Shown: piece after piece, positions 1-59,743 of the stretch | Layout: each line of letters opens with the position of its first letter | Numbering within the stretch: the first letter of the stretch is position 1 | Assembly (NCBI GenBank): GCA_024227475.1 | Contig: JAAEUI010000433.1 | Coordinates: forward strand, 1 to 59,743 | From: Paracoccaceae bacterium | GTDB taxonomy: Bacteria > Pseudomonadota > Alphaproteobacteria > Rhodobacterales > Rhodobacteraceae | Length of the DNA: 59,743 nt | Direction of reading: 5' to 3' | The notes under the pieces: generated by a model | What the model saw: the letters and a program-made list of their open reading frames with translations, nothing else | Database searches by the model: none | What the model was told of the DNA's origin: nothing | Made by a program: the position numbers and the translations under genes

Positions 1-1740
1 CGCGAACAGCATATTCAAATCCATCACAAAGGTTTGCAGCGTGCATTGAAGGGGCTCGGTTCGGATCAGGTGAACATCGTCACCCGCGGAATGATGCGGC
101 TCAATCAAACACTCTCATGGCTCTATACGTCCGCAAACCCTGAATTTGTCGTCTCGAACTTCTCGCGCGACCTTCAGACGGCCATGGTGCACCTCACAGA
201 GACGGAGATCGATGGTATTCGCCGCAAGGTGCTCAAGGATGTCCCGATGGCCATCAAGGGTGCCTACAAGGGGCTGCAGGGCCACGATGACACCGAATGG
301 GCCCGATGGTTCCAGGAATACTCCGATGCAGGTGGCAAAATATCGTTCTTCGGTCTGCGGGACATCGATCAGCAGAAGGCTGAGCTGCAGAGCATGTTGA
401 AGGATCTCAACCCGTCCAACATGCGCAAGGGCGTCGTTGCGCTCAAGCGCGTTCGTGACCTGGTCGACAACATGAACATGGCCGTTGAGAACGGCGTGCG
501 CCTCGCAACCTACCGGCAATTGCGTGCAGCCGGGCTGACAAAGGCGAAAGCCGCGTCTGCAGCCCGCGAACTGACCGTCAACTTCAACCGCAGGGGCGAG
601 TGGGGCGCGTACATGAACTCGTTCTACCTGTTCTACAATGCAGGGCTGCAGGGAAGCGTTCGCATGTTGAAAGCCATGCGCAACAAGAAGGTCAGGCGAA
701 TTGCGTTCGGCATTGTCAGCGTATCCATTGCGATGGACATCATGAACCGGATGATTGGTGATGAGGATGAGGACGGCAAAAACGTCTACGACAAGATCCC
801 GCATTGGGTCAAAGAGCGCAACCTGGTCATCATGCTGCCCAAGTGGCTGTTCGGTGATGATGGCAAGGAAGGCTTGCAAGGTCGTTATCTGAAAATCCCG
901 CTGCCGTATGGCTACAACGTGTTCCACGGCTTCGGGCAGAATATATCGAGCCTGGTGTTTGGTGATCTCAAGCCAGAGGAAGCCATGGCCAACCTCGCAA
1001 CCACGGCCATGAACTCGTTCAATCCGATAGGCGGGACCGCGACGTTCCTCTCGCAGATCTCCCCGACGATTTCAGATCCGTTTGTTGAGATCTACACCAA
1101 TACCGACGGTCTGGGCCGCAAGATCATGCCGGTGGATTACCCCGGGTCCGTCCCGACGCCTGACAGCCAGAAATACTGGTCGACCGTCAATCCGTTGGCG
1201 CGCGATGCCGCTAAACACCTCAATGCCTTCCTGGGCGAAGGCAACGAGGCCCGCGCCGGCACGATCGATATCTCCCCGGAAACCATGGAATACAGCTGGA
1301 ACTTCTTCTTTGGCGGTCCCGGCTCGTTCCTGCAGAGGATGCAGACCACGGTCCAGACCTTGATGGCCGGCGAGCGCCCGGATCCGACCAAGGTTCCGTT
1401 TGTCCGCCGCGTCTATGGCGAGAAGAACCGTTATGTCGACCGCAATCTGTATTACGACATCGAGAACGCCGTCCGGCTCACTCAGAAAGAGTTTAAGCAC
1501 TTCAAGGCCAACGGAGACAAGGCAGCGATTGCCAAACTCAAGGTAGACCGCAGGGCAGAGTTCGAGATGATTGGAACGATCCATTCGACGCGCAACGCGC
1601 TGCGCCAGCTACGCCGCAGTGCCAAGCATTACAAACTCAAGGGCCGGACCCAGCAACTTAAATCCACAGAAAAGAAGATGGATACCTTGATGACGCGCGC
1701 AAGGAAGCGCTATTACAGTCTGGAACGAAAGTACCGCTGA
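1..1740 (+). CDS. C-terminal part of the giant polyvalent virion protein (LPD38-like region)
   Basis: The frame is open from base 1 to a TGA at 1738-1740. The window's last 10 bases equal its first 10, and joining the ends there continues the frame of the gene starting at 46552, so this is about residues 4395-4973 of that protein. It contains SNFSRDLQTA near its start and YLKIPLPYGYNVF around 880-920, both typical of the large polyvalent-protein-associated domain LPD38 in phage internal proteins. There is one hydrophobic stretch (about 690-750) and a very basic C-terminal tail ending ERKYR. The long opposite-strand ORFs here are shadows. A separate gene starting at the ATG at 34 is unlikely, because the frame already has no upstream stop. 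Confidence 0.85.
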   Translation, partial: REQHIQIHHKGLQRALKGLGSDQVNIVTRGMMRLNQTLSWLYTSANPEFVVSNFSRDLQTAMVHLTETEIDGIRRKVLKDVPMAIKGAYKGLQGHDDTEWARWFQEYSDAGGKISFFGLRDIDQQKAELQSMLKDLNPSNMRKGVVALKRVRDLVDNMNMAVENGVRLATYRQLRAAGLTKAKAASAARELTVNFNRRGEWGAYMNSFYLFYNAGLQGSVRMLKAMRNKKVRRIAFGIVSVSIAMDIMNRMIGDEDEDGKNVYDKIPHWVKERNLVIMLPKWLFGDDGKEGLQGRYLKIPLPYGYNVFHGFGQNISSLVFGDLKPEEAMANLATTAMNSFNPIGGTATFLSQISPTISDPFVEIYTNTDGLGRKIMPVDYPGSVPTPDSQKYWSTVNPLARDAAKHLNAFLGEGNEARAGTIDISPETMEYSWNFFFGGPGSFLQRMQTTVQTLMAGERPDPTKVPFVRRVYGEKNRYVDRNLYYDIENAVRLTQKEFKHFKANGDKAAIAKLKVDRRAEFEMIGTIHSTRNALRQLRRSAKHYKLKGRTQQLKSTEKKMDTLMTRARKRYYSLERKYR

Positions 1741-1895
1741 TGCTTCTTGCGATGATCATGGTCTGGTTTGACCGCTGCGCTAACGCTGTATTGCTCGCAG
1801 CGTTGGCAGCAGTCGTGATCTCGTTGCTGGCGTGGCCGTTCATCGAGACACCAAGCCGCGGTCCGGAGGGGCAGCCCGCGATTGTCAGCTATTAG
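1740..1895 (+). CDS. Small single-span membrane protein
   Basis: A 51-codon ORF whose ATG overlaps the stop of the giant gene (TGATG), the coupled arrangement seen elsewhere in this genome. After a short N-terminus with a WFDR turn comes one hydrophobic helix rich in Ala, Val and Leu (about residues 16-34), then a short polar tail. No family recognised. Size and topology would fit a holin or small envelope protein, but that is inference. It converges on the minus-strand operon and overlaps its last stop by 4 bp. Confidence 0.5.
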   Translation: MLLAMIMVWFDRCANAVLLAALAAVVISLLAWPFIETPSRGPEGQPAIVSY

Positions 1896-2947
1896 CCGTG
1901 AGGGATGTAGATCAGCCCTTCCTTTTTCGACACTTCTGGCCGCACGATGCCTATCAGCCCAGCCTTATCCAGATCCTTAAGAGCCCGGGCCAGAAACTCT
2001 TCAGCAAAACCAGTAACTATGTGCAGGGACGCCTTCTTGTATCGCAGGAAGCCTTTCCCATGTCCGCCAACCTGCGCCGCCTCAAGATTGCATAGCTGCT
2101 CGTAGAGCTTCGCTTCTCCGGTGTTCTTTCCCTTGACGATATCGACATATGCTTTATGTGGCCGCAATGCTTGGTTAGGGAAGGCCCGCCTGATATCCTG
2201 GACATAGATCAGGTCGCCGCGGTCATCCAGTTGGCGAAGTCGATAGTCCGCCTCTACAGCCTCCTGTACGTTGAAGTTTTTAACGATTTCGCCAAGGTGG
2301 ACGCCGTACCCGGGTTTGTAGTCGGGAACTCGGGATGGACACGAATCTACCCAATCTCTGATACGATAGCAAAACCCATCAAGTATGGTCGCATTCTCAT
2401 CCTTCTTTGGCGGATCAGTCACCTTCGCCTTGACCTTTGCCACATCCCGCTCATACTGCTCGGCTTCTTCCTTCTTCTCGGGCGCAGTGGTTTCCTCCGG
2501 CACGGCCTCTGCAGGCTCGTTCTCCTGGTTCTGTAACTTGTTCAACTTGGCCGTCAAGCGCTTCAGGCTTTGTGCTTGCCGCTTGATTGTATCCTGCAGA
2601 TCTTTATTACTCTCCGCCGCCAGCCGGCGCCCGGCCGCCTCCTCAATCAACTGTGTCTGGAGATTGCCAATCTGCGTTTCCAGATCCTTGACCTTCGCCG
2701 TGTCAGTTTCGGTGCTTTTTGGTTTCTCCACAAACAGATCCCAATTGCCCTCATCAACCAAGAGGCTCCATAAAGCGATGCCAATCGATCTTTCGCATAT
2801 GGCCAAGACCTGTGTTTCGCGGCTGGTTTTTGTGATGATGTACCGATCATCCTCGACGAAATACTGCAGCAGCTCGTCCTGATCATTGATCAAGGTGTTC
2901 TTGGGATCCTCTAAGAGTACCGGGCCGTTAATCACCATCTTGTCCAT
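1892..2947 (-). CDS. Unknown protein with central coiled coil, last gene of the leftward early operon
   Basis: 351 codons. The ATG at 2947 is chosen because GGAG lies 6 nt upstream. The frame extends to a TTG/ATG further out, but those starts lie deeper in the upstream gene. The N-terminal 100 residues are globular. Residues about 85-150 form a coiled coil (repeated Leu/Gln/Lys heptads), followed by a Glu/Lys/Pro-rich linker. The C-terminal 150 residues look like an alpha/beta winged-helix domain (AKLYEQLCNLEAAQVGG, then LDKAGLIGIVRPE). It overlaps the upstream gene by 20 bp and follows a DUF1376-like gene, so a replication or regulatory role is possible. No family recognised. Confidence 0.75.
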   Translation of the reverse strand: MDKMVINGPVLLEDPKNTLINDQDELLQYFVEDDRYIITKTSRETQVLAICERSIGIALWSLLVDEGNWDLFVEKPKSTETDTAKVKDLETQIGNLQTQLIEEAAGRRLAAESNKDLQDTIKRQAQSLKRLTAKLNKLQNQENEPAEAVPEETTAPEKKEEAEQYERDVAKVKAKVTDPPKKDENATILDGFCYRIRDWVDSCPSRVPDYKPGYGVHLGEIVKNFNVQEAVEADYRLRQLDDRGDLIYVQDIRRAFPNQALRPHKAYVDIVKGKNTGEAKLYEQLCNLEAAQVGGHGKGFLRYKKASLHIVTGFAEEFLARALKDLDKAGLIGIVRPEVSKKEGLIYIPHG

Positions 2948-3572
2948 GTTTTTCTCCATTTTTGAATTTTTCGATATCCGCCAGTATTGTCTTTTGAAAG
3001 CTATTGAACGCATCAGCAGCCCCCTTCAGCTTGTGATCGGCGGGCAGCTTTACATCCAGCGTCATAATCTGGATTGCCTCCTGCAGCCGCGCCCACCTCT
3101 CACGCGATTCACCGTCCGGCAAAGATCCATCGAACTTGGGGTACGCAGCATTGGCAATCACGCTCACGCCACATTCATCGATCAGGTCCAGCAGTTTCGG
3201 GAATTTCTTGATGGTCGCCTCAACGCCGGGCCCGGAAATTATCGTCCCCATATCCTTGGTGATGCGCGGCATGTTCTTTTCAACATTCCCCCACAACGAC
3301 CATGAGTGCCGCAGCACATCCCTCACATCGACGATCGTCGGCAGCGTCCGACGGTCATAAATGTCCACAAAACATGCGATGGTGTGGTGCACGACGCCCG
3401 GGTTCTTCACGGCGGTCCGCTCAAGTATGCCGCAGATTTCCTCCAGGCGCTGCGTGGTCCGGCCCTCGTCGAACGTCTGGGGCGCGTCATAAAGGATCTG
3501 TATCCGCAAGTGGAACTCGTTGATCTTGTCGTTCGTGCTCGGCGTCAGCTTAAACCTTGTCTTCAATGACAT
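2928..3572 (-). CDS. Unknown protein downstream of the DUF1376-like replication gene
   Basis: 214 codons from the ATG at 3572, which has an AAGGGACAAGG ribosome site immediately upstream and overlaps the end of the preceding gene by 23 bp. The longer in-frame ORF is basic, low-complexity sequence antisense in character and was rejected. The protein is mostly helical, with no membrane segment or cysteine motif. Its position directly after an O-like replication gene would suit a helicase-loader partner, but no AAA+ Walker motif is visible, so the function is unknown. Confidence 0.75.
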   Translation of the reverse strand: MSLKTRFKLTPSTNDKINEFHLRIQILYDAPQTFDEGRTTQRLEEICGILERTAVKNPGVVHHTIACFVDIYDRRTLPTIVDVRDVLRHSWSLWGNVEKNMPRITKDMGTIISGPGVEATIKKFPKLLDLIDECGVSVIANAAYPKFDGSLPDGESRERWARLQEAIQIMTLDVKLPADHKLKGAADAFNSFQKTILADIEKFKNGEKHGQDGD

Positions 3573-4350
3573 TGGCCTTGTCCCTTTCGATGATACCGAA
3601 CCGCGCCGTTCGCGGTGGTGTGCCGCCCGTCGAGCGTATTTGCATCCACTCCGCGATGATGCCCTCAAAATACTTCCAAGAGCGGATAGACTTCTCCGGC
3701 AGCGTTGGAGCCCGGGACTTGATTGCCGGGATGACATCAAGCGCCAGACTGGCACCGTTGGCAATCTGTCTCATGAGCGGACTTGCATCCTTCAAGCCCT
3801 CTGCCTCGGGATCGAGACAGGCTCCGGCCGCTGCTGTTGTCACCGACAAAACCATATTTACATTCACCCCCGCCAGGTGCGAGGTCGCCTCTACCTCGCT
3901 TTGCGAGGGATTCTTTTCTATTCTATTCTCTTCTACTCTATTCTTAGGGGGCACTTTTCCGGGGGCCGTATCCTTATTTTTCAAGGCCTTATCAGGGTGG
4001 TTTGGCTCGTGAACTGCCGGTGAATTGTCAGTCAATGCGCCGTCAACCGGCGCTTTACGCCGCGAAGACACCGTCTTCATGGCCCGTGCATTCTCAATTC
4101 TACCGCCTTTAATTGTGATCTTGCCGGCATCTATGAGCTGTTGACGGAGCCTTTTTGACTTCCGGGAGTTGCAGCGCCACAGCCCGTTGAGCACGAACAG
4201 GTTATCGCGCACGGCCATCTCAGTGAGGTTGATTGCGTTGCAGATACGGAGCAGCGCACCCTCCAGCTCCAGGTCGATGGCGTCCGTTCCCTCGTTCCAC
4301 TTGATCGGATATATCTTCCAGAACGGGCCTTCGTACTCTTTTCGCGGCAT
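3550..4350 (-). CDS. DUF1376-like, phage O-type replication protein candidate
   Basis: 266 codons. The ATG at 4350 has GAGG 5 nt upstream and is preferred over the ATG at 4386. The N-terminus reads FWKIYPIKWNEG, then an acidic strand and LEGALLRICNAI, the pattern of DUF1376 domains found in phage replication initiators. After about residue 100 there is a low-complexity linker whose DNA is a pyrimidine-rich near-repeat on the plus strand (3916-3950, encoding RVEENRIEKN), a feature common in such genes. The C-terminal part (EKSIRSWKYFEGIIAEWM) resembles the conserved C-terminal helix of replisome organisers. Likely role: replication initiation. This is inferred from the pattern and the neighbourhood. 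Confidence 0.7.
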   Translation of the reverse strand: MPRKEYEGPFWKIYPIKWNEGTDAIDLELEGALLRICNAINLTEMAVRDNLFVLNGLWRCNSRKSKRLRQQLIDAGKITIKGGRIENARAMKTVSSRRKAPVDGALTDNSPAVHEPNHPDKALKNKDTAPGKVPPKNRVEENRIEKNPSQSEVEATSHLAGVNVNMVLSVTTAAAGACLDPEAEGLKDASPLMRQIANGASLALDVIPAIKSRAPTLPEKSIRSWKYFEGIIAEWMQIRSTGGTPPRTARFGIIERDKANVIEDKV

Positions 4351-4416
4351 GTGAGCCTCGCTTTCACCGTGAAACAGAGACACCATTGGCGACTCTGTCC
4401 CGGATTATTGGCATGT

Positions 4417-4438
4417 TTGTATTAAGCGCGCAATACAA
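4417..4438. promoter_or_regulatory. Perfect 7-bp inverted repeat TTGTATT-N8-AATACAA
   Basis: The arms 4417-4423 and 4432-4438 are perfect. The element lies in the 103-bp gap between the MT-A70 methylase gene and the DUF1376-like gene, the largest gap inside the leftward operon. It contains the same CAATAC half-site as the operators at 7193, 15425 and 27291, but with the half-sites in the opposite order. An internal promoter or operator is plausible. Confidence 0.45.
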
Positions 4439-4453
4439 TGTAGGCCGATTTTG

Positions 4454-5080
4454 TCATTTGAACTTCCCAGCCTCATCGCCCCAAGTGTGCCAGAGAGTAT
4501 CGAAAGGCCGGTCGGTCCGGCTGAAAATCTCCGCGATATTCGCATCCGGTCCACAGTATTCTCTGATCCGGTCTGCAGCCTCATCGGGCTTGCGGGAGTG
4601 CTCACGCCGGGGCGCAAAGATAAGCTCGCGCACCTTCTTGCTGGCCCGCTTTGGGCTTCCAACCTTGTACAACAGGCACATTTCCGCGTTTTTGCGCGTG
4701 GTGTATCCCTGCCCCATCCAGAAATCGTTCTCCGAAAGGATTGCGGTTTGCGAGATCCCAGGGCGCCAGTAGGTTCTCTCCAGCCTTTGCTGCAGCTTGA
4801 TCCAGACGAATGCGGTGCTGCTGTATTTCAGGCCCCAGGAAGGGCCGACCAGCTGAAATGTCTTTTCGAGGAAAGGCGCCGTGGTCCACAGGAACACCCA
4901 GGCGTTCGGCTTCAAGAGCCGCTTGACGGGCAGATCGCAGATCTCCTGCATGGTCATGGTTTTGTAATGCTGGTCCGCGCTGCGGCCGGTGCCTTTGGGC
5001 GAATAGGTGGTGAACCGCCATGGATTGTCGATGCAGACAGCGTCAAATGCGCCGTCATCCAGCCCCTCAAACGTAACCAT
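4454..5080 (-). CDS. MT-A70 family adenine-N6 DNA methyltransferase
   Basis: 208 codons. MT-A70 enzymes transfer a methyl group from SAM to adenine N6. The catalytic DPPW motif is present as DNPW (residues 18-21, context VCIDNPWRF), then HYKTMTMQEI and a long aromatic-rich core (NAWVFLWTTAPFL). The C-terminal FDTLWHTWGDE is typical of phage MT-A70 proteins. The first 14 bp overlap the upstream gene. The Pro-to-Asn change in the motif is unusual but may be tolerated. Likely role: modification of phage DNA against restriction or regulation of methylation-sensitive promoters. Confidence 0.85.
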   Translation of the reverse strand: MVTFEGLDDGAFDAVCIDNPWRFTTYSPKGTGRSADQHYKTMTMQEICDLPVKRLLKPNAWVFLWTTAPFLEKTFQLVGPSWGLKYSSTAFVWIKLQQRLERTYWRPGISQTAILSENDFWMGQGYTTRKNAEMCLLYKVGSPKRASKKVRELIFAPRREHSRKPDEAADRIREYCGPDANIAEIFSRTDRPFDTLWHTWGDEAGKFK

Positions 5081-5291
5081 ATTTATTATCGCCTGTTCTG
5101 CAACTCCGCCGCCATCGCGTGCTGCTTCGCATTAAAACCATCCGCTCGCCGTCGGAAAAAGCCACACCAATATACATCTGGTTCACATTGGTTGTGGTTG
5201 CCGGCACCCATCTCAGGCGCCCTTGCCCAGTGTCTGAATCAAATATTAAATATTGGACCTCAACCGGATCGCCAATAGAGATATCAGTCAT
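5067..5291 (-). CDS. Small unknown protein, possibly SH3-like
   Basis: 74 codons from the ATG at 5291, which overlaps the stop of the zinc-ribbon-like gene and is preceded by AGGCAACGGGC. The sequence is beta-rich (IGDPVEVQYLIFD, then GQGRLRWVPA, then YIGVAFSDGERM), consistent with a small beta-barrel, and ends in a basic tail. The longer ORF reaching 5381 overlaps the upstream gene heavily and is not favoured. Function unknown. Confidence 0.6.
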   Translation of the reverse strand: MTDISIGDPVEVQYLIFDSDTGQGRLRWVPATTTNVNQMYIGVAFSDGERMVLMRSSTRWRRSCRTGDNKYGYV

Positions 5292-5604
5292 GCCCGTTGC
5301 CTGGCTCACAAATTTTGGTGCAATGAGGACAAAGCAAGTCTCCGTTCGGATAGGCATGAATGGCTGGATAATCGGACTCAAAAATCAAGAGATCACAACA
5401 ACTACACCAATTACCTTCCCACTTTTCACCAATTAGCAGATCTGGAATGATCGAGCGAAGTTTGTGGCGTAGTTCCGCTTTTTTCTCTTTGGAGCACCGT
5501 GTTTTGTTTTCAATTACGCTCTCAAACTCCAACAAATGATCTATGAGTTGCGTGTTGATTTCACGAATGTGTAATTTGTTTTCTTCGCTCAATGTGTCCG
5601 TCAT
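5284..5604 (-). CDS. Small zinc-ribbon-like protein
   Basis: 106 codons. The N-terminal 60 residues are a charged helix. The C-terminus carries WCSCCDLLIF and, 20 residues later, LLCPHCTKIC, two Cys-x2-Cys knuckles that could bind one zinc. It lies 3 bp after the RuvC-like gene and overlaps the next gene by 8 bp, so it is translated as part of the operon. Function unknown. Confidence 0.65.
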   Translation of the reverse strand: MTDTLSEENKLHIREINTQLIDHLLEFESVIENKTRCSKEKKAELRHKLRSIIPDLLIGEKWEGNWCSCCDLLIFESDYPAIHAYPNGDLLCPHCTKICEPGNGHD

Positions 5605-5607
5605 ATC

Positions 5608-6192
5608 TCACCCTCTCTTCCTGAAAATTGGCGCATCACCGCGCGCATAGTTTTTGTCGTGGATGCTCAAGGCGAGGTGCATCACCCCGCACGCATCCGC
5701 CTCATCATGACAAGTGACCGGCCAGCCCCGTTTCTTGCACTCAAGCTCGGCGCGGTCTTTCAGCCACTTCCTGGCCCGATCCGCGCCGAGGACGCGGACC
5801 TCTGGAGGTGAATAGGATCTGTTGATGAACCGTTTACGCCATTCTGCGATTGAGACGTAACTGGCGCCGATCTCAAAGTCGGCTGCGACCATCAAAACGA
5901 CCGCAACCGTGCCGACGATCGCCAGCTCGCGCGCGGGGTTTGTGTCTCTTGGATTGTGTATTGGTTCTTCGATGGCGATGTGAAGCACGCCATGGTTCCG
6001 CACCAGTCGCGTGAGCGTGTCACGGACCTTGGCGAAGTGCTGGCCCTCTTTGTGCGGGAGATCGGAGCCGCGGATTGTGCCGAACGCCGGCTTTTCCCAA
6101 TCACCACAACCAACGGCCCAGCCCAGCCCGTGATATGACGGATCTATGCCCATAATCACGGGCCGGGTGACTTGCTGGGGAACAAAACTCAC
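5608..6192 (-). CDS. RuvC-like Holliday junction resolvase
   Basis: 194 codons, starting at GTG 6192 in a GTGA overlap with the upstream stop. It has the RNase H-fold signature of RuvC-type nucleases: IMGIDPSYHGLGWAV with Asp17, LHIAIEEPI with Glu75/Glu76, and CHDEADACGV with Asp163 and Asp166 at the end of a helix. Length is close to that of cellular RuvC (about 170-190). Phage enzymes of this kind resolve branched replication and recombination intermediates before packaging. Identification rests on the four acidic residues and their spacing. Confidence 0.85.
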   Translation of the reverse strand: MSFVPQQVTRPVIMGIDPSYHGLGWAVGCGDWEKPAFGTIRGSDLPHKEGQHFAKVRDTLTRLVRNHGVLHIAIEEPIHNPRDTNPARELAIVGTVAVVLMVAADFEIGASYVSIAEWRKRFINRSYSPPEVRVLGADRARKWLKDRAELECKKRGWPVTCHDEADACGVMHLALSIHDKNYARGDAPIFRKRG

Positions 6193-6503
6193 AGCGGTAA
6201 AACCCCCTGCTCACTTTTGAGCCGCCAGATATGGATGTCCTTTCCGAACATCCCGCGCTTCTTTTCGCCGGTAGGTTCGAGTAGGCCGAGGCCGCGCAGC
6301 TCAGAAAGCCTGGGGCGAATAGACAGATCATGCTCCTGGAGCCGTTTGGAGACCTCTTCACTGGTGCCCTGCCAGCCGGTCTGGAACAACTCCAGACACT
6401 GTTCTCTCAGGTTGCGCCCGCGCCCGGAAGCCTCGATTGTCTTTGCAGCCGCCCGCGAGGTGTCGCCTTCCTTCCACCCCGCGGCGTTCGGGTAGTTCCC
6501 CAC
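6189..6503 (-). CDS. Small winged-helix DNA-binding protein
   Basis: 104 codons. Residues about 30-80 form a winged helix: REQCLELFQTGWQGTSEEV, then RPRLSELRGLGLLEPTG and the strand KDIHIWRL. The N-terminus GNYPNAAGWKEGDTSRAAA resembles a family of small phage proteins often encoded beside resolvases. It overlaps the RuvC-like gene by 4 bp. Probable role: transcriptional regulator or DNA-binding accessory protein; no target can be read from the sequence. Confidence 0.7.
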   Translation of the reverse strand: MGNYPNAAGWKEGDTSRAAAKTIEASGRGRNLREQCLELFQTGWQGTSEEVSKRLQEHDLSIRPRLSELRGLGLLEPTGEKKRGMFGKDIHIWRLKSEQGVLPL

Positions 6504-6506
6504 GGC

Positions 6507-7127
6507 TTAGTCCTCCTCCTCGCCGGCCGCCTCCTCTTCTTCGCGCTTCTTTTGCTGTTCCATCTCAGCTGCAATCGCCGCCTGGCCGTTCTCCCAGCCT
6601 TTCATCCAGGCCCCACCAGCCCCTGTTTCGAGCGCATGCGGACAGTGGTCCTTGGGAGTGAGCCCCTTCAAGCCAGCGCGATAGCCATCTGAGCGCGCCC
6701 TGTCGATCAGATCGTCGTCGGTTGCGTTGCGCATGGCCTCGTCAGGATCAAGGAGATCAAGCTGAGAGCCGATGGGCAGACCGAGGAGGAGAGCATAATG
6801 TTTGCGCAGAGCATAGCGACGGTAGGTTGTCGCATCGTCCTGCTCGATCTGTTTCAGCGTTTCGTCGAAAACCTCCAGGTTGATGCCCTGAACCTCCATC
6901 TTCGCGCGCACGCCTTTCAGTTCTTTTTTGGCAACGTCGACCTTCTTCTCGGCCCGCTCGAGCGCGTTCATGAAGAAGTGCATCGTTTCGGTGGTGATCT
7001 CGCCGGAATTGTGACCTGGCGCGTGGTCCCCGTTAGCCTCTTCAGCGGGAGGTGCGGCCTCTTTTGATTTTTTATTTCCTTTGTCCTTTTTGATGACATC
7101 GTCTTTAGCAGTCGTTTTTGCGACCAT
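6507..7127 (-). CDS. GapR-like coiled coil fused to a ribosome-modulation-factor-like domain
   Basis: 206 codons from the ATG at 7127, which has GGAG 8 nt upstream. The ORF track-style longer start at 7169 would sit inside the promoter. The Lys-rich N-terminus is followed by a helical region (about 45-105) resembling GapR/DUF2312 DNA-binding proteins of alphaproteobacteria (FFMNALERAEKKV, then a GIN turn). The C-terminal part matches the RMF pattern: GYRAGLKGL, CPH, WMKGWENGQ. The tail is a poly-Glu/Lys helix. It is the first gene of the leftward early operon, directly behind the operator-promoter at 7167-7206. Possible host-takeover or nucleoid-binding role; inference. Confidence 0.7.
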   Translation of the reverse strand: MVAKTTAKDDVIKKDKGNKKSKEAAPPAEEANGDHAPGHNSGEITTETMHFFMNALERAEKKVDVAKKELKGVRAKMEVQGINLEVFDETLKQIEQDDATTYRRYALRKHYALLLGLPIGSQLDLLDPDEAMRNATDDDLIDRARSDGYRAGLKGLTPKDHCPHALETGAGGAWMKGWENGQAAIAAEMEQQKKREEEEAAGEEED

Positions 7128-7166
7128 AATCAAAGCTCCTATGGAGTGTTGGTATTGAGCTTGAAA

Positions 7167-7195
7167 CAAATACCGCCTCGCTTTGTTCGCGTCAA
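7167..7195 (-). promoter_or_regulatory. Leftward early promoter
   Basis: On the minus strand, TTGACG (7190-7195) is separated by exactly 17 bp from TATTTG (7167-7172), a good sigma-70-type match. It points into the GapR/RMF-like gene with about a 35-nt leader. The -35 box is embedded in the operator palindrome at 7193-7206. A second looser inverted pair (GGTATT 7151-7156 and AATACC 7169-7174) covers the -10 region. Confidence 0.65.
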
Positions 7196-7206
7196 TACAG
7201 GTATTG
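7193..7206. promoter_or_regulatory. Operator palindrome, CAATAC-AG-GTATTG
   Basis: A perfect 6-bp palindrome with a 2-bp centre. Near-copies lie at 15425-15438 and 27291-27304, also in divergent promoter regions. Here it overlaps the -35 elements of both the leftward and the rightward early promoters, so one bound dimer could repress both. Confidence 0.65.
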
Positions 7207-7232
7207 CATCCGCCCTGAATATGTGCTTAGAC
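7204..7232 (+). promoter_or_regulatory. Probable rightward early promoter
   Basis: TTGCAT (7204-7209), a 17-bp spacer, and TTAGAC (7227-7232). The -35 box overlaps the operator. It would give a leader of about 200 nt before the first rightward gene at 7439. The -10 match is mediocre, so this call is weaker than the leftward promoter. Confidence 0.4.
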
Positions 7233-7438
7233 CGTTCCATTGAGGTCAAGGTAATGAAATTCGATTCGACGCTCGTACAGATTCCGTTCTGGGTTTTCCA
7301 AGAAACCCAGCTGAGCAAGAGGTCAAGGTGCGATACCTGTCAGCCTAAGCCCCCTGCTCTCAACGTGCCCCTCGCTCCGGCCTTCTTCCCCAGAGGCCGC
7401 CATATTGCCCCCCCGAGCGAGGGGCACATCACCCCCAA
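7233..7438 (+). promoter_or_regulatory. Structured leader with two perfect hairpins, no gene
   Basis: No convincing coding frame. It holds an 8-bp perfect inverted repeat with 6-nt loop (7289-7296 and 7303-7310) and a 13-bp perfect inverted repeat (GTGCCCCTCGCTC at 7365-7377, complement at 7415-7427). The second encloses a nested CGGCC/GGCCG stem. It ends 11 nt before the ATG at 7439, which lacks a clear ribosome site. Neither is followed by a T-run, so simple terminators are unlikely. Translational control, an antitermination element or a replication origin are the options. Confidence 0.55.
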
Positions 7439-7891
7439 ATGAACGCACTCCAGACAACCGGCGACTTGGAGTTCTGGCGCGTTGCGCTGGAAGATATCGA
7501 GATCGCGCGCAAGTTTCTGACACGGCGCCCTCACACATTCGATGCCGGCGACGGGTGCGTCCAAGCACCGTGCGCGGGCTGGTATCGACGCCGTGTCGCA
7601 AGTTGGCGCCAGCTCGGCCTGGAAAGCCCGCATATAGGTGTTGTGATCTGGAAAGCGCCCAAATCAGGCAAGTGGTGCCTGAAAGACGGCCGCAGCAAAA
7701 CCGAAAAAGACCCCTTACGTGTCTCCGGCATGTTCGAGCGCGTGTGGATGAACCCGGTTTCCAAGGATGCTTATGAGTTCTGGCTGGAGCACGGCACATG
7801 GGCCGATGACAACCGGCCCGAAGCCATACCGCAGAAGCTGCTGCGGATGGACAAAATGCCCCCGATTTTCAGCAAAGGAGAAGATGAATGA
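7439..7891 (+). CDS. Unknown Trp-rich protein, first gene of rightward early operon
   Basis: 150 codons. No clear Shine-Dalgarno precedes the ATG; a strong RNA hairpin lies immediately upstream instead. The protein is rich in Trp and basic residues (WYRRRVASWRQLG, GVVIWKAPKSGKWCL, FERVWMNPVSKDAYEFW) and has no membrane segment. The last 4 bp overlap the next gene (ATGA). No family recognised. Being first in the operon and behind the operator, it may act early against the host. Confidence 0.65.
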   Translation: MNALQTTGDLEFWRVALEDIEIARKFLTRRPHTFDAGDGCVQAPCAGWYRRRVASWRQLGLESPHIGVVIWKAPKSGKWCLKDGRSKTEKDPLRVSGMFERVWMNPVSKDAYEFWLEHGTWADDNRPEAIPQKLLRMDKMPPIFSKGEDE

Positions 7892-8751
7892 TCGACCAGC
7901 ACCACAATGAACCGCCTACCGAGGACCGGCTAGATCCGCCGCCGCCATGGTCCGACGAACCTCTTTTCACGCGCATGCAGGAGCTGATCAGTTCCGCGCG
8001 GGTTGTGGTCACGGATTTCCCGGAGATCACCAGCCAGGACATGGCCAACAAGTATGGTGATGCCGTCCGGCAGATGCAGGATCACGTCAAGCAGTGCGAG
8101 GAGGCGCGGAGGAAAGAGAAAAAGCCGCTCGACGACCAGATCAAGGATATTCAGAATAAGTGGGCAAACGGCACGAAGTCGGAAGACGGGCAGACCTTCT
8201 GGCTCGGTATCATGGCGCTGCCGGCGAAGGCTATCGACATCATGCTCAAGCGCACCGCAGCGTGGAACAAAGCCGAGGCGGAGCGCATCCGAAAAGAAGA
8301 AGAGGCAGCCCGGGCCGAGGTCGCGCGCAAGGAAGAAGAGCAGCGCCAGGCAGCCATCAAGGCCGCCAGGGAGATGGAGGAAGCCGACGCGGCAAAGCTG
8401 GTCGGCAAGGGCAATGAGGTTGACCCGCTGGAATCAGATGCAACAGCGGAAAAGGCCAAGCTCGCGACCCAGGAGGCGAAGAAAGACCTTGCCCAAGTCC
8501 GCAAGCAGAAGGCCAGCGCCGGATCCGGCCGGTTGCTCACATCGTCAGGCACGAAGGCCCGCAAGGTCACGACGCGCAAAGTGTATTCCGCCGTGGTAAA
8601 GGATCATCGCAAAGCGTTGAAGTATTTCAGAGATCATCCAAAGGTGGTCGATGCGGTCCAGGTGCTGGCCAATGAGATGGCCCGGGGCGCCGCCACGCGC
8701 GACAAGCTGCCGAAGGGCGTCAAGCTGGTGGTCGAGGATGTGCCGACCTGA
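7888..8751 (+). CDS. Long coiled-coil protein of the recombination module
   Basis: 287 codons with an AAAGGAG site 8 nt before the ATG. The N-terminal 110 residues are globular and helical. Residues about 120-215 are an uninterrupted Ala/Glu/Lys/Arg coiled coil, followed by a basic stretch (TKARKVTTRKVYS) and a small C-terminal domain (ALKYFRDHPKVVDAVQVLA). Similar phage proteins sit beside exonuclease and annealing genes, as here. A DNA-transaction accessory role is likely but unproven. Confidence 0.7.
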   Translation: MIDQHHNEPPTEDRLDPPPPWSDEPLFTRMQELISSARVVVTDFPEITSQDMANKYGDAVRQMQDHVKQCEEARRKEKKPLDDQIKDIQNKWANGTKSEDGQTFWLGIMALPAKAIDIMLKRTAAWNKAEAERIRKEEEAARAEVARKEEEQRQAAIKAAREMEEADAAKLVGKGNEVDPLESDATAEKAKLATQEAKKDLAQVRKQKASAGSGRLLTSSGTKARKVTTRKVYSAVVKDHRKALKYFRDHPKVVDAVQVLANEMARGAATRDKLPKGVKLVVEDVPT

Positions 8752-8941
8752 TGGATACAAGCGATACCTGGTGCGCGCGGAGAACGGGCGTTCCGGGTAT
8801 CATGACACGGTGGACGCCCGGTCAGCGAAGCTCTGGGGGCTCGTCGTGTTTGGCCGCAAAGCCGGGGAAATCACCATAGAAGAGGTAGACTGGAATGAGC
8901 GAAGACCGCAATTTGAATCTAGGAAATGCATTGGTGTTTGA
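8738..8941 (+). CDS. Small overlapping unknown protein
   Basis: 67 codons. Starts inside the end of the coiled-coil gene behind GGTGGTCGAGG and ends inside the exonuclease gene, filling the 143-bp gap between them. The sequence is ordinary globular protein (YKRYLVRAENGRSGYHD, AKLWGLVVFGRKAGEI) and does not look like a shadow frame. Function unknown. Confidence 0.5.
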   Translation: MCRPDGYKRYLVRAENGRSGYHDTVDARSAKLWGLVVFGRKAGEITIEEVDWNERRPQFESRKCIGV

Positions 8942-9539
8942 TTTTGAGACGAACGATAAGCCGCCGCCGAACCCCAAAAAGGGTAAACCCCCAATTGCTG
9001 CGGATAGCGATGAGTGGGTGCGGGCCGCGTCTCTGTGCGCCAAGCTCTATGATCCAACGGGCCGCCTGCTGGACGAAATGCACCAGCTTATAGAACCTCG
9101 TGGCTGGGAGATGGACCCGGAGGCCATGATGGTCAACAAGCTGACAATGGCCAGATTGGCCGCCGAGGGCCTGCCCATCAAAAAGGTGCTGAAGGAGTTC
9201 CGCGCGCTGGAGAGACATGCGGGTTATCACGTCTGCTTCAACGTGCGCTTTGACACGAAGGTTCTGCGCGGAGAGCGGCGCCGCGCTGGAAAGAAGGACC
9301 GTTATGGCCAGTATCCGTCTTGGGACGCAATGCGTGGCCAGTGGATGATCCTGAAGGACCGATCACCAACCGGCAAAGCTCCATTTTTCAAGAGCCTCGG
9401 GGATGCCTACCTGGAGATCTTTGGCGAGGAGATGCCCGGCGCCCACACAGCAGATGGCGATGTCGATGCGACGGCGCGGGTTCTTCGAGAATGTCTGGAT
9501 CGAGGTCTTGTAGAGCTTAAGCAATACAGTGTAGATTGA
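8895..9539 (+). CDS. DnaQ-like DEDDh 3'-5' exonuclease
   Basis: 214 codons. All three exonuclease motifs are visible: FDFETN with Asp16 and Glu18, FNVRFD with Asp120, and AHTADGD with His184 and Asp189, the DEDDh arrangement of proofreading and RNase T-type nucleases. It lacks a polymerase domain, and no polymerase is encoded nearby, so it probably works in recombination or repair, or trims ends for the following putative annealing protein. Confidence 0.85.
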   Translation: MSEDRNLNLGNALVFDFETNDKPPPNPKKGKPPIAADSDEWVRAASLCAKLYDPTGRLLDEMHQLIEPRGWEMDPEAMMVNKLTMARLAAEGLPIKKVLKEFRALERHAGYHVCFNVRFDTKVLRGERRRAGKKDRYGQYPSWDAMRGQWMILKDRSPTGKAPFFKSLGDAYLEIFGEEMPGAHTADGDVDATARVLRECLDRGLVELKQYSVD

Positions 9540-9734
9540 AGAGGCAGCGGTCAGGCGACATAGGCCAGCAATGAGGCGGGGATAAGCTACCGTCAAGCAA
9601 CAGTTGCGAAATCTAGTCGTAGTGGATGGTGAAACGGCCGGGCGGAGGATAACCGACGGCGACCACTTAAAAAATCTACCCAACCCGGGCATGTTGTGAA
9701 AAGGCCCCGCGAACATAGAAAGGAGAAGAGGTCA

Positions 9735-11075
9735 ATGAATACACAAGCTCACGACAGCCACGGTTTTGGCGAACTCACCGCTATGGATATGGATGGTTTT
9801 GACAATCTCGCTGAGCACCAGGCGCAATTGCCGGCTGTGCAGAACCAGCCCTATGACATGCAGCCGATGGTCAAGGCCGGAATGTCCTATGTTACAGCCA
9901 CCATTGTTCAAAAGCCGCGAAATTTGAATGAGATTCTGGCCAATCTCAGCCTGTTTGCGGCTAAGTTTGGCGAAGATTATTACTATTCCTGGAGCGCGAA
10001 GGGCAAAGAGATTTCCGGCCCGACGATCAAGCTGGCCAATGACCTGTTTATGCTGTTCGGCAACAGCGCCATCGAGTGTGACGTTATCGACACCAAGACG
10101 CACTGGATCTTCAAGGCGACATTTGTGGACCTCGAACGCGGAGTCCAGCTCACCAGGCTATTTCAACAACGCAAGAACCAGACATTATCCGACAAGATGG
10201 ATGCGGACCGCCAAGCGGACATCGCTTTTCAGATTGGTCAGTCGAAGGCCATCCGGAATGTGATTGTCAATGCCCTGCGGTCCTTTGCTGACTACGCAGT
10301 TCATGAGGCCCGTTCACACCTGGTCGGCAAGATCCAGAAGAACATGGACGGCTACCGGGAGCGGATTGTAGCGCGCTTCAAGCAGGAGAAGATTGACATC
10401 GAGGTTGCTTGCCACATGGTCGGCCGCTCTGTGAACAAGTGGACGGCCAGCGACATGGCGGGCATTGCAAGCCGGATCATTGCCGTTGATGAGGGGATGG
10501 CCAACTTCGATGAGCAGTTCCCGGACAACCGAGACGATGAAGTCCCAGACGATTTGGAGGCAGGGCATGTTGAGAAGAGCGCGAAACCAAAGAAAAAGAA
10601 AAAGGACAAGAGCAAGAAACCGGCAGAAGCCAAGCTCCCTCCTCCCATCAAAGGATCCCCTGAAAAGCCAGAAGAGGGTAAAGAAACTCCAGCCGAAAGC
10701 AAACCCGAGGACGCGCCGGCCACGGCTGGCACAACTGGCCCGGTTGAGATGCCAGATTTACCGGATTCCCTGAAGCCCACCAAGAAGCCGGAGCCCCAAA
10801 CCAATGTCGAGGAGAAATTTGATCTCGCCCCAGAAGAGCCAGAAATGGAGAATGGCGGCGAGACCGACCGCGTGGCCAGCGAGGAGTTTCTGGCCTTTGT
10901 GATCGGGGAGCTGGAAGGGTGCAAAACCGTCGAACAGCTGCAAGATGCCGATTCGATCTATCATGCTGAGGTGGAAGGGCACGGCCCCGAGATCATTGCC
11001 AAGTATGTCGAGGCCATCAAGCAGCTCAAAGCTGAGATCGAGGTCGATGCAAGACAGGCAAGCCTCGAAAACTGA
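9735..11075 (+). CDS. Putative single-strand annealing / recombination protein with disordered tail
   Basis: 446 codons from the ATG at 9735, behind AAAGGAG. The longer ORF from 9696 has no ribosome site. The N-terminal domain (about 40-230) has the pattern SGPTIKLANDLFMLFGN, VQLTRLFQQ, then QSKAIRNVIVNALRSF, which I associate with an uncharacterised phage family found next to exonucleases. Residues about 275-380 are a Lys/Pro/Glu-rich disordered linker, followed by a short C-terminal helical domain. Annealing function is inferred from neighbours (DnaQ-like nuclease upstream, Ref-like nuclease downstream). Confidence 0.6.
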   Translation: MNTQAHDSHGFGELTAMDMDGFDNLAEHQAQLPAVQNQPYDMQPMVKAGMSYVTATIVQKPRNLNEILANLSLFAAKFGEDYYYSWSAKGKEISGPTIKLANDLFMLFGNSAIECDVIDTKTHWIFKATFVDLERGVQLTRLFQQRKNQTLSDKMDADRQADIAFQIGQSKAIRNVIVNALRSFADYAVHEARSHLVGKIQKNMDGYRERIVARFKQEKIDIEVACHMVGRSVNKWTASDMAGIASRIIAVDEGMANFDEQFPDNRDDEVPDDLEAGHVEKSAKPKKKKKDKSKKPAEAKLPPPIKGSPEKPEEGKETPAESKPEDAPATAGTTGPVEMPDLPDSLKPTKKPEPQTNVEEKFDLAPEEPEMENGGETDRVASEEFLAFVIGELEGCKTVEQLQDADSIYHAEVEGHGPEIIAKYVEAIKQLKAEIEVDARQASLEN

Positions 11076-11078
11076 TCC

Positions 11079-11534
11079 ATGTCAGATCGTCTCGTAAGAC
11101 CCGCGGCCGCATTTTCCGTCCTTAGCCGGAAGACGTATCAGCGCCGCGGGCTGAGGTCTCCGCGCAAGAAGAGCCTCACCTATTCCCAGCTCATAGCATC
11201 ACTCCCATGCATAGTCAGTGGCGTCGAGGGCCAGACCCAGGCCGCGCACATCCGGTACGCCGAGTATGACGCCGGCAAGCGTGAAACTGGCATGGCCGAG
11301 CGTCCAAGCGATATGTGGGTTCTCCCACTTCACTGGAAAATACACCTGGACCAGCACAGGAAGCCCCCAGAGCGCGATTGGTGGCTTTCGTGGGGGATTG
11401 AGCCGCTGGAAGCGTGCAAGCGGCTCTGGGAGGCTCGTGACAGGCCACAATGGATGGCCGAGATCGTTTATTTCAAGGCACCCCGCAGAAGAGAGCACTT
11501 CGAGCGCATTGCCGAGATACTGAAGGAGTGGTGA
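11079..11534 (+). CDS. HNH-like nuclease, DUF968/Ref type
   Basis: 151 codons. After a basic N-terminus comes LPCIVSGVEGQTQAAHIRY, then PSDMWVLPLHWKIHLDQH. This Cys/His spacing is that of DUF968 and P1 Ref, in which an HNH-like fold cuts at RecA-bound D-loops. The usual second Cys pair is not obvious. It sits 3 bp behind the putative annealing protein, consistent with a recombination module. Confidence 0.7.
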   Translation: MSDRLVRPAAAFSVLSRKTYQRRGLRSPRKKSLTYSQLIASLPCIVSGVEGQTQAAHIRYAEYDAGKRETGMAERPSDMWVLPLHWKIHLDQHRKPPERDWWLSWGIEPLEACKRLWEARDRPQWMAEIVYFKAPRRREHFERIAEILKEW

Positions 11535-11536
11535 CT

Positions 11537-12502
11537 ATGGGCAAGAACAGCAAGATCCAGTGGACCGAGCATACGTGGAACATCATCAATGGCTGCGAGG
11601 TCTGCGGCCCGGGCTGCAAGAACTGCTACGCCATGCGGCTGGCCGGCACCAGGTTGAAGAACCATCCATCGCGCGAGGGCCTGACGACGAAAACGGCAGC
11701 TCACCAGTTCCTTTGGAATGGGAAGGTGCGGATGTATGAGCCATGGCTGCACCAGCCTCTGAAATGGAAGATGGCCGCGCGGATCTTCGTGTGTGCCCAT
11801 GGCGATCTGTTCTACGAGCAAGTTCCTGAGAAGTGGATCGATATGGTCTACGCGGTGATGGTCCTGGCCGCTCATCACACGTTCCAAACCCTGACAAAAC
11901 GGTCCGCGCGACAAATGCGGTATCTGAACAATCCAGACACGCCGCGGCGCATTGCAAACGAGGCGGAGAAGCTGTGCGAGCGGTTCGGTATAAAAGACCG
12001 TTTAGCAGGAAATCTGTATCGCAGCTTGAAGGAGGAGCACCCGAAGGTAAGTTCCTATCTGACCCAGTGGCCGCTGCCCAACGTCCATGTTGGCGTATCG
12101 ATCGAGGACCAGGACCATGCTTTCCGGGCAATTGATCTTTGCCTGACAAAGGCAGCGGTTCGGTGGATCAGCGCCGAACCACTATTGGAACCACTCGATC
12201 TCAGACATATTGAAGGGTCTTATCTGGAATATCCAATCAATGTTTTGACTAATCGATTGTATCTTCCTGACCCAAACATTCGGCAGGATTATGCGGTTAC
12301 ACCAACCAGTATAGATCAGGTTATCGCCGGCGGCGAGAGCGGGCCTAACTTTCGTATTGTCGACACAGCCGCCTTCCGATCCCTGCGCGATCAATGCGCG
12401 AGGACTGACACAGCATTTTTCATGAAGCAGATGTCGGGCGGCGCCAAGGTGCCGATTCCTGACGATCTACAGATATTCGAAGAACCGAACGTGGCGTGGT
12501 GA
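11537..12502 (+). CDS. Phage Gp37/Gp68 (DUF5131) family protein
   Basis: 321 codons from the ATG at 11537, with GGAG upstream and only 2 bp after the previous stop. The N-terminus SKIQWTEHTWNIINGC, followed by CGPGCKNCYA, is the hallmark of this family. The Cys-rich motif is thought to hold an iron-sulphur cluster, and the fold is related to radical-SAM enzymes. Further family blocks are VHVGVSIED, RWISAEPLLEPL and VIAGGESGPNFR. The biochemical function of the family is unsettled. A roughly 30-residue region around 245-275 (SYLEYPINVLTN) looks like an insertion relative to shorter members. Confidence 0.85.
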   Translation: MGKNSKIQWTEHTWNIINGCEVCGPGCKNCYAMRLAGTRLKNHPSREGLTTKTAAHQFLWNGKVRMYEPWLHQPLKWKMAARIFVCAHGDLFYEQVPEKWIDMVYAVMVLAAHHTFQTLTKRSARQMRYLNNPDTPRRIANEAEKLCERFGIKDRLAGNLYRSLKEEHPKVSSYLTQWPLPNVHVGVSIEDQDHAFRAIDLCLTKAAVRWISAEPLLEPLDLRHIEGSYLEYPINVLTNRLYLPDPNIRQDYAVTPTSIDQVIAGGESGPNFRIVDTAAFRSLRDQCARTDTAFFMKQMSGGAKVPIPDDLQIFEEPNVAW

Positions 12503-12530
12503 CACGCCTCCACAACCAGAGGAGAGAAAA

Positions 12531-12878
12531 GTGTCTAAAACACCATGGAAGCCGTCGCCGGAAGTCGAAGAACTATGCGAATTGTCAAGGTTGACCACTG
12601 GTATGACCGTGAAAATTGCAGAAGCTGCAGTCGAATTTTACCACCAAAATGTTCACCACGAAGACGAGGAGGAAATGGAAAATTTTCACGGGACATTCGT
12701 TCCGCTACTCGTTGCGGCCACAGGGCAAGCTGTAGGCGCAGCCACTGCACTGGCAATGCAAGACCGTTCAAAAGCAGACCGTCTCAAAAATGGGAAGGAT
12801 TTTCTTGCAGAATCTATGAAGATTTTTGTTGGAATTGCAGAGGACGCCCTCAAACAAACTATTGAGGATGATGAGTAA
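12531..12878 (+). CDS. Small helical protein of unknown function
   Basis: 115 codons starting with GTG behind AGAGGAG. The protein is acidic and mostly helical, with no transmembrane segment long enough to be convincing (an Ala-rich stretch at about 62-75). The next gene starts on the last base of its stop codon. Function unknown. Confidence 0.65.
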   Translation: MSKTPWKPSPEVEELCELSRLTTGMTVKIAEAAVEFYHQNVHHEDEEEMENFHGTFVPLLVAATGQAVGAATALAMQDRSKADRLKNGKDFLAESMKIFVGIAEDALKQTIEDDE

Positions 12879-13324
12879 TGGTCGCCTACAGCTTCAAGAG
12901 CATGTTCGTGCCGCAGATCGAGGCGCTGCAAAAGCGCCAGACGATCCGGGCACGAGGCAAGCGCCATCATGCGCAGCGTGGCGAGACGCTGCAGCTATAC
13001 AAAAACGCCCGGCAGGCCAACATGGCGAAGATCATTCCGGATCATAAATGTCTGACGGCCTGCCGGATCTCGTTCATTGTCCCTGATCGACCTATCAGAC
13101 CGGACAATCACATCCACACGCTGATGATTGATGATCGTCCGCGATTTGATCTGGATCAATTCGCAGAGGCTGACGGCTTTGGCCTTGATGATCTCGCGCC
13201 GTTCGTCCTGGGGGAAGGTGAGCGCTACAAGCGCTGGATCCGGCCAATCCACCCGATGACGATGTTTTTCATCGATGAGCACGGGCCGGGCGTCTATGGC
13301 GACATGGTTTTAATTAAATGGTGA
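12878..13324 (+). CDS. ASCH/PUA-like phage protein
   Basis: 148 codons. The start YSFKSMFVPQIEALQKRQTI is followed by RARGKRHHAQRGETLQLY and a run of strands. This matches small phage proteins with an ASCH (PUA-like, RNA-binding) fold, in which a conserved Lys/Arg-Gln-Thr-Ile segment is followed by a basic loop and G-x-x-L-x-L-Y. The C-terminal half (FAEADGFGLDDLAPFV) is also usual in those proteins. RNA or modified-base binding is plausible. Confidence 0.6.
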   Translation: MVAYSFKSMFVPQIEALQKRQTIRARGKRHHAQRGETLQLYKNARQANMAKIIPDHKCLTACRISFIVPDRPIRPDNHIHTLMIDDRPRFDLDQFAEADGFGLDDLAPFVLGEGERYKRWIRPIHPMTMFFIDEHGPGVYGDMVLIKW

Positions 13325-13336
13325 AGGAGAGAAACG

Positions 13337-13675
13337 ATGACCGATCAGAAATATGACGGCCCTCGGCTGGTCAAGGAAGCGGGCGGCGAGTTTGACGCCG
13401 AGGATCTGTACAAGCACATCAAGCGCGCCATCCAAGAATGGAAGGCCGCCAATGGGAAGCTGGGCGAGGGTTCGGCGCTGACTCTTGCCGGACTGGCTTA
13501 CGTGCTATCGGAGGAAATCTGCGAAGGCGCCAAGGAGTTCAAGAAGGACCCGGGCGCGAAAAAGACCTTCGTGCAGGACATGCTGCACAGTTTCGGAGGT
13601 GTGGTCAAATCGATGATTGAGGCGCACCTGAACCACCAGCTCAGTGCTGAAACCAAGGACGACACGGGGGCATGA
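13337..13675 (+). CDS. Small unknown protein
   Basis: 112 codons with GAAGGAG upstream. All-helical, acidic at the ends, with GEGSALTLAGLAYVLSEEI as its most hydrophobic region. No motif recognised. Part of the rightward early operon. Confidence 0.65.
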   Translation: MTDQKYDGPRLVKEAGGEFDAEDLYKHIKRAIQEWKAANGKLGEGSALTLAGLAYVLSEEICEGAKEFKKDPGAKKTFVQDMLHSFGGVVKSMIEAHLNHQLSAETKDDTGA

Positions 13676-13678
13676 TCG

Positions 13679-13897
13679 ATGGGGTACGAGTGTCCAAAGT
13701 GCGGTAAGCCGTTCAAATCGGCCCGTGGTGTCGCAGATCATTCTCGCGACGTGCATGGGGAAGCGCTGCCGGCACGCCGGAAATACCGCAAGAAGCGCGG
13801 CGATCGTGACGAGAGCTTTGCTGATAGGGCGATCCGAGCTCAGATGCAGCGCGATATGGGAGAGCTGGTCGACGATGACTGGCTGTTGTTTGATTGA
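13679..13897 (+). CDS. Small C2H2 zinc-finger protein
   Basis: 72 codons. YECPKCGKPF followed by HSRDVH gives Cys-x2-Cys-x12-His-x4-His, a classical zinc finger at residues 4-26, then a basic region (RRKYRKKRGDR) and an acidic C-terminus. Probably a DNA-binding regulator. Single C2H2 fingers are common in small phage genes. Confidence 0.7.
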   Translation: MGYECPKCGKPFKSARGVADHSRDVHGEALPARRKYRKKRGDRDESFADRAIRAQMQRDMGELVDDDWLLFD

Positions 13898-13909
13898 GGG
13901 GATACTGAA

Positions 13910-14146
13910 ATGCCAACAGACGCCAATTTTGTATCTGACACAGAACTGCGGTTCCTGGTCATCGCCAAGCTCTATGTATCGGCTCTAAAAACAGGCAATG
14001 ATCTTGAGGCAGAGCGCCTGCGGCCAATGTTGGACGAGACCCACGGCGCCGTCCTCCAGGAGCAGGACAACCAGATCGAGGAGGCAATTCAACATCTCAG
14101 CGAAGATGACATTGCCCGCCTCGGCCGTGGGGTAGTTGGGACGTGA
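13910..14146 (+). CDS. Small helical protein, last gene of rightward early operon
   Basis: 78 codons, two or three helices, acidic C-terminal half (QEQDNQIEEAIQHLSEDD). GAGGGG precedes the ATG. It converges head-on with the DHH gene, whose stop begins on the next base, so any bidirectional terminator must lie inside coding sequence. Function unknown. Confidence 0.6.
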   Translation: MPTDANFVSDTELRFLVIAKLYVSALKTGNDLEAERLRPMLDETHGAVLQEQDNQIEEAIQHLSEDDIARLGRGVVGT

Positions 14147-15133
14147 TCAGGCTTCAGTATCGGTTGTCTCCCCAAGATCCCATACAGGCTCTGTGGTTGG
14201 TTTCCATTCTGGGGGATGCAACAGATAGGGCGCCTGGCATCCTGCTGCATTGCGATGACCGCCGCCGCCAAATTTCCGAGCAAATGCCTGCACATCCACC
14301 CGGTAATCAATTGAGCGTAAAGACCATGCAGCGCCATCCTTGGTGACGACGACGATAACCGCAAAGTTTATTTTGGGATCTCGATCCAGCAGTTCGTGCC
14401 CGAGGTCAGAGGCCATCTCATATGGCGCGTAGACCACGGCAACGCGCGGAAACCCTTCCAGGCGCTGCACCCAGGCGGTATCAACAAACTCCTGAAGTGT
14501 GAGTTTCTGCTGCCGCAGCAATGTATTGCCGTGACGGAGGTGACGGTCATACTCTGTCGTGAAAAATTCGACTGTAGTGTCGAATGTTTCAACATCCTGC
14601 AGCCCGAAGCTCCGCAACCAGGCGCATGCCGCAGGGGTATTCTCGTCTGCAAATTTCCAGAGGTCACGGTCCTCGATGTGATGGAGGAGTGTTGGCATAT
14701 CCGCACCATGCGGCTGGCAGAACTCCCAGGCCAGCCGGCAGCCGGATTTATCCATGTCGAAATATGCGATCACGGGTGGCTGCTTTTCGGCCAGCACGTA
14801 GGTCATGGCGTCTGGGATATCTTCGTATGTCGGGCAATCGGCAAACGATAGTGTGAACGGTTCCAGCTGCTCCTTGGCCGATATGTGGTGATCGAGGACA
14901 ACGATGCTGCACGCCTCATGTCCGACACAGCGCAGCATTGCCGCTTCAAAACTGAAGTCAACAATCAAGATATTGGCGTTCTTCCGCTGGTCTTCAGTCA
15001 GGGGGAAGCCGGTATTGTACTGGCAGGGGATCAGCGCGACATCGTTCCAGCGGTGCCAGACGGCCCATGCCGCCGCGGTCCCATCGTTGCAATTGTCATG
15101 GTAGATACAGAAGTCAGGTTTCCATTTGGCCAT
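14147..15133 (-). CDS. DHH-family phosphoesterase
   Basis: 328 codons from the ATG at 15133 (GGAG about 9 nt upstream, directly after the preceding stop). The family motifs are all there: IYHDNCNDGTAAA (motif I, residues 10-22), LIVDFSF with Asp59 (II), VVLDHHIS with Asp81-His82-His83 (III), and a C-terminal DHHA1 block ending FGGGGHRNAAG. Such enzymes hydrolyse phosphodiester or pyrophosphate bonds in oligonucleotides, c-di-AMP or pApA. In a phage this could recycle nucleotides or degrade a cyclic-dinucleotide defence signal. The substrate cannot be read from the sequence. Confidence 0.85.
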   Translation of the reverse strand: MAKWKPDFCIYHDNCNDGTAAAWAVWHRWNDVALIPCQYNTGFPLTEDQRKNANILIVDFSFEAAMLRCVGHEACSIVVLDHHISAKEQLEPFTLSFADCPTYEDIPDAMTYVLAEKQPPVIAYFDMDKSGCRLAWEFCQPHGADMPTLLHHIEDRDLWKFADENTPAACAWLRSFGLQDVETFDTTVEFFTTEYDRHLRHGNTLLRQQKLTLQEFVDTAWVQRLEGFPRVAVVYAPYEMASDLGHELLDRDPKINFAVIVVVTKDGAAWSLRSIDYRVDVQAFARKFGGGGHRNAAGCQAPYLLHPPEWKPTTEPVWDLGETTDTEA

Positions 15134-15138
15134 AGTTC

Positions 15139-15405
15139 TCAGCTCCGGTTCTGGTTGGTGATTGTTGCGGCTTGCCAGCGCTCGCCGGGCAGGACGCCGA
15201 CAAAGTTGCGGTAATGCATGACCGTTCGGCCCTGATACTCGCGGCGGCGATTGTTCCACAGGCGCACATAGACGACGCCGCTTTCGGTGATTTTGTCAAC
15301 ATAGCCGTCCTTGTGCCCTCGCCCAACGGCCACACGCACGCGCATATTGGGCTTGATCTCCTTCAAATTGGACAGCCGGTCTTTCATCATGATTGTTTCT
15401 GGCAT
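15139..15405 (-). CDS. Small beta-rich protein, possibly KOW/SH3-like
   Basis: 88 codons from the ATG at 15405. The pattern NMRVRVAVGRGHKDGYVDKI, then VVYVRLWNNRRREYQGR, resembles a small barrel of the KOW or Tudor type. Basic overall. It is 5 bp upstream of the DHH gene and directly behind the operator at 15425-15438. Function unknown. Confidence 0.6.
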   Translation of the reverse strand: MPETIMMKDRLSNLKEIKPNMRVRVAVGRGHKDGYVDKITESGVVYVRLWNNRRREYQGRTVMHYRNFVGVLPGERWQAATITNQNRS

Positions 15406-15424
15406 GGTTGCTTCTCGCAATGTT

Positions 15425-15438
15425 CAGTACGTGTATTG
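15425..15438. promoter_or_regulatory. Operator, CAGTAC-GT-GTATTG, with leftward promoter
   Basis: One base from the perfect palindrome at 7193, with GCAT following as at 7207. On the minus strand, TTGCGC (about 15460-15465) and TATGCA (about 15436-15441) form a candidate promoter, with the operator over the -10 box. It lies between the leftward DHH pair and the rightward gene at 15588. Confidence 0.55.
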
Positions 15439-15587
15439 CATACCACCTAAAACAGCATTTGCGCAACAACCACGTCAAAAGATCGTGCTCCACCTTGACA
15501 CGAACATCAACGCGCGCACATAAGGCCATGTAACTAAAGCGTGAGTGTACGGTTCCACCCAGATCAAGCCAGAGGGGGAAATGCAAA

Positions 15588-16256
15588 TTGTCCAAGAAGA
15601 GACAGCGCAGTATCCGCACTCCTCCAAGGCGCGACCACATAACCCCGTCAAAACGAGAGACAACGGTTGAGAGCGGCCCGACGCGCGAGGCCATCATCCA
15701 GCGATGCAAGCAGATCGGCGTTGCGTTCGAGACCATGGCCAATGGCCGCGTGGTGCCCGAGGCAAACATTCAGAGATCAACGGATGCCTTGAGCTTATTG
15801 GCCGGCAGGGATGAGATAACCGGCGTGCAGTTGCAATCAGGCTTCGTCTACGGGTATCTGCACATGATGCTTTTCGGGCAGTCATGGCCCAGCGCGGCCG
15901 ATTATTCAGGAATTGTGCATGAGGTGCTGGATGTGGACAGTCACGTTGTCCGGGACGCGGGGCGGCTGACAGAAGAAGACCGGGAGGCATACCGGCGCGG
16001 CGCTCACTATAGGTTCGGTAAAGCCGATCAAGCCCTGCAGCGGCGGGTGATCAGCAACCGGGTGCGGCCAATAACGCGGATTGTCTGCCTGCAGGGCTTG
16101 ATGCCGAGGACGGCGAACGAGATGACGTTCCTGCACTCAGGGCTCAATGCGATAGCGTTCGAGTTTGGCTTTGGGGGGATGGTGAGGACCGGGAAGCGGC
16201 GAAAACTGGCGGGAAAGCAGTTTTATTCGCCCAATCCCAACATGATTTCCAATTGA
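15588..16256 (+). CDS. Unknown basic protein
   Basis: 222 codons, apparently starting with TTG behind AGAGGGGGA (spacing is long, so the start is uncertain). The N-terminal 30 residues are basic and disordered. The remainder is helical (GVQLQSGFVYGYLHMMLFG, VISNRVRPITRIVCLQGLM). Isolated between two leftward groups and the only rightward gene in 14.1-18.2 kb. Function unknown. Confidence 0.6.
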   Translation: MSKKRQRSIRTPPRRDHITPSKRETTVESGPTREAIIQRCKQIGVAFETMANGRVVPEANIQRSTDALSLLAGRDEITGVQLQSGFVYGYLHMMLFGQSWPSAADYSGIVHEVLDVDSHVVRDAGRLTEEDREAYRRGAHYRFGKADQALQRRVISNRVRPITRIVCLQGLMPRTANEMTFLHSGLNAIAFEFGFGGMVRTGKRRKLAGKQFYSPNPNMISN

Positions 16257-16465
16257 GCAACCCTCTTTTCAAGGGCGGCCAGACGGGCACCAGCATACGC
16301 CCAGCTGTTCGGGGGGATTGCTTTGGGCAGGTCCAGGCCCCGGCGCTGTGCGGTTGCCCTGACGTAGCTTGAAGTGCAGCCCAGTTTCTCCGCGATCTGC
16401 GGCGCCGTCCACTCGGGGTGGTCTTTGTGACAGTCTAGCACCATCATCCAGTTTACAGATGCCAT
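16223..16465 (-). CDS. Small helix-turn-helix protein
   Basis: 80 codons from the ATG at 16465. WTAPQIAEKLGCTSSYVRAT (about residues 19-38) is a canonical helix-turn-helix, followed by a linker and a C-terminal helix (ARLAALEKRVAQLEIML) that could dimerise as a coiled coil. Overlaps the end of the convergent gene by 34 bp. Likely a small transcription regulator. Confidence 0.65.
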   Translation of the reverse strand: MASVNWMMVLDCHKDHPEWTAPQIAEKLGCTSSYVRATAQRRGLDLPKAIPPNSWAYAGARLAALEKRVAQLEIMLGLGE

Positions 16466-16498
16466 TTTAAAAAGCCTCTTTTTCAACTATTCAATGAC

Positions 16499-16738
16499 TT
16501 ACGGATTAGGTTTTGCCGTTGAATTGGTGTTCTTTTCCACTTCTTCGAGCAAATCGGCCAGTTCCAGCCTGTTCATATTTAGGATTTCCTGCGTCGTTTC
16601 GATCCAAACGATATGATAGTCCAGCAGGCCGTCATTGCTGTGGCACCGCAAGGCCGCCTTCAATTTGGTGAGGCGATCACGTTGTCCTTGATCCATTTGC
16701 TCCTGTCCGTCGCAGTAGAACGCCCTTTCGCCCGTCAT
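16499..16738 (-). CDS. Small unknown protein, probably coupled to a 27-codon leader ORF
   Basis: 79 codons from the ATG at 16738, 4 nt after the stop of the ORF at 16743-16826. Alternative upstream starts (ATG 16777, TTG 16786) would lie inside that ORF and have poor ribosome sites. Helical, with a C-terminal acidic Leu-rich helix (RLELADLLEEVEKN). Function unknown. Confidence 0.5.
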   Translation of the reverse strand: MTGERAFYCDGQEQMDQGQRDRLTKLKAALRCHSNDGLLDYHIVWIETTQEILNMNRLELADLLEEVEKNTNSTAKPNP

Positions 16739-16742
16739 GTTT

Positions 16743-16826
16743 TTAAATATAGCTCTTATTGTTTGTGATTGGCCCATAAGGCGCAAACTTCCTAAATCGA
16801 CTGATCATGTCTTTCTGTTCAGACAT
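16743..16826 (-). CDS. 27-codon leader peptide candidate
   Basis: ATG behind an excellent TAGGAG site, 27 codons (starts MSEQKDMISRFRKF, ends NNKSYI). It begins 35 nt after the 3' CCA of the tRNA-like RNA and stops 4 nt before the ATG of the next gene. The DNA at its start has a 7-bp inverted repeat (CATGTCT/AGACATG). Its size, ribosome site and spacing suggest translational coupling rather than an independent product. Confidence 0.4.
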   Translation of the reverse strand: MSEQKDMISRFRKFAPYGPITNNKSYI

Positions 16827-16860
16827 GTCTTCGCTCCTATGAGGCCTTTACTGTAAGGGG

Positions 16861-17065
16861 TGGAGCGGGCGGCGGGAATCGAACCCGCCAGGGCGGCTAT
16901 GCCTTTTCGTGCTGCGGCTGTTTGCAACCAAACCGCAACTCTCCAAAGCACTATCCCCAGCTTTTGACGCGTCCTCCATGGGGGCCAGGCCTACCCAGAT
17001 TGCAGCCGACGCAACCCTTCCGGTTTCCTGTGTTCCGTGGCGCTCTACCTCTGAGCTACGCCCGC
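16861..17065 (-). tRNA. tRNA-Gly-like RNA with a ~130-nt insertion replacing the anticodon arm
   Basis: Read on the minus strand: a perfect 7-bp acceptor stem (GCGGGCG at 17065-17059 with CGCCCGC at 16871-16865), the UA at positions 8-9, a D arm GCTC-AGAGGTA-GAGC, a T arm GCGGG-TTCGATT-CCCGC, discriminator U, and an encoded CCA (16863-16861). U73 and the D arm resemble bacterial tRNA-Gly. Total length is 205 nt rather than about 75. The anticodon stem has no partner: CCACG follows the D arm, but no CGTGG occurs. The insert folds into other stems (GGTTGC/GCAATC with a 7-nt loop at 17016-16998; TGCGG/CCGCA with nested TTTG/CAAA at 16937-16913). No group I intron cores or tmRNA tag frame found. 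An ORF (16848-17075) overlaps it. Confidence 0.6.
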
Positions 17066-17085
17066 ATAAATTCATTTGATGGGCC

Positions 17086-17328
17086 TTATGAGTCAGTGGT
17101 TGGCGGGTGTGTTATGGCGTCTTGAGGTGCCCAATAGTTTGGGTGCCAGACATCCCAGGAATCGTGCACGCGAACAAAACAATCGCGGTAATCTTCAACT
17201 CGCCCCCCTTCCTCTTCCGCAGCCTCTTCTTTTGAGCACCAGCGTACTAGCTGAATACCTTCGTCACGGAAGTAAGCCCAAAAGGGTTCATGCCTCGGCG
17301 GTTCCTGTTCTTTTGCTGCGATCCACAT
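17086..17328 (-). CDS. DUF551-like small phage protein
   Basis: 80 codons. WIAAKEQEPPRHEPFWAYF near the start and HDSWDVWHPNYWAPQDAI near the end give the Trp/Pro pattern of small DUF551-type proteins common in phages. The ribosome site is ATAGGCCC, like its operon neighbours. Function unknown. Confidence 0.55.
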   Translation of the reverse strand: MWIAAKEQEPPRHEPFWAYFRDEGIQLVRWCSKEEAAEEEGGRVEDYRDCFVRVHDSWDVWHPNYWAPQDAITHPPTTDS

Positions 17329-17349
17329 TGTTTGGGCCTATGCGTTTGT

Positions 17350-17610
17350 TTATGGGTGTCGCTCGCCGCACGGTTCAGCCTCTTCGCCACATGAGAGGAT
17401 TTCCGCCCCGCAGGTGAACCGCAAAAAACCCCACCCCGTATTGAACCCAGGGGCATTACAATCGGGGCACAGTTCTTCTCGAAGATCGACCACGTTCTTA
17501 AAGCCTGCGCGTTGCTGGTTGATAATGCAGGTGGCAAGGAGGGCCAATTTCGGATCTTCACTCAGATCGCCGCCTCCCGCCATAAATTTAATTACTTCAG
17601 TCTCTGCCAT
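17350..17610 (-). CDS. Small cysteine-rich protein
   Basis: 86 codons behind AGAAAGGCCC. The N-terminal half is helical. LCPDCNAPGF, then FTCGAEILSCGEEAEPCG, contains five cysteines that could form a zinc knuckle. Function unknown. Confidence 0.55.
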   Translation of the reverse strand: MAETEVIKFMAGGGDLSEDPKLALLATCIINQQRAGFKNVVDLREELCPDCNAPGFNTGWGFLRFTCGAEILSCGEEAEPCGERHP

Positions 17611-17675
17611 CGTTCGGGCCTTTCTGTTAAGTTATGCCGCCTGCTCGGGCAGCGTGAATTTCCCCGTTCGGGGGC

Positions 17676-17864
17676 TCACTTGGTTGTCTGCCGGTCTTCC
17701 GGCCATTGCTTCTCAAGACGGACAAACTCACTGAACGTGAAGATGGTCCCAGCCGGGATTACCACCTTGTCCGTGTGCTCCGTGTAAACGGTCAAATCTT
17801 CCGCCAATTTCATTTCACGGATGCGATACGTCGCAACGGTCTGGACATCAAGTTCTTCGCTCAT
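17676..17864 (-). CDS. Small beta-rich protein
   Basis: 62 codons from the ATG at 17864 (AAAAGGCC upstream). Strand-rich (VATYRIREMKLAEDLTVY, KVVIPAGTIFTF). No family recognised. Second gene of the leftward operon from the promoter at 18157-18185. Confidence 0.5.
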   Translation of the reverse strand: MSEELDVQTVATYRIREMKLAEDLTVYTEHTDKVVIPAGTIFTFSEFVRLEKQWPEDRQTTK

Positions 17865-17875
17865 GTGCGGCCTTT

Positions 17876-18121
17876 TCAGTAATTGCCAACGAAGCACACG
17901 CTGGTGACCTCGTAAGATTTTTTGATTTCGTCAATCGCATCCTTGATCGCGCCAAGTGTGGTATCTTGAATTGGATCAAAAGCACCTTCGTTGCCGTCCA
18001 TGTAAGCTACAAACGCCCCGTGCTCTTTGAGCACCCCTATGCCCGACAATTCCCCCACTTCCGCACATATCGCGTCATAGCTTCCGTAATGAATGGAGAC
18101 TTTTTGTGGTGTGGTTGGCAT
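17876..18121 (-). CDS. Small unknown protein, first gene of a leftward operon
   Basis: 81 codons with AGAGAGCCCC upstream. Mixed alpha/beta (VSIHYGSYDAICAEVGEL, GVLKEHGAFVAYMDG). Directly downstream of a strong leftward promoter and its palindrome. Function unknown. Confidence 0.55.
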   Translation of the reverse strand: MPTTPQKVSIHYGSYDAICAEVGELSGIGVLKEHGAFVAYMDGNEGAFDPIQDTTLGAIKDAIDEIKKSYEVTSVCFVGNY

Positions 18122-18156
18122 CTTCTGGGGCTCTCTGGTCGGTTTGTGGTTTTTAA

Positions 18157-18192
18157 AACATATAGATTAATTCAAGAATTGTCAATTAATCT
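18157..18192 (-). promoter_or_regulatory. Leftward promoter overlapped by a 9-bp palindrome
   Basis: On the minus strand, TTGACA (18180-18185), 17 bp, TATGTT (18157-18162). A perfect inverted repeat, AGATTAATT (18164-18172) and AATTAATCT (18184-18192), covers the spacer and the -35 box. The 105-bp region between the divergent genes at 18121 and 18227 is very AT-rich compared with its surroundings. This operator differs from the CAATAC set. Confidence 0.6.
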
Positions 18193-18226
18193 TGCAAAGG
18201 TTTTTGTAAAGTGCTAACCATTCGCC

Positions 18227-18784
18227 ATGACACAGCACAGATCAGCGCTAATCGTGGCGGCGAAAGTCCCGTCGATCCAAACACAGAAGAACGCGGCCGA
18301 CGCTTGGCGCCCGGATGGCCTGTGGCTTCCCGAACATGGCTCGCCAGATGAATTTATCGCGTCCCTGTCCCCCGGTGATCTTGTCGGCGTATGGTCGTGC
18401 GAGCTGCTGGCGCCACCTATAGCGAAGCGCAATGGCGACACTCGGCGCAAGGCATTTCGGCGCGCTGCCGACGCCCTGATTGAACGCGGCGTGCTCTTGG
18501 AGGAATGGAAAACCGGCAGAGTTTCCACAGATCCGGCGACAATGTTGGCCATGTTTCTTGATGCTGTTGACGCGATCTCGGGCGTGTCCGGCAACGGCAG
18601 CCAAGGGCGTCCGAGCAAAGAACCGTTCACGGATGAAGAAAAGCAACTGATCGCAAATGCGTGGTTTCACCGCAAACACAGGAACAACCCGCAACGTGTT
18701 GCCGCCGTCCAGAAGCTTGTGCCACGGTTCATGGAACACGATTTTTACAAACATGGCTTCTCGGATGAACTGCGGAAACTATAG
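18227..18784 (+). CDS. Degenerate serine-recombinase-like protein
   Basis: 185 codons. SLSPGDLVGVWSCELLA (about 46-62) matches the R-P-G-D-x-L-V-V-W-x-x-D-x-L block of resolvases. ALIERGVLLEEWKTGRVST and AMFLDAVDAI follow in the family order, then a GRPSKEPFT hinge and a C-terminal helix-turn-helix-like segment. The N-terminal Y-A-R-V-S catalytic block is replaced by VAAKVPSIQTQ, so the nucleophile is probably missing or shifted. It may act as a DNA-binding regulator and is the first gene behind the divergent palindrome. Inferred from the motif pattern. Confidence 0.5.
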   Translation: MTQHRSALIVAAKVPSIQTQKNAADAWRPDGLWLPEHGSPDEFIASLSPGDLVGVWSCELLAPPIAKRNGDTRRKAFRRAADALIERGVLLEEWKTGRVSTDPATMLAMFLDAVDAISGVSGNGSQGRPSKEPFTDEEKQLIANAWFHRKHRNNPQRVAAVQKLVPRFMEHDFYKHGFSDELRKL

Positions 18785-18831
18785 AGGAGGCAGAGCAGTC
18801 AGAAACCAACTGACCATAGGTCGATTGCAAA

Positions 18832-19068
18832 ATGGATATGATGCATGTTCTGAACTCACGTCAGAAGCGTAACCTTCGCAAAATGTGCGAGCGGGAACCA
18901 TTGTCCTGGTCCGTTACCAGCGGCCACGACAAGATGGCCTGCGATAACCTGGTCACCCTTAAATTGGCTTATTACCAAGGCGGCACGGGAACGAACAACT
19001 GGCACTACAGACCAACCGACTTTGGGAAATCCCAATTTGCACTCATGGAGGCTTTGCAGGATGAGTGA
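18832..19068 (+). CDS. Small unknown protein
   Basis: 78 codons; two nearby ATGs make the start uncertain by 3 codons. Basic N-terminus (NSRQKRNLRKMCE), then SGHDKMACDNLVTLKLAYY and RPTDFGKSQF, which could be a small winged helix. Overlaps the next gene by 8 bp. Confidence 0.5.
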   Translation: MDMMHVLNSRQKRNLRKMCEREPLSWSVTSGHDKMACDNLVTLKLAYYQGGTGTNNWHYRPTDFGKSQFALMEALQDE

Positions 19069-19240
19069 GGCACTTAAACGAGCACGCGGAGAGTTAAACG
19101 CTCACAGCGCGGCGATGTCTGAACTTGCTAACCGGGTGCAGGCCTTGTGCCCAACGGCTAGGCGTCGCGATGTTGATGAGGTGCTGGACGCGCTCTGGCT
19201 TCTCGAAATTGATCTCCTGACTCCCAGGGAGGAGAAATGA
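19061..19240 (+). CDS. Small helical protein
   Basis: 59 codons from the ATG at 19061 (GGAGG 10 nt upstream). Two helices, Ala- and Leu-rich. Overlaps the HNH gene by 4 bp. Function unknown. Confidence 0.5.
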   Translation: MSEALKRARGELNAHSAAMSELANRVQALCPTARRRDVDEVLDALWLLEIDLLTPREEK

Positions 19241-19569
19241 CGCTGCGTCGTCACAAGATCAGCAATAAGAAAAAGCGAAGAGCTGCAAAGTGCCTCGCCG
19301 CCAATCGCTGTTATTGGTGTGACAGGGGACTGGCCACTAGGAACGGATTGAGTATGCTACGGCGCACAAAAGATCACGCTCACCCCAAACACGAGGGCGG
19401 CAACAAAACCGTTCCTTGCTGCTACCAATGCAATCAGATCAAAGGCGGTATGTCACTTATGGAGTGGTACACGTTTATGGCAGACAATGCGGCTTGGTGG
19501 AACACTCACGAACCAGGGTATGGTGGGCGACCTAGAAAAATTGAGCCAACTATTGAGGAGGCAGAGTGA
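19237..19569 (+). CDS. HNH endonuclease
   Basis: 110 codons. CYWCDRGL, then KDHAHPKHEGG (the DH of the HNH site), then CCYQCNQIKGG give the Cys-x2-Cys / His / Cys-x2-Cys zinc-stabilised HNH fold. The basic N-terminus (RRHKISNKKKRRAAK) would bind DNA. It sits between small coupled genes far from the terminase, so a homing or accessory nuclease is more likely than a packaging nuclease. Confidence 0.8.
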   Translation: MTLRRHKISNKKKRRAAKCLAANRCYWCDRGLATRNGLSMLRRTKDHAHPKHEGGNKTVPCCYQCNQIKGGMSLMEWYTFMADNAAWWNTHEPGYGGRPRKIEPTIEEAE

Positions 19570-19715
19570 TGCAAATTGACGCCGAGACGGTTGAACAAAT
19601 ACACCGCCTTGCGGCTCTGGTTGGTTGCCGGTTTGTGTTGCATGAAAACGTGAAAGTGACACACAAGCCGATTTGTGTCGCACAGGTGACTCAGAAGGAG
19701 GCCAATCAGTCATGA
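19569..19715 (+). CDS. 48-codon unknown protein
   Basis: Starts on the last base of the HNH stop and ends in an ATGA overlap with the Tat-signal gene. AALVGCRFVLHENVKVTHK is the core. Tight coupling on both sides is the main reason for calling it. Confidence 0.45.
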   Translation: MQIDAETVEQIHRLAALVGCRFVLHENVKVTHKPICVAQVTQKEANQS

Positions 19716-20113
19716 CAACTCGCAGAGGATTCTTAAAAGGCACAATCGCTGCGGTCGTTGCCGCACAGATTCCAGGCACCACAATAGATCAGGTCCTTGC
19801 TGCTACTTCGGATCCACCCTTGGTCAGAGAGTTCATGGATAATGGCTGGGTTCGCATCACTGAGCGGTTCACAATCAATGGTGTCAAATACATCAGCAGT
19901 TGTTTCGTCAGAGGTGATTATGAAAAAGCGGCAATTTCATTCCCTGATGAAGGGCTTGCACACATAGACGCTGGTGGCGGCGACTTGGAAATCATGGATG
20001 TCAGCCTAAAATATGACCAAGAGGACATACCTGCTCATAATCCAGCGTTGTGGTCTGACGCGCCGACAAAATGGGTTGTGTCTAACGGCAGCGTCACCGC
20101 AGGGCAGCGTTAA
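19712..20113 (+). CDS. Tat-signal secreted protein, paralogue A
   Basis: 133 codons from the ATG at 19712 behind AGAAGGAGG. The N-terminus TTRRGFLKGTIAAVVAAQ is a twin-arginine signal (RR-x-F-L-K plus a hydrophobic stretch), with likely cleavage after about residue 32 (VLAA-TS). The mature part reads GWVRITERFTINGVKYI, then FVRGDYEKAAISF, which aligns with the protein at 20979 (GDWVYLSTSFEQDGAQYAF, VKGDYENLNIDL). Export of a folded protein across the inner membrane by the host Tat machinery is implied. Function unknown; a cell-envelope or superinfection role is conceivable. Confidence 0.7.
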   Translation: MTTRRGFLKGTIAAVVAAQIPGTTIDQVLAATSDPPLVREFMDNGWVRITERFTINGVKYISSCFVRGDYEKAAISFPDEGLAHIDAGGGDLEIMDVSLKYDQEDIPAHNPALWSDAPTKWVVSNGSVTAGQR

Positions 20114-20132
20114 CCATTGGGGAGGCCGATTG

Positions 20133-20387
20133 ATGTGTCAGTGCACCCCAGAACTTCGGACGCCGTTTTGCGGCAAGCCGGGCTGTGAACGGCCAAGGCA
20201 AATGAATCAAAACTTCCTCCCCGGTGGCCAACAGAGTTGGGTGAACCCGGAAATGTTCTACTTTGCTGAAGATGCTCAATGCGCTCACATGTGGCTAGAC
20301 GATCTCAGGGCTCCAACACACGAACATGGCGACCGTTTATCACTGGTTGGCCGGATAAAGGCACTAACCATTGTGGAGACGGATTGA
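20133..20387 (+). CDS. Small Cys-rich N-terminus phage protein
   Basis: 84 codons from the ATG at 20133, behind GGGGAGG. It begins MCQCTPELRTPFCGKPGCE, a four-cysteine block that I recognise from small uncharacterised phage proteins and that may bind zinc. The rest is neutral. The ATG at 20387 of the next gene overlaps its stop. Confidence 0.55.
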   Translation: MCQCTPELRTPFCGKPGCERPRQMNQNFLPGGQQSWVNPEMFYFAEDAQCAHMWLDDLRAPTHEHGDRLSLVGRIKALTIVETD

Positions 20388-20713
20388 TGGTGGATAAACT
20401 TCAAGCTAAAGATGTTGTCTGGATTGTAAACGATATATCGGAACTTGGTGTTCGCATTGGAGATCAGTGTTTCTTTCTCTACAAAGGGGAAAGCCTTGTC
20501 TACGAAGCTGAAGATACCGATAGCGGAAACCGCATGTTGATCCGCACAGTTGGCAAACGGGAATTTGGCGAAACGTGCCAGCCGATCAATATGGATGATG
20601 TGCAAAAAGCTTCTCTTATGGGCATCAATATCAGAAACCAAAAGGTATCGGCTTCCGACTGTGACCGCTGGCAGCCTATGCCGGATCAATTGCCAAGTGT
20701 GGAGCCGGAATGA
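20387..20713 (+). CDS. Unknown small protein
   Basis: 108 codons behind TGTGGAGACGG. Beta-rich start (DVVWIVNDISELGVRIGD, CFFLYKGESLVYEAED), then a helical C-terminus. Overlaps the next gene by ATGA. Function unknown. Confidence 0.6.
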   Translation: MVDKLQAKDVVWIVNDISELGVRIGDQCFFLYKGESLVYEAEDTDSGNRMLIRTVGKREFGETCQPINMDDVQKASLMGINIRNQKVSASDCDRWQPMPDQLPSVEPE

Positions 20714-20982
20714 ACATTGACCCCGATCAATACGCTGCCTTTCAAAACAGCCTAGAGCCTTTTCTCAAGGATGCGCGAGACGGCGCATATGCGGAAGGCT
20801 ACCGCTACGGCTTGGCAGAAAGTTGGCTCGCATTATGTCGCCATCTTTTAAAGGCGAAGCGTGCGGACGATGACGCCCTGGCAGACCGAATTATGGCAGC
20901 TATAGAAGTTCTTGAAGAGGCGTGTCCGATAATCAAGAGATTCGCGGATGAAGTAACCAGTGGGGAGGCAGATCAGTCATGA
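20710..20982 (+). CDS. Small helical protein
   Basis: 90 codons. RDGAYAEGYRYGLAESWLAL and ALADRIMAAIEVLEEA are amphipathic helices. Coupled by ATGA overlaps to genes on both sides. Function unknown. Confidence 0.55.
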   Translation: MNIDPDQYAAFQNSLEPFLKDARDGAYAEGYRYGLAESWLALCRHLLKAKRADDDALADRIMAAIEVLEEACPIIKRFADEVTSGEADQS

Positions 20983-21467
20983 AACTTTCAACAAGCAGGC
21001 GCGATTTCCTGAAAGGCTTGCTGGCAGCCGCCGCAGCAACACAGATGTTTGGCCTGGACGTGGCTAGAGCTGCAGAGGCGATTGCGCCGGTTGTCGAGAC
21101 GCACGGAGATTGGGTTTACCTCTCCACGAGCTTTGAACAAGACGGCGCGCAATACGCATTCAGCATGTACGTGAAGGGAGATTACGAAAATTTAAACATC
21201 GACCTTACCGATAGGCACAACCCGGTTTTGAGATCGAAGAAAGGGGCTCATACGGAGTTGTGCGTTTGGGGGATGCAGCTAGAATGCACATCGCCATCGT
21301 CGTCACGCTATATCAGAACACACCGCTCAGACACATTGTTTGAACCCGCACGCTGCAATCTGCTGTCAAATTCAGGACCGACCGCGCCCAAAGTATTGCT
21401 CGAAAACGTCACGATCATTGCGGGCGATCCGTTCGCTATCGACAAACTAGAGGAGCCCCCATCATGA
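20979..21467 (+). CDS. Tat-signal secreted protein, paralogue B
   Basis: 162 codons behind GGGGAGGC. The twin-arginine signal is TSRRDFLKGLLAAAAATQ, with cleavage probably after ARA (about residue 30). The mature domain is paralogous to the protein at 19712 over about 35 residues (W-V-x-[IL]-[ST] ... [VF]-x-G-D-Y-E). It has an additional C-terminal part with two cysteines (ARCNLLSN, QLECTSP). Overlaps the third Tat gene by ATGA. Function unknown. Confidence 0.7.
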   Translation: MKLSTSRRDFLKGLLAAAAATQMFGLDVARAAEAIAPVVETHGDWVYLSTSFEQDGAQYAFSMYVKGDYENLNIDLTDRHNPVLRSKKGAHTELCVWGMQLECTSPSSSRYIRTHRSDTLFEPARCNLLSNSGPTAPKVLLENVTIIAGDPFAIDKLEEPPS

Positions 21468-21772
21468 ACAGACGCAAATTTCTTTCCGGCGCCGCGGGCG
21501 TACTGGCCGCCCCCGCGATCGTCCAAATAACGAACATCATGCCGGTGGTTTTTCGTCCGCTGTATAGCGCTGATTGGGTCGACATTGTCCTTACCGGCCG
21601 CACCATCAACGGCAGCCGGCATTGGTACGATCTGTGGCGAGAGGGCAGAGCTTTAGCCAATGGCTTCGAGTGGCGCCCTGGGGAGGGGCTCTACATGCCC
21701 GGGAATGGCGCCGGCAGGGTGAGGGTTGATTTGGCGCGTCATAAAACTGTGGACTTCACTGCTGATATTTAA
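21464..21772 (+). CDS. Tat-signal secreted protein, third member
   Basis: 102 codons. It starts MNRRKFLSGAAGVLAAP, a textbook Tat signal, followed by IVQITNIMPVVF, so cleavage may be absent and the segment may anchor the protein. The mature part (ADWVDIVLTGRTINGSRHWY) is not clearly paralogous to the two other Tat proteins, although it shares a short W-V-x-I opening. Last gene of the rightward run; converges with tail genes. Confidence 0.65.
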   Translation: MNRRKFLSGAAGVLAAPAIVQITNIMPVVFRPLYSADWVDIVLTGRTINGSRHWYDLWREGRALANGFEWRPGEGLYMPGNGAGRVRVDLARHKTVDFTADI

Positions 21773-21787
21773 CCTAATTGTCCAGTC

Positions 21788-22282
21788 TCAATACGAGTTT
21801 CCGTCCACCCAACGATGGCCTTTTACATTGTTTGCAACTATAAAGGCCACCACATCTTTGGGCCGGAAAAGGCGAACGTCATCAATCTCATAATAGGCAA
21901 CACCGCCCATCGTGCCCTCTGTCCCGTTCTCTTTGATGTATCTCACAACCCGGTTTCGCTCGTGTTGCTCGATGTTATCAGGATCGGCTGGCTTAACATA
22001 ATCATCATCTTCCGGCGTTATGTTATTGTCATCAAAAAATTCACTGTGGATGTGCAGCAGCATTGCCACGCCGGGGAGAAATGTAGGCGGGACAACTGGG
22101 TCGGCTGTTGGATTGCCTGGGTCCGTCATGAACTTCCCTTGGCTTCCTCCCCACCAGCTATAACGGACGCCCTTGCGAGGGTAGCCTTTTGCGTCCAAAA
22201 GAGGATTGGCCGGAGGATGTGCCTTGGCAAATGCAGCCATGGTTGGCTTGTTGGGAGCGTATAGAATGATGTCGATCGGCAT
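21788..22282 (-). CDS. Unknown protein of the tail-fibre operon
   Basis: 164 codons. PIDIILYAPNKPTMAAFAK, YSWWGGSQGKFM, then an Asp/Glu-rich middle (DDNNITPEDDDYVKPAD). It ends the leftward operon with the fibre genes, so a tail or tail-associated role is likely. No family recognised. Confidence 0.6.
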   Translation of the reverse strand: MPIDIILYAPNKPTMAAFAKAHPPANPLLDAKGYPRKGVRYSWWGGSQGKFMTDPGNPTADPVVPPTFLPGVAMLLHIHSEFFDDNNITPEDDDYVKPADPDNIEQHERNRVVRYIKENGTEGTMGGVAYYEIDDVRLFRPKDVVAFIVANNVKGHRWVDGNSY

Positions 22283-22285
22283 TGA

Positions 22286-22888
22286 TTAATCCCCGATCCG
22301 CACAATGCCCAACTGCGCTTCAGTCACAGTCATCGCTGTTCCACCAGACGAAGAGGATTGATAAACCGACACCGTGTCAGTCGCAGCAAAGTTCACAATC
22401 CCCATAATACTGCAAGAACCAACATCACCGCCGGTGCCAAGCTTGCGGTCAACAGCAAAGCCTGTCGCTCCAGCGTTCTTGTAGATTTCAAGCTGATAGT
22501 CATCGTTGCCTGATCCACTGAAACTTGCGGCTAGTGTAACAAGATACGTCCCGGCCACATCAATCGTCATATCGTCGGACGTGTGATCTACAGTCACGCC
22601 CGCTTCGACGCCATCCGTATTCCACGCTGCGATTTTTCGGGGAGTAGCATCAACCGTGGCCTCGCCGGTGGAACCAGCTTGCACACACAGCACACCGTAA
22701 GGCATACCGCCAGCGACCTGTAGACCATCCTTTCGGACAGCGTGTACACTTGTACCGCCAATTTTCTGATCCAAGACTTTACTGTCAGCAGCACTCGCTG
22801 TATCAGTGATATCTTGCCCAATCCCGGTGAAGGTCGTGCCTCCGGCATTCCAGGTATCAGTCAGTTCATAAAGACCTTTGTTCGCCAT
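22286..22888 (-). CDS. C1q/TNF-like tail or fibre protein
   Basis: 200 codons. The C-terminal 130 residues read as a jelly-roll of the C1q/TNF type: RKIAAWNTDGVEAGVTVD, DMTIDVAGTYLVTLAASF, DDYQLEIYKNG-like and ending EAQLGIVRI. Such domains form trimers at the tips of phage fibres and can bind glycans. The N-terminal part (KVLDQKIGGTSVHAV) resembles a fibre connector. It follows the big fibre by 3 bp. Confidence 0.65.
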   Translation of the reverse strand: MANKGLYELTDTWNAGGTTFTGIGQDITDTASAADSKVLDQKIGGTSVHAVRKDGLQVAGGMPYGVLCVQAGSTGEATVDATPRKIAAWNTDGVEAGVTVDHTSDDMTIDVAGTYLVTLAASFSGSGNDDYQLEIYKNAGATGFAVDRKLGTGGDVGSCSIMGIVNFAATDTVSVYQSSSSGGTAMTVTEAQLGIVRIGD

Positions 22889-22891
22889 TTT

Positions 22892-25378
22892 CTATCCTTG
22901 CAATACGTTAACGACGGTATCGCCGTCACGAGTTATAATGGAATCACCGTCGCGAGTTATGACAGGCCAAAGCGTTGCACCAGCTTCTGCTTGCATATCG
23001 GCTCCTGATATATCAGCACGTGGTAGGTACTTTGTGAATTTAAGTCCACCATTTAGCTCGCCGCCTGATGACGTAAGTTTACCAAATGCAAAAGATGCCG
23101 GAGTTATACCGAGTGTGCCAGACGTATCCGTAACAACACTAGCGCCATCGACTGAGGAAGCAAAATCATTAGCTTTAAACACGGATGCAAGCTTGAATGG
23201 TGTGTCGGCTGCAACAGCTCCGACTGTTAGTGCTGCCTGAGTTGCAGCCCCGTCTTGAACAAGTGTTTTTGCGTTTGACCCATTTACACGAGTGGCTATA
23301 CGATCTGTCGTTGCCTCATGAAGCTCTGACATATATCCGCCAGTAGATGCATCTCTAACACTCGCATGATCCAGTATGAAATGCTCAGTCGTCCCAATCG
23401 GCAACTCACTCGCTGCCATGCTCAGATCATCAGCAGCACGGGCCACTGTGGAGCCTGCTGTGGGGATGTAAGAGGTGGGGACGGAGCCTTCTTCAAGTTG
23501 AGCGCCGAACAGGTAAATATCAGACGTGCCGTCCGCATCCGTTAGAATATTATTATCTGTATCACACACGAGGATATAAATATTCCCGGTAGTGTCGGCG
23601 GCGTCAGTGGTGAATGTTACTGAACACCTATACCATCCGTCTCCGTAATATTCTATATTTGCATCGTCCCAGCCAGCGTCCTGTGTACCCTTAGCACCTG
23701 TGTTTAAATTGAAAAAACAATTTGAAGATGCGGGCGTTGTAAATAAATGCGCGCGTAAACAAAGATGTTCAACTTGTTTTTCCTTAGCAAATACAGAAAG
23801 AGTGTACGTAGTACTAGTCGAAACTGTTATTGCTTTATATATGCCGACAGACTTACTGCCTGAACTATTATCGTCAGCCAATGTACTCGCTGTGGTCTCC
23901 CCGTTTGGGGACGGTGTTGAGGCTGATGTCACTACCTCACTTAAACCAAGCCACCAAGTACTAAAATCCTCGCTCTCAACAATCTGGTTCGTCGCCGCAA
24001 GCTCAATTAGTGCTTTCTCGATCTCAATGATGTGCCAGCTTGAAATAGAGCCAGACCCTGAGATGTGGTCAACATTGACAACCAGCGCTGTGCCGTCGTG
24101 CGACGTGGCCGTGGCTGTCATCCAATTGGTGTCTACATTGGCAGTGTCGGACAAGCGAACATCGATAACGCCGCGATCCACGACAAGATCATCAACCGTT
24201 CCGGTGAACCCGGCAGAGGGGACAACCCGCACGTCATCGTGAGAGACACCCTTGGCCAGCTTGAATGAATGACTGCCGGTGCCCAGGGCCGACGAAAGAC
24301 TGCCGCCGAGGTTGATTTGGACGGTTCCGCCTGTTGCGGCCACGGTAACAGTGATCGTGCAGTTCTCGTTCTTGCGAATCATCGCAAGCTCTTGCGTTGT
24401 CGCCGTGGCCCCGGTCGAATTTACGGAGAGAACGCCGCCCGTGATCGTGGTGTTGGTGCCTTTCGTCCAGTCTGTATCGGCGTCAAAGCCACCATTCACA
24501 ACCGGCAGACGCTCAAACCTGTTGTCGTTTGAAGCCGTGGTGATCGTCTTCGAGCCAAGGCCGATGGTCAACGCTGTAGTGGAGCTGTCCAAAGTGCTGG
24601 CAACATGGAACTGAGGGATGGCAAAGCGGTCTGTGCCGGTATTGGCGAGGTAAGTGCTATCGGCAGGGCCGTTGTAAACTTGGACTTCCTCAATCGTGAT
24701 GGTGACACCCGACAGATCATCACCACCTGATCTTTGATCAATCACCATTTGGCACTGCTGAGCGCTGGCTACACCGTCACCTGAAAGTTCAATTACACTG
24801 GCAACGCCTGCCGTTAGACTTTCCAGAGTAGTATCAAGATAGACGGCATCAGTAGACCCATATAGACGGCATCTTACATTAGAAACCGTCGTATCACTGG
24901 TGAGCTTGTACCTCCCGACTATAAGCCCACCACCAACAGTGCCGCCACTAGCTCTAAATGTATAAGCCGACGCGGCATTGAATGTCACATCGTTACCGGA
25001 GATAGTTACATTAGAGTCGCCAGCACCTGCACCAGCGTTTTCCCAAGTGGTTGCTGTTCGAAATTTGTTATGCGCAGCATACCTCTGCAACCCTGCTGGC
25101 CCGGTTACGTTTTTGATGTGCGGTGCGGTGTAGTCAAGGATGTCGGTGTCTTGCTGGGTTAGCTCAACAATGTCCAGATCATTCGCAGGTGTGCCGCTAT
25201 CCCTAACCAAAGCCACCCCGGAGTTGCCCTGCTTGAAGTGGGCGACCAGAACATCCGTTTCAACCTGCAGGCTGTCGGCGATGGCGGTTGTGGATGCGCC
25301 TGCGAGCGGGGCGGCGACCGCGGCGGCCCCCGACGATACTCCAAGGCCCAGCTCCAAATTCAGGTCAAATCCGGTCAC
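22892..25378 (-). CDS. Large tail fibre / receptor-binding protein
   Basis: 828 codons from GTG 25378, which has GGTGAGG 5 nt upstream. The frame extends to a TTG at 25459 without a ribosome site. The whole protein is beta-rich with Thr/Ser/Gly/Asp bias. A module around 500-640 (ending IYLFGAQLEEGSVPTSYIP) is the carbohydrate-binding-like domain typical of phage head or tail decoration proteins. A concanavalin-like module follows (LASVFKANDFASSVDGA). The last 20 residues contain a near-duplicate, VITRDGDSIITRDGDTVV. Likely host-receptor binding. GC content is lower than in the flanking late genes. Confidence 0.7.
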   Translation of the reverse strand: MTGFDLNLELGLGVSSGAAAVAAPLAGASTTAIADSLQVETDVLVAHFKQGNSGVALVRDSGTPANDLDIVELTQQDTDILDYTAPHIKNVTGPAGLQRYAAHNKFRTATTWENAGAGAGDSNVTISGNDVTFNAASAYTFRASGGTVGGGLIVGRYKLTSDTTVSNVRCRLYGSTDAVYLDTTLESLTAGVASVIELSGDGVASAQQCQMVIDQRSGGDDLSGVTITIEEVQVYNGPADSTYLANTGTDRFAIPQFHVASTLDSSTTALTIGLGSKTITTASNDNRFERLPVVNGGFDADTDWTKGTNTTITGGVLSVNSTGATATTQELAMIRKNENCTITVTVAATGGTVQINLGGSLSSALGTGSHSFKLAKGVSHDDVRVVPSAGFTGTVDDLVVDRGVIDVRLSDTANVDTNWMTATATSHDGTALVVNVDHISGSGSISSWHIIEIEKALIELAATNQIVESEDFSTWWLGLSEVVTSASTPSPNGETTASTLADDNSSGSKSVGIYKAITVSTSTTYTLSVFAKEKQVEHLCLRAHLFTTPASSNCFFNLNTGAKGTQDAGWDDANIEYYGDGWYRCSVTFTTDAADTTGNIYILVCDTDNNILTDADGTSDIYLFGAQLEEGSVPTSYIPTAGSTVARAADDLSMAASELPIGTTEHFILDHASVRDASTGGYMSELHEATTDRIATRVNGSNAKTLVQDGAATQAALTVGAVAADTPFKLASVFKANDFASSVDGASVVTDTSGTLGITPASFAFGKLTSSGGELNGGLKFTKYLPRADISGADMQAEAGATLWPVITRDGDSIITRDGDTVVNVLQG

Positions 25379-25483
25379 AACAACCTCACCACGTTTTGAT
25401 TCCCAAGCGGAGCCTGATTGACAATAAGCTACATTTTTGACACACAAAGCAAGTGGCAAACCCCAACATTGGAGATATTTGAC

Positions 25484-25816
25484 ATGGGAACTTTTCGCGC
25501 AAGGGGCGGATTGGCCGGAGGAAAATCAGACTCTCGCCAAGGTTCGATGCCCGCAATTGTTGGCAATACGGCGAGAACCTGGCGCAAAACAACCAGCGGA
25601 GCCAGCCAAACACTTGATATCACAAACCCGGCGACCGCAAGTGATGACGCTGCATATTTGTGCGATTGTGACAGCGATATCTATTTTGCTGTGGAACAGT
25701 CCAGCACCGTCACGGCGACTGATTCTGATGTCTCGATCGAACTCCTTTCGACGGACCTTCCAATCTGGGTGATTCTACGTCCCGGTGAAGACATCGCTGT
25801 AATCGACAAATCCTGA
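25484..25816 (+). CDS. Small unknown, possibly virion, protein
   Basis: 110 codons from the ATG at 25484 (GGAG 9 nt upstream). Isolated rightward gene between leftward tail genes. Beta-rich: SQTLDITNPATASDDAAYL, DIYFAVEQSSTVTATDSD, PIWVILRPGEDIAVIDK, resembling small capsid- or tail-decoration proteins. The function is a guess. Confidence 0.5.
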   Translation: MGTFRARGGLAGGKSDSRQGSMPAIVGNTARTWRKTTSGASQTLDITNPATASDDAAYLCDCDSDIYFAVEQSSTVTATDSDVSIELLSTDLPIWVILRPGEDIAVIDKS

Positions 25817-25845
25817 CGAAAAAAGGCTGCCCTTCTAGCGCTTGG

Positions 25846-26394
25846 TTATTTGGTCCGGAACACGATCCGCAGGATCTTCACCAGCAATTCCCACCATGTT
25901 TCCTTTGCGGGCGCGGGCTCTTCTATCGGCGTCTCGATCTGCTTCACAGCATACTTCACACCCGTTGCACTCATGTGGATCCTGTCGCGATTGATGCCGA
26001 CCAGCGGCACAAACCGGCTCCCTACCAGCTCCTCCAGCTCCCTGTTGATTTTCTTAAAGCCCAGGACACCCCAGGCAACGCCAAGCACCCAACAGTGAAT
26101 ACCCTTCGCCTCAAAGAGATGGATTGTTGTGCGCGCGCTGACTATGGCTGTCGGATTGTTCGCCAGGCCCGTGGACAGAACAACGCCGCGCGTTCTCATT
26201 CTCTCAAGCATGGTGCTGCGCGCTACTGCACTTTCTGCAATCCTGTAAACCCGCGCGGGCCCAGCTCCAACGATGGTGTGACCGTTCGTGGTGTCGTTTG
26301 TGTGCCCAGAGCCACCTTGGCTGAATTTATAATAGTGGCCGCCGATCTGGCCGGCCAGGCTGTCGCCAATGACGATGGGTTGTGATGTTTTCAT
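25846..26394 (-). CDS. SGNH/GDSL hydrolase-like tail protein
   Basis: 182 codons. Block I is IVIGDSLAG with Ser12. Block III is VLSTGLANN, in the position of G-x-N-D. Block V is INRDRIHMSATG with Asp137 and His140 spaced as D-x-x-H. Together they suggest the Ser-Asp-His triad of SGNH esterases, which in phage tails deacetylate surface glycans. Block II Gly is not obvious, and block III has Asn for Asp. The C-terminus has an amphipathic WWELLVKILRIVF. Neighbouring fibre genes support a receptor-modifying role. Confidence 0.65.
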   Translation of the reverse strand: MKTSQPIVIGDSLAGQIGGHYYKFSQGGSGHTNDTTNGHTIVGAGPARVYRIAESAVARSTMLERMRTRGVVLSTGLANNPTAIVSARTTIHLFEAKGIHCWVLGVAWGVLGFKKINRELEELVGSRFVPLVGINRDRIHMSATGVKYAVKQIETPIEEPAPAKETWWELLVKILRIVFRTK

Positions 26395-26613
26395 TTATGG
26401 ATCCTTCCTGCAAATCTTGATGTGGTCTACTTTGCTGAAATCTTCGCAGATTCCCTCGCTCCATAGCAACCTCACAGTGTTGCCGTCGTCGACCAAGGGC
26501 TCGATGTAGAGCCGAGGCGCTGGCGTGCGCATCATCACGGCCTTCTCGATGTAGAGTTCAGTAATGACGTTGCCGTCATCATCCATGAATTGTAATTTGC
26601 GCTCTGTCGCCAT
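26395..26613 (-). CDS. Small unknown protein
   Basis: 72 codons from the ATG at 26613, directly after the upstream stop. The longer start at 26676 would overlap that gene by 61 bp. Beta-rich (KLQFMDDDGNVITELYIEKA). 1 bp before the SGNH-like gene. Function unknown. Confidence 0.55.
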   Translation of the reverse strand: MATERKLQFMDDDGNVITELYIEKAVMMRTPAPRLYIEPLVDDGNTVRLLWSEGICEDFSKVDHIKICRKDP

Positions 26614-26615
26614 CT

Positions 26616-27101
26616 TCAGCAGCTGCAGCCCCCTCGTTGAGGTGAAAGCAGGATAGGCTTCCTGCACCGTCGGCATGCGTCGGCGGCGTCCACACTGCCC
26701 GGTGCCGCATTGATCTGGTCAATCAGGTTGTCCCAGGCGGCCGCAGTAGCCTCGGCCTGTTCGGTCTGTGACAGGTTTTCAAAAGCCGCCGTTTGCTGAT
26801 CCATTATCGACCGGCGCTTGTTCTCCGCATCCCGTTCAGCCGCCGTGAGTTTGGTTTTGTCCTTGGTGTAAGGATCGAGGTCGATCACTTCGGGGTCAAC
26901 GGGCGCCTCGTCGCAAATTGTATCTTCGGTCAGCTTCGGTAAAAAGTTTGGGAACGCGTAGCCGGAAGTGGCGGTGTTGTATATGTGATTGGCTTGGCTC
27001 TGTGAGCTGACTTCGTCAAGCAGCGTACCCTTAACCCAGACCTCGTAAAGCCTGCTCATCTGACACCAGTGGACGCCATTTTTTGTGGATGTGAGTTTCA
27101 T
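26616..27101 (-). CDS. Unknown protein of the fibre/SGNH operon
   Basis: 161 codons. SRLYEVWVKGTLLDEVSSQ, then a helical acidic region (KLTAAERDAENKRRSIMDQQ) and a Cys-rich end (ACRRCRKPI, GGCSC). The start ATG has only a weak AAGAAAG upstream. No family recognised. Confidence 0.6.
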   Translation of the reverse strand: MKLTSTKNGVHWCQMSRLYEVWVKGTLLDEVSSQSQANHIYNTATSGYAFPNFLPKLTEDTICDEAPVDPEVIDLDPYTKDKTKLTAAERDAENKRRSIMDQQTAAFENLSQTEQAEATAAAWDNLIDQINAAPGSVDAADACRRCRKPILLSPQRGGCSC

Positions 27102-27119
27102 GGTCTAGTCTTTCTTGGT

Positions 27120-27272
27120 TCAATCGCTCTTCTGCGCGTCGTCCTCGTCCATCCCGTGCGCTTCGCCCAGCACGACAATCAGGCAACCCAGATAGATAGC
27201 CATGCCGATCAGTATCAAGACCGATCCGACGATGAACCCGTTGAAGATGGCATACATGATTTCGACTTGCAT
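27120..27272 (-). CDS. 50-codon single-span membrane protein
   Basis: ATG at 27272; the in-frame extension to 27497 runs through the divergent gene and is rejected. IFNGFIVGSVLILIGMAIYL forms one transmembrane helix continuing into GCLIVVLG, followed by an acidic cytoplasmic tail (HGMDEDDAQ). First gene of the leftward operon behind the operator at 27291. Could be a small toxin, holin or superinfection-exclusion protein; not determinable. Confidence 0.55.
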   Translation of the reverse strand: MQVEIMYAIFNGFIVGSVLILIGMAIYLGCLIVVLGEAHGMDEDDAQKSD

Positions 27273-27290
27273 TCTATCGTATAGCGCTAT

Positions 27291-27304
27291 AAATACTCGT
27301 ATTG
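27291..27304. promoter_or_regulatory. Operator, AAATAC-TC-GTATTG, in the RHH divergent promoter
   Basis: Third copy of the early operator, followed by CAATGCATG. It lies between the leftward membrane-protein gene and the rightward ribbon-helix-helix-like gene. Rightward candidate promoter: TTGCAT (27268-27273) and TATAAA (27289-27294), spacer 15. Leftward candidate: TTGCAA near 27302 and TATACG near 27279. The operator overlaps both. Confidence 0.6.
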
Positions 27305-27335
27305 CAATGCATGTAATTGCCGGAGTTTGAAAAAA

Positions 27336-27542
27336 ATGGCGAAACCAAATCGCACCCCGCAGCAGTTCAGGCTTCCGACCGCGATGGTTGAAGAGCTTGA
27401 AGGGTATTTGCAAAAACTGGCGCCACGGGCACCATCGAAGACCCGTGCAGCCGAAGAGGCTTTTCGAATGTGGCTTGACGCAGAGTACCAAAAACACCCG
27501 GATTCTGCGCCCGCTAGCTCACCGCAACCCGAGTCGGTCTGA
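27336..27542 (+). CDS. Small ribbon-helix-helix-like DNA-binding protein, candidate early repressor
   Basis: 68 codons from the ATG at 27336 with GGAG 9 nt upstream. TPQQFRLPTAMVEELEGYLQ, then PSKTRAAEEAFRMWLDAEY, matches a short N-terminal strand with alternating polar residues and two helices, as in Arc/CopG-type repressors. The C-terminal tail is Pro/Ser-rich and disordered. Its promoter carries one of the three phage operators, which suggests autoregulation. Inferred; the fold is read from the pattern only. Confidence 0.55.
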   Translation: MAKPNRTPQQFRLPTAMVEELEGYLQKLAPRAPSKTRAAEEAFRMWLDAEYQKHPDSAPASSPQPESV

Positions 27543-27797
27543 TCTGTATTTTCCCGTATTGACAAATCTAAGGTTTCTGCGGCATACCCGTCAGCACGCT
27601 TTGAATGGGGCTTTTGTCCCTGAATGAGCTTCCCGGCCTGGGAGGGCCGTTGTTTGACAGACCAGTAATGCGTCATTGCACGGGAAGAAGAATTGCGGAG
27701 CTTGTCGGAGTTGACCTCAATCAATGCCCATCGCACCAGGTTCTTCGTTTTTCTCCCGTGCTTTAAAACCTTTCATTACACCCAGCAAAGAGACTGG
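27543..27797 (+). promoter_or_regulatory. Non-coding region upstream of terminase with candidate late promoter
   Basis: No convincing gene in the 366 bp between the RHH-like gene and the small terminase. TTGACA (27558-27563), preceded by the operator half-site GTATTG and followed 17 bp on by a weak GCATAC, could be a late promoter. A CGGCC/GGCCG stem lies near 27640. An 8-bp separated inverted pair (GCACGGGA near 27677 and TCCCGTGC near 27756) flanks about 70 bp. Confidence 0.35.
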
Positions 27798-27832
27798 GGC
27801 GCCGGCAAGTGCTTTTGAGGCTTGCCGGCGCC
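27798..27832. repeat. 12-bp perfect inverted repeat before terminase
   Basis: GGCGCCGGCAAG (27798-27809) and its exact complement (27821-27832) around an 11-nt loop. It is immediately followed by a second perfect repeat, CCGCCGCT/AGCGGCGG (27831-27838 and 27847-27854). Position next to the small terminase gene makes a packaging-site role possible; neither stem has a T-run. Confidence 0.6.
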
Positions 27833-27866
27833 GCCGCTAACACCACAGCGGCGGCATAAAGTTATT

Positions 27867-27895
27867 AGCCCGCCCCGTTGGCGGGCTCTTTTTTT
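27867..27895 (+). terminator. Intrinsic terminator upstream of the small terminase
   Basis: AGCCCGCC (27867-27874), loop CCGTT, GGCGGGCT (27880-27887), then CTTTTTTT. It ends about 14 nt before the terminase start, with GGAG immediately after. Transcripts from the RHH-like promoter would stop here, so late transcription must read through or start downstream. Confidence 0.85.
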
Positions 27896-27908
27896 GGAGT
27901 GCTCAAAT

Positions 27909-28451
27909 ATGGCCAAGAAGAAGAGCGCGCCTGACACCAAGAATCTAGGCGCGGCAGATCCACCGTTGGAGCTTCGCCCTGAGACAGCATGGGACATCTA
28001 CAAGAAACTCAATCCGCCAAGCGTCAAGCAGACAGGCAGGATCCTGCGAGAGGCCGGGCACAAGGTCAGTGACGCAACGCTCTACAAGTGGCGCAAGCAA
28101 CACAAATGGGATGCCTTGCTGGCTGCTGAAAACTGCACAGCCTCGATAGGCGCCAAGGACTTCCAGGCCTACATGGAAGCGCTGCGGATCCGCGCAAAGG
28201 AGTTTGGGCCGGACGTGCTCTCAGGTTTGCAGGCAACAATTGCCGAACACATGGCAAAGCAGGTCCAGCTTCTGGTGATGGCCACACCGGAAGATTTCGA
28301 GCGGATGGTGACGGTTATGCGCGACCTCGACGCTGAGATCCACAAGCTCACCGGCTACAAGTTCAGCGCCGATGTAACCAACAAGCCCGAAGAGGAGGAC
28401 AACGTCCTTCGCATGAGGCTTGGGCCGGACGTGGGCCGATCGACTAATTGA
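27909..28451 (+). CDS. terS: Terminase small subunit
   Basis: 180 codons from the ATG at 27909 (GGAG in TTTGGAGTG upstream). After a basic N-terminus, VKQTGRILREAGHKVSDAT followed by LYKWRKQHKWD is a helix-turn-helix of the kind that recognises the packaging site. The central helices (MEALRIRAKEFGPDVLSG) would oligomerise. Directly upstream of and overlapping the large subunit gene (TGATG). Family assigned by position and domain layout. Confidence 0.75.
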   Translation: MAKKKSAPDTKNLGAADPPLELRPETAWDIYKKLNPPSVKQTGRILREAGHKVSDATLYKWRKQHKWDALLAAENCTASIGAKDFQAYMEALRIRAKEFGPDVLSGLQATIAEHMAKQVQLLVMATPEDFERMVTVMRDLDAEIHKLTGYKFSADVTNKPEEEDNVLRMRLGPDVGRSTN

Positions 28452-30178
28452 TGCAACCCCTGCATGGGGCACGCTATGCGCGGGCCGGTTCTCAGCAGCT
28501 TCAGGAGATCATTCAACGCGATCTGGTCACATGGGACTATTATGAGACCATCGAGTTCTACCGCATCTTCCTGGCGGCCGATCCAAAGCCGGAGGACTAC
28601 GCGCTTCTTGCATGCAATGACAGGTACTTCCTGTTCACGATCATGCTTGGGCGGCGTGACGGCTTCCACCCGTGGCTGTTTGACCGCTGCAGGGAGGTGG
28701 AGCTTGACCCAGACGGTTATCTCGACCTATGGGCACGGTTTCACTACAAAAGCTCACTGATCACGTTTGCCGGCGCAATCCAGGAGATCATGCGCGACCC
28801 GGAGATCCGGATTGCCATTTTCTCTGCAACCAAGGCTGTCGCTGACGGCTTCCTATCGCAGATCAAGGAGGAGTTCGAAGGCAACGAGAGTTTGAAGCTC
28901 GCGTTCCCCGACGTTTTGTACTGGACACCGGAAAACGAGGCCTCCCGGTGGTCCATGAAGACCGGCATCGTTGTCAAACGGAAGAGCAATCCGAAGGAGG
29001 CGACGGTTTCAGCGCATGGCCTGGTCAAAGCCCTGCCAACGGGCTCGCACTTTCCGCTGATCATCTTCGACGACATGATCACCGAAGACGAGGTGACAAA
29101 CCCGGAGATCATCCAGAAGATCACCACGCGCTGGGAGCTGGCCGACAACCTGGGGACCGAGACCGGATTCAGAAAGTGGCACATCGGGACGCGGTATCAC
29201 CTGGCCGACACATACGGCCAAATCATCGAACGGGAGGCCGTCAAGCCGCGGATCTATGCTGCAACGCACAACGGCAAGCGGGACGGCAAGCCGGTATTTC
29301 TGACACAAAAGCGCTGGGAAGAGGTCAAGGTTGCTCAGAAGAGCGTCCTGTCGGCCCAGATGCTGCAGAACCCGGCCGCCGACAACGAGGCGACGTTCGA
29401 CCTGCGGAATTTCCGCCGCTACATGCTGCGGCCCACATACATGAACGTCTACATCATGGGCGACCCATCGAAAGGACGCAACGCTTCGTCGGACCGGACG
29501 GCAATTGCTGTTGTCGGCATCGATGTCAACGAGAACAAGTATCTGCTGGACGGGTTCCGGCACCGCATGAACCAGGAGCAGTCCTGGGAGAATTTGCACA
29601 TCCTCTACAAAAAGTGGGCAGATGCACCAGGGGTCAATTACATCAAGGTCGGCTGGGAGCAGTACGGTCTGACGCGCGACACAGAATACTTCACCAGGCA
29701 GATGAAGAAGAAGAAATATCGCTATTTCGATATTGTCGAGCTCAATTGGGTGAAGGAAGGCAATCAGTCAAAGAAGGACCGCGTTGAGCGCCTGCAGCCC
29801 GATATCGACAACTTCGACTTCTTTTTCCCGCCGCTGGTCTACAACAACAATATTTCGCCACGCTGTTTGTGGGAGCCGGCAGAGGATGGCTCACAGATCA
29901 TTTGCCGTGCACTTCCGGACGGCAAGGATGTGAAGCAGTTCACCCGGGCCCGCCAGCTTGGCGAAGGATACCGCGTCATCGAGCCTATCATGCGGCGCGA
30001 CGAGGAAGGCAACATCTACGATCTGACAATGGAGTTGTGGCAAGAACTCCTGTTCTTCCCCTTCGCGCCCAAGGATGACCTGTGCGATGCGGTTTCGCGT
30101 CTCTACGACATGGAGCCCCGAGCGGCCACGCTGCATGTGCAAGAATCCTACGAAACCAGAAAAGCATGGGATCATTAG
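28451..30178 (+). CDS. terL: Terminase large subunit
   Basis: 575 codons. The N-terminal ATPase has a deviant Walker A (WARFHYKSSLITF, about residues 94-106) and Walker B LIIFDD (203-208), with the helicase-like IAIFSATKAVADGF between. The C-terminal RuvC-like nuclease has Asp338 in YIMGDPSKG and DDLCDAVSRL near 545. Length is usual for TerL. It packages DNA into the prohead by docking on the portal encoded 1 kb downstream. Confidence 0.9.
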   Translation: MQPLHGARYARAGSQQLQEIIQRDLVTWDYYETIEFYRIFLAADPKPEDYALLACNDRYFLFTIMLGRRDGFHPWLFDRCREVELDPDGYLDLWARFHYKSSLITFAGAIQEIMRDPEIRIAIFSATKAVADGFLSQIKEEFEGNESLKLAFPDVLYWTPENEASRWSMKTGIVVKRKSNPKEATVSAHGLVKALPTGSHFPLIIFDDMITEDEVTNPEIIQKITTRWELADNLGTETGFRKWHIGTRYHLADTYGQIIEREAVKPRIYAATHNGKRDGKPVFLTQKRWEEVKVAQKSVLSAQMLQNPAADNEATFDLRNFRRYMLRPTYMNVYIMGDPSKGRNASSDRTAIAVVGIDVNENKYLLDGFRHRMNQEQSWENLHILYKKWADAPGVNYIKVGWEQYGLTRDTEYFTRQMKKKKYRYFDIVELNWVKEGNQSKKDRVERLQPDIDNFDFFFPPLVYNNNISPRCLWEPAEDGSQIICRALPDGKDVKQFTRARQLGEGYRVIEPIMRRDEEGNIYDLTMELWQELLFFPFAPKDDLCDAVSRLYDMEPRAATLHVQESYETRKAWDH

Positions 30179-30352
30179 ATGGCCGAGAGAAACAAGCCAA
30201 AAACGGCAACGACGACGTTGAGAACAGAGGTTGTGAAGGCCGACCCTCTGCACAATTCGAAGGACGCGAACCACGTTGAATACAGGATGTCCAACGGCCG
30301 GGAGTTCAAGGGCAAAGTCGGCGCCCGCGGAGCCTATAGCGACGATGATTGA
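30179..30352 (+). CDS. 57-codon unknown protein
   Basis: Begins 1 bp after the terL stop. Thr/Lys-rich N-terminus (NKPKTATTTLRTEVV), then HVEYRMSNGREFKG and an acidic end. Small late protein of unknown function; called for its spacing and normal composition. Confidence 0.5.
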   Translation: MAERNKPKTATTTLRTEVVKADPLHNSKDANHVEYRMSNGREFKGKVGARGAYSDDD

Positions 30353-30386
30353 GGTTTTAGCAAGCACAATTTGAAGGGGGATGACA

Positions 30387-30665
30387 ATGAAAGTTCTGTA
30401 TCTCTTTTTGATTGCGCTCGTCGGGAGCGTGGCGCCGGCAAATGCCGCGACGTGCGGCCCGTACAAGGCGACGGTCGAAGTGCTGTCGAAGAGGTTCAAT
30501 GAGCACCCGATTTTCCAAGCTATTGGGCAAACCGGCATGTTGACGATCTTTGCCTCTAAAGCCGGGACATGGACCGCCGTCCACACGAACACCAGGAAAC
30601 ATTCTTGTGTGGTGGATCATGGCCAGCAATCGGAAATCATCAGACCACTGACACCGGAACTCTGA
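30387..30665 (+). CDS. Small secreted protein with Sec signal peptide
   Basis: 92 codons; the ATG at 30387 has AGGGGG at better spacing than the ATG at 30381. The signal peptide KVLYLFLIALVGSVAPANA is followed by a cleavage site, ANA-AT. The mature part has two cysteines (TCGPYKATVEVLSKRF, KHSCVVDHG) and FASKAGTWTAVHTN, resembling small periplasmic proteins of Rhizobiales. It is unusual between terminase and portal and may be a host-derived moron. Confidence 0.65.
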   Translation: MKVLYLFLIALVGSVAPANAATCGPYKATVEVLSKRFNEHPIFQAIGQTGMLTIFASKAGTWTAVHTNTRKHSCVVDHGQQSEIIRPLTPEL

Positions 30666-30707
30666 AATCAGAGATCCTCGATCATTCATTAAAATCTGAG
30701 GTTCAAA

Positions 30708-31142
30708 ATGGCGTTCAACATCGCAAAACGCGGCGATGCCCATCACGGATTTACTGAAACCGTTGTCACTAACGACCGGCTGGAGGAAGGCGCTGATCCT
30801 GAACAGAAGGATCAGACCATCATCGATTACGAAACACGCGCTTGCCACGCCGTCTCTGGCTGCCTGCAGGCGCACTATCCGGGGCATCTCTGGGATATCG
30901 AGGTGTCGGTTGAGGGCAAATACGTTGCCATTCGACTGCCGTTCTCCAACGTGCCGGCATCGTTGCCGCTCCTGGGTCTGGAGCCGTCCCTGGTTGTTCG
31001 GGCGGGAGGACACATGCTGGAGCGATTCAGCTTGCGCCGTGGCGGTTTCAGTATGGACGAATATTACGCTGCATGCCGGGCAGATCCGCTCGGCTACCGC
31101 AAAAACACAATTCCAGGCGGATTCTCGAAAGGGTTCAACTGA
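30708..31142 (+). CDS. Unknown late protein
   Basis: 144 codons. QTIIDYETRACHAVSGCLQA, GHLWDIEVSVEGKYVAIRL, then a C-terminal region ending PGGFSKGF. Overlaps the portal start by 1 bp (TGATG). Possibly a head accessory or host-interaction protein; no family recognised. Confidence 0.6.
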   Translation: MAFNIAKRGDAHHGFTETVVTNDRLEEGADPEQKDQTIIDYETRACHAVSGCLQAHYPGHLWDIEVSVEGKYVAIRLPFSNVPASLPLLGLEPSLVVRAGGHMLERFSLRRGGFSMDEYYAACRADPLGYRKNTIPGGFSKGFN

Positions 31143-33328
31143 TGGCAGCACGGACCGACGACACGTTCGATATCGCGTCAAACCGCAGTGCAGAAGCTGG
31201 CATGGAAACCAAGGGCCAGGATCTGGCCGGCGATGATCAGGATCTGGATGATATCGGTACACGCATGTTGTCCCTCGCCCGCAACGCAGCATCGCAAGGC
31301 CGCCAGTATATCGATGGCCATGAGAACGACGCCTGGATCAATGCCTACCGGGCCTACCACAACGAACACTACGTCGGATCAAAGTACACCACAGCTCAAT
31401 ATAGAGGCCGCAGCAGGCTCTTTCGCCCGAAGACGCGCTCCATGATCCGTGGGCACGACGCACAGACCGCAGCGGCGCTGTTCTCGACCACAGACGTAGT
31501 GCAGATCACGGCGGAGGATGATTCCGATCCCAAGCAATTAGCCGCCGCAAAGCTCAAGCACGAGCTCGTGAACTACCGGCTGGACGGATCTTCTGAGCAC
31601 AACGCCTTTCCGTGGTTTATGACCGCGGTCGGCGCCAACCAGATCTCCAAATTGATAGGCTGGGTGTGCTCCAAGCAGTTTTGGCAGCACGAAAAGACCC
31701 TGTTCGCCACAGTGCGAAAGGTTCCCGTCGTCGACGAGGAGCTCGACATCCAAATGAGGGACATGGATACCGACGAGCCGCTGTTTGATTGGGAGGACAT
31801 CGATGAGGAGCGCGTGCGCTACGACCGCCCCAACTGCACGCTCTACGCTCCGGAAGATGTAATCCGGGATCCGTCCGCACTCTGGACCGACCAGGTCAAT
31901 GGTAGCGCCTATCTGGGCCTGCGGCACCCAATGCACATCACAGATTTGCGGCAGATGATCGAGGCGCGTCCGGAGTTTTCGTCCGTCGAGTTTTTCGACA
32001 TCACAGATGCGCAGCTGCGGTCGGCTGTCGGGCGGGACGAGAATGCGCAAGCAACCAGGCTGGCGCGCGAGCAGAACAACAACGATCGGTACAACGACAA
32101 CAAGGGCGGCGACCGCGAGTTCGATATTATCTGGCCGACCGAGTGGTTCATCCGCTGGGAGGGGAGGGACTGGCACTTCTGGACGCTGACGGAAACCGTC
32201 CTCCTGTCAAAGCCTATCCCGGTTGAGCTGGCCTACCCGCACAAGAAGGGGTTCCGGCCTGTCGTCATTGGCGTGGGCACGATTGAGCCTCACAAGATTT
32301 CGCCCATGAGCCACGTCAACGCGGTGCAGCCCCTCCAGGTGCAGGCGAACGACATCACCAACCTCATGCTCGATGGAATCAAGCAGACGATCAATGCGAT
32401 TGCCATCATCAAGAACGGTTCAGATATCAGCCCGAAACAGCTGCAGAACCGTGGCCCAGACGCACACATCAACGTCAACAATATGGACGATCTGCAATTC
32501 GAGCGCCCGGGCGAGGTAAGCGCCATGGGGTTTGCACAGGACGACCGATTGTCGGCGGAGTTTGATGATCTGTCGGGCCGGTTTGCGCCGTCATCGGTCA
32601 ACAACAACCGCAATCTATCGGAAACGGTCGGTGGCATGAACCTGCTGAGCGGCGCTGCCAACGCCATCGGGGAGTTTGACTTGCGCGTGTTCGCGGAAAC
32701 CTGGGTGGAGCCGGTTCTGCGCGATATCACCACGCTGATCGAGTATTACGAGACGGATGCCAAGATCCTCGCCGTTGCCGGCCAGAAGGCGAAGATCCAA
32801 CAGATGTATGGCATCGATGAAATCACAGATGAGCTGCTCGACTGCAAGTGCACCCTTCGCGTCGATGTCGGTATGGGGTCTGCGGATCCTATGAAAAAGC
32901 TGGAGAAGTTCCGCCTTGGCACCGAGACAATCGCTGCTGCCCTATCACCGGAAGGTGCCGCACAGGCCATCAAGCCGCGTGCCGTGGTCGAGGAGGTCTT
33001 CGGGCTCCTCGGATACCGGGATGGCGCGCGCTTCTACAACCTGCCCGAAGAAGAAGAGGTGGAGAACACCGACGCCAAACTTCAGGAGGCCATGCAGATG
33101 GTTCAGCAGCTGCAGGCCGCCCTGGAAGACAAGCAGGCAGACCGCCAGCACGAGTCACAGATGGCCCAGCTGAATATCTCCGGCGATCTCCGTGAGCAGG
33201 AAATGGAAAATCAGAACAGGCTGGCCGTCGAAAAACTGCGGCATCAGAACAGTATGCAGCAAATTCCGCTGTCAGCGTTTGTGAAGGAGGCTCAGAATGG
33301 AAGACAGCAACGAGCAAGAGGTGAATGA
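31142..33328 (+). CDS. Portal protein
   Basis: 728 codons from the ATG at 31142. Length and layout match portals of P22/phiEco32-like podoviruses: N-terminal helices with NAYRAYHNEHYVGSKYT, a large mixed wing, the stem helix region (HVNAVQPLQVQANDITNLM), and MNLLSGAANAIGEFDLRVF before the crown. The C-terminal 100 residues are a Gln-rich coiled coil (LQEAMQMVQQLQAALED). It forms the dodecameric DNA gate. Follows terL in the usual order. Confidence 0.85.
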   Translation: MAARTDDTFDIASNRSAEAGMETKGQDLAGDDQDLDDIGTRMLSLARNAASQGRQYIDGHENDAWINAYRAYHNEHYVGSKYTTAQYRGRSRLFRPKTRSMIRGHDAQTAAALFSTTDVVQITAEDDSDPKQLAAAKLKHELVNYRLDGSSEHNAFPWFMTAVGANQISKLIGWVCSKQFWQHEKTLFATVRKVPVVDEELDIQMRDMDTDEPLFDWEDIDEERVRYDRPNCTLYAPEDVIRDPSALWTDQVNGSAYLGLRHPMHITDLRQMIEARPEFSSVEFFDITDAQLRSAVGRDENAQATRLAREQNNNDRYNDNKGGDREFDIIWPTEWFIRWEGRDWHFWTLTETVLLSKPIPVELAYPHKKGFRPVVIGVGTIEPHKISPMSHVNAVQPLQVQANDITNLMLDGIKQTINAIAIIKNGSDISPKQLQNRGPDAHINVNNMDDLQFERPGEVSAMGFAQDDRLSAEFDDLSGRFAPSSVNNNRNLSETVGGMNLLSGAANAIGEFDLRVFAETWVEPVLRDITTLIEYYETDAKILAVAGQKAKIQQMYGIDEITDELLDCKCTLRVDVGMGSADPMKKLEKFRLGTETIAAALSPEGAAQAIKPRAVVEEVFGLLGYRDGARFYNLPEEEEVENTDAKLQEAMQMVQQLQAALEDKQADRQHESQMAQLNISGDLREQEMENQNRLAVEKLRHQNSMQQIPLSAFVKEAQNGRQQRARGE

Positions 33329-33656
33329 CGAGCAAAAGCAATATTTTGAAGCGCTTGTCTCACGTACAATTCAAGGCGATAAACTCAAGGATGTACTGAA
33401 GGTTAAGGATAGTGCCTTCAACCAATATCTGAACGTCATTGCCGACCGGGCGCAAAAGGCACTGCTCGATCTCGTCAATGCAGATGCCGGTGACCCTGTA
33501 GCAATTATCAAGCTGCAGGGCGATGTGAAGCGGCATTTCGAAACCCTCAACTACATCAACCGCGTTTTGATCGATGCAGGATTGGCTGAAGAGCAACTGC
33601 TGGAGAACAGAGCATCGATCTTCGACATCGAAGACAACCCACCAATGAGTGATTAA
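33297..33656 (+). CDS. Small head-associated helical protein
   Basis: 119 codons, overlapping the portal end by 32 bp. All-helical and acidic: QYFEALVSRTIQGDKLKDVL, YLNVIADRAQKALLDLVN, YINRVLIDAGLAEEQLL. Its place between portal and scaffold suggests a head assembly or connector accessory. No family recognised. Confidence 0.6.
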   Translation: MEDSNEQEVNDEQKQYFEALVSRTIQGDKLKDVLKVKDSAFNQYLNVIADRAQKALLDLVNADAGDPVAIIKLQGDVKRHFETLNYINRVLIDAGLAEEQLLENRASIFDIEDNPPMSD

Positions 33657-33673
33657 CATCAGGAGAGAGTACC

Positions 33674-35083
33674 ATGGCCACACGCCCCCTCGGCGCATAC
33701 ATCAAAAACGACGAGAAGTTGTCGGAACAAGAATTGAAGGCAGTGCAGGGCGAGGAGCCCATCAACGGCGAGCAGCACCAGCAAGAGCTTGAAGACATTG
33801 CGGCACAAATGAACGCAAACGCCGCTGTTGACGATGGCGAGATCCCCGCAGACAATCCCATCCCAGGCGAAGAGGCCGACCTGGATGAGGGTGATGATGA
33901 ATTGATCGAGGCTGATCCTGCCGAACCCAAGAAGGAACTGGAAGTCTTGCCGGCAGACGCCGCCCGTGCCGCAATCTATGCAAAATCGAACAAACGCGAA
34001 ACGGAAAATGCCGCTGACGAGATCTTTGATTTCGACGACACCGTGAAGCGCTACGGCCCGAAAGCGACGGCGGCGACGTTCGAGAACGCAGAAGGAGAAA
34101 CCCAACAACAGGCAGAGGCTCCTGCAAACCAGGACGACCGGATCATCGTCGAGCCTACGGACAAAACCTACGTCCGGCAGGTGATCGATGGAGAGGAACG
34201 AATTGTACCGCTGGCGGATCTCAACACCGTCAGCCAGAAGGTAGGGGCGGCAGACCAGCGCTTGCAGCAAGCAACCGAGCTGGTCGCCAACCTTCAACAG
34301 CAGCTTGGGATGGTGCAGAATGCCAATACGCCTCACGCACCTACCCCCGGAGAGGAAGACGCCCCCGCAGACGGTGACGCTCCTACCGACGAGGATAGAC
34401 AGACCTTGTTGATGGAGGTGGCCGAAAATCTGCAGGTTGGTACGGCAGAAGAGATTGCCGGTGCCCTCGACAAAGTGCTTACACAGCTGGGTGGAGGCCA
34501 ATCGGCCGTCTCCCAGGAGTCCATTGTGGAAGCCAGTCGTGTTGCGGCCTTCCAAGAGGCAGAACGACAGGACATCCAGGAAGGGCTGACCGCCTTTGCC
34601 GAAGAATACCCGGAAATCACGAAGGACAAACATCTCCAAGACCGGGCATCTGCTCAGATTTATGATGAGATGCGAGCGGACATTCGTGCCCTCGATCCCA
34701 ATTACACCGACGAAGTCATTGATAAACTGGCTTCTGACGGGAACGCTCTGAGCGACTTGTACGACAACTTGAAGATGAGCCATCCGAACCGGGCAAATAT
34801 GCGTTCGCGAAAGGATGTCATCCTGGCGACAGGAGAAGCAACCCTTGACTGGCTTGCCGGTATCACGGGCGCTCCTCGGCAAAAACGTCAAGACCCACCT
34901 AACCCCGCCAATCCTGGCGCGGTTCCAAGGTCTGAGCGCAAAGGTCGGCTTGCACCTGCACCTGCTGGACGCACTCGCGCCCAGCAAAAAGCCTCGCAGA
35001 CAGCTCCCGTATCGGAGCAGCAGGCGAGGCGTAACGCCGTCGCGCAACTTCGCAAATCGAGGGGGCAATCAGCGTCGGCGTAA
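33674..35083 (+). CDS. Probable scaffolding protein
   Basis: 469 codons behind AGGAGAG. Very acidic, low-complexity N-terminal 150 residues; a central coiled coil (AADQRLQQATELVANLQQQL); a helical domain with FAEEYPEITKDKHLQ; and a basic C-terminus (RTRAQQKAS, RRNAVAQLRKSRG), the usual capsid-binding end of scaffolds. It sits immediately before the major capsid gene. Assignment is by composition and position. Confidence 0.75.
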   Translation: MATRPLGAYIKNDEKLSEQELKAVQGEEPINGEQHQQELEDIAAQMNANAAVDDGEIPADNPIPGEEADLDEGDDELIEADPAEPKKELEVLPADAARAAIYAKSNKRETENAADEIFDFDDTVKRYGPKATAATFENAEGETQQQAEAPANQDDRIIVEPTDKTYVRQVIDGEERIVPLADLNTVSQKVGAADQRLQQATELVANLQQQLGMVQNANTPHAPTPGEEDAPADGDAPTDEDRQTLLMEVAENLQVGTAEEIAGALDKVLTQLGGGQSAVSQESIVEASRVAAFQEAERQDIQEGLTAFAEEYPEITKDKHLQDRASAQIYDEMRADIRALDPNYTDEVIDKLASDGNALSDLYDNLKMSHPNRANMRSRKDVILATGEATLDWLAGITGAPRQKRQDPPNPANPGAVPRSERKGRLAPAPAGRTRAQQKASQTAPVSEQQARRNAVAQLRKSRGQSASA

Positions 35084-35118
35084 GCCTCTAACTCTCAAAC
35101 CAAACAAGGAAAGAAACC

Positions 35119-36111
35119 ATGAGTGGACAACTCTGGAGCGTGCCAGCCTCTGGCGGGTATCTTTACTCAGCTGAGCTTAGCAATCACCTTCGGTTGCAGG
35201 TTCAGCCTCTCACGAAGTTCCGTCAGTTTTGCGACGTTGAAGACGCCGTGGACAGCGGCAAACACCGCGGCGAAACTTTCAATTGGAACGTCTATCTCGA
35301 CATTTCGACGCAGGGCACCGCTCTGCAGGAAACCGAGAAGATGCCGGAATCCAACTTCACGATCCTGCAGCGCTCGCTGACGGTGACTGAATACGGCAAC
35401 TCCGTTCCGTTCACCGCCAAGGTCGAATCTCTTGGCAAGCACGACGTTGTGCGTGTCATCGACAAGACCTTGCGCAACGACGCCCGGAAGTGTTTCGACA
35501 TCGAATGCTATGAAGCGTTCGACGCTTGTGACCTCCGCGTGGGCGCGACCAGTGGCACATCGACCACCGCCGTCACAATCGAGACGGGCGGCGCATCGAC
35601 GATCACCAACGATGTCGCGCTGGGCACCGGCCACATCAAGGCGCTGTCGGATGCAATGATCGAGCGGAATATCCCGCCCTATAAGGGTGACGACTATTTC
35701 TCGATCTCGCACCCATCGACGCTGCGCACGATGAAAAATTCTTTGGAAACGATCCATCAATATACAGAGATCGGCATCCAGATGATTTTTCGGGGCGAAG
35801 TCGGCCGCTACGAATCCACGCGGTTCTGCCAGCAGAACCAGATTCCGAAGGGCGGCGCCGCCGATTCCACGACGTTCAATCCGGTCTCCAAGACCGCTGA
35901 TGCGTGGAACAATGCCAAGTCTTCCTGGGGCTTCTTCTTTGGGGCCGACGCGGCAACCGAGGCCGTGGTCATCCCGGAAGAAATCCGCGCCAAGATCGCA
36001 GGCGACTATGGCCGCGACCGTGGTGTGGCTTGGTATTATCTCGGCGGCTTTGCCATCATCCACACGGATGCTCTGAACGGGCGTGTCATCAAGTGGGATA
36101 GCGCAGCGTAA
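35119..36111 (+). CDS. Major capsid protein, N4-gp56/P22-like
   Basis: 330 codons. An HK97-fold coat is likely: VEDAVDSGKHRGETFNWNV (E-loop-like), ALQETEKMPESNFTILQRSL, GTGHIKALSDAMIERNIPPY (spine helix) and DDYFSISHPSTLRTMK (P-domain), ending VAWYYLGGFAIIHTDA. The pattern resembles N4 gp56-type coats. Preceded by AAGGAAAG and followed by a strong hairpin that may raise its relative expression. Confidence 0.85.
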   Translation: MSGQLWSVPASGGYLYSAELSNHLRLQVQPLTKFRQFCDVEDAVDSGKHRGETFNWNVYLDISTQGTALQETEKMPESNFTILQRSLTVTEYGNSVPFTAKVESLGKHDVVRVIDKTLRNDARKCFDIECYEAFDACDLRVGATSGTSTTAVTIETGGASTITNDVALGTGHIKALSDAMIERNIPPYKGDDYFSISHPSTLRTMKNSLETIHQYTEIGIQMIFRGEVGRYESTRFCQQNQIPKGGAADSTTFNPVSKTADAWNNAKSSWGFFFGADAATEAVVIPEEIRAKIAGDYGRDRGVAWYYLGGFAIIHTDALNGRVIKWDSAA

Positions 36112-36142
36112 GAGCTGACACCCCGCTTTTCTCAACGCTGAC

Positions 36143-36170
36143 GCCGGCCGCGGCATCAATCGCGGCCGGC
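36143..36170 (+). terminator. Hairpin after the major capsid gene
   Basis: GCCGGCCGCG (36143-36152) and its exact complement (36161-36170), 8-nt loop, followed by TTATCG. No T-run, so it is probably a partial terminator or an mRNA-stabilising stem rather than a full stop. Confidence 0.5.
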
Positions 36171-36201
36171 TTATCGCAAACTCTTCAAGGAGAAAACCCC
36201 A

Positions 36202-36603
36202 ATGTCCTACGGGAACAACAAGTACCAGCTTTCCATCAATCTTGGAGAACTGGACTTCGCAGATGCCGCAGGGGATGTGAAAATCCCTGTCGGCTCGAAA
36301 AGGTGGAACATCCTCGCCGCTCAGGTGATGGTCACCGAAACCTTCAACCAGGTCACGACGCCCGGCTATCTCAGGCTGGGCACTGACGCCGACGCCGACG
36401 CCTACTTTGAAAAAAGCATGGCAGCAACGGCTATCGGGGAAGGCGTTTCCAGTTTCAATGAATCGGGCAACACCGAGTTCAAGGGAACGGACCGCGCCTC
36501 TGCCTATAACGGTTCGGGAGACATCAAGGTCTCCTGGGTGGCGCCGACAGGCGGCACACCTGCCGGTAAGGGGCACGTCAACATCCTGGTCGAATTGTTC
36601 TAA
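36202..36603 (+). CDS. Probable capsid decoration / head protein
   Basis: 133 codons behind AAGGAG. All-beta: YQLSINLGELDFADAAGD, ILAAQVMVTETFNQ, GDIKVSWVAPTGG, HVNILVELF. Location directly after the coat gene and the small beta-rich fold suggest a decoration or head-stabilising protein. No direct family match. Confidence 0.6.
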   Translation: MSYGNNKYQLSINLGELDFADAAGDVKIPVGSKRWNILAAQVMVTETFNQVTTPGYLRLGTDADADAYFEKSMAATAIGEGVSSFNESGNTEFKGTDRASAYNGSGDIKVSWVAPTGGTPAGKGHVNILVELF

Positions 36604-36620
36604 GTCTTGCAAAGCGCGGG

Positions 36621-36640
36621 GGGCGGGCTTCGGCCCGCCC
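36621..36640 (+). terminator. GC-rich UUCG hairpin
   Basis: GGGCGGGC-TTCG-GCCCGCCC, a perfect 8-bp stem capped by a stable UUCG tetraloop, followed by TCATTCC. Lacks a T-run; possible attenuator or 3'-end stabiliser after the decoration gene. Confidence 0.5.
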
Positions 36641-36681
36641 TCATTCCTCCCAGACCATCCCCCACATTCAAGGACAAGATC

Positions 36682-36909
36682 ATGCCATTCCGCTCCAATA
36701 AGGAAAACCAGATCACCCGCCAAGACCGCGACCCGGAGTCTTACGACCCGTTTGGTCCTCCTGGTGGCAACAAGGCGACGGCCATTCATGATGATGGCCG
36801 CTCGAAGGCTGCTCCTGCAGACGGGTATCAAACTCTCGATCAGGCCAAGCCTGGCAGAGAGCGGCGCGGGCTTTCCGGTCCGCGTGAATATCCGGACGAC
36901 TACTACTGA
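36682..36909 (+). CDS. Small disordered structural-region protein
   Basis: 75 codons from the ATG at 36682 (AAGGACAAG upstream). Polar, Pro/Gly/Asp-rich (RDPESYDPFGPPGGNKAT, GPREYPDDYY), with no secondary-structure signal. Possibly a minor virion component. Confidence 0.5.
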   Translation: MPFRSNKENQITRQDRDPESYDPFGPPGGNKATAIHDDGRSKAAPADGYQTLDQAKPGRERRGLSGPREYPDDYY

Positions 36910-36944
36910 GCAGCTCAACCCCCTCTTTCGAAAGGATCACAACC

Positions 36945-37145
36945 ATGAAGAAGGGAAAAAGCGGAGCCAACCACGGCACCGTCAAGGAAAGCAGTTCGCG
37001 CGGCCAGACCATCCAGACGCCGTATGGCAAGGACTCGCCCGGCCCGCACGGATCTGCAGAACACGAGCGCGGCCAGTCCATGGGCGGCTCTGTGACCAAC
37101 GTCAGCCACTCTCTGAGCTCTGGCAAAGCCAAGCAGAACGGCTGA
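36945..37145 (+). CDS. Small disordered basic protein
   Basis: 66 codons behind AAAGGATC. Gly/Ser/His/Lys-rich (KKGKSGANHGTVKESSSRGQ), with no hydrophobic core. One of three consecutive low-complexity genes between the coat and adaptor genes. Function unknown. Confidence 0.5.
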   Translation: MKKGKSGANHGTVKESSSRGQTIQTPYGKDSPGPHGSAEHERGQSMGGSVTNVSHSLSSGKAKQNG

Positions 37146-37202
37146 TCCACAACCCTATGCGGCCCTCCCAGACCACCACCACAATTCAAGGAAAAGGTTC
37201 CA

Positions 37203-37577
37203 ATGAGCAAAGAGAAATTTGATCCTAATCAGCCGCACGGCACATGCCACGGCGAAGGCTCTTCGGCGGCGTTTTACCAGAACGGCCGTTACTTCACGAA
37301 CGATCACAAGCATGTCCCAGAGATGGATGATCCGAATCTGGTCAAGAAGAAGAAGAAAAAGAAGAAGCCGGAGCCGGAGAAGGAGCCGGAAACAGGCGGG
37401 CCGATGTCCATCGCAGATTGGGCGAAGTCTGAAAGCGATGGCGAGAAGACTGGTCTTGCCTGGACAACCGTCAAGAAGATGGCCGCCGAGGCGTACCCTG
37501 GACAGGATATCCCGACGCGGAAAGAGCCCCTTGTCCAGTTCGTCCTGGATAGGCAACCGGCAACTGTCGCACCCTAA
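37203..37577 (+). CDS. Unknown protein with poly-lysine linker
   Basis: 124 codons behind AAGGAAAAGG. The N-terminal block QPHGTCHGEGSSAAFYQNGR is followed by eight consecutive lysines, a Pro/Glu hinge, and a small C-terminal helical domain (GLAWTTVKKMAAEAYPGQ, EPLVQFVLDRQ). The A-rich run encoding the lysines could promote slippage. Virion or assembly role suspected from position. Confidence 0.55.
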   Translation: MSKEKFDPNQPHGTCHGEGSSAAFYQNGRYFTNDHKHVPEMDDPNLVKKKKKKKKPEPEKEPETGGPMSIADWAKSESDGEKTGLAWTTVKKMAAEAYPGQDIPTRKEPLVQFVLDRQPATVAP

Positions 37578-37613
37578 TAGGTCAATCTGACCTCACAACA
37601 ACGGTGACACCTG

Positions 37614-38261
37614 ATGGCAGCTATTACCTACACGATCCTCACCGGCACCAAGAGCACAGAGGATTCAATCAAGTATTGGCTCAACTGGGGCAAAGCGCCA
37701 TCAGCTGCAATCCTGCGTAACGCGGAGAGCTGGATCTACCAGTTCCTCCGCGTTCGCGAAATGAGGGTCCGGAAGACCGGCACAATCGCCGCCGACGATA
37801 CGACCATCACTCTGCCAACCGGCTATGTCGAACACATCCAGTTGATGCTGACCGGATCGCACCAGTGCAAAATCACCATGCTCGATGAAGAGCTTTTCGA
37901 GCTCAACCTGGCCTATGACGGCGCCACGGTAAATCTCGTCGCCGGCACGCCAACATACTTCACCACGGACGGGACGCTTGCGTATCTGAACACCAAGGCC
38001 GCCGAGGCATACACATACGCTTGGTGGCACTATGCGACCCCAACGGCCCTGTCAGGTTCGAATGAAACCAACTTCCTGACAACACGCTACCCCGCCCTGC
38101 TGCAGGCCGCATGCCTGTATTGGGCCAATATGTTTCGGAAAGACGAGGCCGAGGCTGAGAGATGGTCCAATATTGCCATGGGGCTGATCGGGCAGGCTCA
38201 AGTTGAGGTCGATCGTGAACGACGCAATATCGAACATCAAGTTCATTGGGATGGAGATTAG
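37614..38261 (+). CDS. Head-tail adaptor protein
   Basis: 215 codons. IKYWLNWGKAPSAAILRNAE, then SWIYQFLRVREMR and a beta insertion, and at the end PALLQAACLYWANMFRKDEA, AERWSNIAMGLIGQAQVEVD. This helix pattern matches the phage adaptor family of SU10- and P22 gp4-type podoviruses, which sits between the portal and the tail nozzle. Confidence 0.7.
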   Translation: MAAITYTILTGTKSTEDSIKYWLNWGKAPSAAILRNAESWIYQFLRVREMRVRKTGTIAADDTTITLPTGYVEHIQLMLTGSHQCKITMLDEELFELNLAYDGATVNLVAGTPTYFTTDGTLAYLNTKAAEAYTYAWWHYATPTALSGSNETNFLTTRYPALLQAACLYWANMFRKDEAEAERWSNIAMGLIGQAQVEVDRERRNIEHQVHWDGD

Positions 38262-38266
38262 TAGCG

Positions 38267-39847
38267 ATGGCTGACACAACAAGCACGGTTCTTGGCATCG
38301 TCGACCAGGAGACGGGCGGCAACACGAACACCTGGGGCGATATCGCGGACGCCAACTTCGCCAAGCTCGAAAAGGCCATCGCAACGACCGTTTTGGTTGC
38401 CGCGACGGGCGGCACGGACACGCTGTCGGATGATGACGAGCGCGGGCAACACATCGTCGTTTCCGGCACGCTTGCGAGCAATTCAGAGCTGGTCATGTCT
38501 CTGGTCAAGAGCATCATTGTCAGCAACACCACGACCGGGGGCAGCTACACGGTCACGGTGAAGACCGCGGCCGGTTCCGGCGTGGTGGTGCCGCGCGGCG
38601 AAACGATGATTGTCCGCAACGACGGGACGAACGTCGTCGAGGTTCCGGTCTTCGACCGAGACCATATCGTTGAAAACCTTTACCGCTATGCAGGAAGCGC
38701 CGGGGGCACGGCGGATGCCATCACGGCTACCCTCGCGATGTATCTTGGATCGTCGAACGTGGAGGGGATGTCAGTTTCCTGCACGCTGGCGGCGACCAAT
38801 ACTGCAACATCGGTCACGTTCAATCTCAACGGCATCGGCGCCGCAACCGTGCTCCGGCGTGACGGGGCGGCACCGGCAATTGGCGAGCTCCTGATCAACA
38901 CAGTCCGGACCTTCACCTTCGATGGAACGAACTGGATCATTTCGGGTGGCGTCATCGCTAACGACAGCGTGTCCACGGCCAAGATCATTGATGACGCCGT
39001 CACCACGGCGAAGATTGTCAACGATGCGGTCACGACGGCGAAGATTGTCAATTCCGCTGTCACGCTTGCAAAGTTGGCGAACATAGCCACAGCCCGGTTC
39101 ATAGGCCGCACCACCGCAGGCACAGGTGTTCCCGAAGCGCTGACCGGCACTCAGGCAACGGCCCTGCTCAATGCGTTCGTCGGGGACAGCGGCAGCGGCG
39201 GCACCAAGGGGCTGGTCCCGGCGCCTGCTGCGAACGACGCCGACGAAGGCAAGCTGAAATTCCTCGGCGCCGGGGGATCCTGGTTCCGGCCTGCATGGCA
39301 TTTCATCGAGGAGATTGTCGCCGGGGGCTCTGACCAGGCTATGACCTCTGCGGCGATCGATGCGGCCTACGAGTGGATCCGTATTACCTTTGAAGGAGTA
39401 CCAGATGCGGCCGACCGTCTGCAGCTGAACGTCGCGACAACAGGCCCTGCATGGCTATCTAACAAGTATGGTTACTACGGTAATTGGCATTACTACAACT
39501 TCAACACCGGCAGCGCGGGAGGCTCGCCCGGGGTCTCGAATACGATTACCGTGGGCGACGGGATTGAACTGGTCGGAGCAGGTTATGATGTTGCTTCCTC
39601 TACGTCCGATCCAGGCATCCAGGGCCAGATTCTGATCAACAATTTCAACAGCACGAGCAGACGGCGAATGGTGTCAGTGCCATATTGCGACTGCAAGATC
39701 GATGGCGCGCAAGCGCAGCTCGGTATTCAGGATTTTGGCGGCGTGATCGAGACCACAGCCCGGCTGACACATGCCAGGCTGATCTGGGACACAGGGACGA
39801 CCGATTGGAGATCTGGAAGCCGGATGATCATCGAAGGACGCGCATAA
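38267..39847 (+). CDS. Tail fibre protein with AVTTAKI repeats
   Basis: 526 codons from the ATG at 38267. The N-terminus TSTVLGIVDQETGGNTNTWG is the standard virion-attachment start of many phage fibres. Around residues 235-270 a repeated DDAVTTAKIVN / NDAVTTAKIVN / NSAVTLAKL motif forms a triple-helical or beta-helical neck, followed by ARFIGRTTAGTG. The C-terminal about 190 residues are a beta-rich receptor-binding domain with a Tyr-rich YGYYGNWHYYNF. A second fibre besides the one at 22892. Confidence 0.8.
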   Translation: MADTTSTVLGIVDQETGGNTNTWGDIADANFAKLEKAIATTVLVAATGGTDTLSDDDERGQHIVVSGTLASNSELVMSLVKSIIVSNTTTGGSYTVTVKTAAGSGVVVPRGETMIVRNDGTNVVEVPVFDRDHIVENLYRYAGSAGGTADAITATLAMYLGSSNVEGMSVSCTLAATNTATSVTFNLNGIGAATVLRRDGAAPAIGELLINTVRTFTFDGTNWIISGGVIANDSVSTAKIIDDAVTTAKIVNDAVTTAKIVNSAVTLAKLANIATARFIGRTTAGTGVPEALTGTQATALLNAFVGDSGSGGTKGLVPAPAANDADEGKLKFLGAGGSWFRPAWHFIEEIVAGGSDQAMTSAAIDAAYEWIRITFEGVPDAADRLQLNVATTGPAWLSNKYGYYGNWHYYNFNTGSAGGSPGVSNTITVGDGIELVGAGYDVASSTSDPGIQGQILINNFNSTSRRRMVSVPYCDCKIDGAQAQLGIQDFGGVIETTARLTHARLIWDTGTTDWRSGSRMIIEGRA

Positions 39848-39867
39848 CAACCACACGCCGGGGGCTC

Positions 39868-40035
39868 ATGAGGGCTGGTATGACATTGGTCACAATCTTA
39901 AAGCTGTTCGTCATCGCATTGCTGCTGGGCTCAATACTGACTTGGCTCGTCTATGATTGGCGTGTTGGCGTTGCTTGGGGCGTCACAGCAGGCGTGATCC
40001 TGAACGCGAAGACGTTCTTTCTATTTATCAGATGA
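39868..40035 (+). CDS. Small two-span membrane protein, possible holin
   Basis: 55 codons from the ATG at 39868 (CCGGGGGC upstream). LKLFVIALLLGSILTWLVYD, a short basic turn, then WGVTAGVILNAKTFFLFI gives two membrane spans. Lysis-cassette position supports a holin-type role, one of several candidates here. Confidence 0.55.
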   Translation: MRAGMTLVTILKLFVIALLLGSILTWLVYDWRVGVAWGVTAGVILNAKTFFLFIR

Positions 40036-40058
40036 GCCGTGACTAAAAGGGGGAAAGC

Positions 40059-40352
40059 ATGACCAGTGACGACAACAAGACGGTGGTTGGACTCGTCTCG
40101 AACATACCGTTATGGACGCTCGCTGCTGGCCTGCTCGCTGCGGGCGGCGCATGGGCCACGCTTTTGGCTCAGAATGGCGAGCTCACCCGAAACCTGAACA
40201 AGTCGGCAGCTCACAGCGCCTCAACCGAAGAGCTCGTTCGAAAAAACGCCGAAAATATCCTTCAACTGCAGTTCGAGAAGAATGAACTGCAGAAGGATGT
40301 GATCTCTTTGACGAAGCGATTGGAATACATCTTAAGGCGGCAGAAACAGTGA
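40059..40352 (+). CDS. Membrane-anchored coiled-coil protein, possible spanin or holin-associated
   Basis: 97 codons. One N-terminal transmembrane helix (WTLAAGLLAAGGAWATLLAQ), then a long helix or coiled coil to the end (ENILQLQFEKNELQKDVISL). This N-in, C-out rod topology resembles an inner-membrane spanin, but no lipoprotein partner was found. Overlaps the next gene by GTGA. Confidence 0.55.
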   Translation: MTSDDNKTVVGLVSNIPLWTLAAGLLAAGGAWATLLAQNGELTRNLNKSAAHSASTEELVRKNAENILQLQFEKNELQKDVISLTKRLEYILRRQKQ

Positions 40353-40849
40353 TACATCACCTAAAGAGCCCCTATATCCTTTTGATTTTTGTGGGCTATG
40401 GTGTTTTTTCAGGAGGCTACTCAGTAACAGAGATGTACCTGGAGGCATGGCCGTATAGGCCCTTTTTGATGTCGGACCGCAAGACGATAGCTCCAATGCT
40501 GATCGAGATTGAAGACACGCCCGTCCACGAAAACCCGCAGGCTAACGTGAAGCTCTTCAGGACGAAGGTCTGCCCCTATCAGCTGGAGAATCGTGTCTGG
40601 GTGGTGCGGGAAGGTCGCGACCCTCTCAAGGTGGCAGATACATCACTGTCGCTCAGTCAACCGGCAAAGCTTGGAGAGAACAAATTCACAGTCAACCGGC
40701 TTCTAAACCTCATAGGAGAACACGAAGCCCCGCCGCCGGGACCGGCATATGACGAAGTCAGGATTGGCGCAAAATGCAATCTGGTCCAAATGCTTTTCCC
40801 AAACTGGGGGCCGGGTTGGATCCGGACCGATTTTCGTTTCATCGAATGA
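40349..40849 (+). CDS. Unknown membrane-anchored protein of the lysis cassette
   Basis: 166 codons with a GTG start. It has an N-terminal hydrophobic segment (YILLIFVGYGVFSGGYSV) and a soluble periplasmic-type domain with two cysteines (TKVCPYQLENRVWVVREG, GAKCNLVQMLF). Similar domains occur in small secreted proteins of unknown function. Could act in lysis or envelope modification. Confidence 0.55.
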   Translation: MIHHLKSPYILLIFVGYGVFSGGYSVTEMYLEAWPYRPFLMSDRKTIAPMLIEIEDTPVHENPQANVKLFRTKVCPYQLENRVWVVREGRDPLKVADTSLSLSQPAKLGENKFTVNRLLNLIGEHEAPPPGPAYDEVRIGAKCNLVQMLFPNWGPGWIRTDFRFIE

Positions 40850-40870
40850 CACTTCCAAGGAGGCTCAACC

Positions 40871-42139
40871 ATGGCAAATCCGCAGAATACCCTGACAGAA
40901 GGAAACATTCTCGCCGTCGTCGGGCGCCGCCGCGGTCGCGTTAAGCAACAGTCTGAAATCATCGCCGCTGTCGTCAAATACATGCCGCTCTACGGGCCCC
41001 TGATCGGGATCACAAAACCCCATCGGCTGTGTGACTGGCTCGCTCAATGTGGGCACGAAAGTGCGCATTTTGCCTATACCAGGGAGATTGGCGGCAGCTC
41101 ACAACGCTACGCTCCATGGTTCGGCCGTGGGGTGATACAATTGACCTGGCTGCGGAACTACCAGGCGTTTGTCCGCTGGCTCTGGAAGGTGATAGACCCG
41201 CAGACCAAGGAGAAGTCGCCAGACTATTCAACGGCGGCGCACCGTGACAAAGTTGGCAACATGCCGGTGGCTTTTCTCACGGCCATCTTCTACTGGAGCT
41301 GGAAGAATCTGAACGCCCACTCTGACCGGAACGACTATCTGAACCAGACGAAGAGGATCAACGGCGGCACGAACGGTTGGAGCGACAGAGTGCACCTTAG
41401 AGGCCGCTTTGGCCTTATGTTGTTGGGGTACAAGATCGAGAAGTATGCCTATCGCAGGTTCCAGGCAGACCACAACCTGCCGCAGACGGATCGATACGAT
41501 CCCGCTACCCAGCGCAAAATATATCTCTTGCTGAAAGAGGCGCCAGCGCTGACATTCAACGAAACCCGAGGCGATGCCTCGCAATTGGAGGTTCTGATTA
41601 TGAAGTTCTTGAAACAAATCTTTTCCGGCCTGACATCCGGCAAACTGTTGGCGGGCGGTGGCCTCGGCGGCCTGATCGCTATGCTGTTCCAGGGCTTTGG
41701 CCAAGGCGATGCAGCACCTATTGGTGACCTTGCCCAGCTCGACTGGAAGGCAATCATCTCCTCGCTCGTCGCCGCCCTCGGCGTCGGCGCTGTCGCTCAG
41801 AAGGACGGCAAGGACCAGGATGAAGGTGTTGTCGCGCAAGTGAAAGCTGAGCTTGGCGATTTCCGAAAGACAGAAACCACCCTCATCGATGCCGAAGAGG
41901 TGCGCGGTGTCGCCAGGGTAATTGCTTCCGGCGAGGCAGCAGAGGGTGAAAACGTAGACGCAATGACCGAGGTTGTCCTGGAGCTTGCCGGCAACGGCCT
42001 CGACACACATAGCGAGGCCCTGACATTCGGCATGCGGTACGGCTCAATCTTGCGCGACCAGGCGTATAAAGATCGAGGAATGCTCCTGGAGCCGATGCTG
42101 TCGTCGCCGCTTAAAGGTGATGTAGATAAAGAGGGTTAA
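40871..42139 (+). CDS. Endolysin (GH19-like) fused to a holin-like two-span domain
   Basis: 422 codons behind CCAAGGAGG. RLCDWLAQCGHESAHFAYT contains the catalytic Glu63 of chitinase-class (GH19) muramidase-like endolysins, and GRGVIQLTWLRNYQ (85-98) is the family's substrate-site block. A second part, residues 244-422, begins MKFLKQIFSGLTSGK and has two hydrophobic spans (about 257-276 and 293-309) and an acidic tail. It has its own ribosome site, GGAGG, 8 nt before the in-frame ATG at 41600, so a 179-residue holin-like product is probably also made. Cleaves peptidoglycan at lysis. Confidence 0.8.
   Translation: MANPQNTLTEGNILAVVGRRRGRVKQQSEIIAAVVKYMPLYGPLIGITKPHRLCDWLAQCGHESAHFAYTREIGGSSQRYAPWFGRGVIQLTWLRNYQAFVRWLWKVIDPQTKEKSPDYSTAAHRDKVGNMPVAFLTAIFYWSWKNLNAHSDRNDYLNQTKRINGGTNGWSDRVHLRGRFGLMLLGYKIEKYAYRRFQADHNLPQTDRYDPATQRKIYLLLKEAPALTFNETRGDASQLEVLIMKFLKQIFSGLTSGKLLAGGGLGGLIAMLFQGFGQGDAAPIGDLAQLDWKAIISSLVAALGVGAVAQKDGKDQDEGVVAQVKAELGDFRKTETTLIDAEEVRGVARVIASGEAAEGENVDAMTEVVLELAGNGLDTHSEALTFGMRYGSILRDQAYKDRGMLLEPMLSSPLKGDVDKEG
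41600..42139 (+). CDS. Internal in-frame product: holin-like membrane protein
   Basis: 179 codons in the same frame as the endolysin. The ATG at 41600 is preceded by TTGGAGGTTCTGATT, a stronger ribosome site than most genes here. The product would have two transmembrane spans with a short loop (GDAAPIGDLAQLDWK) and an acidic C-terminal domain ending near LKGDVDKEG, like small phage holins. Dual starts in lysis genes are known (for example in lambda S), but this exact layout is inferred. Confidence 0.45.
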   Translation: MKFLKQIFSGLTSGKLLAGGGLGGLIAMLFQGFGQGDAAPIGDLAQLDWKAIISSLVAALGVGAVAQKDGKDQDEGVVAQVKAELGDFRKTETTLIDAEEVRGVARVIASGEAAEGENVDAMTEVVLELAGNGLDTHSEALTFGMRYGSILRDQAYKDRGMLLEPMLSSPLKGDVDKEG

Positions 42140-42162
42140 GCGGCATATTTAAACTCAAAAAC

Positions 42163-42187
42163 CAAGGGTGACAGGGTGTCACCCTTG
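42163..42187. terminator. 11-bp perfect hairpin between lysis and tail genes
   Basis: CAAGGGTGACA (42163-42173), GGG, TGTCACCCTTG (42177-42187). Downstream on the plus strand there is no T-run; on the minus strand the stem is followed by GTTTTTGAGTTT. It may terminate antisense transcripts or act as an RNA stem limiting readthrough. Confidence 0.45.
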
Positions 42188-42218
42188 ACCGCGGCAACCC
42201 CGGAGGACGGTTTGGGAA

Positions 42219-43994
42219 ATGGCGAATTTCACTCCTCTCGAAACGCCCCCGGGCGTTCTGCTGACAACCAGCAAGTATGGCGCCAAAGGGCGGTTTGTCG
42301 ATGTTGATTGGTGCAGGTTCGTTGCGGACCGGCCCCAAAAAATCGGCGGTTGGGCAAAATTCATAAGCACGACCTTTGTCGGGAAGGCCCGCGCTCTGTT
42401 CACATGGGCGGGCGCCGGCACAAACCGTTACATGGCGATCGGCACGAACTGCAAGCTGTCCTATATCGATGCCGACGACACGATCAAGGACATCACGCCC
42501 TATGATAACTCAGGAACTTTAACAAACCCATTCGACACGACGGACACCAGCACAACCGTCACGGTGAACGACACCGCGCATGCTCTCACTGTCGGAACGA
42601 CTGTCGATTTCGACGGAGCCTCGGCGGTTGGCGGCATCACAATCGACGGCGAGTATGTCGTCAACGCTGTCATCGATGCCGATTCCTACACGATCACACA
42701 TTCATCCGCTGCCACATCGACCGTATCGGGCGGCGGCGGTTCGGTGGATTACCAATATGAGGTGAATTGCGGTCCAGAAGATGCTGCCGAGGGCGCCGGC
42801 TGGGGGATTGGTGGATGGGGTACGGGCGCTTGGTCCGCTGAGCGGAGCGATGAGGATTTCACAAACCTCCCTCACTTCTGGTTTCTGGAGAGTTACGGAT
42901 CGAACCTCCTTGCGCACCAGTTGAACGGTAAGCTCTGGCAATGGGATCCGACGACGCCGAGCACCCGGGCTGTGATTGTCTCCGGCGCGCCAACAGCAAA
43001 TTTCGGGTTCTTCATGACGAATGAGCGCTTCCCCGTGATCCTGGGCGCTGGCGGAGAAGCGATGAACCTGCAATGGCCGGACCAGTCCGATATCACCGAT
43101 TGGACGGCAACGGCCACCAACACCGCGCGCACCAGGACGTTGCAACGCGGCAACCTGATCATGGGCGGCACCGCGCTTGACGATCTGATTGCACTGGTCT
43201 GGACCGACAAGGTTGTTTACCGCATGACCTACACACGGTCATCGTTCGTCTATGAGACCAAGGTAGCAGGTGAGAACTGCGGATTGATCGGTCCGAAGGC
43301 TTTCGCCATAGTCGACAAGAAAGCGTTCTGGATGTCCAAGCACGGCTTCCATCTCTATGACGGCTTTGTGCGGGCGGTCCCGGGCGAGGACCAGGTGATC
43401 GACTGGATACTGCGAAACATCAACACGGTGCAGCAGGCCAAGACATTCTGCGGTTACAATCCGCGGTACAAGGAGATTTGGTGGATCTTTCCATCAACAG
43501 GCATCACGGAGCCGGACACGTATGTCGCGGTGAACATCAACACGTTTGTCTGGATCAAAGGGTCCATTCCAGCCAGGACCGCATGGGCAATCCAGCACAA
43601 CAAACCTAACAATCCGGCGATGGCCGATGGCGACGGTTACATTATGGAGCATGAAAGCGGGCTGGATGCGGATGGTTCTGCCAAGTCGTACAATCTCGAA
43701 TATGCCCCCAGGGATATCTCGGACGGCGGTGTTGCGGCAGATATTTCCGGGTTTGTCCCTGACTTCGAACGTCAGACCGGCGACGTGACCTTGACCATCG
43801 AGACGCGGGACAAACCGCAGGACGCAGCGGCGCTGGAAAGCGAGACCTTCACGCTTGCCGAGGGCGAAGAGATGGAGGATATCTGGATGGCCGGCCGGCA
43901 GATTTCCTTCCAGCTTTCCGGCAATTCGGTCGGCTGTGATTTCCGGCTTGGACGGGTTCGGGCCGAGGTCCACAGGGCAGGGGCGAGACGGTAA
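42219..43994 (+). CDS. Tail nozzle / gp10-like stabilisation protein
   Basis: 591 codons. It begins ANFTPLETPPGVLLTTSKYG, then RFVDVDWCRFVADRPQKIGG, the N-terminus of podoviral tail-hub or nozzle proteins. Beta-propeller-like repeats follow (ARALFTWAGAGTNRYMAIG, FWFLESYGSNLLAHQLNGKL, DLIALVWTDKVVYRMTY). An Ig-like insertion lies at about 105-165. Such proteins extend the portal-adaptor channel. Family by pattern and by position after the adaptor and fibre. Confidence 0.75.
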   Translation: MANFTPLETPPGVLLTTSKYGAKGRFVDVDWCRFVADRPQKIGGWAKFISTTFVGKARALFTWAGAGTNRYMAIGTNCKLSYIDADDTIKDITPYDNSGTLTNPFDTTDTSTTVTVNDTAHALTVGTTVDFDGASAVGGITIDGEYVVNAVIDADSYTITHSSAATSTVSGGGGSVDYQYEVNCGPEDAAEGAGWGIGGWGTGAWSAERSDEDFTNLPHFWFLESYGSNLLAHQLNGKLWQWDPTTPSTRAVIVSGAPTANFGFFMTNERFPVILGAGGEAMNLQWPDQSDITDWTATATNTARTRTLQRGNLIMGGTALDDLIALVWTDKVVYRMTYTRSSFVYETKVAGENCGLIGPKAFAIVDKKAFWMSKHGFHLYDGFVRAVPGEDQVIDWILRNINTVQQAKTFCGYNPRYKEIWWIFPSTGITEPDTYVAVNINTFVWIKGSIPARTAWAIQHNKPNNPAMADGDGYIMEHESGLDADGSAKSYNLEYAPRDISDGGVAADISGFVPDFERQTGDVTLTIETRDKPQDAAALESETFTLAEGEEMEDIWMAGRQISFQLSGNSVGCDFRLGRVRAEVHRAGARR

Positions 43995-44257
43995 TGCCAA
44001 AAGTTCTCAATTTTGGAACACCTCCACACGATCCAAAAGAGTTCCAGGATTGGGTGAAGGAGGCCATGCGAGAACTTCGGAACTTGGCCGAGGAAAGTAA
44101 TGCGTTCGACGTGTTTGATGATTTTACGGTGAGCAACTACACGGAAACCACAACCCTGGATGCCAGCACGGCAACGGCGGGCGATATTGCCAACTTCATT
44201 GCAACGATTGTCACGTCGATGCAGCGGCGTGGCCTCCGGGGCGAAACCGGACTTTAA
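43994..44257 (+). CDS. Small tail-associated protein
   Basis: 87 codons, overlapping the nozzle stop by 1 bp. Helical N-terminus (PKEFQDWVKEAMRELRNLA), then DVFDDFTVSNYTETTTLD and a helix ending in TSMQRRG. Similar small genes follow nozzle genes in other podoviruses. Function unknown. Confidence 0.55.
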   Translation: MPKVLNFGTPPHDPKEFQDWVKEAMRELRNLAEESNAFDVFDDFTVSNYTETTTLDASTATAGDIANFIATIVTSMQRRGLRGETGL

Positions 44258-44284
44258 GCGCAAACCCCTCTATGGGAGATTGAA

Positions 44285-45202
44285 ATGGGATTTTTCAAGT
44301 CATTGTTCGGCTCAAAATCAAAGCCGCAGACCACTACGTCAAAGGTGGAGTTGCCAAAGTGGCTGGACGACGCCACGCAAAGCACGCTCGGCAAGGCGCA
44401 AACCGCTGCGGACCGGCCTTACACCGCCTACGGTGGCGACCGCGTTGCAGGCTTTTCCGGTGATCAACAGACTTCGCAGGACTTCCTGCGCAACCTCATG
44501 CCCCAGGTTGCTGGTGGTCCGGCGAATGAGGCTATCATGGCGCCTGGTCAAAGCCTCGACATGCCGCGCCTCATTGACCAGATCGGCGGTCCCGGGGGCG
44601 GCCTGCAGGACTACATGAACCCATACGCCGGGAACGTCATCCAGAAGACACTGGACGATATCGGCAAGCGTGGGAAGATGCAGCGCAATGACATCCGGTC
44701 AGCCGCGACGATGGCCGGGGCTTTTGGCGACACCGGCCACGGCGTCCTGGAAGCCGAACAGATGAACAATGAGCTGGAACAGATGGGCGATGCGTCTGCT
44801 GCAGGTTGGGAGAGCGCCTTCCAGGATGCGATGGGCATGCGTAACCAGGATCTCAATCGCTTGCTGAGCACATTTGGCGCCAATGTGAACGCTGAGGAAG
44901 GTGCTTTTAACAGGCAGATTGCCGGTCAATCAAGCGTCCTCGACGATCTCCTGCAGTATGGCGGCGCGCTCGATAAGTCCGGCGCCAAGCAGCAGACCCA
45001 GGAGCAGCACGAACTGGACGTTGATTTTGCGCAATGGGCTGAGGAGCAGGGCTGGGATCAGCAGCAGGCACAATGGCTCATGAGTATGGTCGCGCAGGCC
45101 CCCCATGGGAAAACATCCACAAACACGAAGATGGTTGAACAGCCGTCCCTTGCCTCGCAAATCTTGGGGACCGGAGCCTCGATGATCCCGTTCTTCCTGT
45201 AG
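44285..45202 (+). CDS. Internal virion / ejection protein candidate
   Basis: 305 codons. It starts GFFKSLFGSKSKPQTTTSKV, an amphipathic start usual in podoviral internal proteins, then LPKWLDDATQSTLGKAQ, a Pro/Gly-rich GGPGGGLQDYMNPYAG block, and long helices. Ends in a hydrophobic SLASQILGTGASMIPFFL. Placed just before another internal protein and the giant gene, as in phages that eject internal proteins with the DNA. Confidence 0.6.
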   Translation: MGFFKSLFGSKSKPQTTTSKVELPKWLDDATQSTLGKAQTAADRPYTAYGGDRVAGFSGDQQTSQDFLRNLMPQVAGGPANEAIMAPGQSLDMPRLIDQIGGPGGGLQDYMNPYAGNVIQKTLDDIGKRGKMQRNDIRSAATMAGAFGDTGHGVLEAEQMNNELEQMGDASAAGWESAFQDAMGMRNQDLNRLLSTFGANVNAEEGAFNRQIAGQSSVLDDLLQYGGALDKSGAKQQTQEQHELDVDFAQWAEEQGWDQQQAQWLMSMVAQAPHGKTSTNTKMVEQPSLASQILGTGASMIPFFL

Positions 45203-45214
45203 GAGATATGCACG

Positions 45215-46282
45215 ATGTTTCCACTTAATTTCCTCAATCCGTCGTCGGGCGGAAAGCCTCTCCAGATCACGCCGCAACAGACCGCGCCGTTCAATCCAGA
45301 ACAGGCATGGCAGGCGGCGATGATGAAGGCGATCGATCCGGCTGAGCAGAAGAAGGCCGCGATCATGAAGGCGTTGGCCGTCGGGGGCGGGCGGCTTGCA
45401 AATACTCCGGGAAATTTCATGACGGGCCTCGCTGCAGCGGTCCCGGCAGCCAGTCAGGAATATGTGAAGGGCACGGACCCAACGGCCAACAACAAGGCGT
45501 TGCGCGACCTGGCGCGGTATCAGAGCAAGAAAGCCCTGAACGATGAGCGCAAGAAGCTCGTTCAGGCGCAAACCTCTGCAACAGGCAAGCGCGCCGATGC
45601 GGCAGCCGCACGGGTGCGAAACCGAAAATCACACGATGAAGGAATGTTGGATATACGCAGAAACGAGTCCGACGCCAAGATCAAGAATTGGGAGAACCTT
45701 GGCGATTACCGCACAAAGAGAACCGAGCTCTCTGGCAAAAAGGAGACCGGCATCCAGGGCCGTCATGAAGACAAGCATGCCTTGCGTAAGAAGGCAGACG
45801 AGCGGGCGGGCAAAAAGGACGAACGGCAGGCCGAAAGGCTGGGGCTTGCCAAGAAGGCAGACGAGCGGGCGGGCAAAAAGGACGAACGGCAGGCCGAAAG
45901 GCTGGGGCTTGCCAAGGATGCCGCACGCCGGCAGGCCGAAGCGCACAAGACGAAAATGGAGGGTAAGCCTCGCAACAAAGCGGACTTGGAAATCAAGATC
46001 GAGCGTCTGGTGAACCAGCGCGCCAAGATGATGTACGGCCGCAATCCAGAACTTCTTGATGATGTCGAGAAGCAAGACATAGCCCGCAGCATTGGCGTCT
46101 TCAGGACGGAACTTCGCCGTCGACTTGGGGTCGAGAGCAAAATCAAGCACGGTTCTCCCAAGATGGTAAAACACACACGGGCCAATCCGGCCAAGCCGAT
46201 GACCAGAGAAGATGTCGCGAAGCTCCCCTCGGGTTCCATTTTCATCAACCCGGCAACGGGCAAACCCATGATCAAGAATTAA
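45215..46282 (+). CDS. Internal virion protein with tandem basic repeats
   Basis: 355 codons behind GTAGGAG. The N-terminal third is Pro/Ala-rich with a glycine-rich segment (GGGRLANTPGNFMTGLAAAV). The middle (about 120-260) is a highly charged helix containing two exact copies of a 21-residue unit (KKADERAGKK, DERQAERLGLA). The C-terminus has SGSIFINPATGKPM, a short beta block common at ends of virion proteins. A DNA-contacting or ejection role is inferred. Confidence 0.6.
   Translation: MFPLNFLNPSSGGKPLQITPQQTAPFNPEQAWQAAMMKAIDPAEQKKAAIMKALAVGGGRLANTPGNFMTGLAAAVPAASQEYVKGTDPTANNKALRDLARYQSKKALNDERKKLVQAQTSATGKRADAAAARVRNRKSHDEGMLDIRRNESDAKIKNWENLGDYRTKRTELSGKKETGIQGRHEDKHALRKKADERAGKKDERQAERLGLAKKADERAGKKDERQAERLGLAKDAARRQAEAHKTKMEGKPRNKADLEIKIERLVNQRAKMMYGRNPELLDDVEKQDIARSIGVFRTELRRRLGVESKIKHGSPKMVKHTRANPAKPMTREDVAKLPSGSIFINPATGKPMIKN
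45788..45913 (+). repeat. Perfect 63-bp tandem duplication
   Basis: 45788-45850 and 45851-45913 are identical base for base and in frame, adding 21 residues. The absence of any synonymous difference implies recent duplication. Confidence 0.9.
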
Positions 46283-46330
46283 GCTCACTCGTCGCAATCA
46301 GCGGAGCCTCTTGTGCGTGACGAGTTTGGC

Positions 46331-46363
46331 GCGTCTCCCGGGCTGGCCAGGTCCGGGAGACGC
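46331..46363 (+). terminator. Hairpin terminator candidate before the giant gene
   Basis: GCGTCTCCCGG (46331-46341) and its exact complement (46353-46363), 11-nt loop, then TGCTATTTATACATTTATG. The following 50 bp are strikingly AT-rich and may hold the promoter of the giant gene. The 269 bp between 46282 and 46552 have no other convincing feature; the short ORF at 46311 looks spurious. Confidence 0.55.
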
Positions 46364-46551
46364 TGCTATTTATACATTTATGATGATTTGTAATTTTCCA
46401 TTTGTACGGATTCCTGTCTGTGCCTGCGACCCAGGCGACGGACCGGCGCCGAGTATTCAAAAGCGGCTTGAATGTCGCATCAAAGGTGGCCCTTGCAGGA
46501 ACGGATCGACCGTTTTTGAAGCGCCTCCACAGAGCATGGAAAGCACTGATA

Positions 46552-49500
46552 ATGGCGAACGATCTCGAAAAGTATGCCTCCCCCCTGATTCCGAGCCAGG
46601 ACGACACCCAGCTTCCTGATTTCTCAGAGTATGGTCAGCCGCTCGATATTGAGCAGCCGGATCCCCCTACGAGCGCCGCGCCAATGGCGGCGGAAGCCCC
46701 GGACTTCTCTGAGTTCGGCCAGCCGCTCGACCCGCCCCCCGCACCATCTCCCCAACCTACAACTCCAGCGCAAGCAACGCAGGCGACCGACTACGGTGAT
46801 TTCCTCGGTGGACTCTACCGATCCGCCACGTCAACAAACGTGAAGCTTGCCGGCCACACGTTCGGTGCCATCTCCGATTTGAACGAAGGGTCTGAGTACG
46901 ACAAGAACATCGACGAGATCATTGGCTGGGGCGATGCCCTGGGCGAAGGCATAGCGCCTGCCAAATTCGACAAAATACAAGATGCCTGGGAAGGAGGCCT
47001 TGGAGATCTTACAGATTGGGCTCAGAACGCCGCGGGCGAGGCTATCGGCTCATCCTTCACAAGTATTGTCGGTGGCATTGCCGGCGGCGCGGCCGGGGGC
47101 AAACTGTTTAAGGGTGCTGGTGCCAAGAAGGCTGGGCGAACCCTCGGCGCTGCAGGTGGCGCATTCATGGGCTCTGCGCTCCTGAACGTGGGGTCCATGC
47201 GCCAAACGCTGATCGAAGAGGGCGTAACGGACCGCAAGCAGCGCGGACGTTGGGCCATGGCTGGCGGCGCGGCAATGGCCGGTCTGGATTCCATCCTCCC
47301 TGCCCGCGTCACATCGAAATTGACCGGCCCCCTGCGCGACCAGTTGGAAAAGACCATCGCGCGCCGGTTGATGAAAGAGGTCGTCAAGTCAGCCGGGCAG
47401 GAAGGCTTGACCGAAGCCGCGCAGGAAACGCTGGAATACAGCCTTGGCAAGTATGTGTCCGGCAACAAGGTCGATCTGAATGAGGTAGTGGATTTGGCGC
47501 TCAACTCATTTGCCGCTGGCTTTGTGGGTGGTGCTGCCATTGGTGGCGGCGGCGAAATCGCCAAATCGGGCGCCGAAACGGTAAATCGGGCGCTAAAAGG
47601 CGATTTGCGGACGAAAGAGACGCGCTCCACGCGCGTTGAGCCCACAATCAAGGTTCCCGGTCAGCAGGACGCTCTTGCCGCTCCTGAGACGATCTATCAG
47701 CCCGGGCCCGAAACAGATCTGGCCACATACATGCCATCCGGCCAGCCCCCGGCGACTGTCACCCCGGCAGGCCGCCCAACCTCCCCCGTTGAAGTCAATG
47801 ACGCTGCACAGCAGCCGCCCTTGCGGATCCCGCCCCCGGCGTCTCGACAAATCCCTCCCCCTGCAGCTCCCACCGATGATTTTGCAGATTCCGGTATAGA
47901 CCTCGAGGTCTTCGAGACCCTGGAGGAACAAGGGTACTCGCACGAGCAGATTGCTGGCATGAACGAGCTCGAGCGCCAGGGCGCGATCGAGGAGGCCGTC
48001 GAGGCTGGTGCTGCCCCTCCATCTGGCGATGGTGAGAAGCGTTCTTCACACGAATGGATGCAAGACCCAGACTTTGATTGGCAAATTCTTGATCCTGACG
48101 GATGGGATCGGCGCGACCTCGATGCTTCGATGAGTGAGCCAATCACCAAGGCTGAGTTCAACCGTCGCGTAACAATGTCTACGATCAGGCCGAAGCCAGC
48201 ACCGCAGCCGGAAGGAACACGCGCAAAGCCGGTCCCGGCCCAGACTTCCGAGGACATCGAGCCTGCCCGCGAGCAGGTGGAGCCCGAGCCCACAGAGGCC
48301 CAGAAGGAAGCTGGCAACTACAAGAAGGGCCACATCAAGTGGAACGGTCTGGATATCACGATTGAGAATCCGGTTGGTTCTGAGCGGAGCGGTACGGATT
48401 CGAGCGGCAAGCCATGGTCCGTGCAAATGCCAGCAGATTACGGTTACGTGAAGCGGACCGAGGGAGCCGACGGCGACCAGGTCGACATCTACATGGGCCC
48501 GAGCCCTGATAGTGACGCCGTTTTTGTGGTCGACCAGAACGACCCGGCTACCAACAAGTTTGACGAGCACAAGGCAATCCTTGGCGTCAACAGCGCTGAA
48601 GAGGCCCAACAGCTGTACAATGCTGGCTTCTCTGACAATTCTGGCCCGAGCCGGTTCGGCGGCATGAGGCAGATGACAGCGGGCGAGTTCAAGGACTGGC
48701 TGCGCAATGGAGACACGACCAAACCAACGGAGGCTACGAATGAAGAGGCTCAAACAGACGTTCCGGCTGGCACTGAATTGGCTGATCGGCCTGGTGCGCA
48801 AACCGGAGCGCAAGGCACTGCACAACGCCCGGCTACTGGCCCCGAAGCCGCAGCAGATCCAGGAGTTCCGGGAGATATCGAACCAGGAGATGCACGCACA
48901 CCGGAAAGCGGGAGTGCAACACCTCAAGGCCCTGCGGCAACCAATACCGATTCACTTGGCGATGGGCGAAGCCGGCCAGGAGATGGTCCTTCTGCAGGAG
49001 GAGATCAGGCAGGTGCGTCTGACTCTGACTCTCGCGGAGTTGGCGGAGAAGCACTTGCCGGCGAAAGCGCAGATAGACCTCGGAGAGGTGTACACGAAGG
49101 TGGAAAAGGCGATCTGGACGGAGAACCCAGAGAACCAGGCACCGGACGAACTTCTGGAGGCCGCCTGGACGGAGGACCCGGAGGACCAGGCACCGGAGGA
49201 ACTTCTGGAGGCCGCCCTGGAGACCGTGTCCAAATTGCTGATGGAGATCAGAAGAGTCCAGAAGATACCGGAGCTAAGGCAGAAACTTCAGACGTTGGTT
49301 CAAGACGAGGAGGAACTGAAGCTGGCGGAAGAAAACCTGCTTCGGCCGCAATCCCCGACGATACACGCAAACGGTTCGCTCGATACCTGAGAGGCAAGCG
49401 CCGGCTGGACCCGGCCCTCATCGCGGCCAACCTGGACACAACGTCCCGTGTTGGCCGCCAGCTCATTGACGAGGCGGTCGAGGCGGGAACGGCGCACCAG

Positions 49501-52500
49501 GCGCGAGATGGTTCGTGGCAGCGCGGCCCGGGTCCGGCTGAACTGGTTGACGAAAAACCGTCAACGGCTGAATTGGTTGCGGCACAGGAGACGGCTGAAC
49601 CGGCTGCGGAAAAACCAAAGGATGAATATGTCCCGACCGCCGTCGACCTTCTGCGCGACAAGCTGAAAAAAGCAGACGGCATTTCGGTTGATCCATCTTA
49701 CCCCACACTGCAAAACTCAGATGAGCAATCAAGCTCCAGAGCTTTGAGCTTCCCAATGTCGCTCGACGGACCTTCAGGGCGGATGGTCATGGGCAGGAAG
49801 AAGGAGGGCGGTCCAGAGTTGACTGTGTTCGACCCGCAGTTGCTGGACATGCCGTTCGTGAAGAAGGTGGAGAAGATCACAGGACTCAAGGCGACTGTGA
49901 CGCAGAGAGCTCAGAAGCGCGAGCAGAGTCAGTTTTATCATGGCATCGATCTTGCGACCGACAGTGGTTTCCAGGAACTGTTGGATTCCATGGAACTGAC
50001 AACACCTGAAAAGGTTGCTCGTGGCGTGGCAGTTAATCTCCACCGCAAGGGTCGATTGTCCACATCCAACGCTCGCAAGCTTCTGGCCGGCGCCGGCCTG
50101 CCCGAGCTGTCAAAGGCTGAAATTGATGCATATCTGCACAAAACCAGCATCATAGATGGTAAGGACGAGAAGGGAAAACCAAGGCAATTCCTGAATTTTC
50201 ACAGTGAAAGAGATGGTCGAAATGACCTGGCCGCATACGGGATGATTGAGGCTATTGACCGCGGGTGGGTGAAGTATGATCGTGGCGGGCATCTACATGC
50301 CCAAAAACCATTTATCGATTTTGTGGCAGGCGCCGCCCCGAAGGAGCAAATCGCTGCGGCACAGGAGGGAGCTAGAAACAAGGGGTCTTTTCTAACTTTC
50401 TCAGATGAGGAGACATCTTCTGCCCCCACAAGTGAGGCGGCAAAAAGTGTCGAGCGCCAGGCCGAAGACAGCGACGAGGTTGTCACGCAATCCCTGACGA
50501 AGACCGGCCCTTGGGATTTCAACGACACCTATCCGGCATCCCTGCCGGGCAAGGCGCAATACAGCTATCAGGACGGCAGAGAGGTTGTTGAATCCACCAT
50601 CGAGGCGTTGGAAAGTTCGATATCGGACCTCACGGGATTGAACCGTGACCTCTATGAACAGCGCCAAGCAGCCGACAAGGACGCGGTCAAAGCCACACTG
50701 CGGGATATCAAGGGCATCCGCGACGACTGGCGCACGACACACAGCGCAGAAGCCGTTGCCGCCATCATCAACCAGGGGCGCAAGCGCGCACAGATGGAAA
50801 GGGCTACCGCGCCAGGGCCCCGCGTTCCACCAAAAGACCCGAAGACCGATGCAGAAAAGAAAGTTCAAAAACAGGGGGTAAATCGAACTTCCGGCCCGAA
50901 GACGCTCACGGCCTTCCTGAAAAGCCTTGGAGGAATCAAGGAGGAGGGTGGCGAGCTGGCATCCAGGGACATCAGGCGGCAGCGCCCGGGCCTGTTGAAC
51001 AACGCCAGCGGCATGACCTTGGAAGAAGCAACACAGCAGGCTGTTGACGCGGGATATCTGATCGACCAGGGCAACATCACAGGTGGAGCGTCAGAGGTCA
51101 CATACGATGATTTGCTGCAATTGCTGGACGAGGAACTGGGCGGCAACCCGGTCTATCCTGTCGGGCTGAAACCTGTTGCGGCGGCCGGGCCATCGCGCTC
51201 CCCGCGCGAAGAAGACATGGCTGCAGACTACGGAGATAAATTCGCAGCCGCGGCGATGGAGCTGGAAGCAGAAACCGGCATCAGTGTTGATGATTATTCG
51301 CACAACCAGCTGCTGCGCGCCGCCGAGCTTGTCAACGAGGGCGAATTGATCGATAATGCGATCGAACGCGCGCTCTATGAAGATGTGACAGAGGCCACTT
51401 CCGATCAGGATGACTTCAATGCGGATGACATCGAAGCAGCATTTGGGCACCCTCCAACAGCTGAGGACACTCGCCAAGGCGGAGAAAAACCCAGCCAAGC
51501 AGAGATCGTTGAGGCAGGTAGCCAACCAGACACAGACGCTGGCCAGGATGGCCCGCAGGCTGGAAGCGAAGAAGTAGGCGCTGACGGTCGCCCACAGACG
51601 GTCCTGCCCGGCGCCGAACGTATCCCAGACAAAGAGCATGCAGAGAGGCTTGGAGACAAGCCAATGCGCGGCACTGCCCAGCAGCAGGAGCCCGGTGGCC
51701 TGTTCGGTCCCGAGCGCGACCAGCTTGACCTGGTTGATATGGCGAAAACCCCTAAAGCCCGTGCCCCCATTGCCCCACAGTCCAAGCAGAAAGGGCAGGC
51801 TGCATCGAAGGTCGCAAAACTGCTTCACGAGTTGGGTTTGGCCGAGGCAATTATGGAAGGCTCAGACTTCCACGCGCGCATCGAAAACCCGCCCTACATG
51901 GACCTGGTGATAGAGCGCTTGCCGCATGATGACGGCAAGGGCGGCCAGATGCTGTCTCTTGCCCACTATGTCGAGCAGAACGGCGATTTGATCAACGATG
52001 GCGAGATGACGTGGACCATCACCGTTGACGGCAAGCTCGAACTGTACGACGTTATTCCTGCCGGCATGGTCCGTGGCCAGCGCCCGGCACAGGCTGATCA
52101 GGCGTTCGCGCGCATGTTCGCTGGCAATTTGATCAATCAGGGGTTCCACAAAGTTGTATTAGGAGAAGTTGATGGAAGAGCAGAAGATGAGGTGGGTCGG
52201 GCCGACGTTCATCGAGCCCCACGTGACCGGGAACAGGAAGCAACGCAGGAAGCAGTTAGCGATGATCAGGCGGAAAAAAAGGATTCCGGCGCGGAAAATG
52301 CAAAATCGGACGAGATTATGCAAGATCCGCCAAAGATCACCGGCCAGCACCTAGACCGTCTGGTAAAGGCGTTCGCCCCGCCCAATGTTTCCAGCGCAAT
52401 AGACCGCGCATACAGGCCTCGCAAGAAGGTAGTAAAGAGCGCTGCGCGCAATGTCGCAAAGGGCATTGCCGAGGCTGCCGAGGGTCTGTCTGCCCTGTTC

Positions 52501-55500
52501 ATCGATCCAAACAAGGTCGGCACCGGCCCGTCATTCGATGAGGAAACCTATCAGCGCGCCCTGCCACACTTCCGCAAGGCTGCAGCTCATTTCAAGGACG
52601 CTGCGCACGATATAGGTGAATTACTCAATCGCATGATACAGTCCTTTGCCGATGCCGGCATGGCTCGCGAAGCTGTTGAAACGATGAGCCCGTACCTCGA
52701 ACGCTACATCGTTGATGTTGCCAACGGCAAGGAGAACCCCAATGCACCAGGTCAACAGCCAAGTGTGGAATCAGATCTCGGAACAGGAACAGCTGCAGAC
52801 GGATTGGGCGAAACAGGTGTTTCCACTGTCGGAGACGGATCTGGACGAGGCTCTGCAGAAGGAGGAAGCGCGCCTGACCAAGGAGCTGAACGACCCGTTA
52901 CTATCCGCGGCGTATCTCCTGGTGATGCCGCTTCTTTGGGAGAGCCGGGCTATCTCGAACTTCACCGCGAAGAACCCGAGCCAGAAACCGGGCCTGCCGA
53001 ACGTGGAGACGATCGAGGAGGCGATAGCGCTGGCGTCGAAGGATTACCCGATAGCCGCGTTTCAGCAAAGGAAACTGCGAAATCTTCTACAAGCACCGCC
53101 GACGTAAAAGAACGCCAAGCCGCGCAAGCTGCCGCTGAGGTCATAGGTGTTGTTGACGGCGATCTCGACAATATCCGCCAGACGCTTCCCATGCTGTTTC
53201 CCAAGCAGCAGGAGGACGTGCACAAGATTGAGAAGCGTTTCCAGGAGCCCAATGCTCACGGCATGCTGATCACGAACGGCACCGGCACCGGCAAGACCTT
53301 CTCCGGCCTTGGCGTGGTCAAGCGCATGGCAAAGCAGGGTAAGACCAACCAGTTGATGGTCGCGCCGTCTCAAGGGATTCTGCAGAATTGGCTGACTTCG
53401 GGCAAAATGATGGGCCTGGACATCTCCGTCCTTGGATCGACCCAGGACGCCGGCACCGGCCTTGTTGCCACCACATACGCCAATCTGGGCGAGAACAGGC
53501 ACCTTGCAGACCGGGACTTCGATTTTGTGTTGGCAGACGAGGCACACAAGCTTTCATCCAATGCGCAAGGCGAAAACACGTCCGCGCTCGAAACCTTCCG
53601 CGCTATCACAAATCACCCGCGCGGGCTGCATACCCGGGCCTATCACCAGCTCCGCGACCAGGTCGACAAGCACCGGGCCCTGGTGGACCGCGCAACGGCT
53701 GCTGTTGCGGGCAAGCATGCCAATGCGGTCGATCTCAGCGAGAAGGCGCAACAGAGCGCCGAGGCCCTGAACGAAGCCGTCAAGGCGAAGGTTACTAAAT
53801 TCAAACAGCAGGAGCGGCCAAAGGCATTATTCATGTCGGCCACGCCGTTCGCCTACCACTTCTCGCTCGATTACGCTGAAGGCTACCTGTTCGATTATCC
53901 CAGCGCATCGGGAGACCGCTACAACAGCGGCGACGGTCGCGACCAGTTCTTTATGGAGAACTTTGGCTACAGGATGCGCTACAACAAGCTCACCAAGCCG
54001 GAAGCCGACGTGAACAGCGAGATCATGGAGCGTCAGTTCCATGAAAAGCTGAAAAAGGCAGGCGCCCTCGCGGGCCGGGCCCTGGATGTTGAGAAGGACT
54101 ACGACCGCAAATTTGTCCTGATCGAAAGCAAGATCGGCGCACAGATCGATAAGGCGCTGGATTTTCTCATGCAGGCCGAAAAGGGGCGCTACAGGCCACT
54201 CCACGACGCAATCATGAAGAAGTTCGACTATCTGTCGAGGCAGCGGCTCCTGGAGGCCATCAAGGCCCGTGAGGCCATCCCATACCTCAAGAAGAGCTTT
54301 GAGCTGGGCCGGAAGGCCGTTGTGTTCCACGATTACAACGAAGGTGGCGGCTTCAATCCGTTCGAATTGGTCATCGATCCGAGTGAAGAAATTACCAAAA
54401 TTATCGACGGCAAGCCGAAAACCGAGAACGTGGCGCAGTTGTACGCTGATTTCGTAAGGCAAAACCCGGAGGTCATGGAGCTCCAGTTTTCCGACTACCT
54501 CGCGCCAATCGATGAGCTGTCACAAGCGTTCGGCAGTCAGGCCGGGATCTACAACGGCACCGTCAGCAACAATGAGCGCAAGAAGTCGCTCGATGCTTTC
54601 AACACTGACGGCAGCGGCGTCGATCTTCTGATTGTCCAGTCAGCGGCAGGCGAGTTCGGCCTGTCGATGCACGACATCTCAAACGTGCACCAGCGCGTCA
54701 TGCTCAATCTTGGCATGCCGACCCGGCCAACGTCTGCCCTGCAGCAGGAAGGCCGGATCTACCGTGAAGGCCAGATGTCAGACGCGCTGTTCCGGTACAT
54801 GAGCACGGGGACGGCGTGGGAGCGCTCGACGTTCGCTTCCAAGATTGCAGAGCGCGCCGGCACGGCCGAGAACCTGGCGTTGGGCAATCTTGCCAGAACG
54901 ATCCGCCAAGCGTTCGTGGAAGCCTACCAGGACGCCGACACATACGCACCAGAGCCGGGCGAAGGCACAGGCGGCAAGGCAGCCGACCGAGCCTTGAACG
55001 AAGCCTTGAGCGATTGGGACGTGGCAAAGACGTACTATTTCGCGCAAGCCAAGAAGAAAGGCCGCCGCGATCAGCGCGAAGGCGCCGACTATTTCGCCAC
55101 TCCGGAGCCTGTCGGTTTGAAAATGGTAGAGCTTGCCGACCCGCGCCCAGCAGAGAAGATGTTGGAGCCGAGCGCCGGGCATGGCGCAATCTCGCGGTTC
55201 TTCCCCGAAACCTCAGACCGGACAATCGTTGAGCCGTCTTTTGACCTGTCAACCAAGGCACAGCTGAACACACCCGGCACCCGGGCGATTGTCGAGAGGT
55301 TCGAAGATCTGAACATCGTCAACAAGTATGACGGCATCGTCATGAACCCGCCTTTTGGGAGCGGTGGACGCACGGCGATCGACCATTTGGAGAAAGCCAC
55401 GCGCCACCTGCGGAACGGCGGCCGCATCGTTGCCCTGATCCCTACCGGCCCAGCTGCAGACAAGAAGTTCGATGCCTTCTACGAGGAGGTTGAAAACGTC

Positions 55501-58500
55501 TACAAAGTCGCAGACATCAAGATGCCTGCCGTCACGTTCGAGCGCGCCGGGACGAAGGTGGCCGCCCGCATTGTGGTCCTTGAGCGCCAGAATGACGTTG
55601 CCAGTCAGCAGGCGATGCCACCCCAGCAGGTTACGCGCGATTACACCAACGTCGAGAAGATCAACGAGCTTTTCGACCGCATCGAGCACCTGGAGATCCC
55701 GCCACGCACGGAACCCCAGACCAAAGACCTCGACATTGGCGACGAAAGCACCGTCACGATTGATGGCGTCAAATGGGATATTCAGGATGACCCGAGCGGC
55801 CAGATCCGCGTCAAGCCGCTGCAATTCCTTGATAGAGGGGCATTCAGGGCCTCAGCCCGCCTGGCAGAGCGGAACGGCGGCGCTTACGACAAAACCTCAA
55901 GGGCTTTCAAGTTTGACACAGCAGAGCAGCGCATGGCCTTCCTTGCGGACCTGCGGTCACCGCCCGCCGAGCCGGCAGCCCCATCCACGGCGGAATCTGC
56001 CGAACACGCCTTCGACCTGGCCGAGACCGTCCATGCGAAGACCGGCAAGAATCTGTTTGTCGCCACGATCCGCGACCGCGTGGAGCGAGACGAGTACAAT
56101 CGCATCCTGGAGGTCGCCAAGAAGAACGGCGGATATTATTCGTCCTTCCGTCGCAACAATGCGATTCCCGGCTTCCAGTTCCCGAGCGAAGCCACCCGGC
56201 AGGCGTTCGTTGACGAAATCACCGGCAAGCCGACAGAGGCCCCGCTGGCCCAGCTGAGCGAGACACCGGCAACGCCTCCTGTCCCAGGCTTCTTCAGTCC
56301 GCTTCTGGTGGCCGCTGAGAACCTGAAGCAGGAGAAGGGCCGTGCGGACCAGTTCCTCGCCGTCCTAAAGAAAACACCGGGCGTCAAACCGGACGAGCTC
56401 CTATGGACAGGGACCGAGGATTGGCTGCAGGAAAAAGGGTCCGAGTCAATCACCCGGCAGGAGGTCGAAAGCTTCATCAGGGCCAACCAGGTCCGCATCG
56501 AGGAAGTGGAGCTTGGCGCTCCGAGCGAGACAAAGGTCAACCTTAGTTCGTATCAGGACGACATACCGGATGATGGCTTTTTTAAAGAACAAGCCGAGGA
56601 TATGTATCTTGAAGCGGCCCGCGAGCAGATCGCGCACCGCGAAGGGATTGAACCGTCCGAGGTTGATGAGGGCTGGGCGCTGGAATATGCGACAAACAAG
56701 GCGCGAGAAGAGTATGAACCCACCAGCTCATACATGAACGGAACCGTCACGATAGGCGAAAACTCCTTCGACTTCACAGTCAATTACGATTCCCTTGATG
56801 AGTATATGGAAATCTGGTCAGCAGACTGGCCGGGCCAGAGTGATCAAATCTACAGCGGAGATAAGCTCGACAATCCGCAGATCGAGCGTTTGGTGGCTCA
56901 GGAATATGCCGACGCGCTGGACATTGATCTGGATGAGGATGGGGCCAGATTTGAAGGTTGGACCCTTCACGGTGGGTCAAATTACCGGGAAGTTCTGTTG
57001 ACGCTGCCAGCTGAACAGTTTGAACGCTCCAGGACAGATGATCCTTACGAACAAATCCCGTTTTCAGATCGATTCCACTCTGCGCACTACGACCAAGAGA
57101 ACATTGTCGCGCATGCACGCCTCAAGGACCGGGAAGCCCGTGACGGCAAGCGCATTCTGTTCGTCGAGGAGATCCAGTCAGATTGGCACCAGACCGGCAG
57201 GGATGAGCGCTATAAATCGGATTTGCGTGCCGAAATGGCCCCGCACTTACAAACCATTGCCGAGGCAAAGCGTGAGCTGGAGGCTTTGGGCGTATCCGCT
57301 CTTGGGAATGAATATGTTGATGCACGTTCCGGCGCTCCCCTAAATCCAGAAGCGTATTGGTCTGCAAAGGATGCGATGCTCAAACACAGTTTGGCCAGAT
57401 CAGAAATTGCGCTACTGCAGGGTGTTCGATCAGTCCCCGACGCCCCCTGGAAGCAGACCGATGCATGGGCCGGCCTCACCTTCCGGAACATTCTGCGCGA
57501 GGCCGTCGAAAAGGGTTACGACAAGATAGGCTGGACAACCGGCGAGCAGCAGGCCGAGCGGTACAATTTAAGCCGGTCTATTCATTCGGCGCAGGCATGG
57601 ATCGAGCAAGATCGTGAATTTATAAAACTGCGTAGCAGAAGTGTAGATTTGCACATCGTCAATGGTGGTCATGTTCGTCTCGGCTTCAATGATGAGGGTA
57701 TTGTGACAACATCTCCTTCTGGCTTCGAAGAAATGCAAGGCAAGCCGCTTAGTGAGGTCATAGGCAGGGAGTTGGCGACACAAGTAATGGCCGCTCCTGA
57801 TGGGACGACGTTCGACGCTATGAACATAGAAATAGGCGGCGAGGGTATGCGCCATTTCTACGACAAGATGCTGCCCCGCATGGTCAACAAGCTGGTCAAG
57901 AAGTGGGGCGGCAAGGTGTCGACCGAGCCAATCAAGCTGACTGACATGCCCTGGACGGAGTATGAAGGACAGAACAGGAGCACAGCCTACGTCGCTGCCA
58001 ACCGGCCGACCGTCTGGTCCCTCGACATCACCCCGGCTATGCGCGAGTCCGTGGCGGCAACCGGCGTACCGTTGTTCGAGCGCCGGCAGGGCACTGTTTC
58101 ACGTGAAACCCAGATCACCGACTTCGCCAAGCGCCAGAAGGTTCAAAACGATCTGTTGTCGATGAGCAACAAGATCCTCGGGCACGGCCTTTTTGTCCAG
58201 TTTACGGACAACATGGAGCCCGGGCACGAGGGGTCGTATTATCCGACCGCCAAGCTGATCAAGGTCGCCCTCGATGCTGCTGATCCAAAACGGACCTTCA
58301 ACCATGAGGCCATCCACGCACTGCGCGACATTGGCGTCATCACCAAGCGCGAATGGAATACCCTCGCAACGTCGGCACAAGCACACTGGATGGAGCACTA
58401 CCAGACGCTGGAGCGCTACGAGAGGGACTACGCCCAGGTGTTCGACCTCTCGCCCGGGCAGCTGCATGATCTGTTCGTCGAGGAAGCCATCGCGGATGCC

Positions 58501-59743
58501 TTCAGCGATTACATGGCCAACAAGGACAGCCCGCACATTGGCATTGCCGCGCGCATCTTCGAGCGCCTGGCCGATTTGTTTGAGCGCGTGCGGAACTATC
58601 TCAAGGGCGAAGGGTTCATGTCGACCGGATCGGTGTTCGAGTCCATCCGCTCTGGTGAAGTGGCCGGCCGGGACCGTTATTCGGGCGAAGCACGCAGGTT
58701 CAAGGCGGGAAGGCGTCAGCCTGTAGCGTCTCTCAGGCGCACCACGCCGCCGTTCCAGCCTCCAACGGAGATGACGGTGGACGCATGGCGCCGACATAGC
58801 GCTGATCCTATCCTGGCCCGTGTTGGCAAGACGCTCGAAACGACGATCGTTGAGCCGCGCAGGCTGTTGCAGGACCGAATCATTGACCTGCAGCGCTTCC
58901 AGGACGCCATTGCCAACGGGGATCCGGATGCTATCCAGGAGAGTATGGACGCCTACATGGCAACCAACCTGTTCTATGGCCGGGCCGGGAAGCGCCTCGA
59001 TGATATGAGATTTGATTTCATTGAGCCGATTATCGAGGTGATCAACCGCGCGGACCTGTCTCTCGTGAACGTGGACGAATATCTCTATGCCCGCCACGCC
59101 AAGGAGCGCAACGCGGAAATCGCCCGCATCAATCCCAAGATGCCAGATGGTGGTTCGGGCATTACCGACGCCGAGGCAGACCAGATGATGGCCGAGTTCG
59201 ACGCAGCCGGCCAGATACCAGCGCTCCGCCAGGTGGCCGAGATCGTCGATTCCATGATCTATGAAACCCGCCGCGACCTGCTCAAGGCCGGTCTGATCAC
59301 GCAAGGTACGTTTGACGAATGGACGAACGCCTACAATCACTATGTCCCCTTGCGTGGATGGGAGAACGACGCCGAGGCCCAGGAAGAACCCGGCTTGCCA
59401 ATGATCGGCCGCAGGTTCGATATCCGTGGGCAAGAGGCGCGCATGGCCATGGGGCGCAAAACCAAGGCCGACAGCCCACTTGCCTATGTCATCGCTCAGA
59501 TGCAGCAGGCGCAAATTCGCGCGGAGAAAAACCGCGTAGCCAAGACCTTCTTGCGCCTGGTGCAGCAAAACCCCAACAAGGACGTGTGGGAAATCGTAAA
59601 GCACGACGATCCGGACATGCGTGACCGCCCGATCACAAAGCGCCGGTTGAACAAATCGACCGGCCTGGTCGAAGAGGTGTTCGATCAGAACTACAAGAAC
59701 CGCGACGATATCTACTCGATCAAGATTGGGGGCCGCGAACAGC
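46552..59743 (+). CDS. Giant polyvalent virion protein (helicase, methylase, zincin), continues at 1-1740
   Basis: Open from the ATG at 46552 to the window end, and across the junction to 1740: 4,973 codons in all. Order: DFSEYGQPLD/DFSEFGQPLD repeats (23-32, 51-60). Gly/Ala-rich membrane-like stretches (about 160-225). Pyrophosphatase-like domain (about 590-715, DGDQVDIYMG). Disordered Gly/Pro/Asp linkers. SF2 helicase with Walker A NGTGTGKT (2242-2249), DEAH (2329-2332), SAT (2429) and QQEGRIYREGQ (2731-2741). Adenine methylase with LEPSAGHG (2871) and NPPF (2932-2935). EEIQSDWH block (3539-3546). Zincin HEAIH (3918-3922). LPD38-like C-terminus. The helicase-methylase pair recalls P1 DarB. 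Probably packaged and injected to protect phage DNA. Shadow ORFs inside it were rejected. Confidence 0.9.
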   Translation, partial: MANDLEKYASPLIPSQDDTQLPDFSEYGQPLDIEQPDPPTSAAPMAAEAPDFSEFGQPLDPPPAPSPQPTTPAQATQATDYGDFLGGLYRSATSTNVKLAGHTFGAISDLNEGSEYDKNIDEIIGWGDALGEGIAPAKFDKIQDAWEGGLGDLTDWAQNAAGEAIGSSFTSIVGGIAGGAAGGKLFKGAGAKKAGRTLGAAGGAFMGSALLNVGSMRQTLIEEGVTDRKQRGRWAMAGGAAMAGLDSILPARVTSKLTGPLRDQLEKTIARRLMKEVVKSAGQEGLTEAAQETLEYSLGKYVSGNKVDLNEVVDLALNSFAAGFVGGAAIGGGGEIAKSGAETVNRALKGDLRTKETRSTRVEPTIKVPGQQDALAAPETIYQPGPETDLATYMPSGQPPATVTPAGRPTSPVEVNDAAQQPPLRIPPPASRQIPPPAAPTDDFADSGIDLEVFETLEEQGYSHEQIAGMNELERQGAIEEAVEAGAAPPSGDGEKRSSHEWMQDPDFDWQILDPDGWDRRDLDASMSEPITKAEFNRRVTMSTIRPKPAPQPEGTRAKPVPAQTSEDIEPAREQVEPEPTEAQKEAGNYKKGHIKWNGLDITIENPVGSERSGTDSSGKPWSVQMPADYGYVKRTEGADGDQVDIYMGPSPDSDAVFVVDQNDPATNKFDEHKAILGVNSAEEAQQLYNAGFSDNSGPSRFGGMRQMTAGEFKDWLRNGDTTKPTEATNEEAQTDVPAGTELADRPGAQTGAQGTAQRPATGPEAAADPGVPGDIEPGDARTPESGSATPQGPAATNTDSLGDGRSRPGDGPSAGGDQAGASDSDSRGVGGEALAGESADRPRRGVHEGGKGDLDGEPREPGTGRTSGGRLDGGPGGPGTGGTSGGRPGDRVQIADGDQKSPEDTGAKAETSDVGSRRGGTEAGGRKPASAAIPDDTRKRFARYLRGKRRLDPALIAANLDTTSRVGRQLIDEAVEAGTAHQARDGSWQRGPGPAELVDEKPSTAELVAAQETAEPAAEKPKDEYVPTAVDLLRDKLKKADGISVDPSYPTLQNSDEQSSSRALSFPMSLDGPSGRMVMGRKKEGGPELTVFDPQLLDMPFVKKVEKITGLKATVTQRAQKREQSQFYHGIDLATDSGFQELLDSMELTTPEKVARGVAVNLHRKGRLSTSNARKLLAGAGLPELSKAEIDAYLHKTSIIDGKDEKGKPRQFLNFHSERDGRNDLAAYGMIEAIDRGWVKYDRGGHLHAQKPFIDFVAGAAPKEQIAAAQEGARNKGSFLTFSDEETSSAPTSEAAKSVERQAEDSDEVVTQSLTKTGPWDFNDTYPASLPGKAQYSYQDGREVVESTIEALESSISDLTGLNRDLYEQRQAADKDAVKATLRDIKGIRDDWRTTHSAEAVAAIINQGRKRAQMERATAPGPRVPPKDPKTDAEKKVQKQGVNRTSGPKTLTAFLKSLGGIKEEGGELASRDIRRQRPGLLNNASGMTLEEATQQAVDAGYLIDQGNITGGASEVTYDDLLQLLDEELGGNPVYPVGLKPVAAAGPSRSPREEDMAADYGDKFAAAAMELEAETGISVDDYSHNQLLRAAELVNEGELIDNAIERALYEDVTEATSDQDDFNADDIEAAFGHPPTAEDTRQGGEKPSQAEIVEAGSQPDTDAGQDGPQAGSEEVGADGRPQTVLPGAERIPDKEHAERLGDKPMRGTAQQQEPGGLFGPERDQLDLVDMAKTPKARAPIAPQSKQKGQAASKVAKLLHELGLAEAIMEGSDFHARIENPPYMDLVIERLPHDDGKGGQMLSLAHYVEQNGDLINDGEMTWTITVDGKLELYDVIPAGMVRGQRPAQADQAFARMFAGNLINQGFHKVVLGEVDGRAEDEVGRADVHRAPRDREQEATQEAVSDDQAEKKDSGAENAKSDEIMQDPPKITGQHLDRLVKAFAPPNVSSAIDRAYRPRKKVVKSAARNVAKGIAEAAEGLSALFIDPNKVGTGPSFDEETYQRALPHFRKAAAHFKDAAHDIGELLNRMIQSFADAGMAREAVETMSPYLERYIVDVANGKENPNAPGQQPSVESDLGTGTAADGLGETGVSTVGDGSGRGSAEGGSAPDQGAERPVTIRGVSPGDAASLGEPGYLELHREEPEPETGPAERGDDRGGDSAGVEGLPDSRVSAKETAKSSTSTADVKERQAAQAAAEVIGVVDGDLDNIRQTLPMLFPKQQEDVHKIEKRFQEPNAHGMLITNGTGTGKTFSGLGVVKRMAKQGKTNQLMVAPSQGILQNWLTSGKMMGLDISVLGSTQDAGTGLVATTYANLGENRHLADRDFDFVLADEAHKLSSNAQGENTSALETFRAITNHPRGLHTRAYHQLRDQVDKHRALVDRATAAVAGKHANAVDLSEKAQQSAEALNEAVKAKVTKFKQQERPKALFMSATPFAYHFSLDYAEGYLFDYPSASGDRYNSGDGRDQFFMENFGYRMRYNKLTKPEADVNSEIMERQFHEKLKKAGALAGRALDVEKDYDRKFVLIESKIGAQIDKALDFLMQAEKGRYRPLHDAIMKKFDYLSRQRLLEAIKAREAIPYLKKSFELGRKAVVFHDYNEGGGFNPFELVIDPSEEITKIIDGKPKTENVAQLYADFVRQNPEVMELQFSDYLAPIDELSQAFGSQAGIYNGTVSNNERKKSLDAFNTDGSGVDLLIVQSAAGEFGLSMHDISNVHQRVMLNLGMPTRPTSALQQEGRIYREGQMSDALFRYMSTGTAWERSTFASKIAERAGTAENLALGNLARTIRQAFVEAYQDADTYAPEPGEGTGGKAADRALNEALSDWDVAKTYYFAQAKKKGRRDQREGADYFATPEPVGLKMVELADPRPAEKMLEPSAGHGAISRFFPETSDRTIVEPSFDLSTKAQLNTPGTRAIVERFEDLNIVNKYDGIVMNPPFGSGGRTAIDHLEKATRHLRNGGRIVALIPTGPAADKKFDAFYEEVENVYKVADIKMPAVTFERAGTKVAARIVVLERQNDVASQQAMPPQQVTRDYTNVEKINELFDRIEHLEIPPRTEPQTKDLDIGDESTVTIDGVKWDIQDDPSGQIRVKPLQFLDRGAFRASARLAERNGGAYDKTSRAFKFDTAEQRMAFLADLRSPPAEPAAPSTAESAEHAFDLAETVHAKTGKNLFVATIRDRVERDEYNRILEVAKKNGGYYSSFRRNNAIPGFQFPSEATRQAFVDEITGKPTEAPLAQLSETPATPPVPGFFSPLLVAAENLKQEKGRADQFLAVLKKTPGVKPDELLWTGTEDWLQEKGSESITRQEVESFIRANQVRIEEVELGAPSETKVNLSSYQDDIPDDGFFKEQAEDMYLEAAREQIAHREGIEPSEVDEGWALEYATNKAREEYEPTSSYMNGTVTIGENSFDFTVNYDSLDEYMEIWSADWPGQSDQIYSGDKLDNPQIERLVAQEYADALDIDLDEDGARFEGWTLHGGSNYREVLLTLPAEQFERSRTDDPYEQIPFSDRFHSAHYDQENIVAHARLKDREARDGKRILFVEEIQSDWHQTGRDERYKSDLRAEMAPHLQTIAEAKRELEALGVSALGNEYVDARSGAPLNPEAYWSAKDAMLKHSLARSEIALLQGVRSVPDAPWKQTDAWAGLTFRNILREAVEKGYDKIGWTTGEQQAERYNLSRSIHSAQAWIEQDREFIKLRSRSVDLHIVNGGHVRLGFNDEGIVTTSPSGFEEMQGKPLSEVIGRELATQVMAAPDGTTFDAMNIEIGGEGMRHFYDKMLPRMVNKLVKKWGGKVSTEPIKLTDMPWTEYEGQNRSTAYVAANRPTVWSLDITPAMRESVAATGVPLFERRQGTVSRETQITDFAKRQKVQNDLLSMSNKILGHGLFVQFTDNMEPGHEGSYYPTAKLIKVALDAADPKRTFNHEAIHALRDIGVITKREWNTLATSAQAHWMEHYQTLERYERDYAQVFDLSPGQLHDLFVEEAIADAFSDYMANKDSPHIGIAARIFERLADLFERVRNYLKGEGFMSTGSVFESIRSGEVAGRDRYSGEARRFKAGRRQPVASLRRTTPPFQPPTEMTVDAWRRHSADPILARVGKTLETTIVEPRRLLQDRIIDLQRFQDAIANGDPDAIQESMDAYMATNLFYGRAGKRLDDMRFDFIEPIIEVINRADLSLVNVDEYLYARHAKERNAEIARINPKMPDGGSGITDAEADQMMAEFDAAGQIPALRQVAEIVDSMIYETRRDLLKAGLITQGTFDEWTNAYNHYVPLRGWENDAEAQEEPGLPMIGRRFDIRGQEARMAMGRKTKADSPLAYVIAQMQQAQIRAEKNRVAKTFLRLVQQNPNKDVWEIVKHDDPDMRDRPITKRRLNKSTGLVEEVFDQNYKNRDDIYSIKIGGREQ
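59734..59743 (+). repeat. Terminal 10-bp overlap with window start
   Basis: These 10 bases equal positions 1-10. Removing one copy gives a 59,733-bp circle and keeps the giant reading frame; keeping both copies would shift it. This indicates a circular or circularly permuted molecule opened inside the gene rather than natural cohesive ends. Confidence 0.8.

What the first reader, a model, noticed from the sequence alone, without database searches (positions are those of the whole stretch)
16861..17065. Interrupted tRNA-Gly-like RNA, 205 nt, with intact acceptor, D and T arms but no anticodon arm
A perfect 7-bp acceptor stem, encoded CCA, and canonical D and T arms flank about 130 nt that replace the anticodon arm. 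The insert has its own stems (17016-16998 and 16937-16913) and shows neither group I intron core elements nor a tmRNA tag frame. It may be a tRNA-like regulatory RNA, a decoy substrate for tRNA enzymes, a pseudo-tRNA that absorbed DNA, or a precursor with an unrecognised intron. The 6-bp stem with a 7-nt loop having U33 (17010-17004) is a possible relocated anticodon-like arm.
Basis: partly seen in the sequence, partly recalled or inferred. Interest (0 to 1): 0.82.

Follow-up and report, generated by a model that had tools for sequence, protein, structure and literature searches.

The report
Phage tRNA-like RNA lacking anticodon arm
A bacterial virus carries a stretch that reads as the top half of a glycine tRNA with an unrelated piece where the code-reading part should be; whether it is a working RNA or a broken tRNA gene is not settled.

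Summary
On the minus strand, 17065-16861, a perfect 7-bp acceptor stem, D stem, T stem, TTCGATT loop, U73 and encoded CCA flank 153 nt without an anticodon arm. No such frame arose in 100 shuffles of the window, and both halves match real tRNA-Gly genes. It is not an ordinary intron-bearing tRNA: no single excision gives an anticodon loop with U33, while 13 of 16 other interrupted phage tRNAs regained a clean arm. It reaches no Rfam threshold. The insert is non-coding by codon score, no more structured than shuffles, and had no relative in the searches made. The 'relocated anticodon arm' is chance-level. None of 84 related phage records showed this RNA, so covariation cannot be tested; two related contigs do carry lone tRNA 3' halves, one beside an integrase. 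The nearest known thing is T4 RNA C, of unknown function, whose acceptor-like and T stems each show one compensated pair in 7 sequences. A tRNA-framed phage RNA and a recently broken tRNA gene are about equally likely.

The parts
17059..17065 (-). acceptor stem, 5' strand GCGGGCG (G1, C2)
   Evidence: 7 of 7 Watson-Crick pairs with 16871-16865
17042..17056 (-). D arm: stem GCTC/GAGC, loop AGAGGTA
   Evidence: sequence; 5' 24 nt match the assembly's tRNA-Gly(GCC) 23 of 24
16889..17041 (-). 153-nt stretch in place of anticodon arm and variable loop
   Evidence: no anticodon arm with U33 by any single excision, 3 pairs at best without U33; codon score like shuffles; fold z +0.9
16998..17016 (-). 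stem-loop with 7-nt loop GTCGGCT and U33; not better than chance
   Evidence: 13% of shuffled inserts hold such an arm
   Evidence: fold; not above shuffles
16872..16888 (-). T arm: stem GCGGG/CCCGC, loop TTCGATT (C50-G64)
   Evidence: sequence; the Rfam tmRNA model matches exactly these 17 nt
16861..16871 (-). acceptor stem 3' strand CGCCCGC, then T73 and encoded CCA
   Evidence: sequence; 16888-16861 is 28 of 28 with tRNA-Gly(TCC) of kin genomes
16848..17075 (-). frame open through the whole RNA (75 codons from ATG); probably accidental
   Evidence: codon score of the insert in its best frame -2.5, inside the shuffled range
17086..17328 (-). upstream small ORF (80 aa), stop codon 20 nt before the RNA; no family
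16499..16777 (-). downstream small gene (92 aa), no family

Best explanation
It is the upper half of a tRNA-Gly (acceptor, D and T arms, U73, CCA) with the anticodon domain replaced by a 153-nt stretch, among small genes of what is probably a complete phage genome. My working mechanism is a tRNA-framed small RNA: transcribed with its neighbours, cut at its 5' end by host RNase P, which binds the acceptor-T stack, and protected by the closed acceptor stem and CCA, so that the tRNA frame is the chassis for the internal stretch. It cannot decode. Shown: the frame, its tRNA-Gly ancestry, and that one excision does not restore an anticodon arm. Inferred: transcription, processing, stability, any function.
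For: All three retained arms are fully paired and CCA is encoded. Acceptor-side glycine identity elements named in PMC9976931 (passages) are present: G1-C72, C2-G71, U73, and of the extra T. thermophilus set G10 and C50-G64 (U16 is not: the base is A). The replacement spares both neighbouring stems, and a plain insertion into an intact tRNA would leave an arm that one excision restores. RNase P binds the acceptor-T stack of all pre-tRNAs (PMC4919913, passages). An engineered 'tRNA scaffold' of acceptor, T and D arms with the anticodon stem-loop turned into an insertion site serves to express RNAs in E. coli (PMC3753655, passages). A natural parallel is T4 RNA C, which keeps an acceptor-like stem and a T arm in the 7 sequences compared and is transcribed late (PMC9697503, passages).
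Against: No homologue, hence no covariation: none among 84 related phage records scanned with the tRNA model (41, 43) nor with the detector on fetched loci. The insert is not more structured than shuffles. No promoter-like site near it; the two terminator-like sites lie on the other strand and are at chance level. The usual R15-Y48 contact (recalled) is not kept: G15 and G48. The six neighbouring genes from 16223 to 18121 have no relatives in the fetched loci, so the locus may be young. The finding was noticed because its arms are intact, which favours fresh relics too.
Confidence: 0.4

Rival explanations
1. A recently broken tRNA-Gly gene (pseudo-tRNA): the phage picked up a tRNA-Gly, and a deletion with insertion, or recombination between two tRNA-Gly genes, replaced the middle. 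The intact arms are simply young.
For: The 5' half is nearest tRNA-Gly(GCC) and the 3' half nearest tRNA-Gly(TCC); no relatives and no excess structure; predicted tRNA pseudogenes occur in T4-like phages (PMC1524935, passages); closely spaced tRNA pairs with tRNA-Gly ends are found in bacterial genomes, mostly alphaproteobacteria by their titles (46 of 47 matches hold a further T arm inside).
Against: No remnant of the missing tRNA parts was seen by eye in the insert; no pair of the frame is broken; the RNA sits in a 308-nt gap in a genome whose same-strand gaps have a median of 21 nt, though three gaps are longer.
Confidence: 0.36
2. A former phage attachment site: the 3' half is an att core taken from a tRNA-Gly gene, and the 5' half came along in a faulty excision or a second recombination.
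For: Two contigs of related phages carry a lone tRNA 3' half with CCA: L353 (a capsid relative), 106 nt after a Phage_integrase gene, and L175 (a terminase relative), without a 5' partner in the 236 nt before it. Mycobacteriophage D29's attP matches the window's T-arm half (hit H9).
Against: No Phage_integrase or Resolvase match in the window's contig at E up to 0.1. An att site needs only the 3' part; here a D arm and a fully complementary 5' acceptor strand are present too.
Confidence: 0.09
3. A decoy or substrate mimic for tRNA enzymes: it presents the tRNA-Gly acceptor end to RNase P, CCA enzyme, GlyRS, EF-Tu or a toxin that reads the acceptor end, without an anticodon that an anticodon nuclease could cut.
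For: Acceptor-side identity elements intact; U73 with G71 is described as the tRNA-Gly combination read by a glycyl-tRNA acetylating toxin (PMC9976931, passages).
Against: C35 and C36, also named as glycine identity elements, are absent; I looked for no such toxin or nuclease in the host; no expression data.
Confidence: 0.08
4. A tRNA precursor with an unknown intron, or two introns around the 17016-16998 stem-loop.
For: Other phage tRNAs carry inserts of 40-76 nt that Rfam does not name at gathering; 'enigmatic' tRNA introns are reported in Lak phages (PMC6784885, passages).
Against: No single excision yields U33 in a 7-nt loop; without that demand the best arm has 3 pairs, reached by 300 of 300 shuffles. 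The stem-loop has C37 and anticodon CGG, foreign to a glycine acceptor, and is at chance level.
Confidence: 0.04
5. Assembly chimera at a tRNA repeat.
For: Single contig of an unnamed assembly; conserved tRNA ends are natural joining points.
Against: Same-direction ORFs flank it on both sides, and the contig ends share 10 bp in the frame of one giant ORF, as expected of a closed circle (read by eye).
Confidence: 0.03

Closest known systems
T4 RNA C (species 1 RNA) of T-even phages
   Same: Phage RNA with an acceptor-like stem and a T arm (TTCGAAT), no anticodon arm that I could see, similar length (139 nt); function unknown (PMC3014915, PMC9697503, PMC12685909: passages)
   Different: RNA C has two T-T mismatches in the acceptor, I saw no D arm, no CCA follows the stem, and it sits in a tRNA cluster; sequence kinship was not tested
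Intron-bearing phage tRNAs (Lak phages in print; L044, L053, L059, L102, L109, L131, L153 here)
   Same: Acceptor, D and T arms split by an insert
   Different: 13 of 16 such tRNAs regain an anticodon arm by one excision, and 15 of 101-177 nt pass the tRNA model cut-off, though the L044 one and the 374-nt one in L109 do not; this RNA does neither
tmRNA
   Same: tRNA upper half with the anticodon domain replaced
   Different: Canonical D stem, no tmRNA call by ARAGORN; the Rfam model matches only the T arm
Engineered tRNA scaffold (PMC3753655)
   Same: Acceptor, D and T arms kept, anticodon stem-loop replaced by a payload
   Different: Artificial, with a designed hairpin as insertion region
tRNA 3' halves at phage attachment sites (L353, L175)
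   Same: T arm, acceptor 3' strand and CCA in a related phage
   Different: No 5' half there; the window contig has no integrase match
YrlA Y RNAs (recalled)
   Same: tRNA mimicry in bacteria (recalled)
   Different: Not among the Rfam matches up to E 10 (that Rfam holds the family is recalled); no TROVE gene found in the window's 79%-complete assembly

Membership tests
tRNA (functional) | acceptor, D and T arms | tested here: met
tRNA (functional) | anticodon arm of 5 bp with 7-nt loop and U33, after one excision | tested here: not met
tRNA (functional) | score over the Rfam tRNA cut-off | tested here: not met
   18.1 of 29 bits
tRNA-Gly identity | G1-C72, C2-G71, U73 | tested here: met
   sequence against PMC9976931 passages
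tRNA-Gly identity | C35 and C36 | tested here: not met
   no anticodon arm
tmRNA | score over the Rfam cut-off | tested here: not met
   17 nt of T arm only, 14.3-17.0 of 47 bits; ARAGORN none
group I intron in tRNA | Rfam match, and exons that form an anticodon arm | tested here: not met
phage anticodon-less tRNA-like RNA (T4 RNA C type) | acceptor and T stems conserved with compensatory changes | tested here: inconclusive
   RNA C: one compensated pair in each stem in 7 sequences; the window RNA has no homologues to test
phage anticodon-less tRNA-like RNA (T4 RNA C type) | stable transcript | not testable with these tools
   no RNA data
phage attachment site in a tRNA gene | integrase or recombinase in the phage | tested here: not met
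   no PF00589 or PF00239 match in contig C433 at E up to 0.1

The most novel reading that the evidence does not exclude
Some phages use a gutted host tRNA as a natural scaffold: the tRNA frame gives processing by RNase P and end protection, and the anticodon domain is exchanged for a small-RNA payload. T4 RNA C, this RNA and possibly the L066/L074 RNA would be independent cases.
Probability: 0.28. Interest if true: 0.75.

Novelty: new variant of a known kind. Interest (0 to 1): 0.45.

Why it matters
If it works as an RNA, it is a natural counterpart of the laboratory tRNA scaffold and gives a concrete reason why phages might keep tRNA-like genes that cannot decode. It would also make the old question of T4 RNA C testable, since both would share the acceptor-T frame. 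If it is a relic, it is a clean example of how phage tRNA genes break, and a warning that intact acceptor and T arms alone do not make a tRNA.

Tried and rejected
Rejected: group I intron, tmRNA, permuted tmRNA; Ro60 partner; coding fragment (best codon score -2.5; shuffles median -9.0, 95th percentile 0.6; seven real genes nearby 2.2 to 24.7; the 52-aa translation without match among phages up to E 1), although one frame is open through the whole RNA; duplicated phage DNA (best repeat 13 bp); plasmid match of the insert (none up to E 1). Similarity to the L066/L074 insert is at chance level (282 of 500 shuffles).

Led nowhere: DHH neighbour in viral contigs; exact and near-exact scans of viral contigs (both tied to this acceptor or D-arm sequence); capsid protein in 394 genomes of the assembly's family (own only); the one genome-collection scan, where 46 of 47 matches hold a further T arm inside and one spans a run of N; a neighbour protein in phages.

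Limits of the excision test: its score is my own, its shuffles keep base composition only, and the 16 comparison tRNAs are not all independent (those of L102 and L109 are near-copies). 19 candidates were scored: the window copy, the L066-type RNA and 17 others, of which L426 (a pair across a run of N) was dropped. Three of the 16 (L060, L062, one in L131) did not give an arm better than shuffles.

They brought the lone tRNA 3' halves in relatives, so I added the attachment-site rival and lowered my first choice from 0.42 to 0.40, the relic from 0.40 to 0.36, and the novel case from 0.30 to 0.28.

Full report
What is there. On the minus strand between 17065 and 16861 the sequence reads as the outer part of a tRNA-Gly: 7-bp acceptor stem, T8 A9, 4-bp D stem with AGAGGTA loop, 5-bp T stem with TTCGATT loop, T73 and CCA. 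Between D and T stems lie 153 nt. A strict detector finds this frame once in the window and never in 100 triplet-block shuffles. The last 28 nt equal tRNA-Gly(TCC) genes of genomes akin to the window's assembly, and the first 24 nt differ at one place from that assembly's tRNA-Gly(GCC). Among 1145 distinct tRNAs that ARAGORN finds in the loci held, the best sum over both halves is 47 of 52. So the tRNA ancestry is real.

Setting. The window is contig 433 of an assembly of 657 contigs, 79% complete. It carries a terminase, a major head protein and a giant ORF that runs off the right end and re-enters at the left in the same frame across a 10-bp overlap (by eye), so I take it to be a closed phage genome. 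No Phage_integrase or Resolvase domain is found in this contig. The RNA begins 20 nt after the stop of a small ORF and lies, in the same direction, in a 308-nt gap between called genes; same-strand gaps have a median of 21 nt, and three gaps are longer. Among 101 genomes searched, only the window itself gave a full-length match.

It is not a split tRNA in the usual sense. I tested every single excision from the insert for an anticodon arm. The window RNA gives none with U33, also when long variable arms are allowed; without the U33 demand its best arm has three pairs, which every one of 300 shuffles reaches. Having no U33 solution is itself uncommon (3 of 300 shuffles), so it partly reflects where the T bases happen to lie. 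The same test on 16 other interrupted phage tRNAs gave, in 13, an arm that at most 2 of 200 shuffles match; three did not. A second check is the Rfam tRNA model: 15 interrupted phage tRNAs of 101 to 177 nt pass its cut-off, while the window RNA scores 18.1 of 29. One other RNA behaves like the window's: a 202-nt one in the tRNA cluster of L066 and L074, with a 147-nt insert, identical in two metagenomes; it may be a decayed tRNA.

The insert. It has no Rfam match at threshold. It folds no better than its shuffles, scores like shuffled sequence for codon usage, although one frame is open through the whole RNA, and has no match among plasmids. Among phages, the 20 rows listed of 336 records match only the tRNA-like ends or their immediate surroundings. 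A stem-loop like the proposed relocated anticodon arm is seen in 13% of shuffles.

Comparative evidence. Terminase and capsid relatives in viral contigs reach 54% and 72% identity. I scanned 41 of the terminase records and 43 of the capsid records with the tRNA model: 6 of these 84 had a match up to E 10 and 4 had one over the cut-off; I saw this RNA in none. Many of these records are fragments. The detector on 160 loci found two ordinary tRNAs, and ARAGORN 11; on 40 pieces of longer records the detector found nothing. Of 37 left-arm genes, the six from 16223 to 18121 have no tblastn match in the fetched loci. A scan of one genome per species for tRNA-Gly ends 142 to 172 nt apart gave 47 matches: 46 with a further T arm inside and one run of N. 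So the RNA stands alone, and structure conservation cannot be tested.

Lone tRNA halves in relatives. One weak hit (L353, a capsid relative) is a tRNA 3' half with ACCA, about 100 nt after a Phage_integrase gene and without a fully paired 5' partner that has a D arm. L175, a terminase relative, has another lone 3' half. These look like attachment sites, so phages of this broad group do carry tRNA pieces for that reason. The window differs by its D arm, its perfectly complementary 5' acceptor strand and the lack of an integrase.

A known parallel. T4 carries RNA C, annotated as a small stable RNA, with matches in 710 phage records. I aligned seven sequences: T4, T2L and five from the low end of the 40 rows listed. 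I counted ten pairs, five of the acceptor-like stem (its two T-T mismatches left out) and five of the T stem. They are kept in 98.6% of cells, with one compensated pair in each stem, and sliding the partners destroys this. Of the shuffle controls, the covariation score (1 of 500) and cells changed on both sides (3 of 500) stand out, but the number of compensated pairs does not (322 of 500), and there may be only two events. RNA C is transcribed late and its function is called unknown (PMC9697503, PMC3014915, PMC12685909; passages only). Whether its tRNA-like frame has been described before I could not establish from the listings and passages seen.

Mechanism. RNase P binds the acceptor-T stack (PMC4919913, passages), and an engineered tRNA scaffold with exactly these three arms and a replaced anticodon stem-loop is used for RNA expression in E. 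coli (PMC3753655, passages). From this I infer that the transcript would be trimmed and its ends protected, and that the internal stretch is the payload. Glycine identity elements of the acceptor side are present, those of the anticodon are not (PMC9976931, passages), so charging would be weak at best. None of this has been shown for the window RNA. The equally plausible alternative is a tRNA-Gly gene broken not long ago; the intact arms are what drew attention, so they weigh less than they seem.

Verdict. Only RNA data or relatives can settle it.

Noticed in passing
L102 385-503, L109 5244-5366 and 6064-6183, L131 4814-4926, L059 2154-2280, L044 3375-3495; perhaps L122 1494-1618: Phage tRNAs with inserts of 40-54 nt just after the D stem; removing them gives a clean anticodon arm (L122 not tested). 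L102 and L109 share an ACGTAAAT, hairpin, ACAGCAAyGTT pattern. No group I call in Rfam. Possibly an undescribed small intron class.
   Followed up: partly
L053 155-289 and 1926-2059, L153 1482-1630: A second layout: insert in or after the anticodon loop, with GCTCCG..ACC and TACAAGCT motifs, only partly kept in the second L053 tRNA.
   Followed up: partly
L066 4906-5107 (identical in L074; also L254): A 202-nt tRNA-like RNA with intact acceptor, D and T arms and no restorable anticodon arm, next to an intron-bearing tRNA at 4786-4900.
   Followed up: partly
L271 909-1047 (T4 rnaC): T4 RNA C has an acceptor-like stem and a T arm with one compensated pair in each among 7 sequences.
   Followed up: yes
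L353 1517-1544 and L175 (reverse strand, near its end): Lone tRNA 3' halves with CCA in relatives of this phage, the first just after a Phage_integrase gene: probable attachment sites.
   Followed up: partly
window 6507-7127, minus strand: Phage protein with a ribosome modulation factor (RMF) domain, Pfam E 8e-8.
   Followed up: no
window 46552-59743 and 1-1740: One giant ORF of about 4,970 codons across the contig ends (10-bp overlap), a polyvalent phage protein with stretches like DarB-type antirestriction, endolysin, methyltransferase and helicase families (right part only scanned).
   Followed up: partly
L050 (two tRNAs, about 3931-4496 and 6164-6721), L118 (one, reverse strand): tRNAs of viral contigs interrupted by about 500 nt that seem to hold an ORF (read by eye).
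   Followed up: no
window 5081-5607: The largest gap between called genes (527 nt), unexplained.
   Followed up: no
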